The position numbers and the translations under genes were made by a program. Under the pieces are notes generated by a model. The model saw only the letters and a list, made by a program, of their open reading frames with translations, had not been told where the DNA came from and did not search any database. A stretch of 64,000 nt of DNA, taken from Watersipora subatra (taxonomy: Eukaryota > Bryozoa > Gymnolaemata > Cheilostomatida > Watersiporidae). Numbering within the stretch: position 1 is the stretch's first letter; each line of letters starts with the position of its first letter. The DNA is taken from assembly GCF_963576615.1 (NCBI RefSeq), contig NC_088708.1:3100001-3164000 (forward strand), written 5' to 3'. Shown here in pieces: positions 1 to 64,000 of this stretch.

Positions 1-65
1 ATTCTGAACAATGAAATGTGAAATTATTTACCATTGAAATTATTAAAGTACCACCTACAGCGGTA

Positions 66-880
66 AAATGCAAAGGTGTCTATAGCTATGAGATGTGAAG
101 GTGTCTATAGCTATGAGATGTGAAGGTGTTTATAGCTATGAGATGTGAAGGGGTCTATAGCTATGAGATGTGAAGGTGTCTACAGCTATGAGATGTTAAG
201 GTGTCTACAGCTATGGGATGTGAAGGTGTCTACAGCTATGAGATGTGAAGGTGTCTACAGCTATGAGATGTGAAGGGGTCTATAGCTATGAGCTGTGATG
301 GTGTCTACAGCTATGAGATGTGAAGGTGCCTACAGCTATGAGATGTGAAGGGGTCTACAGCTATGAGATGTGAAGGTGTCTACAGCTATGAGATGTGAAG
401 GGGCCTCTAGCTATGAGATGTGAAGGGGTCTATAGCTATGAGATGTGAAGGTGCCTACAGCTATGAGATGTGAAGGTGTCTACAGCTATGAGATGCGAAG
501 GTGTCTATAGCTATGAGATGTGAAGGGGTCTACAGCTATGAGATGTGAAGGGGTCTACGGCTATGAGATGTGAAGGTGCCTACAGCTATGAGATGCGAAG
601 GTGTCTATAGCTATGAGATGTGAAGGTGTCTATAGCTATGAGATGTGAAGGTGTCTATAGCTATGAGATGTGAAGAGGTCTACAACTATGAGATGTGAAG
701 GGGTCTACGACTATGAGATGTGAAGGTGTCTATAGCTATGAGCTGTGAAGGTGTCTATAGCTATGAGATGTGAAGGTGTCTATAGCTATGAGATGTGAAG
801 GTGTCTACAGCTATGAGATGTGAAAGTGTCTATAGCTATGAGATGTGAAGGTGTCTACAGCTATGAGATGTGAAGGGTTC
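66..880. repeat. 25-bp minisatellite, about 33 copies
   Basis: The unit is close to GATGTGAAGGTGTCTACAGC plus TATGA. Copies differ by single bases (TATAGC/TACAGC, GGTGTC/GGGGTC). It lies in the intron after exon 69. Confidence 0.95.
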
Positions 881-1059
881 TCGGGTCCCTTTTGGTTTGC
901 TGCATTTAATCAAAACCAAAAACGTTTATTTGTAATTTCAAATGCATAAGTATTTTATTGCTTTATTCAAGCAACTTCCGTTCAGAAGAATAATTATAGT
1001 TTTGGTAAAATATCATAAAGTTATTTTTTGTAAATGTTTTTTAGGCTTCTTTATGAGCA
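881..1059. other. unique AT-rich spacer
   Basis: Non-repeated intron sequence between two minisatellites. No coding or splice signal that I can support. Confidence 0.5.
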
Positions 1060-2340
1060 AGAGGTGGGTGTCGACCAGTAAGAAGCAGAAAGCAGGATAA
1101 AAATGGTAGGAAATAAGGCAGAGAGCAAAAGAAAGGAAGTAAGAGAGAGCAAGCAGTGAGACACAGAAAGCAAGAGGCAGAGAGTGGAGGGAAGGAAAGA
1201 GACAAGGAGAGGTAAAGAGAGAGGAAGAAGGAGTGGGAGTAGGTAGTTAAGGGCAGTAAGTGAGAGGCAGAGATGACAGGCAGAGAATAAGAGGAAGGGA
1301 GCTAGTAGCAGAGAGTGAGAGGAAGGAAGCTATTAGCAGGAAGTGAGAGGAAGGGAGCTAGTAGCAGAGAGTGAGAGGAAAGAAGCTAGTAGCAGGGAGT
1401 GAGAAAAATGAAACTAGTAGCAGGGAGTGAGAAGAAGGGAGCGAGTAGAAGGGAGTGAGAGGAAGGGAGCTAGTAGCAGGGAATGAGAGGAAGAGAGCTA
1501 GTAGCAGGAAGTGAGAGGAAGGGAGCTAGTAGCAGGGAGTGAGATGAAGGGAGCTAGCAGGGAGTGAGAGGAAGGGAGCTAGTAGTAGGGAGTGCAAAGA
1601 ATCGAGTAGTAGAAGGGAGTGAGAGGAAGGGAGCTAGTAGCAGAGAGTGAGAGGAAGGGAGCTATTAGCAGGAAGTGAGAGGAAGGGAGCTAGTAGCAGG
1701 GAGTGAGAGGAAAGAAGCTAGTAGCAGGGAGTGAGGAAAATGAAACTAGTAGCAGGGAGTGAGAGGAAGGGAGCGAGTAGAAGGGAGTGAGAGGAAGGGA
1801 GCTAGTAGCAGGGAATGGGAGGAAGAGAGCTAGTAGCAGGAAGTGAGAGGAAGGGAGCTAGTAGCAGGGAGTGAGATGAAGGGAGCTAGCAGGGAGTGAG
1901 AGGAAGGGAGCTAGTAGTAGGGAGTGCAAAGAATCGAGTAGTAGAAGAGAGTGAGAGGAAGGGAGCTAGTAGCAGGAAGTGAGAGGTAGGGAGCTAGTAG
2001 TAGGGAGTGAGAGGAAGGGAGCTAGTAGCGGGGAATGAGAGGAAGAGAGCTAGTAGCAGGAAGTGAGAGGAAGGGAGCTAGTAGCAGGGAGTGAGATGAA
2101 GGGAGCTAGCAGGCAGTGAGAGGAAGGGAGCTAGTAGTAGGGAGTGCAAAGAATCGAGTAGTAGAAGGGAGTGAGAGGAAGGGAGCTAGTAGCAGGAAGT
2201 GAGAGGGAGGGAGCTAGTAGCAGGAAGTGAGAGGAAGTGAGCTAGTAGTAAGGAGTGAGAGGAAGGGAGCTAGTAAGGGTGAAAGGAAGAGAGTCAAAAG
2301 CAGAAAGTGAGAAGGCAAAGATAAGAGGCGAGGAGCATGA
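1060..2340. repeat. purine-rich minisatellite, about 28-bp unit with higher-order copies
   Basis: Almost pure A/G on the plus strand, with a unit near GAGGAAGGGAGCTAGTAGCA plus GGGAGTGA. A marker segment with GTGCAAAGAATCGAGTAGTA recurs at about 1593, 1921 and 2141, showing blocks of several units duplicated together. Confidence 0.9.
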
Positions 2341-2420
2341 ATAAGACAGAAATTCCGTTATGTCAAATAACAACCTGCCTTTTTCCCATCTACCATAACA
2401 AGAAGTAAGTATGCACTCAC

Positions 2421-3124
2421 CTGCACTGAATTTGCAAATATATGGCCATTTTCTAAAAACCCAGGATGCTTGCATTGAGCGCGGACACATGATGTCGATT
2501 GATTGGGTGTCCATAGCCCATCAGTACCACAAGCTATATATTTCTCACCATCTAGCATAAAGCCACTGTCGCAAACACACTCAGCTGTGCTGTTGTATGA
2601 AGTGTTTATAACTTGATAGTGGCCATTTTCAATAGAATAAGGATCACCACAGTCAACGGTGAGGCACTCGGGAATTGACTGGTTCCACTCGGCAGATGAC
2701 AGGCAATGAAGAGCGAGGCTGCTAGAGTTAGTTGACGAGATAAAGTAGCCGGGAGAGCACCGCACTTCAACTATACTGTTATAACTGGTTGAGTTGCTGT
2801 CAACCTGGGCGTTGACTACAGAGACACGTGGACAAGAGATTTTGACGCAGAGCAATGTTGGAGGAATGTTCCATATTAGCTGAGAGGTACATGATATATA
2901 GTCTATTTGTTCTGTAAGAAAAAAGCCATCATCGCAAACGGGTCTTAGTTTAGCACCCAAGCTATATGCGGAAGCGCTGAAGGTACCCTCTATTGTTATC
3001 CAAACACCTTTCTGTAAGGAAGGGGGTGGAGAGCAGTTTCTCGCCTTGCAAGTAGAAATCTTGGCAACTTTCCAGGTGCCATCTGCTTGACAGTAGTTGT
3101 TCAAGGAACCCGACAATTCATATC
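2421..3124 (-). CDS. SVEP1-like: exon 69: multi-CCP exon, last in window
   Basis: A 704-bp exon from phase 1 (acceptor CTCTACAG) to phase 0 (CAG|GTGAGT). It ends one CCP, encodes three more (starting R-N-C-S-P-P-P, I-S-C-P-R-V and V-D-C-G-D-P) and starts a fourth at A-Q-C-K-H-P. Many N-x-S/T sequons are present (N-S-T, N-S-S, N-T-S, N-Q-S). The donor shows that the gene goes on to the left of the window or into the repeat region. Confidence 0.9.
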
Positions 3125-6100
3125 CTGTAGAGAAAGCATGTTGTTATATCCACATTCACCTGACTTCAATTTACTTAACAGCCTTGCTAGTAAGTAGTTC
3201 TACAATTATACCAAGACAATTCATAACCTGTAGAGCAAGCATGGTGTTACAGTATATGGTTAGCATGGTGACTGCAATCTCAATATTTATTCTCTCTATA
3301 CCAGATCATTAACAAAGTTGGTAGTGGTTCAATAGTAGCCTAAGATCATGAGTGAGACGTGATTACCAGTTATGGCTCACACGCTATGTATAGCTCTACC
3401 GCATGAGTACCTTAATCAACTAACCTTCATCACATATGTAAGTGATTTGGCTATTGTAGCTGTTGCTGCCAGATATCTGTCCATGAACAATTGGACCCAA
3501 TCGTGGACAAGTTACAGGAATGCAATGTGGCCAAGGTAAAGTCCAGCTTCCATTTGCAGTACAAAATGATTGGTTGCCTCCCTCCAAATTATATCTGAAA
3601 AGTCAAGCCTATTAGTGAGTAAGACTATTAATAAAGTGTTTGTTATTTTTTTCTACTAACTTAATTTACTTCTTAATTAAGTAAAGCAGGTGTATAAGGG
3701 CTGTTTCTCTTGCTTACTTATAAAACAAAAATAAAGCAAATCTCAGTTATGCATTTAGTCAGTAAGAACACTATTGCAGAAACTCGGCAAAAACCCTCTT
3801 ATTGACTGCAACTTGTTTTTGTAGGAGTTATGGGTTATGGCTGAGTAATAAAAGAAAAATAGGGAGCACAACTTCAAAGGAATAGGCAGTCCAAAAATAG
3901 CTCGATTAAAATGACTGATGAATTTAACAGAATTTTTTAGATTTTTTTGAAAAAAAGCAGAGGGTGAGAGAAATGAGCAATTAATGTAGAAGGATTTTTT
4001 CAGAATAAAAGCAAACCATTTGCACATTTGGCTTAGTGAGTTTGATACGAGTATATGATGTATGTAATGTTTGATACGAGTATATGATGTATGTAATGTT
4101 TGATACGAGTATATGATGTATATAATGTTTGATACGAGTATATGATGTATGTAATGTTTGATACGAGTATATGATGTATGTAATGTTTGATACGAGTATA
4201 TGATGTATGTAATGTTTGATACGAGTATATGATGTATGTAATGTTTGATACGAATAAAGAGAACTGCTCACAAATTTGTTAGAGTAGGCCTATTGTATTT
4301 CTCCCATCTTGAAATGCTCTCATGTTTATAAGTTTAAAAGTTTATTAGTTAAATAAAAGATCTTCACCAATAAATTTCAATCTTCTAATATAATAGTTTG
4401 AGAGATTAGAGTTGAGGGAATAGAGAGAAGTATTAGAGTTGAGGAAATAGAGAGAAGTATTAGAGTTGAGGAAATAGAGAGAAATATTAGAGTTGAGGGG
4501 ATAAAGAGAAGTATTGGAGTTGAGGAAATAGAAAGAAGTATTAGAGTTGAGGAAATAGAGAGTATTAGAGTTGAGGGAATAGAGAGAAGTATTAGAGTTG
4601 AGAAAATAGAAAGAAGTATTAGAGTTGAAGGAATAGAGAGAAATATTAGAGTGGAGGAAATAGAGAGTATTAGAGTTGAGGAAATAGAGAGAAGTATTAG
4701 AGTTGAGGGAATAGAGAGAAGTATTAGAGTTGAGGGAATAGAGAGAAATATTAGAGTTGAGGAAATAGAGAGAAGTATTAGAGTTGAGGGAATAGAGAGA
4801 AGTATTAGAGTTGAGGAAATAGAAAGAAGTATTAGAGTTGAGGGAATAGAGAGAAGTATTAGAGTTGAAGGGATAGAGAGAAGTATTGGAGTTGAGGGAA
4901 TAGAGAGAAGTATTAGAGTTGAGGGAATAGAGAGAAGTATTAGAGTTGAGGAAATAGAAAAAAGTATTAGAGTTGAAGGAATAGAGAGAAATATTAGAGT
5001 GGAGGAAATAGAGAGAAGTATTAGAGTTGAGGAAATAGAGAGAAGTATTAGAGTTGAGGGGATAGAGAGAAGTATTAGAGTTGAGGAAATAGAGAGAAGT
5101 ATTAGAGTTGAGGGAATAGAGAGAAGTATTAGAGTTGAGGGAATAGAGAGAAGTATTAGAGTTGAGGAAATAGAGAGAAGTATTAGAGTTGAGGAAATAG
5201 AGAGAAGTATTAGAGTTGAGGGAATAGAGAGAAGTATTAGAGTTGAGGAAATAGAGAGAAGTATTAGAGTTGAGGGAATAGAGAAAAATATTAGAGTTGA
5301 GAAAATAGAGAGAAGTATTAGAGTTGAGGAAATAGAGAGAAGTATTCAAGTTGAGGGAATAGAGAGAAGTATTAGAGTTGAGGGAATAGAGAGAAGTATT
5401 AGAGTTGAGGGAATAGAGAGAAGTATTAGAGTTGAGGGAATAGAGAGAAGTATTAGAGTTGAGGAACTAGAGAGAAGTATTAGAGTTGAGGGAATAGAGA
5501 GAAGTATTAGAGTTGAGGAAATGGAGAGAAGTATTAGAGTTGAGGGAATAGAGACAAGTATTAGAGTTGAGGGAATAGAGACAAGTATTAGAGTTGAGGA
5601 AATAGAGAGAAGTATTAGAGTTGAGGGAATAGAGAGAAGTGTTAGAGTTGAGGGAACAGAGAGAAGTATTAGAGTTGAGGGAATAGAGAGAAGTAGTAAT
5701 GAAGTAATGATCTTTTCTTTTTACAGAAGACGACCTTTATCAAAGTGTTATAGCAATTATAGTTACACAGTTATAGTGAAATTTTTACTAGAGATTAAAG
5801 ATTAAAAAACTACATTAAAGATTGTATGAATAGAATGAAAGCCGATAATAATCACTATAAGAATATAATTGGCTAACTTTTATTGGTCTCAGAAATAATT
5901 CTGCAAAGCATATGAGATTTTTGGTGGCTATAGTTGAAATGTGAATGAAGAAAGTGGAGCCATTAATTGTGAAATAAAATCAAAGAATACTAAAATAAAA
6001 CAAGCTAGATGCGCTTGCATGTAAATCGTAGTTTTAAGTAGGAATGTTCGTAGCTACCAGTCTACTAGTGTGAAATGATGTGTAAAGAAATTAACCCTCA

Positions 6101-9100
6101 TTAGATTGTCTACACCTGAACAGTTGTACGGGAACATAATAATGAATCTACAATTACATGTACCTTATCATAGCCTACCCGGATCCACAGAAAAACTTGA
6201 TAGTAGATTGGTATGATAGACTATCAAATTCCACTCTTCCATTAACAATAGATTCAGGTGTTGAACAGTTGACAGGCTGACATGAAGGAGTGTATTCAGA
6301 CCAATCTCCATATTCATTACATTTCTGCGTAGAAGGTCCAATCAGAGTGTACCTGAGGATATAAAATTAGATTGTCATCGTATTATGGCATGTTAGTTGC
6401 CAATGAGTCTGTTTTGATCAAATTTATTCTAACAATTATTTATTACAAGGGAAATATATTGTGTACATTATAATAAAACTTTTTACATACCCAGGTATAC
6501 AGGAAAACTTTACAGTGGATTGATATGATAGACTATCAAATTCCACTTTTCCATTAACAATAGATTCAGGTGTTGAGCAGTTGACAGGCTGACATGAAGG
6601 AGTGTATTCAGACCAATCTCCATATTCATAACATTTCTGCGTAGACGGTCCAATCAGAGTGTACCTGAGGATATAACATTAGATTGTCATCATATTATGG
6701 CATGTTAGTTGCCAATGAATCTGTTGTGATTAAATTTATTCTAACAATTATTTATTTTAATAGAAATATATTGTGTGCTTTATAATAAAACTCTTTACAT
6801 ACCCAGGTATACAGGAAAACTTTATAGTAGATTGATATGATAGACTATCAAACTCCACTCTTCCATTAACAATAGATTCAGGTGTTGAACAGTTGACAGG
6901 CTGACATGAAGGTGCAGATCCTGACCATTCTCCATTTTCATCACATCTTTGTGTAGAAGGACCAATCAGAGTGTACCTGAGGATATAACATTAAACAGTC
7001 ATCATATTATGGCATATTAGCTGCCAATGAATCTATTTTGATAAAATTTATTTTAATAATTATTTATTACAATAGAAACATATTGTGTGCTTTATAATAA
7101 AACTCTTTACATACCCAGGTATACATGAAAACTTTATAGTAGATTGATATAATAGACTATCAAACTCCACTTTTCCATTAGCAATAGATTCAGGTGTTGA
7201 ACAGTTGACAGGCTGACATGAAGGAATGTATTCAGACCAATCTCCATATTCATTACATTTCTGCGTAGACGGTCCAATCAGAGCGTACCTGAGGATATAA
7301 CATTTGATTGTCATCATATTATGGCATGTTAGTTGCCAATGAATCTTTTTTGATTAATTTCATTCTAACAATTATTTATTACAATAGAAATATAATGTTT
7401 GCTTTATAATAATACTCTTTACATACCCAGGTATACAGGAAAACTTTATAGTAGATTGATATGATATACTATCAAACTCCACTCTGCCATTAGCAATAGA
7501 TTCAGGTGTTGAACAGTTGACAGGCTTACATGAAGGAATGTATTCAGACCAATCTCCATATTCATTACATTTCTGCGTAGACGGTCCAATCAGAGCGTAC
7601 CTGAGGATATAACATTTGGTTGTCATCATATTATGGCATGTTAGTTGCCAATGAATCTTTTTTGATTAATTTCATTCTAACAATTATTTATTACAATAGA
7701 AATATAATGTTTGCTTTATAATAATACTCTTTACATACCCAGGTATACAGGAAAACTTTATAGTAGATTGATATGATATACTATCAAACTCCACTCTGCC
7801 ATTAGCAATAGATTCAGGTGTTGAACAGTTGACAGGCTGACACGAAGGTGTAGACCCTGACCATTCTCCATTTTCATTACATCTTTGTGTAGAAGGACCA
7901 ATCAGAGCGTACCTGAGGATATAACATTAAACAATCATCATATTATGGCATGTTAGCTGCCAATGAATCTATTTTGATAAAATTTATTTTAATAATTATT
8001 TATTACAATAAAAATATATTGTGTGCTTTATAATAAAACTCTTCACATACCCAGGTATACATGAAAACTTTATAGTAGATTGATATGATATACTATCAAA
8101 CTCCACTCTGCCATTAGCAATAGATTCAGGTATTGAACAGTTGACAGGCTGACATGAAGGTGCAGATCCTGACCATTCTCCATTTTCATCACATCTTTGT
8201 GTAGAAGGACCAATCAGAGTGTACCTGAGGATATAACATTAAACAGTCATCATATTATGGCATGTTAGTTGCCAATGAATCTATTTTGATAAAATTTATT
8301 CTAATAATTATTTATTACAAAAGAAATAAATTGTGTGCTTTTTAATAAAACTCTTTACATACCCAGGTATACATGAAAACTTTATAGTAGATTGATATAA
8401 TAGACTATCAAACTCCACTTTTCCATTAGCAATAGATTCAGGTGTTGAACAGTTGACAGGCTGACATGAAGGTGCAGACCCTGACCATTCTCCATTTTCA
8501 TTACATCTCTGTGTAGAAGGTCCGATCAGATAGTACCTGAAGATATAACATTATATTGTCATTATATTATAAGCTATTAATTTCTTATGATTACGTTATG
8601 GAAAAATTTACAATAGCAATTATTTATCAGAGTAAAAGATAGATTGTGCGCTTTTTAATATAGTCCTCTACGTACCCAGGTATACAGGAAAACTTTACAG
8701 TGGATTGATATGATAGACTATCAAATTCCACTCTGCCATTAACAATAGATTCAGGTGTTGAGCAGTTGACAGGCTGACATGAAGGAGTGTATTCAGACCA
8801 ATCTCCATATTCACTACATTTCTGCGTAGACGGTCCAATCAGAGCGTACCTGAGGATATAACATTTGATTGTCATCATATTATGGCATGTTAGTTGCCGA
8901 TGAATCTGTTTTGATTAATTTCATTCCAACAATTATTTATTACAATAGAAAAATAATGTGTGCTTTATAATAAAACTCTTTTCATACCCAGGTATACATG
9001 AAAACTTTATAGTAGATTGATATAATAGACTATCAAACTCCACTTTTCCATTAGCAATAGATTCAGGTGTTGAACAGTTGACAGGCTGACATGAAGGTGC

Positions 9101-12100
9101 AGATTCTGACCATTCTCCATTTTCATTACATCTCTGTGTAGAAGGTCCGATCAGATAGTACCTGAAGATATAACATTATATTGTGATTATATTATAAGCT
9201 ATTAATTGCTTATGATTACGTTATGGAAAAATTTACAATAGCAATTATTTATCAGAGTAAAAGATAGATTGTGCGCTTTTTAATATAGTCCTCTACGTAC
9301 CCAGGTATACAGGAAAACTTTATAGTAGATTGATATGATATACTATCAAACTCCACTCTTCCATTAGCAATAGATTCAGGTGTTGAACAGTTGACAGGCT
9401 GACATGAAGGTGCAGATCCTGACCATTCTCCATTTTCATCACATCTCTGTGTAGAATGACCAATCAGAGCGTACCTGAGGATATAACATTTGATTGTCAT
9501 CATATTATGGCATGTTAGCTGCCAATGAATCTATTTTGATAAAATTTATTCTAACAATTATTTATTACAATAGAAACATATTGTGTGCTTTATAATAAAA
9601 CTCTTTACATACCCAGGTATACAGGAAATCTTTATAGTAGATTGATATAATAGACTATCAAACTCCACTTTTCCATTAGCAATAGATTCAGGTGTTGAAC
9701 AGTTGACAGGCTGACACAAAGGTGCAGATCCTGACCATTCTCCATTTTTATTACATCTCTGTGTGGAAGGTCCAATCAGAGTGTACCTGAGGATATAACA
9801 TTAAACAGTCATCATATTATGGCATGTTAGCTGCCAATGAATCTATTTTGATAAAATTTATTCTAACAATTATTTATTACAATAGAAACATATTGTGTGC
9901 TTTATAATAAAACTCTTTACATACCCAGGTATACAGGAAATCTTTATAGTAGATTGATATGATATACTATCAAACTCCACTCTTCCATTAACAATAGATT
10001 CAGGTGTTGAACAGTTGACAGGCTGACACAAAGGTGCAGATCCTGACCATTCTCCATTTTCATTACATCTCTGTGTGGAAGGTCCGATAAGATAGTACCT
10101 GAAGATATAACATTATATTGTCATTATATTATAAGCTGTTAATTGCTTATGATTACGTTATGGAAAAGTTTACAATAGCAATTATTTATCAGAGTAAAAG
10201 ATATATTGTGCGCTTTTTAATATAGTCCTCTACGTACCCAGATATACAGGAAAACTTTACAGTGGATTGATATGATAGACTAACAAATTCCACTTTTCCA
10301 TTAACAATAGATTCAGGTGTTGAGCAGTTGACAGGCTGACATGAAGGAGTGTATTCAGACCAATCTCCATATTCATTACATTTCTGCGTAGACGGTCCAA
10401 TCAGAGCGTACCTGAGGATATAACATTTGATTGTCATCATATTATGGCATGCTAGTTGCCAATGAATCTGTTTTGATTAATTTCATTCTAACAATTATTT
10501 ATTACAATAGAAATATAATGTGTGCTTTATAATAAAACTCTTTACATACCCAGGTATACAGGAAATCTTTATAGTAGATTGATATGATAGACTATCAAAT
10601 TCCACTCTTCCATTAACAATAGATTCAGGTGTTGAACAGTTGACAGGCTGACATGAAGGTGCAGATCCTGACCATTCTCCATTTTCATCACATCTCTGTG
10701 TAGAAGGTCCAATCAGAGTGTACCTGAGGATATAACATTAAATAGTCATCATATTATACCATGTTAGCTGCCAATGAATCTATTTTGATAAAATTTATTT
10801 TAATAATTATTTATTACAATAAAAATATATTGTGTGCTTTATAATAAAACTCTTTACATACCCAGGTATACAGGAAAACTTTATAGTAGATTGATATGAC
10901 AGACTATCAAACTCCACTCTTCCATTAGCAATAGATTCAGGTGTTGAACAGTTGACAGGCTGACATGAAGGTGCAGATCTTGACCATTCTCCACTATCTT
11001 TACACCTCTGCGTAGAAGGACCAATCAGAGTGTACCTGAGGATATAACATTAAACAGTCATCATATTATGGCATGTTAGCTGCCAATGAATCTATTTTGA
11101 TAAAATTTATTTTAATAATTATTTATTACAATAAAAATATATTGTGTGCTTTATAATAAAACTCTTTACATACCCAGGTATACAGGAAAACTTTATAGTA
11201 GATTGATATGACAGACTATCAAACTCCACTTTTCCATTAGCAATAGATTCAGGTGTTGAACAGTTGACAGGCTGACACAAAGGTGCAGATCCTGACCATT
11301 CTCCATTTTCATTACATCTCTGTGTAGAAGGTCCGATCAGATAGTACCTGAAGATATAACATTATATTGTCATTATATTATAAGCTATTAATTGCTTATG
11401 ATTACGTTATGGAAAAATTTACAATAGCAATTATTTATCAGAGTAAAAGATAGATTGTGCGCTTTTTAATATAGTCCTCTATGTACCCAGGTATACAGGA
11501 AAACTTTACAGTGGATTGATATGATAGACTATCAAACTCCACTCTTCCATTAGCAATAGATTCAGGTGTTGAACAGTTGACAGGCTGACATGAAGGTGCA
11601 GATCCTGACCATTCTCCATTTTCATCACATCTTTGTGTAGAAGGATCAATCAGAGTGTACCTGAGGATATAACATTAAACAGTCATCATATTATGGCATG
11701 TTAGCTGCCAATGAATCTATTTTGATAAAATTTATTCTAACAATTATTTATTACAATAGAAACATATTGTGTGCTTTATAATAAAACTCTTTACATACCC
11801 AGGTATACAGGAAAACTTTATAGTAGATTGATATGATATACTATCAAACTCCACTCTTCCATTAGCAATAGATTCAGGTGTTGAACAGTTGACAGGCTGA
11901 CACAAAGGTGCAGATCCTGACCATTCTCCATTTTCATTACATCTCTGTGTAGAAGGTCCGATCAGATAGTACCTGAAGATATAACATTATATTGTCATTA
12001 TATTATAAGCTATTAATTGCTTATGATTATGTTATGGAAAAATTTACAATAGCAATTATTTATCAGAGTAAAAGATAGATTGTGCGCTTTTTAATATAGT

Positions 12101-15100
12101 CCTCTATGTACCCAGGTATACAGGAAAAATTTTACAGTGGATTGATATGATAGACTATCAAATTCCACTTTTCCATTAACAATAGATTCAGGTGTTGAGC
12201 AGTTGACAGGCTGACATGAAGGAGTGTATTCAGACCAATCTCCATATTTATTACATTTCTGCGTAGACGGTCCAATCAGAGCGTACCTTAGGATATAACA
12301 TTTGATTGTCATCATATTATGGCATGTTAGTTGTCAATGAATCTGTTTTGATTAATTTCATTCTAACAATTATTTATTACAATAGAAATATAATGTGTGC
12401 TTTATAATAAAACTCTTTACATACCCAGGTGTACATGAAAACTTTATAGTAGATTGATATGATAGACTATCAAATTCCACTCTTCCATTAACAATAGATT
12501 CAGGTGTTGAACAGTTGACAGGCTGACATGAAGGTGCAGATCCTGACCATTCTCCATTTTCATCACATCTCTGTGTAGAAGGACCAATCAGAGTGTACCT
12601 GAGGATATAACATTAAACAGTCATCATATTATGGCATGTTAGTTGCCAATGAATCTATTTTGATAAAATTTATTTTAATAATTATTTATTACAATAAAAA
12701 TATATTGTGTGCTTTATAATAAAACTCTTTACATACCCAGGTATACAGGAAAACTTTATAGTAGATTGATATAATAGACTATCAAACTCCACTTTTCCAT
12801 TAGCAATAGATTCAGGTGTTGAACAGTTGACAGGCTGACATGAAGGTGCAGATTCTGACCATTCTCCATTTTCATCACATCTCTGTGTAGACGGTCCAAT
12901 CAGAGTGTACCTGAGGATATAACATTAGATTGTCATCATATTATGGCATGTTAGCTGCCAATGAATCTATTTTGATAAAATTTATTCTAACAATTATTTA
13001 TTACAATAGAAACATATTGTGTGCTTTATAATAAAACTCTTTACATACCCAGGTATACATGAAAACTTTATAGTAGATTGATATAATAGACTATCAAACT
13101 CCACTCTTCCATTAACAATAGATTCAGGTGTTGAACAGTTGACAGGCTGACATGAAGGTGCAGATCCTGACCATTCTCCATTTTCATCACATCTCTGTGT
13201 AGAAGGACCAATCAGAGTGTACCTGAGGATATAACATTAAACAGTCATCATATTATGGCATGTTAGTTGCCAATGAATCTATTTTGATAAAATTTATTCT
13301 AATAATTATTTATTACAAAAGAAATAAAATTGTGTGCTTTATAATAAAACTCTTTACATACCCAGGTATACAGGAAAACTTTATAGTAGATTGATATAAT
13401 AGACTATCAAACTCCACTTTTCCATTAGCAATAGATTCAGGTGTTGAACAGTTGACAGGCTGACATGAAGGTGCAGATTCTGACCATTCTCCATTTTCAT
13501 TACATCTCTGTGTAGAAGGTCCGATCAGATAGTACCTGAAGATATAACATTATATTGTCATTATATTATAAGCTATTAATTTCTTATGATTACGTTATGG
13601 AAAAATTTACAATAGCAATTATTTATCAGAGTAAAAGATATATTGTGCGCTTTTTAATATAGTCCTCTACGTACCCAGATATACAGGAAAACTTTACAGT
13701 AGATTGATATGATAGACTAACAAATTCCACTTTTCCATTAACAATAGATTCAGGTGTTGAGCAGTTGACAGGCTGACACGAAGGAGTGTATTCAGACCAA
13801 TCTCCATATTCATTACATTTCTGCGTAGACGGTCCAATCAGAGCGTACCTGAGGATATAACATTTGATTGTCATCATATTATGGCATGTTAGTTGCCAAT
13901 GAATCTGTTTTGATTAATTTCATTCTAACAATTATTTATTACAATAGAAATATAATGTGTGCTTTATAATAAAACTCTTTACATACCCAGGTATACAGGA
14001 AAACTTTATAGTAGATTGATATGATAGACTATCAAATTCCACTCTTCCATTAACAATAGATTCAGGTGTTGAACAGTTGACAGGCTGACATGAAGGTGCA
14101 GATCCTGACCATTCTCCATTTTCATTACATCTCTGTGTAGAAGGGCCAATCAGAGTGTACCTGAGGATATAACATTAAACAGTCATCATATTATGGCATG
14201 TTAGCTGCCAATGAATCTATTTTGATAAAATTTTGTTCTAACAATTATTTATTACAAGAGAAATGTATTGTGTGCTTTATAATAAAACTCTTTACACACC
14301 CAGGTATACAGGAAAACTTTATAGTAGATTGATATAATAGACTATCAAATTCCACTCGGCCATTAACAATAGATTCAGGTGTTGAACAGTTGATAGGCTG
14401 ACATGAAGGTGCAGATCCTGACCATTCTACATTTTCGTTGCATCTCTGTGTAGAAAGTCCAATCAGATAGTACCTGAAGAAGTACCATCATATCACAGAT
14501 CGGTATATTAATGGTATGTGGCGTGTTAGTTGCTCATGACTATAATTTGACACCAATTGTTTAATAACTATTTATTGTGGTAAAAGCTGCATTGTGTGTT
14601 TTTAATATAATTCTTTATTCACTCAGGTATACAGAAACACTTTATAGTAGATTGGTAAGATAGACTATCAAATTTCAATCTTCCATTGACAATAGATTCA
14701 GGTGTTGAACAGTTGACAGGCTGACATGAAGGAGCATATCTTGACCATTCTCCATTCTCATTACATCCATTTGTAGAAGGTCCAATCAGATACCTTAGGA
14801 CACTTATATTTTACTAGTATTCAGCTTCGTGAGTAGTATACAGAGTAAATTTTTGGAGCAACTTAATTTCGCAGCTCTGATGAGTGCGAAAATATAGTGA
14901 TGTGAAAATAAATGCAGCGGAACAAACATAATTAGATTGCTCAGGTTCAGTTCACCGATAAAAAAAAGTTTCAATTTGCGACTAGTTTGTAATTGTGAAC
15001 CGCAGGTAGAATGGTGTGAGCAAGGTCAATAATGCAATTTGATCGCTTGCTGCTATTTGTTTCTTGGACTATCAACAGACCCGTATTCTCTGGGGCGGCT

Positions 15101-18100
15101 GGCCGGCTGAGCCGCCCCAACTTTTCGGGAATTTTTCACGGCTAAGTACAGTTCAACTCAGATAACTCGCCCTCGGATAAAATGTAACATTTCATCTCAA
15201 ATACAAGGTTAACTCGAGTGGACTTGTTTTGGTCAGTTCCAACGCAATGATAAATTGCTTCAGATAACTCAACCTCAACATCATTTATTCAAAAAGTTAT
15301 TTGCCCAACGGCCATAGACACAGTTTTTGTCGCTGTAGAATATCACTTCATTCCAAGCCATAGAGACAAACATCAACTTTAAGTACTTTTTAGGCGTCAT
15401 TATTATCATCATCATCAGCGGCAAAATATTTTTGTTAACGACTTTTATAAAGGTTTGCAAAAGATCAAGTTTTACCAAACACCCGCTTGGCCATGTCCCT
15501 TCGAAAGCGTAAAAACCTCCAAATGAACTTAAAATAAAATCCGTAAAATTGATCTTTGTTAAAACGCTTAAAAGAAAAGTATGTCTTTTTTCTGAGCGTT
15601 TTAACTGTGGTCAATTTTTGCCTATTTTAATTTAAAAACGTCTTGTCAGTCACATCACCTAAAACAAAACAAATCTCAAAAAATAGAAAAATGTTGGTAC
15701 TTTCCGATAAAATTTTTTAAAACTTCACACGAGAGGCCCGGTTGAGGCCCTACATGAGAGATTCCTGTTGGTGGCTTACACCGCCCCCCTTCACACCCTA
15801 GGTGTTCATAACATTAGCCACCCCAACTTGCAACCAGGGAATACAGGCCTGACTATTAATGAACAAAACTATTTAATTTCGCGTTTTTGCTCGTTTGTTA
15901 TGATAGTTTAGTTTCGCACATGAAATTTTCGTGAGAGGATGACTCCGCGAAAACGCGAAAGTTAGATGAGGCAAATACATAAGTGTCCTAGGGTAATTAC
16001 CTGAGGATATAACGTTATATTGTCATTATATTATAGAGTATTAATCGCTCATAATTATGTTATAGAAAAATTTACAATAACAATTGTTTATTATGGTAAA
16101 AGATGCATTGTGTGTTTGGTAATATAGTCCTCTACGTACCCAGGAATACAGGAAAAGTTTATAATAGATTGATATAATAGACTATCAAATTTCACTCTTC
16201 CATTGACAATAGATTGAGGTGTTGAACAGTTGACAGGCTGACATGAAGGTGCAGATTCTGACCATTCTCCATTTTCTTTGCATCTCTGTGTAGAAGGTCC
16301 GATCAAATAGTACCTGAGGATATAACGTTATATTGCCATTATATTATAGGGTATTAATTGCTCATGATTATATTATGGAAAAATTTACAATAACAATTAT
16401 TTATCAGAGTAAAAGATAGATCATGTGCTTTTTAATATAGTCCTCTACGTACCCAGGTATACAGGAAAACTTTACAGTGGATTGATATGATAGACTATCA
16501 AATTCCACTTTTCCATTAGCAATAGATTCAGGTGTTGAACAGTTGACAGGCTGACATGAAGGTGCAGCTTCTGACCATTCTCCATTTTCATCACATCTCT
16601 GTGTAGAAGGACCAATCAGAGTGTACCTGAGGATATAACATTAAACAGTCATCATATTATGGCATGTTAGTTGCCAATGAATCTATTTTGATAAAATTTA
16701 TTTTAATAATTATTTATTACAATAAAAATATATTGTGTGCTTTATAATAAAACTCTTTACATACCCAGGTATACATGAAAACTTTATAGTAGATTGATAT
16801 AATAGACTATCAAACTCCACTCTTCCATTGACAATAGATTCAGGTGTTGAACAGTTGACAGGCTGACATGAAGGTGCAGATCCTGACCATTCTCCATTTT
16901 CATCACATCTTTGTGTAGAATGACCAATCAGAGTGTACCTGAGGATATAACATTAAACAGTCATCATATTATGGCATGTTAGCTGCCAATGAATCTATTT
17001 TGATAAAATTTATTTTAATAATTATTTATTACAATAAAAGTATATTGTGTGCTTTATAATAAAATTCTTTATTTACCCAGGTATACAGGAAAACTTTATG
17101 GTAGATTGATATAATAGACTATCAAATTCCACTCTGCCATTGACAATGGATTTAGGCGTTGAACAGTTGACAGGCTGACATGAAGGTGCAGATCCTGACC
17201 ATTCTCCATTTTCATCACATCTTTGTGTAGAAGGTCCGATCAAATAGTACCTTAATATGTAGAATCATATTACATTTTTGTATGGTCGATATGTGGTGTG
17301 TTGGTTAACCATGATTATATTTTGGTAATATTTATTTCAATGGTTATTTAATCTGATAAAAGATACTTTGGGTGCTTTATAATAAAATTATTTATTTACC
17401 CAGGTATACAGAAAAACTTAATAGTAGATCGATATGATAGACTATCAAATTGCACTCTTCCATTAACAATAGATTCAGGTGTTGAACAGTTGACAGGCTG
17501 ACATGAAGGAGTGTATTCAGACCATTCTCCATCGCCATTACATCTCTGTGTAGAAGGTCCGATCAGAGTGTACCTGAGGATAAAACATTACACTGTCATT
17601 GTATTATGGCATGTTAGTTTCCCATGAATACATTTAAAAAAATGTATTTTATTGACTATTTATCATGATAAAAATAGATTGTGTGTTTTTAATATAATTC
17701 TATATTTACCCAAGTATACAGGAAAACTTAATAGTAGATCGATATGATAAACTATCAAACTCCACTCTGCCATTGACATTAGATTCGGGTGTTGAGCAGT
17801 AGACAAGCTGACATGAAGGGGTGTATCCTGACCATTCTCCATTTTCATTGCATCTCTGTGTAGAAGGACCTACCAGTTTGTACCTATTTTAATAATTAAT
17901 AATTTTGGCTATTTTCCCAGCAATGCTGTAACAGATATTAAATAATTTTTATAGATATGTGATATGAAAGATAAATAATTAAATTATATATATATATATA
18001 TATCATTTGTGTTTCTGTAACAATAGTATGTTTATAGGGCTATAATTCAGTATATGTTCATGTATTTAACAAATGTCTATCACAGACCCACATATCTAAT

Positions 18101-21100
18101 AGGAACTTGTGCACCTGATCAGTTTAGATATCTATGCATTCAATACAAATCTATGCATCATATTTAAGTCTTTTTAACAAAGTTTGTGTCTGTAATAAAA
18201 CTTTGTCTTTTACACAGCCCAAATCTAAAAATCTGACACAAATTTTTGTATTCCACAAGCATTTGTAAACTCAACACAAACTTCAAAATTCTTATAACCA
18301 CACCCACACACATTTACACCCACATGCACACACACACGCACGCACGCGCACAAACGCGCACACTTGCACACACCCACCCACACCCATCCACACACACCCA
18401 CCCACACACACGTATCTACCTACATTTTGTGCATATATTGTTAGTTTGTTATACATAACAAGCCCAAGTGTGAAGTTGTGTTTTCTTGTAATCCCTACAG
18501 AGCCTTTTTAAAACTATGATTTCATGCTCATCAATGTATAATTCTTTTTAACAGTCTGTAAACATCTAGTACGATCAAGTTTTAGCAAATATACATGCAC
18601 ATAGCTTTCTTTGTATAATTGTAATATTTTGACGCTTCAATGGTGTATCAAAATTTCTAATAGCAAAATCAGGTAACTCCCTCAAACTTTTTAAATTTAT
18701 TCTTTCTATTTGACTCGACAGTCACCTACATTTTATTGCTGAAGGAGGTTGTCTGAGTCAATTAGGAAAGTAAAACTTTTGATTTTGAAATACATGTCAT
18801 CATTTAAGAGAACTAGCGCACTGCTTGTAAATATTTATGACCACATTTTACATTATCATAATTTCTAAACTTACCCAGTTTGGCAGCTGTATATGCTACT
18901 GGAGAGATAATATAGACCTGTATAGCTAACTAAACCATAATCGATTTCCTCAGGCTCTTTGCAAAATATGGGATAGCAGCTTGGCACAGGATGACTCCAG
19001 CTAGAGTTCTCCAAGCATCGAGACTGATTTGCTCCAATTAGCTGAAATCCTTTTGAACACGAAAAATTTGTGACATCATGTAGAAATGAGCTTGATTTCT
19101 TTGCTATTTGCAAATTGTTATCCACAGATTTTAGATTTGGACAAATGATAATATGACAAGTTGGAGTCGCTTTTGACCAGCTGCCATTTTTGAGACACCT
19201 GGTCAGGCTTGTCCCATTCAATCTGTAGCCATGTTTGCAGCTGTAGTGAACCACAGAGCCATACAATGTACCATTAGCTATCAATGCTACCATATGCTCA
19301 TCCACCATCGGAGAACCACAATCTATTAGCAAGCAGTTAATTTCACCGCATTTAAAGTGATGACTGCTGTTTTGACATGTCCAATAACCTTCCTCTCCAC
19401 AGAACAATTCTGTGTTGTCTGCATGATAGCCCGTCTCACAGATAATAGATGCCACCGAACCATAAACATTGCTACTCATATTGACTTGACCGTGGTTTAT
19501 GGCAGTACTCGGCGTATCACATTCTGTTTGCTGACAAACTGGTGGTGCAGAGCTCCATGATCCATTAGTGGCGCAATACACAGTCGACTCTCCAAGCAGT
19601 CTAAAGCCAGTCATGCAAGAAAAGGTTGCCCTTGAGCCATATTTTAGCCCTTCACTTTTTATTTTGCCATGTTCTGGAACAACTAGCTCGGAGCAGTTTA
19701 AAATTTGGCATACTGGAGGTGGATAACTCCAGGTCACATTTGAAATGCATGTCACATTAGCGGCTCCAACAAGCTTATATCCTATGTCACAAGAATATAC
19801 AGCAAGAGCATCATACTCGACACCAGAATATATAACATGACCATTTTCTATAGCGCTTGGCACGTTGCATGTAATCTGTTTACACACAGGTATCTCTGAG
19901 CTCCACATACCATCAGCAAGACATTCAGAAACATTAGAGCCTGATATATAGTAGCCTGTGCTACAGTAATAGTGCTGAACATTTCCATAGCTTGAGCTGT
20001 TGCTAGAGACGTAACCTGCAAGTAATAAGGTAATAATAAACTATAGAGATAACAATACTCTAGTTCAACAAACAAGTTGTAAGTGGAAGGCCAAAGGTTG
20101 CAAAGGTCAAAGGTTGCATGTACCCAAAACACCAGTTTTGTGTAACAACATAAAAATAAAATGCAAAAACTGGAAAGGTAGTTGAGCCGTCATTCACCAT
20201 GTGATGACAAAATATATATGTTAGCATCGGGCAATCTGCACTAACCATTGGCAATGGTGAATCGTGGTGAACACTGCAGCTTTGTACAGGATTCTAGGTT
20301 AGATGGGAACCAAGTACCATTTTGAATGCACCGTGCTTGTTGGTAGATTTTGCTGATGTTAAGCAACACATAGCCTGGGTGACACGTGTAGTTTGCTGTA
20401 CTGCCATATGTTTTTTCTAACGCTAAAATGCCAGGAAAACCAATATAATAATAATAATGAACTTAGAAATTGAATGTTAATTCAACATTAATTCAACATT
20501 AATGCCATAAAAAACAGTCAAATAAATTAGAAATTTATTAAAAGTAGAGTAAGGTGCAAAATAATTTGTCAAGGAGCTAAAAAATCAAGCGAAAACACGC
20601 ATAATGAATTTATTGAAGAGAGGTTGAGAAGACAAATCCAAAGGTTACATGTTGTAAGGCTTTTTATAAAAAAATGTAAGTCCTGCTTAAATAGTTATAC
20701 TTACCATTTATGTGAGCATTCGGTATGAGTGGAGGCTGGCCACAGCTGACCATGGAACAAGAGAACTCACTCTCAGTCCACTCACCATTGCCTTCACAGC
20801 GTATGCTGCCTTCACCAGACATAATGAAGCCTAAAAAATGATCACATAATTTCTAATGACTTTTTATTGTTGCATCTCTTGGCTAGAGTGCAGATAACTA
20901 CAGGTAGTGAGCATCTAATTTGAGTTCAAACCTATCAACATTTAGGAAGAAAACTGAGCTAATGGCGAAGTCTTGGATTAGGTAAACTTCTTCTAGAGGT
21001 CAATTGAATATTATGAGAGGTTGATTTGTTAGGTGTTAGAATAACATGAAAAATAGGTATATAATTGATAAAAAAGAGTAAAGGTATGGTGAGGTTGAAA

Positions 21101-24100
21101 AATTCCATTTGGCTGAAACGTGTCTGCTTCATTGAACACTTTTAAGACTGCAAAAATAATTATGTTCTTGTTATGTTTTTGTTACGTTCTCGTTATGTTC
21201 TTGTTATGTTTTTGTTATGTTCTTGTTATGTTTTTGATATGTTCTTGTTATGTTTTTGATATGTTCTTGTTATGTTCTTGTTATGTTTTTGATATGTTCT
21301 TGTTATGTTTTTGATATGTTCTTGTTATGTTTTTGTTGTTTTTGATATGTTCTTGTTATGTTTTTGATATGTTCTTGTTATGTTTTTGATATGTTCTTGT
21401 TATGTTTTTGCTATGTTCTTGTTATGTTCTTGTTATGTTTTTGTTATGTTCTTGTTATGTTCTTGTTATGTTTTTGTTATATCCTTGATATGCTCTTGTT
21501 ATGTTCTTGTGATACAATTATCCTCAAAGCAAGCTGAAGATAGCTGCTGAAAACAATGAAACAATCTTATGGTTAAAATTGTTAACTTACTTTCATGTGT
21601 CATTAATCACTTGTAGAGGAGGTTTCATTGGAGTCACCTTGCCTGGCATTGTGCAGGAAAGGTTATTGAAATGTGTCATAAGAAAGGAATGAAGCATATT
21701 CTTTCACTGAATGGCACAGCATCATATATACATAGAGTGATCTCGTCATTACTCTATGCTAGTACTGTACTACCAGCATCATGTCTAGTGATGTTTATAT
21801 CTATGCTACTGTTATTAGTAATTTGGAAGATATACCAGAAACAATCGCCTGTCCTTTAAATCTCTGCTACTATTTTGCCACAAGCATCTTCATTGGCTAA
21901 TTTTGGACCAAACATTTAATATGGCTGGAATCCTGGAAACTTGGGAAACCTTCTTCCTAGAAAATTAGCCGTTACTACTGTCAGTCATTTGTTTTCTGAA
22001 ACCCCTTTAAAAGAATTAGTAGGCATACACCGCAATGTAAAAAATACATACCTTCATCACAGAAGTATGTAGCTTGGCCTTTGTAGAAGACTGATGAAAT
22101 ATTCACAGTCGAGTTTACAATATCAGGAGGTCTCGGGCATTTGACTATATGACAAAGAGGAAATGCGCTGCTCCAGAGACCAGTTTTCAAGCATAACAAA
22201 TGCCGTTCTCCTGTAATTCAGTGTGTTTAAACATAAACCGCTGTAAAGGCATGGGAATTTCTATGAGATGGCAAAATGTAAGAGGCCTAGAATATAACTT
22301 CATACATACCTTTATGAAGTCCTAGTGGAATTTTTCATACTTTATAAAAATGAAACGGGTGTCCAGTTAGTGCATGTTTTAAATTTTGGCCATGAAACAA
22401 AATATCAATTAGGTTACATGTATCAGGTTACATCTATCAGGTTACATCTATTAGGTTATACCTATTAGGTTACATCTATCAGGTTACATCTATTGGGTTA
22501 GTCTATTGCATCATGACTAACCCGATAGATGCAATGTCATGTAACCATATACAGTTAGTCTGATCTTAGCCAAAATAGGAGCCACTATAGTAATAGAGAA
22601 AGATGATAAGAAAGGTGGACGAGAGGACGGTGAGAGAGAGAAGACAACAACAAAAAAGAATAAAAGTAGCATACAGAGAAAAAGAGAGCCACATCAGAAT
22701 TGTGATGCCTACCTATAACTTCATAGCCTGTGTCACATGAGAAATTGGCCTTAGTTCCATAGACTAATTGATCATTACTATAGTTGGCAGACCTGAATTG
22801 CACACTTGATGGAAGATCACAAACTACAGGATCACACCTCGGAATGGAATCATTCCATAGTCCACTTGCAGTACAGCGAAGAAAAGAGGCTCCTCGAAGT
22901 TCATGGCCTGTAATAAGATATGTCATTTAATCTCCCAAAATAAGTTATATCATCATAACACAGCTACATTGTAGATGAATAGCCAACTTAGATGTACACA
23001 TAGGCTGCATTTGTTTAATTACTTACCACTAGTGCCTATTATGCAACCTTTGTTTAGAGGCTGCCTTATATGGTACTGTTAGATACTCCTGACTGAAGCA
23101 ACTAATACATTGAGTTGATAAATATACACTCTACATATTCCACAACAAAAATTAATTAATAATAAACATATTACTGTGAACAAGTTTGAAGAGATAGTTA
23201 AAGTATCAAAGTGTTGGTAGTTATTTCATTAAAACACACAAAATATTCATAGCTCACTTCGCTAGACATAAAAGCTATAAGCTGTTATATTTTAATTATG
23301 TATATTGACTAATGTCTGTCTAGAAAGTATATGAACATACACTCTTGACTCGCCTAAAGATATCTAGTACTTCCTCTTTGTCTAAAATTTTACCGACATA
23401 TCTGTGAGGTTGGCAGGAGAAAGGAATAAGCCTGCACCTCTTCTGAGATGTTTGCCTGTAGCAGCCTAATGCAATGCTTCCCAAAAGTAAACTCAATGTA
23501 GCCGACAGACACAAGCAACCAACTTGATATGACCTTCTTATGCATAGCAACACACAAACAGCTTAGACGAAAAGGTGCTCTGAATGAGAAGAATCTTGAC
23601 TAAACTGGTAACCGTAGTTTATCTTGGACTGCTGAGTGTATCAGTATGTGCGAGCTCCAGTTTTCAACTGCTAGACTGCTGCATGATTAGAGTTTTATAC
23701 TAGCTAAAGCAAGACGAGGAAGGATACTGCAGACATCCATAAGTTTTCAGCCTGATAACAAGCAGAAGACAACCTAATATAACATAAAAGAGTGAGAGAG
23801 GCATATCCTCAGCCTCAAGGAAAACTACTTGCCTACTCGTTGAAAAACAAAGATGCCACTTTGTCTGAATCTCTCTCTGCCTATAATTGGAGTACATCTC
23901 TGTACTACTGAGAGAGGAATTCTGGTAATGCAAAAGTTGGAGTTTTTCAAACCATTTTGCATGTAGTTTTATGGAAATGGCTTAGATAAGTACTTTATAT
24001 CAGCTGAAACATCACCCACCCCTAGGGGGAACATCATCAGGCTTAAAAAAGTTTAAGCTGGGATGCTCTGGAACCCAGTAAAAAGTAATTTAGGAGCAAG

Positions 24101-27100
24101 ATCACCTTAAAAATTGCAGAATAAAATTCGAAAACACTTCTAGACAGAGAATGCTCAAATCAACCTGAGCAACAAACTGCGCTGGCAGCAACAGAACTAG
24201 ACGATTATGAGAGTTATGAAAGAACTAAGAGTTATGTTGCTGCTCTATGTGTGGTATGAGACCAATATTGCTGCTCTATGTGTGGTATGAGACCAATATT
24301 GCTGCTCTATGTGAGGTATGAGACCAATATTGCTGCTCTATGTGAGGTATGAGACCAATATTGCTGCTCTATGTGTGGTATGAGACCAATGCTGCTGCTC
24401 TATGAGAGGTATGAGACCAATGCTGCTGCTCTATATGAGGTATAAGACCAATATTGCTGCTCTATGTGAGGTATGAGACCAATATTGCTGCTCTATGTGT
24501 GGTATGAGACCAATATTGCTGCTCTATGTGTGGTATGAGACCAATGCTGCTGCTCTATGTGAGGTATGAGACCAATGCTGCTGCTCTATGTGTGGTATGA
24601 GACCAATGCTGCTGCTCTATGTGTGGTATGAGACCAATGCTGCTGCTCTATGAGAGGTATGAGACCAATGCTGCTGCTCTATGTGAGGTATGAGACCAAT
24701 ATTGCTGCTCTATGTGAGGTATGAGACCAATATTGCTGCTCTATGTGAGGTATGAGACCAATGCTGCTGCTCTATGTGTGGTATGAGACCAATGCTGCTG
24801 CTCTATGAGAGGTATGAGACCAATGCTGCTGCTCTATGTGAGGTATGAGACCAATATTGCTGCTCTATGTGAGGTATGAGACCAATATTGCTGCTCTATG
24901 TGAGGTATGAGACTAATGCTGATGCTCTATGTGAGGTATGAGACCAATGCTGCTGCTCTATGTGAGGTATGAGACCAATGCTGCTGCTCTATGTCAGGTA
25001 TGAGACCAATGCTGATGCTCTATGTCAGGTATGAGACCAATTTCGCTGCTCTATGTGAGGTATGAGACCAATGCTGCTGCTCTATGTGAGGTATGAGACC
25101 AATGCTGATGCTCTATGTCAGGTATGAGACCAATGCTGATGCTCTATGTTAGGTATGAGACCAATGCTGATGCTCTATGTGAGGTATGAGACCAATGCTG
25201 ATGCTCTATGTGAGGTATGAGACCAATGCTGCTGCTCTGTGTGAGGTATGAGACCAATGCTGCTGCTCTATGTCAGGTATGAGACCAATGCTGCTGCTCT
25301 GTGTGAGGTATGAGACCAATGCTGCTGCTCTATGTGAGGTATGAGACCAATGCTGTTGCTCTATGTGAGGTATGAGACCAATGTTGCTGCTCTATGTCAG
25401 GTATGAGACCAATGCTGCTGCTCTATGTGAGGCCTGCCTAGTGCTTTTAGAAAGCTTAGCGGACAGCAGCTACACATTCTTTAGGAGTTGCGAAGGTTTC
25501 GTGAATGAAGCGAGGATGGAATTGACTTTGCCATCAGAAATGACATAGCTTGGCATAGCGAGCAGTAGGATATGACTCAATGTCAATCGTTCTACATGTC
25601 AACCATAAGTACCTTTGCGTCTACTATGATAAATTCTGAACAAATCAAAGAGAGCTTCTACAACTAGTTGAGATACGTGATGAAAACCATTTCTAGTACA
25701 GATAAGTTGGTCATTGCAAGTGACTTTAATGCCCAAGTTGGATGTGATCACAAGAGTTGGCAAAGAAAGATTGGATATCGAAGAGTAGGAGAGCTTAACT
25801 TCAAAGGTGATTTTTACTCACATTCTGCTCAGAGCACAATCTTATCATCATTGGAACTATCTTCAAACACGGAGATCATTATAAAACACCATAGATGCAT
25901 TCATAGATGCATTCAAGGTTTAGGCATTTACTTGACTATGTACTAGCAAAACAGGTGAGCTGAAGAGATGTTTTGGAGGGCAGTTCTTAGGGCTTTACAG
26001 ACAATAACATGGTTCGTTCAGCAATCTTAACCATAGTCTAACAAAATTATGAAAAAACCAGACAAAAAAACTAAAGAAACTAAGTGTTGCTGAACAGAAA
26101 AACTATAAAACTCCAAAAAAAGAGTTTAAGGAGAAGATAAATAAAAAGGTATATGAAAATGAGGTAAGAAAGCGAATTGATGAGGAGACTTTAAAGAGTT
26201 GGACATTTGATACAGCGTATGAGCTGTAAGGAAAACTTTCCAGGACTCGCCAATATTATTGTACAGAGGATCGTGGGACGCAGAACCCACTGCTTGAAAA
26301 GAGAGAAATATTGCAAGAAGTGCTAAGAGAAAAAACAAGAATATTACAAGTCTGCTGCTGATTGCTTCGATATGAAAAAAGTTTACCAGAGTCTTAAAAA
26401 AACATTTAGCTCCCTGAAGCGAGGAACATTTCAGGTATCAACAATTAAAAAAGAGACATTCCTGCTGAACAAGAACCAGATTCTGGAGCAATTTGTTGAG
26501 TACTTCAAGGCCTCCTGCACATCCTAGCAGAACTGAGCATTTATACCCTTTAAGTAGGGGCTAGTTATGGGCTGCCTGGATAAACTACTTAATAAAACTG
26601 AATTCCCTGCTGCACTCAACATGACAAAAAAAAACAAAGTAAGCTTTTAGCAAAATAGAAATATGGCGGTCAGAAGCTATAAGAGATACCATGTAAACTG
26701 ATTAGGAACATATTGAAAAAAAAATGTGACAGGATTAGACAGGTACCATCATCACACTTATATTTTAAAAAAGGTGATCTTAAAGAATGAAAACTTTGAG
26801 GTGGAACTCTAATATCTATTACTGGAGAGATCATGTCTAGTATACTACTCTACATGGTCGGTAATGTGGTATCCCTATATGTAATGCCTGAGCTAGAGTG
26901 AGATTTTTGTGAGGGGTGTGCTACAATAGATATAGTGTTCAGCCTTCATCAGTTATGGGACAATGTCTAGAATGTCCAAAAGTTTGATAGTATCAACAAA
27001 AGATAAACCTCGTGAAATCTTTACATAACAGAATGCATACTCCAGTAGTTCAGGCAAATTAGACTTCGAATAGATTTGCAGTGACAGTGCTCTGTCTCGC

Positions 27101-30100
27101 TATCGTTTGATGTCGTGCTGGAGATCGCTTTTAAAGATATCAATGAAAGCCTACATCCATACAATACACAATGTTCACTTTTTTAATTGTCTGACCACAG
27201 AGCTAAATCCTGTAGAACTAAATTTTTTGTCAGAGAAATGTTGGCCAAGAATGCCGGTACTCTGACTGGCCCCTCAGCTAAAGACTGATTATACACTGGA
27301 GACTCCTCAACTGCTTATAGACTGTTTTGACAGAGCAGGCAGCATTACAATGCACAGTAAAGATAAATATAAAACCTCCCCATCTATCCTCAGAACCTAC
27401 AGTCATTCTTATAGCTAACAAGCAACTTTTTCACTGTACAGATTTCAGATACCTGGGTAGTACTGTATCTAGCAGTGCTAAGATTGATAAACATGGAAAG
27501 ACAAGTGCTTCTATTGGAAGCTGCAAAATCTTCTGCAAAAAACTCAGCATGTTTCCATTCAATAAGTATGTAATGTCTAGTGAGCTATTGTCTTGACAAC
27601 CCTTGCTGTATGGTGCTGTGAACTGGACATGTACTCCACTCAAATGAAGTGACTCCATACTTTCATGAGAAGGCAACTCCGCAGCATCATAAATCTCACT
27701 TGGAAAGATATGGTCAAGGACACGGAAATCTTAAGATGAGTAAGGATCTGATCTATGACTGATATTCAAATAGAGAAAGGTCTAAGACGGTTAGGACATG
27801 AGCACAAGGTTGATCATAATATTGAGACAGCTACTATCTTCGCAGCTTTGCAATGACAACAGGAACCAAAGTAGACCCAGACTGCAACACAATAGCGCAG
27901 CGAACAACTTGTAAAAGGTAGATCTAGATACATAGCATGAATCTACTGAGAACAAAATTGTATAGAAGTTAGCAACAAAACCAAACCACAAGACAATCAT
28001 TGATAAAACAACTGACTCCAAAAGAATGAGAGAGTTTTTAGATGCAGCTGTACACTGCACATGACTGACTGAACTTACAAATAATGATAACTTTAGTTCA
28101 TTTCTCATTCTATTTACACATTTTATTCATAGAATTCTGAGTTGTGGATTGCTAAGAACAAATCTCCAAATGGAACGGAACCATCCTCCAGTCTAGCTAA
28201 CTGACTTAAACTTAGACTAAGTATCTGTATGGTCAGACTAGGTGCTGATCATACGTGTTTAAGCCTAAATTCGTAAAAAATTTCCCATGCATATTATAAA
28301 GATTTGTTAATCCAGCTAACCTAGTTGGCACGAGACGTTAGCCACATCTCCATATTCGTGGGCTCCGAGTGCTTGAGAACTAGAGACTATGATGCTGTGT
28401 GGGATGGTGAGCATTGGACACAGCTTTTTGATGCAGATGAAGTCTACATCAAGCCAGTCATTACCAAGACAGACTAAAGTTGAGTTACCAGTTGCAGACC
28501 AACCAAGTGAGCAAGTGTATTCAGCTACTAGTATACCGGTGTTCTGAAAAGGAGATACCAGAGATTCAAGGAAATGGAACACTAGTAGTAAAATTGACTA
28601 GCGTATAAGTTGGTGTATCTACTAGTATATGAACTACTAACATGCTAGTGTATCTACTAGTATATGAACTAGTAACATGCTAGTGTATCTACTAGTATAT
28701 GAACTAGTAACATGCTAGTGTATCTACTAGTATACGAACTAGTAACATGCTAGTGTATCTACTAGTATACGAACTAGTAACATGCTAAGGTATCTACCAG
28801 TATATGAACTAGTAACATGCTAGTGTATATACTAGTATATGAACTAGTAATATGCTAGTGTATCTACCAGTATATGAACTAGTAACATGCTAGTGTATCT
28901 ACTAGTATATGAACTAGTAATATGCTAGTGTATCTACCAGTATATGAACTAGTAACATGCTAGTGTATCTACTAGTATATGAACTAGTAACATGCTAAGG
29001 TATCTACCAGTATATGAACTAGTGACATGCTAGTGTATATACTAGTATATGAACTAGTAATATGCTAGTGTATCTCCTAGTATATGAACTAGTAACATGC
29101 TAGTGTATCTACTAGTATATGAACTGGTAACATGCTAGTGTATCTACTAGTATACGAACTAGTAACATGCTAGTGTATCTACTAGTATATGAACTAATAA
29201 CATGCTAGAGTATTAAGCTGCCTAATAAAGAAAATGATGATGAAACACAATAAATACACTGATGCTAATAAGTTAGTTACTATATTGTTATTGCATATAC
29301 TTTTGTTACTTTGTTATTTTTCATGCTTGAGTTGGAAATCATGAATTAGTCTTGAACTATTAACAAATCAATACCTGATGTTTCAATCGAGTGAGAACGA
29401 CTCCTAATAACTAATATCTATGCTAGAGCAAATAATGTGGGGCAGTAAGTCAGTTTATGCTCTGCTCTATGAATCAGCATGCACAAACTGGTCTTGCGTA
29501 ATTGTTGACTAAAACTACCTTATCTTCTAAAACTAGAAGTTAGTGTTGCTTTGAATATTAACTAATCTTCTATTTTAGACTGGTGAGTTAGACTATTGTC
29601 TTCACAGCATATAAAGCATCTCAGTGGATAAACCACATGAGTACATGATCATAACTAGTTCACACTTAGTAAGTCAAATCTATTGAGCTCTATTCGATTG
29701 TATCAGCCTGTCTGTATGTGTCCACTTATCCTACTATATTTAGTATCTGCAAACATTTCACACAAGCAAGATAACATGAGTAAGTTACAAAACAAATTTG
29801 TTTCAACTAGCTTTTTTGTTTTTAGAGTCAGCATATGTCTGATTATTATTGTCATTGACAATGGAGACCAGTTTATAATACAAAAGTGACTGTGAAGAGA
29901 CTTACATTGCTCGTGGTAACTGTGGCACCATGAATTCTAGGAGGGTTCTTTTTGCACTGGCTGATCTTTTCACAAAGAGGAATAGATGTGTGCCAGATGC
30001 CAGTTCCGGTACAAATCAGCTCACTTGTTCCCACAAGCAAGTACCTACAGAGAGATGTCAAACCCATGACCACCTTCAACAAAGATATGATGAGATGGAA

Positions 30101-32348
30101 ATACGACACTGATATCACACATCAGCACCAACAACAGTTTATTAACAACAATATTACATGAAGAGAAAAAACATTAGTTTAAGTCTAGATGACTCTTGCG
30201 CTTAGCCTTAGTCTTAGCTTGAGTTTTAAAAGAAGGCCAAATCTAAAACAGTTTATAATAGAATAGCAGAGCACTTACATGTAGGCTATCTAGCAGTTAT
30301 GTGTATGTCTATTAAACCTTCTGCTGATTCAAACTTATAACTCATAATGGTACAGCTCGCATTCTTGATAAGAATATAAAGAGTTTCAAAGTCTTGCAGC
30401 GCTTGCATTTGATGACGTACCCCTTTGCACAGGTAAGTGTCAATGTATCACCGTATCCCAAAGAGTCCTGTGACATTTCTGTAGTGTTTCCTTCTAAAAG
30501 TGATGCGCTCAAACTTGTGCTATCCATCCCATCAGTTGATATAATTAGCGGAAAGCTAATGTTGGACAGTGGACAGACAACTTCTAAAATAGTTATTTTG
30601 TTGTTAGAACAGCAAAAGGTTAACATCTACTAGATAGGTTTTGTTTATTAATTGAGGTGTGATTAAACCAATTCTCTTACTTATGCATGTTGGACTAGTT
30701 CCTAGCCAGTGGCCATCAACAGCGCAGGCAAACTCTTCATATCCGGTGTAGCCTGGAACACAGCTATATATTGTGCGATTATTATAGAAGCTACCTTCAT
30801 TGCTGACAGTAAGTTGATCATCAAATCGCGGAGGAGGACCACAGTCTATCACTAGTAAATAAAACATAAGAGGGTCATTGTCATGAAAGAGCTATGAGTC
30901 TGTGTAAGTGAGGAGATATTGTGTAGCATTAGGTTAATAGAAAGAAATATGTCTTTATACAGCTGAAATATGCAATAGCTCACTATTACAGACTTCAAAA
31001 GCTTCATTGCACACCATATTGATCAATTAAACACATTGATAGATTAATTTAAATCCTGCATCTTCCGTGTCTACAGCTACTTTCTGTGCGAAGGCATAAG
31101 TGATCTTAAACAAATAATAACTTGGTGTTCTCAGAATTATAGCTTTTACACTTTTACACAAAGCAGTAGTAAGATCGCTTGTACTGGGCAGTGTCGTAAC
31201 TACCGGTCAATGTGTTAATGTGTTGGAGGTTCTCAACAATTGGTAAAGCCACACAAGGTAGCCTTTGCCTATTGATAAAAAGAACTATCATATACGGTAT
31301 ACCATATGCAACCGCTAAATGACATTATTTAAAATTCTATGAAATTTATTAATTCTATAAAACATGATGCTTTTTTGTGTTTTCTTTAACTTCTATTTTC
31401 GGTTTTTTTGAAAGGCCTTGTTTGACTGCAGACAACTGCTATATCTGCAGTCAAGGCCCATTCATTTTACACAGACAATTGTATTATTTCCGTAGGAAGA
31501 GCATCGACATTCTCGCACCATTTAGTAAGACAGAGATAGTACGATATCTCATTTTTACATTTGTACCAGTATCGAGAGGTACCAGTATCGTCGTATTTGA
31601 AAGCTAAGAATTCTATTACTTCTACAAAACACAATGCTTTTTCGTGTTTCCTTGAACTTCTATTTTTGGTTTTTCGTAAGGTACAATTGCTATATCCGCC
31701 ATCAAGGCCAATTCTTTTCACACGGACAATTGTATTATCAAAGTAGGAAGAGCCTCGTCATTCTCTCACCGTTTGGTCAGACAAAGAGGGTACGAATTCT
31801 CATTTTTACATTTGTACAAGTGTCAAGAGGTACCAGTATTGTCGTATTCAAAGTTTTGATGGATAGCTTCTGGTGGACCAGTAACCTTTTTTATACGCAC
31901 ACTTCTATGCAAGAATTTTTATTATTAATTCTACATATTCAGAATTTCTATTTTGTTTTCTCAGTTCGTATTAATTGTATCATTACCGAATCATCTTTTA
32001 TTGTAATCGTAGCAAAACAGACTTAATTTAGCTATTACTTGCTAATTATTTCACATTTACATTTAAACACTTTTATAGTTGTTTTATTTTTTTTTAATTT
32101 ATGCACAAAACCTGCACAAAACATTTTCCTCATGATATGAAGTTTGAAAGTTACAGTTGTTTGACAAAGTTTGAAAACCTTTACAGTTGTTTTATTTTTT
32201 CTCTTAATTTATTTCACCTGCACAAAACACTTTTCTAATGATATGCAGTTTGAAAGTTAGAATGGTAAACGTTGTTATATGTAAATTAAAAATAAGTTTT
32301 TCTGCAAAAACTATTATTACCCGGACAACGCCAGGCATTCTTCTACAG

Positions 32349-32401
<53 letters not shown>

Positions 32402-35400
32402 AGAAAATCGAAGAAAAGGAACAAAATTCAAGTTGTTCAATAAAATATTTAGGTACATTCAACCCATATAATGCTGCAATATTGATACTCTGTTTCACTC
32501 CAACATTATTCATTAGGCCGAACCAGAAAAGGAAATACAAGGCTACAGTATAGCACCGGTTCTGCAATTACAAACACACACCTATACACGAGGGCTGTTT
32601 GTCTGACCACTCCCCAGTTACTAAGCAGGACCTAGTACTCGTTCCCTCAAGGTTGTAGCCTAGGTCACAGTTGTATATAGCTACTCCTGCTGTCTCTAGA
32701 TCTGACCATCTCACCTGACCATGAGCGATCTCCTCCAATTGAGGGCAGGCTATGAGTCATAAAGAGAGATAGTTAGCGTTGTTGAGCAGGTGCTTGTAAC
32801 AACCACCTGCTCGGTTAATAATAATATTAATTATAATAATACATGCACAACTTACAGACAGACTGATATATGACAATACATATACACCTTGCAGACAGAC
32901 TGATATATGACAATACATATACACCTTACAGACAGACTGATATATGACAATACATACACACCTTACAGACAAACTGATATATGACAATACATATACACCT
33001 TGCAGACAGACTGATATATGACAATACATATACACCTTACAGACAGACTGATATATGACAATACATACACTCCTTACAGACAGACTGATATATGACAATA
33101 CATATACACCTTACAGACAGACTGATATATGACAATACATACACACCTTACAGACAGACTGATATATGACAATACATACACACCTTGCAGACAGACTGAT
33201 ATATGACAATACATATACACCTTACAAACAGCCTGATATATGACAATACATACACACCTTACAGACAGACTGATATATGATAATACATATACAGACATAT
33301 ATACAGTATATAAATATAAAGTTTTTAGCACCAGAGTTATTGCACGTTATCAATGGAGGAGTCTGTCGCCAGTAGAGTCATAACCAATCTTGAGATTTAC
33401 AGAGTTGAGTTGAGATCTAGAGTTGAGATCTTTAGCCTGATGACTGCGCAAGCACAAAAACTGCCAGTAGCTAATCAAGATAAGTATTCTATCTAATTCT
33501 CTACTAATTTATACTGTTACATTCTATGTTGAGCACCGTGGTTTTTATGTCTACATATACAGTGAATATATACAGTGTGTATATACATACAGTGTATATA
33601 TATACAGTGTGTATATATATAGTGTGTATATACAGTGTGTGTATATAGTGTGTATATATACAATGTATATATAGTGTATATATACAGTGCATATATGGTG
33701 TATATATATACAATGTATATATAATTTATATATACAGTGTATATATAGTGTATATATACTGTGTATATATGCACTATATATACAGTGTATATATAGTGCA
33801 TATATACATGTATATACACATATATATATATATATATATGTGTATATATACATACATATATACACATATATACATGTATATATATATACATGTATATATA
33901 TATACTGCGCATATATATACAATGTATATATAGTTTATATATACAGTGTATATATAGTGTATATATACTGTGTATATATACACTATATATACAGTGTATA
34001 TATAGTGTATATATACTGTGTATATAGGATATAGTGTATATATATATATATACTGCGTATATATACATGTATATTTTTTTAATCGTAAGTAGAACTAAAA
34101 CCACAGTGATCAACATAAAATGGAACTGTGGCCAACTGTATAAATTAGTAGAGAATGCTAACAAAGAAAGGGATATTGATTCGCTAATCCACCTCACTCA
34201 GGTATACAGCAAGGACATCGGAATGACCTTCGGTATTGAGAAATGTGGAAGGCTAATTCTTAAGAAAGACCATTCTATGCTCACAGATGGCCTAAGAATG
34301 CCAAATGGTACCATCAAAGATATAGAAGAAGGGTACAAGTACTTAGGGATTATGCAAAGCAACATCAACCACAAAACCGAGGTACGACACCAAACCATTA
34401 CTGAATACAAGAAACGCCTTCGGCAGGTCCTATGGAGCCAGCTCAATGCCAAGAACCAAGTCATGGCAATATATACCTACGCACTGCCAGTAATAAGATA
34501 TCGAGCAGGCATAATAAAGTGGACTGAGGAAGCCATCAAGGAAACAGATATAGCAACTTGTAAACTGCTGACCATGCATGGAGCACTCCACCCAAAATCT
34601 GATACTACTAGATTGTATCTCGATAGGAAAGATGGCGGTAGGGGACTCAAAAGTGTACAGCAGACAGTGAAAGAGGAGGAACAAAGCATCAAAGCATATG
34701 CAGCCTCCATGGCCACTTCAGATAAGTTGCTAGCTGAATTTCAATCGGCTGCTCTTACAATGGACCTACGCCCTGATGAAGAGGAAATTGACTGGCACAC
34801 AAAACCACTTTATGGTGCTTGCCACCGACAAATATCTAAGGTTGGCGATCTTCACTAGACATATATGTGGCTGAACAATGGAAACCTAACAACCAATACA
34901 GAGTCGCTAATCATGGCAGCCCAGGAGCAAGTGCTCCCAACAAAGCAACTCCAAACAAAAATCTATCACACTAGAGACGATCCTAGATGCAGACTGTGCA
35001 AAGATGCATCTGAGACCATCCAACACATCATCAGTGGATGCAAGCAGCTAGCAGGAAACGCATACACTGAGCGGCATAATCATATCGCAGGGGTTGTGTA
35101 TAGAAGTCTATGTGACGAGTATGGCCTTAATAAACCACAACACTGGTGGGAAGCTTCTGGTATGGTCAATGAAAATGACCGCGCTAAGATCCTCTGGGAC
35201 TTCTACATCCGGACTGACAAGCATGTCCTAGCAAACCAACCAGATATAGTAGTGGTGGACAGGGAGAACAAGAGGGCTACTATTATAGATATAGCAATAC
35301 CCAATGACTACAATATAGCCAGCAAAGAAAAAGAAAAGGTAGAGAAATATCTCCCTCTTTGAGAAGAGATTGATAAATGCTGGAATGTAAGAACAACTGT

Positions 35401-38400
35401 AATCCCAGTAGTCATTGGGGCACTGGGCGCAATAACACCGGCGCATAAAATGTGGCTTGCCCAAATACCAACAGCAATCAACTCAGGTGAGTTGCAGAAA
35501 AGTGCGCTATTGGGAACAGCTAAGATCTTGAGGCGAGTGCTCAACTCCCAGGTCTCTGGTAGGAGACCCGAGTTAGAGCAGAAATTACCACCCATACGGA
35601 GTATCCGGGGTGAAGAAACAATTTATATATATATATATATGTGAAGAAAAGGTAGAGAAATATCTCCCTCTTTGAGAAGAGATTGATAAATGCTGGAATG
35701 TAAGAACAACTGTAATCCCAGTAGTCATTGGGGCACTGGGCGCAATAACACCGGCGCATAAAATGTGGCTTGCCCAACTACCAACAACAATCAGCTCAGG
35801 TGAGTTGCAGAAAAGTGCGCTATTGGGAACAGCTAAGATCTTGAGGCGAGTGCTCAAACTCCCAGGTCTCTGGTAGAAGACCCGAGTTAGAGCAGAATTT
35901 ACCACCCATACGGAGTATCCGGGGTGAGTAAACCATTTTTTTTTTATATATATATATACATACATGTACAATAGATGCAGTATTTACGGTCTCTTGTATA
36001 AAAGGGATCAATATTAACATAAAGCAGTGTAAAGTACAGGCTAGTCTAATAAAACTGCAGGCAGATGTAACTTATGTATATAAGGAATATTACATTATAT
36101 GCAAACCTAAAACTGCTACATTAAACAAAAGATGAGAACTTGCTTCAGCATAAAGGCACGCTGCCAAATTCCTTTAGAGCGAGTTTTAACACTTAACTTT
36201 TAAACACTCAAATTGTTAAGCTGTATCATGGCTCTGGGATTTTCACTACTTGACTAGGTTCATTTTCAAGAATATGCCATTTATTGGTTCCAGCTCATGT
36301 CAAATAATCAAGACTTAGTGCTTTTCCATGATAGACCTTACAGACATTTAGAGCTGCATTCCATTCTATACAAGAATGTCATCCGAAGGTGCTGACAGTA
36401 GTCAGGTCTGTAGAGGATGATTATGTATGTATCTTGGAGCAAGGCTGTTTAAATCAAACATTTTCTCTTAATGCTACCCTTCTTACAACTGACTGCCAAC
36501 ATGACTGAACTTCTGTTACCAAGTCACAACAGCTCTCATTCATTAACAACAGCTCTCTTCTTTGCTGCCGAGCTGGTGACTAAAAACAGCGAGTCAGCAC
36601 TTGTTACTGAGATACACTAACAGGAGCTAAGAAAGTGTTTTTGAGGCAGAAAACTGATTGAGCGGTGCAGTCAGATGACAAGGAAAGTCTTTGGAAAGCT
36701 AACAGTATCATGTACCTCAAGATATACTGTATAATATTACTCTAACAACATACGAGTTTAAATGGTCTGATGACGGCATAGCGATGATGGAAAAACTCAT
36801 GCAATCAATTACACTGTGAGTTATTGAAAAAAAAATGATCACAGGCTATATGTAGCAGAGAAACTGTCAAACACAAACCGAAGGTAGATTTTCAGAAGTC
36901 AGCAGCAATAAAGTGGCTCTTCCAAAACTGCTTGTCTACAGCTGTACACTGTAAATAATGACTCTGTGTACTCAAAACTTTAGAAAGAGGAAAATCACAT
37001 AAGAGAAAGTTTGGAGGACTCAAAACTCTAACCTGAACAGAAGGTTGAGTTTTCCACCATCAGTGTATCAACTATAGCGTATTGGAAGCTGGGCCAGAAC
37101 ACAAGGCTGTCCGGGACATTTTCACAGCTTGTGTACATCGCGTATACCTCTTCTGCCTCTAGGATTCGATCCCAGACGTAAAGGAGCGTTATCTGCCCCA
37201 TGAAGGATTCTGCAGAACTGTACGTGCCACTCAAGTCATCTTGCTCCTGACCAATGACAAACATTCCTCCACCTAACAAGAGTTAATGCAATATATCGTG
37301 TAAGAAACTTGGCAACACTATACAGTACTAGAAATCACCGCTGCTCATAACAATAACACATAAGAAGCGTCTACTCTAAGAATGAGCTGGCTTGACAATG
37401 GGATTGTTTAATATTTGTCAACTGCCTTAAACTTTGACTAACAGATTTCTGACTAATTGTTTGGAGGGTTTAAATTTGGAGACCTCCAGTCTTCAGACGT
37501 TCAAAGCTTCTTTTCCTTGAATACTACGGCATCACAGGTCTGTTATTATATTGTTCATAGTGCTGTCCTTGAATACTACGGCATCACAGGTCTGTTATCG
37601 TATTGTTCATAGTGCTTTTCCTGAATACTATGGCATCACAGGTCTGTTATCATATTGTTGATAGTGCTGTCCTTGAATACTACGACATCACAGGTCTGTT
37701 ATCATATTGTTCATAGTCCTTTTTTTTAATTTTACGGCATCACAGGTCTGTTATCATATTGTTCATAGTGCTTTCTCTGAATACTATGACATCACAGATC
37801 TGTTATCATATTGTTCATAGTGCTTTCCTTGAGTACTACGGCATCACAGGTCTGTTATCATATTGTTCATAGTGCTGTCTCTGAATACTATGGCATCACA
37901 GGTCTGTTATCATATTGTTCATAGTGCTGCTGGTTTGTATTAGTATTTGTTGCCAAAACGAAGATCTCAACGCAGTCCAATGTTGCTAGCCACACATGTT
38001 CCCACAAGATCTTGATATCACTGCATATATTTTATTGGTTAATAAAATGTACTACGCGGCAATATATTATAGCCCTATAGTTTGCCTGCGCACTGACAAT
38101 AAGTTTATTTTTGGCGTTTTTATTGTGGTGCAATAATTCTGTTATGTATAAATACATGCTAGTCATCCAGAAAAGTACATGTCTGTCTATTTTTTATGCT
38201 TATATTGTCATGCTTATATTTATTGTTTTGTGTTTATGAATATCGAATACTCGCCTTAACTCATTCTCTTCCTTAGTGCCTTAACTCATTCTCTCCCTTA
38301 GTGCCTTAACTCATTCTCTCCCTTAGTACCTTAACTCACTCTCTCCCTTAGTGCCTTCACTCACTCTTTCCCTTAGTGCCTTAACTCACTCTCTCCCTTA

Positions 38401-41400
38401 ATGCCTTAACTCATTCTCTCCCTTAGTACCTTAACTCACTCTCTCCCTTAGTGCCTTAACTCACTCTCTCCCTTAGTGCCTTCACTCACTCTTTCCCTTA
38501 GTGCCTTAACTCACTCTCTCTCTCTTAATGCCTTAACTCATTCTCTCCCTTAGTACCTTAACTCACTCTCTCCCTTAGTGCCTTAACTCACTCTCTCCCT
38601 TAGTGCCTTAACTCATTCTCTCCCTTAGTACCTTAACTCACTCTCTCCCTTAGTGCCTTAACTCATTCTCTCCCTTAGTGGCTTAACTCACTCTCTCCCT
38701 TAGTGCCTTAACTCACTCTCTCCCTTAGTACCTTAACTCACTCTCTCCCTTAGTGCCTTAACTCCCTCTCTCCCTTAGTGCCTTAACTCACTCTCTCCCT
38801 TAGTGCCTTAACTCACTCTCTCCCTTAGTGCCTTAACTCACTCTCTCCCTTAGTGCCTTAACTCACTCTCTCCCTTAGTGCCTTAACTCACTCTCTTCCT
38901 TAGTGCCTTAACTCACTCTCTCCCTTAGTACCTTAACTCACTCTCTCCCTTAGTGCCTTAACTCACTCTCTCCCTTAGTGCCTTAACTCACTCTCTCCCT
39001 TAGTGCCTTAACTCACTCTCTCCCTTAGTGCCTTAACTCCCTCTCTCCCTTAGTACCTTAACTCACTCTCTCCCTTAGTGCCTTAACTCACTCTCTCCCT
39101 TAGTGCCTTAACTCACTCTCTCCCTTAGTGCCTTAACTCACTCTCTCCCTTAGTGCCTTAACTCACTCTCTCCCTTAGTACCTTAACTCACTCTCTCTCT
39201 CTTAATGCCTTAACTCATTCTCTCCCTTAGTACCTTAACTCACTCTCTCCCTTAGTGCCTTAACTCACTCTCTCCCTTAGTGCCTTAACTCACTCTCTTC
39301 CTTAGTGCCTTAACTCACTCTCTCCCTTAGTACCTTAACTCACTCTCTCCCTTAGTGCCTTAACTCACTCTCTCCCTTAGTGCCTTAACTCACTCTCTCC
39401 CTTAGTGCCTTAACTCACTCTCTCCCTTAGTGCCTTAACTCCCTCTCTCCCTTAGTACCTTAACTCACTCTCTCCCTTAGTGCCTTAACTCACTCTCTCC
39501 CTTAGTGCCTTAACTCACTCTCTCCCTTAGTGCCTTAACTCACTCTCTCCCTTAGTGCCTTAACTCATTCTCTCCCTTAGTGCCTTAACTCACTCTCTCT
39601 CTCTTAATGCCTTAACTCATTCTCTCCCTTAGTGCCTTAACTCCCTCTCTCCCTTAGTACCTTAACTCACTCTCTCCCTTAGTGCCTTAACTCACTCTCT
39701 CCCTTAGTGCCTTAACTCACTCTCTCCCTTAGTGCCTTAACTCACTCTCTCCCTTAGTGCCTTAACTCACTCTCTCCCTTAGTGCCTTAACTCATTCTCT
39801 CCCTTAGTGCCTTAACTCACTCTCTCCCTTAGTGCCTTAACTCACTCTCTCCCTTAGTGCCTTAACTCACTCTCTCCCTTAGTGCCTTAACTCACTCTCT
39901 TCCTTAGTGCCTTAACTCACTCTCTCCCTTAGTACCTTAACTCACTCTCTCCCTTAGTGCCTTAACTCACTCTCTCCCTTAGTGCCTTAACTCACTCTCT
40001 CCCTTAGTGCCTTAACTCACTCTCTCCCTTAGTGCCTTAACTCCCTCTCTCCCTTAGTACCTTAACTCACTCTCTCCCTTAGTGCCTTAACTCACTCTCT
40101 CCCTTAGTGCCTTAACTCACTCTCTCCCTTAGTGCCTTAACTCACTCTCTCCCTTAGTGCCTTAACTCATTCTCTCCCTTAGTGCCTTAACTCACTCTCT
40201 CTCTCTTAATGCCTTAACTCACTCTCTCCCTTAGTACCTTAACTCACTCTCTCCCTTAGTGCCTTAACTCATTCTCTCCCTTAGTGTCTTAACTCACTCT
40301 CTCTCTTAGTGCCTATACAAGTGCCTATGTGAAAATGCTGATCAAACGAGCAATGAAATGCATTTACTATGAATCAATGTAAATTTCATTTGTAGTGAGA
40401 TAGTTGATGTTTAGTAGGAGTAAGTAGTAAGAAACTGAGCTTATGCGTATAGATAAGTTAGTAATTGTGGTCTATTGTTATTTTGATATATTGCCATAGG
40501 TCAATTTCAAGTAAGAATTATTAGAGAATTGCTTTTGTCTATTTGAAAGAATTGAATTTAATTGAGCCGACTCATTAAAGTTAAGATAGCTAAAGAATTG
40601 AGAATTGAATTGGGCTGTTTTGTAATTTGTTTTGCAATAAATTGTGAACTCAATCGATTCTTACACTGCCTATGATGCAAAAGAGTTGGGAATTGAATTG
40701 TTTATTTTATGATGAGAATTGAATCGAGTCATTTTTAAAGCCTTATAAACATCTTTGATTATGATTATTACCCTGGCAGTTCACTGTGCTGTGAAAGATT
40801 GTCATGTGTGTCAATAAGCATAATTATTTTGGAAATGGAAAGGGTAGTTGATTGGAGCAGCTGTGAGGCTGTTGGTACACCAAGCTCAAAGTCGTGAGCT
40901 TGAATCCCACTAGGAGAAATTTTTTTCTTGACCTGCAATTGTAGTTCTGGGCTACCAAATGATACGACTCTTATTATAGTAAAGAAGATTAGCATTGAAT
41001 ACTCCTTGATGGTGAGCGGGGCATTACAAGCTGGTGATTTGTCTGTGCTTAAGATGTATGGAAACTCCTTTAGCCTCACTCGGCATACCGATGACTTACA
41101 CTCATAGAAGTCTAAGCTTGCATTTGAAAAGCTGAAACTGCTCTGAACTTTCTGGTATCTTAAACCATTCTGTCGGTAAACCGCGGTAAACAAACCAAAG
41201 TGTGATGATTACAGAGGGCCTGAACTGAGTTCACATTGGTATGCTGACTTGCTGTCGGTGGTTGTGCCATTAACTGATCAACATTTACAGATTTATATGC
41301 TGAGTTCTAAGAATTACTAGCTCCTATCTAAATATGTGTATGAAAATATAATAATGTTTGCCTAATCCTGTTAAACAAGTGCAGAGGTAGGACAACTCTA

Positions 41401-44400
41401 GTTCATCTAGTATTCATTTTTGTCAAGCTTTCACACCAAGGTTTTCTTATCTATAAATTATGAGCTAAAGCACCCCTTGATTCATTCAGAGCAAGTTCCT
41501 TTTTGACAGAACTATATGTAATCTGAAGAATAGTACTGTTGTACTTGTATTTACTCAAGATAGGTGGAATACATGTAGTTTAAAGGTTGACTTGCAACAA
41601 AATTCACTTTACAGTTATTTGGTATTAAAAGATTCACCATGTCTTACTCTGTTGTGTTGTAGGTGCAAAATATGTGGAAAGGTGATTACAAGATCTTAAA
41701 AGCTCAAAAACAAACAGCCGCCGTAGATTGGAATCTCTTTATTTCGATGACGTAACCACGAAATTTGGTTATCGTCTTGTCACGTATGTTCTCACATGAA
41801 TTGAAAGGCCAATAAAAAGCTCAATATAAAACTTATCGTAGTACTAGTTTATGACAAACACTTCGGGTTTTACCGAAGACCTCATATCAAATATAGATGC
41901 TCGCTACTTTACAGTTTTGTTTCGGTATTATTCAATCGTCAAGTCGTAATCTGATCATGTGACCCAATACTTTGCAAATAATTTCTGCAGCACTTTTCGA
42001 TTATCACAGGTGACCAACAGGCTTGTCATGATTATCAGACAATGATATGTACTCCTTCGAGCTAAGGTTAAAAAGTTTAATGATTTTTTACGGTAAGTTA
42101 TAAGATATCAGTGCTAAAAGTGACAACATTACGATGACGATAAAACAGACGCGTAAGAACAATAGACATAGTTTTATTGAATGCGTGAAGTATATTTGTG
42201 AAAATATTTCGACGAATAAGGTTGCAAGAAAGTGTAAACAGAAACCATCTCTCACAACTACATCACATTTGAGGGTTTTGGAAAGGGAATCCAAACTACG
42301 GCGGTCTTGTGTGGCTGCGATTTTCTGTTCGTTTTTGAGCTTTTAAGAGCTTGTAATCACATTTCCACATATTTTGCACCTACAACACAACAGAGTAAGA
42401 CATGGTGAATCTTTTGATATCAAATAACGGTAATGTGAATTTTGTTGCAAGTCAACCTTTAAAATAGTTTACTCTTCTGGATGGGAGTTGGAGTTGTGCT
42501 CATGAAATGTTAGCCATGAGATAACAACTCTCATGAAAGTCAATTTCACGGGAGTCGCATCATACTGATCGAGTGAGTAACATAGAGAGCAACATGCATA
42601 CTTTAGAGGTAGTGGGTAAACGTTGAACAAAGGCTGTGACAAAGTTCTTTTACAGATATCAATTTATGGCAGAAATGTTGCCAGGCTTGTTCTAGTGCAG
42701 AATGTGTTTGCAAAGATCATCGTGTGTAAACCTTTAATTAATTACTTTACAGAATTGCTTTACTCTGAGCGGGCGACTCTTATCTGGACAACTACAGCTT
42801 GTACTTGACAATACACTACAGGTGGGTGAGACAAAACTGCTCGACGAGTGTAACAACCCGCTTACCTGATATGCTCTGGTCTACCTGGATAGATGACCCT
42901 GTTCTTACTGAGAGTCCATCAACAAACACCTGCCACATACCCTGCTGGTTAGTCCAAGTAACAGCCGTGTGATGCCAGAGCTGGTCATCTAGCGATATGT
43001 CAGTAGGCACTAGGTCATCGTTGACATACAGAAGCAACCTATGGAATATTCTAGTATACAGAATTCATATACTCGAACCCTTGTTAGGTAGACTATGCTC
43101 CTTGGAGATTGAGTTTAACCCCTATAACACAATAGACCTCTTCATTATCCTGTATAATATATAATATATATAATGCTATAATAAATATAATGCTTATTCA
43201 TTGATGTTATAATGCCGCTATATTTATGTCAGTTCTGCATACAACTACAAAACAATTTTAAAATACTCGGGCTAAACAATGTTTACCTAAAAAAAAAGAA
43301 ATTATTAATTTTTAGAATAAGTGTCTGGTTATCCATTTTCTTGCTCTAGCAACTTGAGTTTAACTACAATCAGACCTAGATATCACATTCAACATGTTAT
43401 CAGGTTTATCATTATTACTGGCATATTCTCAATGATTTATTCTTCTTGTGTCATATAAGTGAGTCTGGCACTAGCTAAGTGAACCAGTTACCCAATCAGT
43501 GAGCTGATACCAGAATATCTATGAGAGAGAATAAGAGACGGGGAGAGGGAAGACAGTGAAATAATGAGAAAACAAAATAAAAACAAAATAAAAAAGTAAG
43601 CAAACATTTTAGTTACCATTTTCAACTGACTACGAATTCAACCAATTGAAAATCATGTAAGATTTTATATGCGAGTAAAATTAAAAGTAAAGATTACAGG
43701 TTTAGATCTGTTTACTTGGTTTATAGAAGTCTGGAGTTAAAAAACAGCACAAAAATAGTTTATTTTATATGGAAATTACTACAATTGAGTCACTAATCAG
43801 TAATTATCAAATATTGTTATATAATACTACTAGTAATATATATATATATATACATGCATATACATATTATTTTATTATATACATTATTTTATATATTACT
43901 AGTCAAATGCCCGAATTAATTAATTTGCGTAACTTACCTGAAAAGCTTTACTAAAACAATACTCGTGTTTTGGGCCAGCTTAACAATCGTTACGTGTAAA
44001 GGTTAAGAATGCTAGCTATTAACTGCAAGCAAGCGCTCTAAGTGTGACTATATTAACCAATGTAATGACTATTCGCCTAATAAATCCATTGTATTCCGTG
44101 TAGCTTAACAGTTAAGTGTGCCACCGCTAGATCTGTAGGTCCAAAATCACATTCAGTGCTGTGCGGATTTTTCATTGCTAGATTGTAATTGCTATAACTG
44201 GACACACGGTTTGACAAAAAGACAAACAATAAGATTTATATAGATTTAGACAAGCTTAACTTACTCGTATATAAATTCATAGGCTGCGCTCCATTTTATT
44301 GACGGTTTGAAAAATCTTCCACAGAAATTTATTGATATATATCTTGTGCGCTATTACAGAGATTGTGAGAATATAATATAGCAGCATTACAAACAGAAAC

Positions 44401-47400
44401 TATGATAATAACTATAAACATAAGCTACAGCAACAGCTATAAATATAAGCTATAGCAACTACTATGAATATTAGCTATAACAACTACTAGAAATATAAGC
44501 TATAGCAACTCCAAAGGATATAAGCTATAGCAACTACTATGAATATAAGCTATAGCAACTACTATCAACACAAGCTACAGGATTAGCTATAAAATTGGTG
44601 CTATAAAAGCTACTAGGAGTGTGCAATATAGCAACTTTACCGACTGCAGTCAGAGAGAGTAAAGGCGTTGGCATGCTCATAGTTGGCATAGGAGAACGGT
44701 GTGTCTGAGTTAGAGCTTCTCGTAGACTTCAGCCAAAATGACACAGAAAAGGATGTGTAAGCATTATTTGGTACTGTGACTCGAGAGTAAGAGTTGGCTT
44801 CTCCATCAAATGTTAAAATATAATCCGATGTCAAGACTGTAAAATGATTTAAATATATTGATAAAGTGATGTATTAAATTTCCACATGAACATACTTGCT
44901 GTTTAAAAATAAGATTTTTATTTTCAGTATGATTTTGCTAAAATTATATTTTTTTGTGTAGGATAAAATATATAGCGTAAGATAGTCATTTGCTGGTGAC
45001 CAGTAAAAAACTTTCAATCATTTCTAATAACAAACATCAGCTGTCACCTATCACTTGTCACCTGTCACCAAATTCACGCATTATTTGAGGTATCTGTCTC
45101 CTGTCATGAGAGTCAGCTAACACCTAAATCATTTGTTTTTCCTCATGCTGCCCTAATTGGTGTCATCTGCCAGCCAAATCACCTAGTCACTTGTCAATAT
45201 GCAGAAGTCTATTTTGAGCCACTGCAAAACCCACCTCCTTCGGTACCTTATCTTCAGCAACAACAACCACAGATCAAATCTGAAGGAGGACAATCAATCT
45301 ACAATTCATTACAGTTCATAGTCTTTGGCTTTTACCCGCTTTCTGTAACTTGTTTAGGTGGGTAGACAACTCCCATGTATTCAAAGACTTGCCACTCACA
45401 TATGCTAGCATCTTATGTTAGGAAAAGACAATAAAGGATAAAAAGAAAAGATGGTGAACTACCTTTGTCACAATTCTGACCACCATATCCGCTCTGGCAG
45501 ATGCAGATATAGCCTTCAGTCCGGTCCTCGCAGACCCCATCATTTTGACATGGATTAGAGAGGCAATCGTTAATGTTAACATCACAGAGTGAGCCCCTGA
45601 ACCCTGACAAGCATTCACACCTAAATCAAATAGTCACTTATGTTAAATATAGACATAGATATCAACTGCTGCAGAAATGTTAACTGCAGGAAAAGAGTCA
45701 ACATGAAGACCAACCTAAATGATCCCCAAGAATTGCTGCAGCTGGCTCCATTCAGACATGGTGCACTCCGACATTCATCAATGTCCAGCTCACACAGCCT
45801 ACCGTGATAACCGGGCAGGCAATCGCATCTGAATCCTCCTACCAGATCTATACATGTAGAGTTGTTTGCACAAGGCAAAAAAAAGCATTCATCTATTTCA
45901 AGTTGACAGTTTACACCGGAGTAGCCTGGCTGACATTGACATTCGTAGCCTCCAAAATGATCTAAACATGAGCCGCCGTTGAGGCACGGTTGAGATACGC
46001 ACTCTTCAACCTCGATCTGTAAAGTAGGCACTGACTATAGCATGATTGCTATTAAAGTCATTAATAATCAACACCCATGTGCTGTTTATCGCTTCACCAA
46101 GCTAAGAGAAGGTAAGTTTGGAGAAACTTAAAATGCAAAGAAACTATAGAGTTCTGTAAAAGAAGAAGAAATGACAGACTACATTAGATAAAACCAGTTG
46201 CCAGCCTTCTATGAATAAAGACTTGTTATAGGCATTCACAGTGCATAGTAACGCAGGTGAAGTCATAGTAAGGCATGTAAAGTAACATATTTGCCATTTA
46301 ACGTTTCTGTTGAGACGCTACAGCCTTTGCCTCGCTAGTCACTTGTTCAGTCAGAGTGTGCAGCCATTGCTTTACGTAATGAAAAAGCATCATGAACAAA
46401 ACACTGTATTTACTAGTAGGCTCATTACAGAACCAGTTTGTCAGAATAGCTTTACCTCCAGTCTCGGAGTTATTATACTGTTTCTTGTAATCTGAAGACA
46501 CTGTTCATTGTTATAGATACTAGTTTATTTAAAAAGTTTCACTGCGCTGTGCCTATGTGAGCTAGTCAAGAAAGTTGTACACAGTTAAATATAACTAGTC
46601 CCTAATTTTTACAGCAGCCAGTAGTGCTGAGTTAATAGTCGACAGTTATGTATCTTTGGAAGTTTACCTCGCAGTTTCTCCCAGTCCAGCCAAATGCACA
46701 GATACATATGTAGTTGTCTATCTGATCTGAGCACCGTCCATTATTGCGACAAGGAAAGCTGTGACACTCATTGATCTCCTGCTCACAGAATGTACCTGTA
46801 AAAGTTATTTAAGACCCATTACTCTGGTTATCTACAGTTGTTTCAACAGCAAACTCAAAAGCTATGTGACTAAAGTTAAATACACTGGCTGCAGTTTGTG
46901 TTGTGTCAGCACTTTCATGTGACCAGTAAAATCTACCTGTGAATCCAAGCTGACACTCGCAAAAAAATCCATGAGGTAGGTCATGGCAGGTAGACAATTG
47001 GAGACAAGGCTGATGGAAGCATTCGCTGTACGGCAGGATATCATGGATGGGTGATGAGTACTTTATGTTAGAGGCTACTTCTTGTTGTGGATCATTTTCT
47101 TCAACAGGAAAGCATGGCTGATAAATGAATATGACATAAACATATAAATCTACCTTATATTATAGCCTTATGAAAGTCTACTCTATGTGATGACATAGTG
47201 GACATGATGACAGAGTGTATGTGATAACATAGTAGACATGATGACAGAGTGTATATGATGACAGAGTGTATATGATACCAGAGTGTATATGATGACAGAG
47301 TGTATATGATATCAGAGTGTATATGATGACAGAGTGTATATGATACCAGAGTGTGTATGATGACAGAGTGTATATGATGACAGAGTGTATATGATACCAA

Positions 47401-50400
47401 AGTGTATATGATGACAGAGTGTATATGATGACAGAGTGTATATGATACCAGAGTGTATATGATGACAGAGTGTATATGATGACAGAGTGTATATGATACC
47501 AAAGTGTATATGATGACAGAGTGTATATGATGACAGAGTGTATATGATACCAGAGTGTGTATGATACCAGAGTGTATATGATACCAGAGTGTATATGATA
47601 CCAGAGTGTATATGATACCAGAGTGTATATGATGACAGAGTGTATATGATACCAGAGTGTATATGATACCAGAGTGTATATGATACCAGAGTGTATATGA
47701 TGACAGAGTGTATATGATGACAGAGTGTATATGATACCAGAGTGTATATGATACCAGAGTGTATATGATGACAGAGTGTATATGATGACAGAGTGTATAT
47801 GATACCAGAGTGTATATGATACCAGAGTGTATATGATACCAGAGTGTATATGATGACAGAGTGTATATGATACCAGAGTGTATATGATACCAGAGTGTAT
47901 ATGATACCAGAGTGTATATGATGACAGAGTGTATATGATGACAGAGTGTACAATAAACATTTAAAGAATAGGAATAATAGTTGCAAGCTCTAACTTGGTG
48001 TAATCAGCTTTGTGCTATTTATTACATCTTATGAAATAAAGAGTCATGTGCTGTGTGTTCACAAAAGTAAATATCAATCAGCAGGTATAAAACCCTTTTA
48101 GTTATTTTAAAAATCTATTGGTGTTTCTTGTAACCAAGTATATAAAATTATAAACAAACAGGCCCATAGTTTTAGTTTGCAAGTAGATATGCTTGCTATG
48201 TCAATGTGATATACAATGGACCAGAATAGTGGGCGAGACACAAAGAGACTCATAGTATACTAACCAATGTTTTGACATAGGTTCACATTATTGGCGCCAG
48301 ACTCAAGGGTGGTGAGAGAATTTGAGCAGGGTAGACAATATGTTTTACCCATTTCTGACTGATATGAATCTCTTGGGCAAGGTACGCATGGAGCCAAGCC
48401 TGTCCGTGACACGTAGCCACTGATACATAGAGCTGCAAAGTTGTAATCTGCAGTTAAATTCACTGATATGAAAGCATTGAAAATGGAATCGCTTTAAATA
48501 TACAAAAAGTCATCAAGATATAGGAGCTCAGCTTTCGTAGCAGATCTGTTTGATCTGTTTAGTCTGTTGGTGGGCTCTGGTGTCGACCCCATAGCTACAG
48601 AATAGCCTTGGGGCATATGTAGAGAGCTGCTGTTACCTGTACAATGAGAGGCTGCAGTGGTGGCCATATAGAGGGTTGTATATCTCCTGTAGCATCGATT
48701 ACATTTAGTTTTACCTCTCCTCGGCTGATAGTAACCCCTCTCACAACTTCTACATGGTTTTCTAGGGTCATCCAATCCTGTCGGTGAGTAGCTTCCTGCC
48801 TCGCACAACTCTATAAACATTCAGATTGTCAGGATAGTGAGAGGAAAAACTCTTTGCAGTGTAGAAATAACATAGACATTAAAAGTAGGGAACAAACTTA
48901 GAAAACATACATACACTTAGAATGAAAAGAGATCACAGACAAGCAAACACAGACTTTGAAGAGAGTAAATTGGTTTTTAAAAAACAAAATTATACATAGA
49001 TCAATAAATCAATAAATCAATATATCAGTAAATCAGTAAATCAATAAATCAATAAATCAAGATCAATAAATCAATAGACCAATAAATAGATAAGATGTTA
49101 TAGAGTTATAAAAAACATAGACTTAAAAAGTCTATGATTTTTCATAGACATAAATAGAGGCCATAGACTCAGAAAAGATGGCAAAAATTAATTTTCGGAG
49201 ATTGTTTTGAATATGTTGCCTGTTAATGACTTTCATAAAAAATGATGATGCAAGATATTGAAAGAGTTGGTAGTATGTAGTTGAACAAGTTTGAATGCTA
49301 CAACTTTAAGGGCTGCCTACAGTATAACACACAACCTTCTCAATATGACACACTAAATACTAATATGCTGGTGAGATATAGGAAACTCACTGAAACACTC
49401 ATGGCTATCCTTTGCCCCGGTGCTGTGAGTATTGCTTCCTGCAGCGCAGCGTACACACGTCTCTCTTCCAGGCATGTCTTGGTAATAGCCTACTGGACAC
49501 AACTCGCAGTTCTTGGTCTCATTAAGAAATGTTCCTCGTGGACACATGACTATAAACATATGACTACAGGCTATCACTTAATGTGGTATTTCATCAATTC
49601 TTGGGATGTTCCTTTCTAACTATTGGAGAATCAAACTAGAAGTACAAAGAAAAACTGACTGCAAAGAGGGTTGAAGAAGAGCAGTTGTATAATTAATGCA
49701 GAACATAGATCTAAGTCTGTGATGCTATTGAGTGTGTGAGATCTATGCATACCTCTATGATTTCGGTGTCGTTAGCTCCATCAGGATTATAAAGAATTTA
49801 ACATCATATACCATCATGTGTTTGTTTTTTTTTAAAGTCAGTGCAGAGTAGAGGATGGATGTATAAACATGTAGCGCTACATAGATGCGCAGATGTGTGT
49901 CTATATGTATTTAATATACATTAAATACCGGTCTCTGCATATATGTATGTACATGTAAATGCATGCATCAATGCTAACATAGTTAATCTCACAATATCAA
50001 TATATTCTATTTTTCTCAGCTCATGAACGATCACCTAATGAGCCTTGTTACACGTACTAGTCTATTTTACTCATCGCCTGTTCATTTGCTTCGCACTATC
50101 ATTTCCAAGTGTAGAACATGCCTTACAGTATGTGTTGAATCTAGTTGTCTACTGAACACATAACTCAAGCAGGACTTACAGCACATAGAACCAATGAGGA
50201 CTTGTCCCGCATCGCAGATTGCTTGTCGTTCAATGACACGAAATATCAAATCAGCCAAAAAACCGTCTGGAAGTGAGTAACCGACAAACAAGCCATCCAG
50301 CAAGAATGCTTCAAAGAATGACATCACATCCTACCAAAAGATATTTGCAATTTACTTCAAGCTTTCAAGTGAAATATGCTGACCAATAGAATGAGAGGTC

Positions 50401-53400
50401 AGCAACAGATAGTAAGAATCCTTTGCACATGCAAGCTAAGCAATAAGTTATATTATAGTCCAAAAGGTAACAAGATAACACCAATTGCTGTTCACAAGTT
50501 TAGAAGAAATACAGTAATTTAACAATTTTTTGTAAAGTCTACCTTAAGGAAGGACTGTGCCTCCTGGCCACCGTCAGAGTCAATCAGTTGAATAGAAACA
50601 CGATAGATCAGTATTATGGCACTGCCACTCCGATATGGGACACAAGACTGCTGGGTAAGCACGCTGCTGCAATTGAGCAGTTCACTACAGAGTGTCTGCA
50701 GATGCAGAGACAGTTGAAGACCCACTACATCTACAGATGAGGTCACGAGGGAATACTCCTCACATGAATCACTTATCGATGTGTTACCAGAAAGCAGCAA
50801 CTTGTACACTGGAAAGAGGCTGTCTGCAAGCAGAGCAATGAGAATCTCTCATAAACTTGATCCTCGATTGCAATATGGCCATGTATTCAGCATTGTCCAC
50901 TCTCAGTGTTTCACAAGTACTAGAAGTATATCCTTTATATTCTTCACATATCTGACATACTTCGGTAAACACAAACACAACCATACATTTCCTCATAAGC
51001 GTATTGTGATAGTGCTCACAGAAAACCTTGATGAGTGTTTAATGACTACGCTGTCATGAGGCAGCGACGAACAATAACATGCATGAGCCTACAACTATAT
51101 AAATTAGCTGACATACCATCACTGATCAAGTGAGTTTTGGTTCAAAATTATTTTCTTTATATATTTTTTCCTTTTTACTTAACTATTAGTTGATTTATCT
51201 ATTGATCTAACGATTGAACAAACCATCGATATATCCATCTATCTATTTATTTATCTACTTATCTGCCTATCTATCTACTTATTTATCCATCTACCTATCT
51301 ATATATTTATCTATCTACTTATCTATCCATCTACCTATCTATATATTTATCTATCTACTGTATCTATCTATCTACCTATCTATATATTTATCTACCTACT
51401 GTATCTATTTATCTAGTTATTGATATATATTTATACCATAAAGTGTTGGCCCAACTGCAGAACTGATTTAAACTATTGGGGTAAAATGTAATTTAAAGAT
51501 TTATAGAATTAACCATAACCACACAAATCAAGAGAGTGGAACTAAGTCTAAACTACTCAGGTGCTAATAGAACTCCTCAGGTACTAGTCGAACTACTCAA
51601 GTACCAGTAGAACTACTCAGGTACCAGTAGAACTACTCAGGCACCAGTAGAATTACTCAGGTACTAGTAGAACTACTCAGGTACTAGTAAAACTACTCAG
51701 GTGCTAATAGAACTCCTCAGGTACTAGTAGAACTACTCAAGTACCAGTAGAACTACTCAGGTAATAGTAGAACTACTCGGGTGCTAGTAGAACTACTCAG
51801 GTACCAGTAAAACTACTCAAGTACCAGTAGAACTGCTCAGGTACCAGTAGAACTACTCAAGTACCAGTAGAACTACTCAGGTACTAGTAGAACTACTCAG
51901 GTGATAGTAGAACTACTCAGGTAATAGTAGAACTACTCGGGTACTTGTAGAACTGCTCAGGTACCAGTAGAACTACTCAGGTACCAGTAGAACTACTCAG
52001 GTACCAATAGAACTACTCAGGTACTAGTAAAACTACTCAGGTACCAGTAGAACTACTCAGGTGCTAGTAGAACTACTCAGGTACCAGTAGAATTACTCAG
52101 GTACTAGTAGAACTACTCAGGTACTAGTAGAACTACTCAGGTACTAGTCGAACTACTCAGGTACTAATAGAACTACTCAGGTATCAGTAGAACTACTCAG
52201 GTGATAGTAGAACTACTCAGGTAATAGTAGAACTACTCAGGTACTTGTAGAACTGCTCAGGTACCAGTAGAACTACTCAGGTACCAGTAGAACTACTCAG
52301 GTACCAATAGAACTACTCAGGTACTAGTAAAACTACTCAGGTACCAGTAGAACTACTCAGGTGCTAGTAGAACTACTCAGGTACCGGTAGAATTACTCAG
52401 GTACTAGTAGAACTACTCAGGTACTAGTAGAACTACTCAGGTACTAGTAGAACTACTCAGGTACTAATAGAACTACTCAGGTATCAGTAGAACTACTCAG
52501 GTACTAGTAGAACTACTCAGGTACCATACTTTAAAGCTAACATTGCATATCAGTGAAGAGTTTGGTCAATTTTTTCCCTCAGCAAAACGTTTTCAATCTT
52601 CAGTTCACTTTCCTTGCTAGTAGGTTTCACATAGTAAACAAGGTAGAAGGTGCACCTCAGAGTGTAGCGCAACTTTTTACAAGCATGGTAAAAATATAGT
52701 TCAAAGCTCAGTAAGAGGTATGTATTCTGAACACAGTAAAAACTATACCTCTAAACTCAGCATGATAAAAACTATTTTGTCATTATTCATCAACGATTAT
52801 TTTATGTTTTTCTAAGTAACATTTTGACAGCATCACTTTTTAATTGTACTACTCAAAACCATTTGTTGATTAAAATTTTTACATAACCCATAGGCTCATT
52901 AGCAATTAATCTGTTTTAGCTTTTAGAGGCAAAATCAACAAAACATCAGTTTCCGTGTTGTTTTATTACCAACCTGAGCACTCGGGAATATATTGTGGAG
53001 TTATCTGTCCTTTATCACAGATGATCGGCTCACTTTCCATCTCATATGCCAGCAGTTGGTCTTTCCCACATTGAATCATGCACTCAGCCCATGTATCATT
53101 AGTTTTTTCGCAAGACAACCTGCTAACTTGCAGATTAGCTGCTGCATCGCAGAGCTCCTTCAACTCTACAATTAACACATTCTAGATAAAACACATTCTA
53201 GAATTCTCACATAGTACTTTATGAGCAACGATGAAAACCTACAAAACAACTGTTGGTCTTGAAGCACCGTCAGCACACTCTTTGTGTAGTAAGCTACAAC
53301 GATGAGCTACAGCGATGAGTTACTGCTGATCAGCATCTACTTAAGAGATACTGACAGATCTCAGACACTGACAGATTGTTGTCAGCATCTACTTAAGAGA

Positions 53401-56400
53401 TACTGACAGATCTCAGACACTGACAGATTGTTGTCAGCATCTACTTAAGAGATACTGACAGATCTCAGACACTGACAGATTGTTGTCAGCATCTACTTAA
53501 GAGATACTGACAGATCTCAGACACTGACAGATTGTTGTCAGCATCTACTTAAGAGATACTGACAGATCTCAGACACTGACGGATTGTTGTCAGTATCTAC
53601 TTAAAAGATTTTACATGATCTACTTAAAAGATGCTGACAACAATGATTATTAAAGAATGCTAACAAGATAGTAGTTTATTGATTATGAAGGAAATATAAC
53701 AATTTATCAACTTATCAGCATTGATCATGAAGGATATATAATAGGTTATCAGAAATAGTTTTTCCATTTGTTTACAAGTAATTTCTACTCTAAATACAGT
53801 ATGATTTCTTTACATACTGAACTAACAACTGTTCTCATTAGTAAATAAACAGCTACACATACACAGTATTACCTATACAGAACAGCTCCAATGTGACAGG
53901 TCAGTAGTAGTGTTGGTAAAATATATAGATTTGTAGTGTATCTTTCCAATCAGCTCAACTTGTCTTAGGCTCCATAAAACTTTCATCTCTGTTTATACAA
54001 AACAACTAACCCTTCACATGAATTAAGTCTATTTATCCTAAACTCAATGAGATACTAAAGCAAATGAATAAAGAATTATTAACATATACTGATAGGAAAA
54101 ACAGTCATCATCTAGAGATGCTCTAATAGTCACCCGACTTGACTAGACAAGTTGTCAGGGCATGAATAGACAAGTTGTCAGGGTATGGCTAGGCAAGTTG
54201 TCAGGGCATGACTAGACAAGTTGTCAGAGTATGACTAAAGAATTTGTCAGCACATGACTACACAAGTTGTCAGGGTATGACGAGACAAGTTGTCAAGGCA
54301 TGACTAGACAAGTTGTCAGGGTATGACTAAACAAGTTGTCAAGGCACGACTAGACAAGTTGTCAGGGCATGACTAGGCAAGTTGTCAGGATATGACTAAG
54401 CAGGTTGTCAGGGCATGACGAGGCAAGTTGTCAGGGCATGACTAGACAAGTTGTCAGGGCATGAAGAGGCAAGTTGTTAGGGTATGACTAGACAGGTTGT
54501 CAGGGTATGACTAGACAAGTTGTCAATGCATGACGAAACAAGTTGTCAGCACATGACTAGACAAGTTGTCAGGGTATGACTAAACAAGTTGTCAAGGCAT
54601 GGCTAGACAAGTTGTCAGGGCATGACGAGGCAAGTTGTCAGGGCATGACTAGGCAAGTTGTCAGGATATGACGAGGCAAGTTGTCAGGGTATGACTAAAC
54701 AAGTTGTCAAGGCATGGCTAGACAAGTTGTCAGGGCATGACGAGGCAAGTTGTCAGGGCATGACTAGGCAAGTTGTCAGGATATGACGAGGCAAGTTGTC
54801 AGGGCATGACTAGACAAGTTGTCAGGGCATGAAGAGGCAAGTTGTTAGGGTATGACTAGACAGGTTGTCAGGGTATGACTAGACAAGTTGTCAAGGCATG
54901 ACGAAACAAGTTGTCAGCACATGACTAGACAAGTTGTCAGGGTATGACTAAACAAGTTGTCAAGGCATGGCTAGACAAGTTGTCAGGGCATGACGAGGCA
55001 AGTTGTCAGGGCATGACTAGGCAAGTTGTCAGGATATGACGAGGCAAGTTGTCAGGGTATGACTAAACAAGTTGTCAAGGCATGGCTAGACAAGTTGTCA
55101 GGGCATGACGAGGCAAGTTGTCAGGGCATGACTAGGCAAGTTGTCAGGATATGACGAGGCAAGTTGTCAGGGCATGACTAGACAAGTTGTCAGAGCATGA
55201 TGAGGCAAGTTGTCAGGTGAGCAACCTGATTAGACCTATTACATAGCCCAACTCTGAAAACTGAAGTCTATAATCTATGATGATAGTAGCAGTACTTTTA
55301 TTTATTAATATATTACCTCCAACTGAAAATTATCTAAAAAAAAATCAATATTTATCATCATACCAAAACCTTTCCATTAGAATATGATATGTTTAAACAA
55401 GGGTACTTCACCTGGTTGACAAAGTCAGAGAAACTAAAACAATTGAGTCCATATTAGAAAAGTACAGCTGAGAATTATTGCATGAGACATGAAAAGACGG
55501 TCAATATTGGAGCTAAGCGTAAAACCGTGAGTGGTTGACTCTTGTAAGTGTGATAAACCCAAAAGCAAAAATAAAGTCACATAAACATAAAAGAAAGGAA
55601 CTACTAAAGTTGTAAAAAACATTGCTTTCCTGTTATAGAAAGTCAGAACTTGATGTGATAATCACTGAGTTGAGATATAAACCTCATTGCTATGAAACTG
55701 TAAGATGTTTGGCTAGCAGCGTCTCTCCATCGCTACTGTAGTTGTTTATCTACTATTTGGCACCATATGAAGCACCAGAATTGATTACCAAAATGAACAT
55801 ATGCATTAGGTAATCCAGGAGAGATGATCAAGTCACAACTATAAACACACATATGTATACTGTGACAGATGAGAGCAAAATCTCTACAATCAGAGCCCAA
55901 GTTAGAGAAAAAGCTAAGACACCACAAAAATATGTTTTTTTTTCATTTTGTATTAATAGCCCAACAAACAGTTATTTCCACACAAAACAAACTGAATTAG
56001 TCAAAGTTACAGTAAACATTAGCGGAAGTACCTACCCTGTCTAGTCAAGTTGTATAATTGTCACCTGATGCCATATCAGTTATTACTACTCACCCAATAC
56101 TGTGACATTGAATGCGCAGCTTGCAGTGTTATTGGCCAAATCGCTGGCTGTCACTTCGACAGAAGTAACTCCATATCTCCACGAGTGACTAAATGTATGG
56201 CTTATAGATATGATCAGGTCAGCTTGGTTTGAGGGACGATTGACATACTGCTCAACAGAGTTATCAGAAAACTCAGGCTCTGTTATGTTGACCTTCGCGA
56301 GAAGTGTGGACACGGCAGGAGGCGGAGGCACACAGCTTTCCACAACTGGTCTGGTCTGATCCACTATCTAAAGGTCATTACTTCAATTGTCGGGTGCAGT

Positions 56401-59400
56401 ACTACATGACAAGCTACTTGATACTTCCAAGTAAATAATTGGTTAACAGTTTCGATTTAGGTCAAGGTCATTAGTACACTGATCCTACCAATTAATTACC
56501 ACAGACCATGTATGGCTGACATGATGTTGCGCTAGCCATGATAACACTCCAGAGCATATCTACATTTGTGTGCAATATGACACTCAGCAAAAACCCTTAC
56601 TCATGGAGACCTGACTCGCATTTTAGTTATTAACTTTTTAAAACTGAAAACTTTGGTCAGCTAAAAGTCATGAAAATATGAAAAAGCTTTTTAAAATCAT
56701 TGCTCATCTACTGTAGGCTTTTAACAATCCTTAATTAAAAAACTTCTTTTTTTATCGGAAACCACTTTTAATTAATGTTTGAGAGTAGAGTTTTGCATGA
56801 CAGGTAGTAGGAGATCTGCAAGTTTTGTTGCTAGAAACAACCATGCAAAAAATATTCAGCCACAAAATTTGATTGAGATATCTTAGCGTGTTACCTAGCC
56901 TGAGGACCTAGAATGCCTGAGAACTCACTTGAACATAAAAGGAGCACTGAGCCTCATTGGCCCAAACATCCTTCACCCTGAATGTGATAAGATGCTCTCC
57001 TACAGGAAACATAGGCACTAGCTGTCCAGGCACCTGTATTACAGACAATATGGGTGAGCTGTCTCGGACCTTTGGAGAGCGGAGCGTAGAAATAGCTGTC
57101 ATATAGTTCTTGGTGTTGGCTTGGAGTGTGATGTTATCAGGGCATTCCAGCTCGGGTGCTGTATTGTCTGCGGATAAACTGAATGTTGTTAGTGTCTCTA
57201 CTTGGCAGAATATCTTAAAACTAGCCGAATGCCCAGCGTTGCATGGGCATTAAAAACAGCTTATAAGCAGTGGCAGATAATGTAGTTGTCTGCCACTTGC
57301 CATTAGCCTGATACGTTGCCTACGATTAATTTTAGTAAGCTAGTATCCGGATTGCTAAACTTACTAATAAGAGTCGTGAGAGCAAGCGTTTGTGACGTTG
57401 CGTAACACAGAGTGCTATGCGTATTTTATTCAATTCATTGCATCTCATGTAGCTTAATGTGGTTAGGTTATCGCCTGGTGGACGGGAGGTTTCACGATCA
57501 AATCCAGCAAAAAGCAGGTATTTCATTACTAGATTTTAATAGCTATAGTTGGACACACCGATCGACGGATTCTGAGTTTTATGTATATAAGTGTATTAAA
57601 GCAGGAGTAATGGAGTGGAGTAGTACAAAAGGAGTAGTAGAGCAAAGGCAGCCAATATTACTGATTACTAAAATACTCACCAGTACAACTCCACTTGACT
57701 TCAGCAGAAGTCCAAACTCCTGCATTGGAGCACTGTTTAAAGATGGGTCCTTCCAGATCGTACCCATCATCGCAAGTAATTTCACAAATAGTCCCATGTT
57801 CTTGCTCTGCTCCAGTACAAGCTGTGGGCTTCATGTTACCATTCAATACCGGTAATAAAGCTGGGCATGTCACGTCTTGACAGTAAACTTGAATTCCACT
57901 CCAGTGACCAACTGATAGACAACTCCTAGTCGATGTTCCCATGATATTATAACCTGTAATACATATGCAGTCATAAAAAAGATCAGATTATTAGAGCTGA
58001 CCAAGACCAATCTAATACTTAAATGGTTCTAAACACCAAAAATTGTCCAAGAAGTGACAGTGGATGATAGAACTTCTGAACAAACTAACTACATACGAAG
58101 TATTGAGGGGTCTATGGAATCCTTTACTGAACACAAGCTAATGCTGCAAGACATGTTGTTTAGCTGAATAAGACTCTAACTTTGAATTGTAGGTAAGTTG
58201 TCTTGGTAGGTAATTGTAGGTAAATTGTTTAGGTAGGTAATGGTAGGTAAGTGGTCTAGGTAGGTAATTGCCCTGTGACTTATTTCTCTATTCTAGTCAT
58301 CAACCAAATGATATATCTCAAAGGAAACAGACTTGTAATAAGGAAGTCAGTAACTTCTTTTGTCAATATTTTGTGTTTTTGCGGATGGGATGCTCACATC
58401 TTCAAGCGCGGATAAACTATTGTCTAACCAGACTTCAGCAGTGCTGATGACACGCAGTTTGTATATGATCACAACTTACAGATTGTTGAAAAAGTTTGAA
58501 AGATAAAACAGCCAAATACTGGTTGTAGAAAATCATATACACATATAATGTAAACAGTGATCCCGTGTACTCTACCTTGATTGCAAGTAAATTCACATCT
58601 TGTTCCATAGCTAAAACTTTCAGAGGTACACCTCATGAAACCTTGGGCAGGGGCAGATAATTTCTCACACAGGCGCACTGAAAGTACCAACCAATAAGCT
58701 ATACATGAGCATGCATGAAAGCACCGACTGAAGCTAGTCATGGTTTTTCTTGGTCATCCAGATTATAATAAGTAAGACTTTCATAGGACTTGGACAGGTT
58801 TAACTAATGTTCTCCACCCGGATTATAATAAGTAACACTTTCATAGGATTTGGACAGGTTTAACTAATGTTCTTCCGGCAGTAAACGTACATTGACATTG
58901 AGCATCCAATCCACTCCAATCTCCGCGACTGCCACAAATTCGCACCCCACTTCCTGATCTAGAATAGCCTGTGTCACACTTGAAACCGCAAGCAGCATTT
59001 ACTGTGGTGCTGCATGAGCCACCCACAATGCTTCCGTTTATAGGGGCTGTCAGCTGCGGACAATTTACCTACAATATTCAACGAGACATGTAGCCAACAA
59101 TCCAACTTTTGTAAACATAATTATGAACATAAACAACTATACATTTGTAAACATATGAACATAAACAACTATACATTTGTAAACATATGAACATAAACAA
59201 CTATACATTTGTAAACATAAATTGAAACAGTTTCTGAGCGATTGTTTACTAAACCATGATATTGATGCCCACATATAGCACACCTTAGCAACAGCAGTCA
59301 TGACATGTTGACAGTGAGGTGCCAACAACTGCACATATTAAGCTGGATCTGCCAAAAGACTCATCTTAGGTAGTGCAGAGAAATACAAACAAAAGTAGTA

Positions 59401-62400
59401 AATCAGAAGTGAATTTTTAGATCGACTTGAATAAGAAACTGTGTGATTTGAGACAGTAAGAGGTGGCCACATGGCAGTCTAACGGAAATGTTTGATGGCA
59501 GTACACATCCTTTTAGAGCTGAGCTGATGCAGTCAAAACTCTGAAACTTCAAACCACACAGCTTACCTCATGCTCCATTTTATTTGGTTATTCGCAACCA
59601 AACTACCGAATCTGATTGCCTAGTAGAGCTATTAAGCAAATGCGACATACCTTTAATTTATTCAGAAATAGTTAATTCAATCATGATTCAAGAAATGGAA
59701 TCACATGATGGTAGGATAAAAATAGCTTGTTGATGTTGATTTTCTAGGGTTGTTTTGGCATCCTGTAAACTGTAAAGTGTAGCCACTAAACAAACTTTGA
59801 TGACATCAGTAAAACTATTTGCTCTCCAAAAGCGTGTTTTTGACTGCCACATGGCTAGCCTCTTTGAGATTCCAGGATACACATGCGAGAGACTTTGTGT
59901 TGACACAAACCTGATTACATGAGTTTTCTGGTGTTGAAATATAACCAGGCTTACAGACACACTGATTTAGCAAAGAACTTCCAGCAGGAGATATATGATG
60001 CATATCAGGACAGGCTCTGCAAGAGCTTTCTTTGTCTTCATCACTGTACCAGCTACCATAGGTGTTTTCTGGACACTCTGGAAACATTCACATCAGAGAA
60101 ATTATAATCACTATTGTGTAAATCTCCATGTCCATTTCAACCTGTTTGTGACATGACCACCTACATGACCATCTGCATGGCCACCTGCATGACAACCTGT
60201 ATGACTATCTGCATGACCATCTGTATGACCATCTGTATGACTATCTGTATAACCTTCTGTATGACCACTTGCATCCGCCACCTGCGCAGCCACTTGCACC
60301 ACCACGGGATCATTCCACGGATCACTCCATAGATCACTCCACGCATTACTCCATGGATCACTCCACGGATGACTCCATAGATAACTCCACAGATCACCAC
60401 ACAGATCACCACACAGATCACCACACGGGTCACCACACGGATCACTTCACGGATTACAACACCAACCACCACACTGATCACTCCACAGATCACCAGCCTT
60501 ATACAGGAAATTAAAAAGGAAACATACGTAGACACTGATGACTGCGGTGTTCTTTGTAAAATCCAGGCTGACACATGCAGCCCTGAACACCAGTCTGCCT
60601 GTCACATATGCACCGACTAAACTGCCTCATGCATCTACAGTCGGCTATTGAGTATAGAGGTCCTTGTAAATCTGCAATATCATTAAAAACATCTAACATA
60701 AAATCGATTGATAGTATTGGCTAGTGGAAGCAGAATAATGAGACAGTCCAGTTTTTATAAATCTACAGAGATGTGTCATGGACTCCAAACTGGTTAGATG
60801 GTACAAGAATAAATTGGCACAGACTAAGCACTTCACAATTAACGGACACCTGGATTATTACGGAGTTTCCATACAGCGATAGCGTAGCGATACACTCCCA
60901 TATGGTACTGCAATGCCATTATAGAAACAGTGGTGTCGCTCTCATTCTCTCATGATTCAATGTCAGTATTTGCAAGCGACACACCTGTTTTATGTGCCAT
61001 ACTTGCGCCATAGAAATGGTCTAATGACCAAAGGCGTTGCACTTGTGTGTGCACATACAAATGTGTAGGTATTGCATTCCCGTTGCTTCAAACGCAGACA
61101 TATGGGTCGCACAACCATCGCTCCACTATAATAGCGCCCTGTGGAAATATGATCTGTTTGTCGGCCAAGCGTAGTGTTCGGCACTGGCGTACCCAGGTGT
61201 CGCTACACCATTGCTGTATGGAAACCTAGTTGCTAAACCTCATGAAGTAGCAACAGATGATATGTTTACTTATCTCTTAAGTTTTATTCTTTACAAATTA
61301 TGCATACTTTGAATTTTGTTTTGGCCTTTTTAGCTATAATGATAATCGAATGCTCAGAACTGGCAGTACCCACCAGCGTAGAAGGCTTTAGCTGAGAGTT
61401 GTGTTAGCTGGCTGACATGAGAGAGAATAAAAGGACCAGGTTTGTCATTAGATGGCTCAATATCTGAAGATGACTGAACTGGAGGAAGAGGAGGTCTTCT
61501 GCGATAGTTTCTTGTTCTCCTTGGCGACTGTGGTGGAAATCGTTGCCGTGGCTGCGCTCTTCGGTTGGGAAGCAGCTGACGAGGCTGAGGAGAATACTTA
61601 TGAGAGTATTCTGATAGGCTGATAGTTAGCACTGATCCTAGTTTGTCCAGTAATGCCAGCCTTTCTGGCAATTTCAGTGGAGCTCCGCAGTCGACAAGCA
61701 CGAGGTACTTATGAGAAGGGTTATACGGACCATACCTCATCAGGACGTTCTATTTTAGACAAAAGAAAGGTATCAAATATTAGTTTCATATATTAATATT
61801 TCATAATATAATGGACAGCTTTCTGCCAGGTTATCGTGTTAACATGAGTGTTTGTAAAGTGAGCCCAGTGTTTATGTTGACTGATAAACAGATATGATAT
61901 GCCTATTGAATTGTACTTTATATCTACTATAATCGGAGCCCAAATTGTCAGAAGCTTTATTATAAAAGATACGGCACCTGGAAATATATACAAATTAGAT
62001 AGTCCTAAGTTGAACTAGCGTCTAAGGCATCGGGTATGGAAGACTAACCATTTGTCTCAACTGGCAGAGAATATCGAGATGACCCTGTACCATCAGCGTG
62101 TGTGATTGCACTTACCTGAATTACATTAAGCAAGTTTGCTGCATCAAAACGGGAAGGCACATTTACATTTCTTTTGAGAGCCTCTTGCAGTTTTTTTACC
62201 AGAGTGCAGTAGGTTTTGGAGGAGTCTTCTATTTCTATCTGGTCTTCTATTAAATGCTCACCAACCCTTCAATGATATGAATAAGGTTGGTGAGAGACAT
62301 TGCTCTGATATGAGCCTACTATCAGAGCAATGATAGCTGATGACTACACAGTTACATTCAATTCATTTTAATGCCTGCGCAATCAAGTCATCAAATGTGT

Positions 62401-63360: not shown

Positions 63361-64000
63361 TTTTATTGCTGAACTTCAACCTGGCTCCATAGTAAAGAGA
63401 CGCTTGGATATCTAGAGATGCTAAGATTTATAAGAACTGTCGGTTAGCTATTGAATAAATTCAGTGGTTAGAAATGAAGCAATAGCGGAGACACAGTTAC
63501 AAGAAAAGCGGTAAGACAGACGACTAACTTCAATGCCTATAAGTTTACTACAACTGAATGGCTCCAAATCCAAAACAGGTGACATTAGGTAAGACTATTC
63601 GCCACCTTAAACAAGGTCAAAAGGTTGAATGCATGCTGTCTTCTAATTAAATTTAATTTTGGCTCTAAATGGAATTTTCGACTTTGTTTTAAAGTTAAAC
63701 CCAACTCATAGGACATGAGGTTGCACAGTTTTATGTTACAAACTTATTATACATATATTCATGGTAAATATATAACCATGGTGAATAGCCCATTGATTTA
63801 TGTTGTTGGTTATGATATAGAATAGAGTGCTGATCAGAGGCACACAAGAGGCTGATTTTACTACAGCATAGCATCTTTCAAAAGCACACAGCCATTGCAC
63901 TGTCTATCTTGATGCGTGGATAGTCGAACACCTGTATTTAGCATCTTTTGGTGAGGATACCATTACATATATCACAAACACATGGTAATAGCAATTATTC
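63361..64000. other. upstream flank of the SVEP1-like gene
   Basis: This stretch holds the presumed 5' UTR and promoter. Apart from the TATA-like sequence I see no open reading frame, repeat or other signal that I can support. If the first coding exon is preceded by a non-coding exon, it could lie here. Confidence 0.5.
63425..63434 (-). promoter_or_regulatory. possible TATA box of the SVEP1-like gene
   Basis: The minus strand reads CTTATAAATC here, about 65-75 bases before the start codon at 63360. This would place transcription start near 63395-63400 and leave a short 5' UTR of about 35-40 bases. The core match is visible. Its use is inferred, and AT-rich DNA gives such matches by chance. 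Confidence 0.3.

Follow-up and report, generated by a model that had tools for sequence, protein, structure and literature searches.

What has made a single exon recur 34 times in a row within one gene of Watersipora subatra, and what would such an array add to the encoded protein? In the window, the whole stretch of 64,000 nucleotides that was analysed, the array occupies 6179..17883 of the minus strand, with exon 1 at the high end (17710-17883) and exon 34 at the low end (6179-6352). A tblastn search with one unit recovered the same 34 exons together with diverged sushi matches elsewhere, and both the coordinates and the count given by the sequence-only reading of this DNA proved right. Every array exon (34 of 34) has an AG acceptor and a GT donor; 32 are 174 bp long, exon 7 has 171 bp and exon 15 has 175 bp, which sums to 5,914 bp or 1,971 codons, in agreement with the roughly 1,970 residues first proposed. 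The units follow one another at 310-323 bp in 32 of the 33 steps, so that the earlier period of about 312 bp holds; the remaining step, from exon 6 to exon 7, measures 1,520 bp and contains a 1.2 kb insertion. Exons 1-6 form an upstream sub-array (16140..17883), followed by exon 7 (14623..14793), exons 8-14 (12425..14473), exon 15 (12112..12286) and exons 16-34 (6179..11972), the last group consisting of exons that are each 174 bp long and open. Tandem Repeats Finder scored the array at 12,350 (6187-14790) and 2,215 (15998-17885), the threshold being 50.

The reading frame is kept in 33 of the 34 exons, exon 15 being the one exception that had been anticipated. The equation of one exon with one CCP did not survive: an array exon starts midway through one sushi domain and ends midway through the following one, the cut lying at the conserved Gly-Tyr. 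Complement sushi genes split some of their domains at the same Gly and in phase 2. Since the exon is of phase 2-2, has a length divisible by three and is cut at the same Gly-Tyr at both ends, an added or lost copy amounts to exactly one whole sushi domain. The array joins the upstream exon (18875..20015) at exon 1 in phase 2, and the stretch from 20015 to 2421 gives an open reading of 2,584 residues if exon 15 alone is omitted.

By its domains the gene around the array is SVEP1-like, as had been suggested, all features lying on the minus strand. The probable first coding exon, with a signal peptide, was read by eye at 63097..63375 and has no Pfam match. Sushi exons (57661..59068; Pfam cut-off passed by 57661-57987 and 58844-59068, failed by 58472-58753) precede two HYR exons within 56089..57249 (56911-57249 and 56089-56367), and these are followed by three ephrin-receptor-like exons above cut-off (48263..49577), a fourth candidate at 59818-60087 staying below it. 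After a block of EGF exons (45416..47159) comes a pentaxin domain in three pieces within 37031..44873 (44640-44873, 42819-43064 and 37031-37282), for which Pfam Pentaxin gave an E value of 3e-21 on the hand-joined pieces, only 37031-37282 exceeding the curated cut-off alone. Between pentaxin and array lie diverged sushi exons (20244..32756); six of the eight segments scanned with Pfam passed the cut-off, 30607-30891 fell just below it and 29876-30121 had no match. The upstream exon at 18875..20015 contains six Pfam Sushi stretches and no introns, and two further sushi exons stand downstream of the array (3425..3594 and 2421..3124); the gene extends past position 1 of the window. Pfam gave no von Willebrand A match in 61357-61749 or in one hand-joined reading of about 61.6-63.4 kb, whose joins are uncertain.

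In a protein search that scored only the 7,988 candidates with most shared words, SVEP1 proteins were among the best matches of a hand-joined query, and the matches listed were SVEP1-like proteins of vertebrates, molluscs, echinoderms, arthropods and anthozoans, together with EGF-rich proteins. Only distant protein matches were found, since identities were 23-46% over part of this query in the best 120 of 542 matches and 23-38% in all 26 matches listed for the upstream sushi exon. A 95-residue reading frame with one array exon found no protein candidate with three words in common. Scans of viral and prokaryote contigs with one unit yielded 12 and 182 pattern matches, none of them confirmed and hence no relative, and the curated search for noncoding RNA and tRNA reported none.

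Array exons 7 and 15 look broken. At the acceptor of exon 7 lies the insertion of about 1.2 kb (14790..16000), with short terminal inverted repeats in which 16 of 17 bases pair; it occurs once in the window, and its one scanned reading frame (15284-15610) has no match in Pfam. The AG acceptor of exon 7 is the end of the insertion and the exon carries an extra Cys; use of the older acceptor upstream of the insertion leads to an immediate stop. Exon 15 has the acceptor CTAAG in place of the CTCAG or TTCAG of most copies, and its inclusion produces a stop in exon 16; its extra base sits in a T run, and T runs are a usual site of long-read error. With a frameshift in exon 15 and an insertion at the acceptor of exon 7, the sequence in its present form does not allow all 34 copies to contribute to the product. 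Both exons may be skipped or decaying, or exon 15 may contain an assembly base error.

The copies had been called almost identical, and this must be softened to about 90% identity in DNA and about 85% in protein (32 exons). No two of the 34 exons are identical in DNA, and two intron pairs are (4 and 13, 16 and 22). The mean pairwise difference is 0.098 among the 34 exons and 0.182 among 32 of the 33 introns (the insertion-bearing intron was omitted), so the introns are not as similar as the exons, contrary to what had been read; exon dS, about 0.21, is close to the intron divergence. Amplification was also said to be recent, which fits the closest full units, differing at about 4 of 312 bases, and does not fit a silent divergence that averages about 0.2 when all copies are taken together.

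The protein sequence of the copies is constrained. Omega is 0.35 (bootstrap 0.21-0.60; 32 exons, 7 and 15 left out), with 0.32 upstream of exon 15 (13 exons) and 0.37 downstream (19 exons); hence the copies evolve as constrained coding sequence on both sides of the frameshifted exon. All 32 exons retain the four Cys, the Trp and the Tyr, and 31 of them retain the Asn of the Asn-Cys-Ser sequon; residues vary most at a few positions of the exon, such as 2, 12, 14, 19-21, 36, 39 and 46. Stops are absent from 33 exons, whereas a neutral simulation produced 18 on average and not one stop-free run in 2000, a contrast overstated in strength because the simulation takes related copies as independent. 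Positive selection on codons 10-23 was considered and rejected, omega there being 0.48 and not above 1. The constraint also speaks against transcripts that leave out the entire array, and it means that the product is important, which may not be true of its length. On the choice between selection and neutral expansion, left open by the sequence-only reading, the data thus bear through the protein sequence of the copies and are silent on selection for their number.

The copies are mosaics made by recombination. Among units 8-33, the 26 core units, which offer 71 informative sites, all four combinations occurred in 17% of close site pairs versus 44.5% when sites were permuted, and none of 500 permutations was as low. 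The correlation between exon and intron distances is weak (r 0.25-0.38, given without a significance value); that between the two halves of the introns is 0.94. Blocks have been copied as well: units 14-16 match units 20-22, and there are three more two-unit matches. A regular higher-order repeat was rejected, the shift periodicity being equalled in 197 of 2000 permutations. The distance to the nearest other unit is 49, 61 and 62 differences for units 1, 2 and 7 and at most 28 for 29 others, in a list without units 6 and 34. Unequal crossing-over should leave diverged edges; these are clear only upstream, and exons 10, 15, 21, 26, 30, 31 and 33, which belong to a second sequence class, are as distant from the exon consensus as the edges are.

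The explanation that best joins the observed anatomy, frame, domains, constraint and recombination, and one that we regard as likely, combines unequal crossing-over and conversion with a long sushi chain in an SVEP1-like secreted matrix protein. One exon of 174 bp with an intron of about 138 bp would have been multiplied to 34 units by unequal crossing-over, and gene conversion would have mixed the units; the proposal that a single frame-safe exon was amplified as whole exon-plus-intron units is supported. Most likely this exon spread within a repeat-rich region and its product is retained as a long sushi stalk. Most array exons would be joined in one transcript, and the predicted product is a chain of about 32-34 near-identical sushi domains leading from the pentaxin/EGF part to the C-terminal part, which could provide reach and repeated weak binding.

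It may tentatively be held that the array is a pure by-product of a region that duplicates easily in tandem, the exon being frame-safe by chance and the length without a role. Twenty-three arrays, mostly of short units and merged by hand from Tandem Repeats Finder rows, make up 13.4 kb (21%) of the window, and of 26 exon segments examined outside the exon array not one overlaps them; all rows of the finder outside the exon array amount to 22.8%. Against a pure by-product stands the constraint on the copies, which speaks for the product and perhaps not for its length. This account concerns copy number and not coding function, and overlaps with unequal crossing-over and a retained sushi stalk.

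That the array serves as a reservoir of variants in the manner of Dscam clusters, with cells or individuals splicing different subsets of the 34 exons, or only one, appears unlikely. The array shares with Dscam-type clusters a tandem arrangement of exons of one phase and nearly one length, residues vary most at the few positions named above, and two broken exons in an otherwise constrained gene would be tolerable under skipping. However, 174 is divisible by three, as are 33 of the 34 exon lengths, so the frame neither enforces one-at-a-time use nor prevents joint use. Not every mutually exclusive exon cluster relies on frame. Omega is below 1 in codons 10-23 too. The longest exact complementarity between an array intron and the upstream flanking intron is 10.5 bases on average (9.6 in shuffled sequence) and falls at one shared place in 29 of 32 introns, but such a place is expected of related introns; the downstream mean (9.5) is below the shuffled one (10.4), and the maxima, 11 upstream and 13 downstream, compare with shuffled maxima of 12 and 14 (10 shuffles each). 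This simple exact-match test of array introns against flanking introns thus found no RNA docking sites beyond the shuffled range. A recognition region variable in length and composition, with copy number differing between individuals and different exon subsets spliced, is quite improbable; if true, one SVEP1-like gene would yield many individual-specific sushi chains, for instance for self-recognition or microbe binding. Assembly artefact, by collapse or false expansion of copies, could draw on the T run of exon 15 and the two identical intron pairs and is very improbable. Against false expansion speaks the fact that each exon differs in DNA from all the others, though some copies may have been collapsed; even the closest full units differ, and the insertion is unique in the window.

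The array is best placed beside known systems. HYR, ephrin-receptor-like, EGF and pentaxin (here hand-joined) domains and a long sushi block are common to SVEP1 and this gene, in an order within the window that we take to agree with that of SVEP1; for human SVEP1 the sequence-only reading gives 34 sushi domains. The present gene differs in having no Pfam von Willebrand A match and 34 near-identical sushi exons extra, and none of the open-access papers listed describes such an array in SVEP1, as judged by titles and abstract openings. Among 146 proteins compared, the longest near-identical sushi run elsewhere has 7.0 copies. Tandem sushi units of 58-59 residues with 66-83% offset identity occur in P0033 (7.0 copies) and P0032 (4.6), both named SVEP1-like, in P0043 of Batillaria (4.8), SVEP1-like by domains, and in the E-selectin-like P0006 of Sycon (3.7), as against 34 copies here; the sequences differ, and the runs are probably independent. 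P0056, named SVEP1-like and bearing an F5/8-type domain (PF00754), has a very long sushi run with a period of about 58 residues, as here, and 2,108 of its 4,075 residues lie in stretches with at least 60% offset identity; it is more diverged than the array, its longest strict run having 4.2 copies at 64%, and has another domain set. From these sequences, array and smaller runs together suggest that the sushi block of the SVEP1-like family expands repeatedly. If contained in the transcript, the array would greatly exceed in length every other sushi run of such identity in the proteins compared. It would also be a natural test of how far a modular extracellular protein can be lengthened exon by exon, of the tolerance for broken copies and of whether tandem duplication in repeat-rich genomes becomes variation in protein length.

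Repeated extracellular domains within one protein are also found in the SRCR repeats of DMBT1 and the long homologous repeats of CR1, both variable in copy number. In CR1, which is the top PDB match for two and a half joined units, the duplicated blocks comprise seven domains, whereas the unit here is one domain. The kringle IV type 2 repeat of LPA is an in-frame coding array of 1-40 units per allele in one secreted protein, with a unit of 5.6 kb (PMC11462820). In-frame units each adding one domain, as in LPA-type coding repeats, are found here in 33 of the 34 exons; the unit is 312 bp with one exon, and the array was read from one assembly while length variation is known in LPA. The array is a large example of an event already known in kind and not a new mechanism.

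The 34 near-identical sushi exons that follow one another on the minus strand from 17883 to 6179 constitute a real, large, constrained and in-frame exon array within a SVEP1-like gene. Each exon except the last is followed by a short intron, and a tblastn search with one unit as query retrieved these 34 exons, its remaining hits elsewhere being diverged sushi matches. The exons measure 174 bp in 32 of 34 cases, the others being exon 7 (171 bp) and exon 15 (175 bp), numbered from the high-coordinate end. The 33 introns are of 138 bp (20), 139 bp (nine), 149 bp (two), 136 bp (one) and, where an insertion is present, 1,346 bp (one). AG stands at every acceptor end and GT at every donor start. Each exon starts with the tyrosine of a Gly-Tyr pair and ends with the glycine of the next, carrying the final two cysteines of one sushi domain together with the first two of its successor. 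Since both ends are cut at Gly-Tyr, gain or loss of a copy preserves a proper sushi chain. Three joined units are assigned to Sushi by Pfam (E 2.8e-32); among solved structures, those of complement receptors 1 and 2 match two and a half joined units best.

Constraint on the encoded protein was assessed on 32 exons, leaving out 7 and 15, which gave a dN of 0.074, a dS of 0.209 and a dN/dS among copies of 0.35 (bootstrap over codons 0.21-0.60; none of 2000 replicates reached 1). The 25 exons taken from core units 8-33 gave 0.38, with 5 of 2000 bootstraps at 1 or above. Four cysteines, the tryptophan and the tyrosine are conserved in all 32. The sequence-only reading had held the introns to be as similar as the exons, which proved wrong: copies differ by 0.182 in introns versus 0.098 in exons, and this stronger divergence of the introns is itself evidence of coding constraint. 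No copy of 33 bears a stop, versus a mean of 18 in a neutral simulation at intron-like divergence, a contrast that is overstated because the simulation takes the copies as independent, ignoring their kinship, and draws on a divergence to which the split between two intron classes contributes.

Two copies look broken. Exon 15 (12112-12286) has one surplus base within a run of T and an altered acceptor, and could be either a relic that splicing skips or an error in the base sequence; the spliced reading from 20015 to 2421 is open over 2,584 residues without it, and meets a stop in exon 16 when it is included. Constraint is similar upstream (13 exons, dN/dS 0.32, 0/2000 bootstraps at least 1) and downstream of exon 15 (19 exons, 0.37, 3/2000), so if the gene has died at all, it probably did so recently. 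At the acceptor of exon 7 an element of about 1.2 kb with terminal inverted repeats (16/17 bases) is inserted (14790-16000). The AG at the element's end provides an acceptor three bases further in, with which the frame would be kept; the older acceptor, if used, would lead to an immediate stop.

Regarding the growth of the array, the nearest neighbours of the intron and of the exon of one unit frequently disagree. In core units all four combinations occur in 17% of close site pairs versus 44.5% after permutation (0 of 500 as low), a scarcity that marks recombination within units. Units 14-16 match units 20-22 as a block, with 7, 9 and 4 differences respectively; block matches of two units occur three more times. 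A regular period of units was not significant, 197 of 2000 permutations being as good. The most isolated units are 1, 2 and 7, whose nearest unit lies 49-62 differences off, whereas the remaining 29 in the list all have a neighbour within 28 differences; at the downstream edge isolation is less clear than upstream. Exons 10, 15, 21, 26, 30, 31 and 33 form a second sequence class, with a consensus distance equal to that of the edges. The pattern is consistent with unequal crossing-over plus conversion but does not prove it.

Along the host gene, starting at the high-coordinate end, Pfam places sushi domains ahead of two HYR domains; ephrin-receptor-like and EGF domains come next, then a pentaxin domain (E 3e-21 when its pieces are joined by hand), diverged sushi domains, the array and further sushi. 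This arrangement agrees with that of SVEP1. Matches at 58472-58753, 30607-30891 and 59818-60087 fell under the curated cut-off, and the scanned segments 52969-53181, 29876-30121, 60514-60720 and 61357-61749 gave no Pfam match. With the hand-joined protein as query, SVEP1 proteins of many animals and EGF-rich proteins were among the best matches (120 listed of 542). A likely signal peptide was read by eye at 63097-63375 (minus strand). The N-terminal region (61357-63375, minus strand) resembles by eye a von Willebrand A domain lacking the metal site; Pfam matched no such domain on the hand-joined N-terminal reading or on 61357-61749. The exon directly before the array (18875-20015, minus strand) holds six Sushi stretches without introns, in contrast with the one intron per domain of the array. 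The 3' end of the gene runs beyond the window.

Another 23 arrays, merged by hand, occupy 21% of the window and overlap none of 26 exon segments checked; the region is therefore prone to tandem duplication. Minisatellites are numerous outside exons, for example at 38253-40314 (82 copies of 25 bp), 24234-25432 and 4405-5695. A possible remnant of a reverse-transcriptase element lies at 34028-35359 (plus strand), with a zf-RVT match below the curated cut-off in 34859-35359 (E 7e-5) and no Pfam match on 34028-34855; a two-copy duplication of 313 bp follows at 35331-35955.

Among 146 proteins fetched for comparison, a sample skewed by the search itself and by the possibility that gene models omit such arrays, 14 contain at least two tandem copies with a period of 50-75 and an identity of at least 60%, some of them not sushi. 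By the same measure, and without exons 7 and 15, the array reaches 32 copies with an offset identity of 86%. Sushi runs with a unit of 58-59 residues reach 7.0, 4.8 and 4.6 copies in three SVEP1-like proteins; a protein from Sycon has 3.7. The sushi run of P0056, a protein named SVEP1-like that has an F5/8-type domain (PF00754), is longer and more diverged, stretches of at least 60% offset identity making up 2,108 of the protein's 4,075 residues. The mussel (Potamilus) protein P0030, of 4,666 residues, contains about 48 copies of a 53-residue unit at 68% offset identity; Pfam lists ephrin-receptor-like domains in it, and here a different extracellular domain has expanded in a comparable way. 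The nearest known systems to the array are coding repeats like those in LPA and DMBT1.
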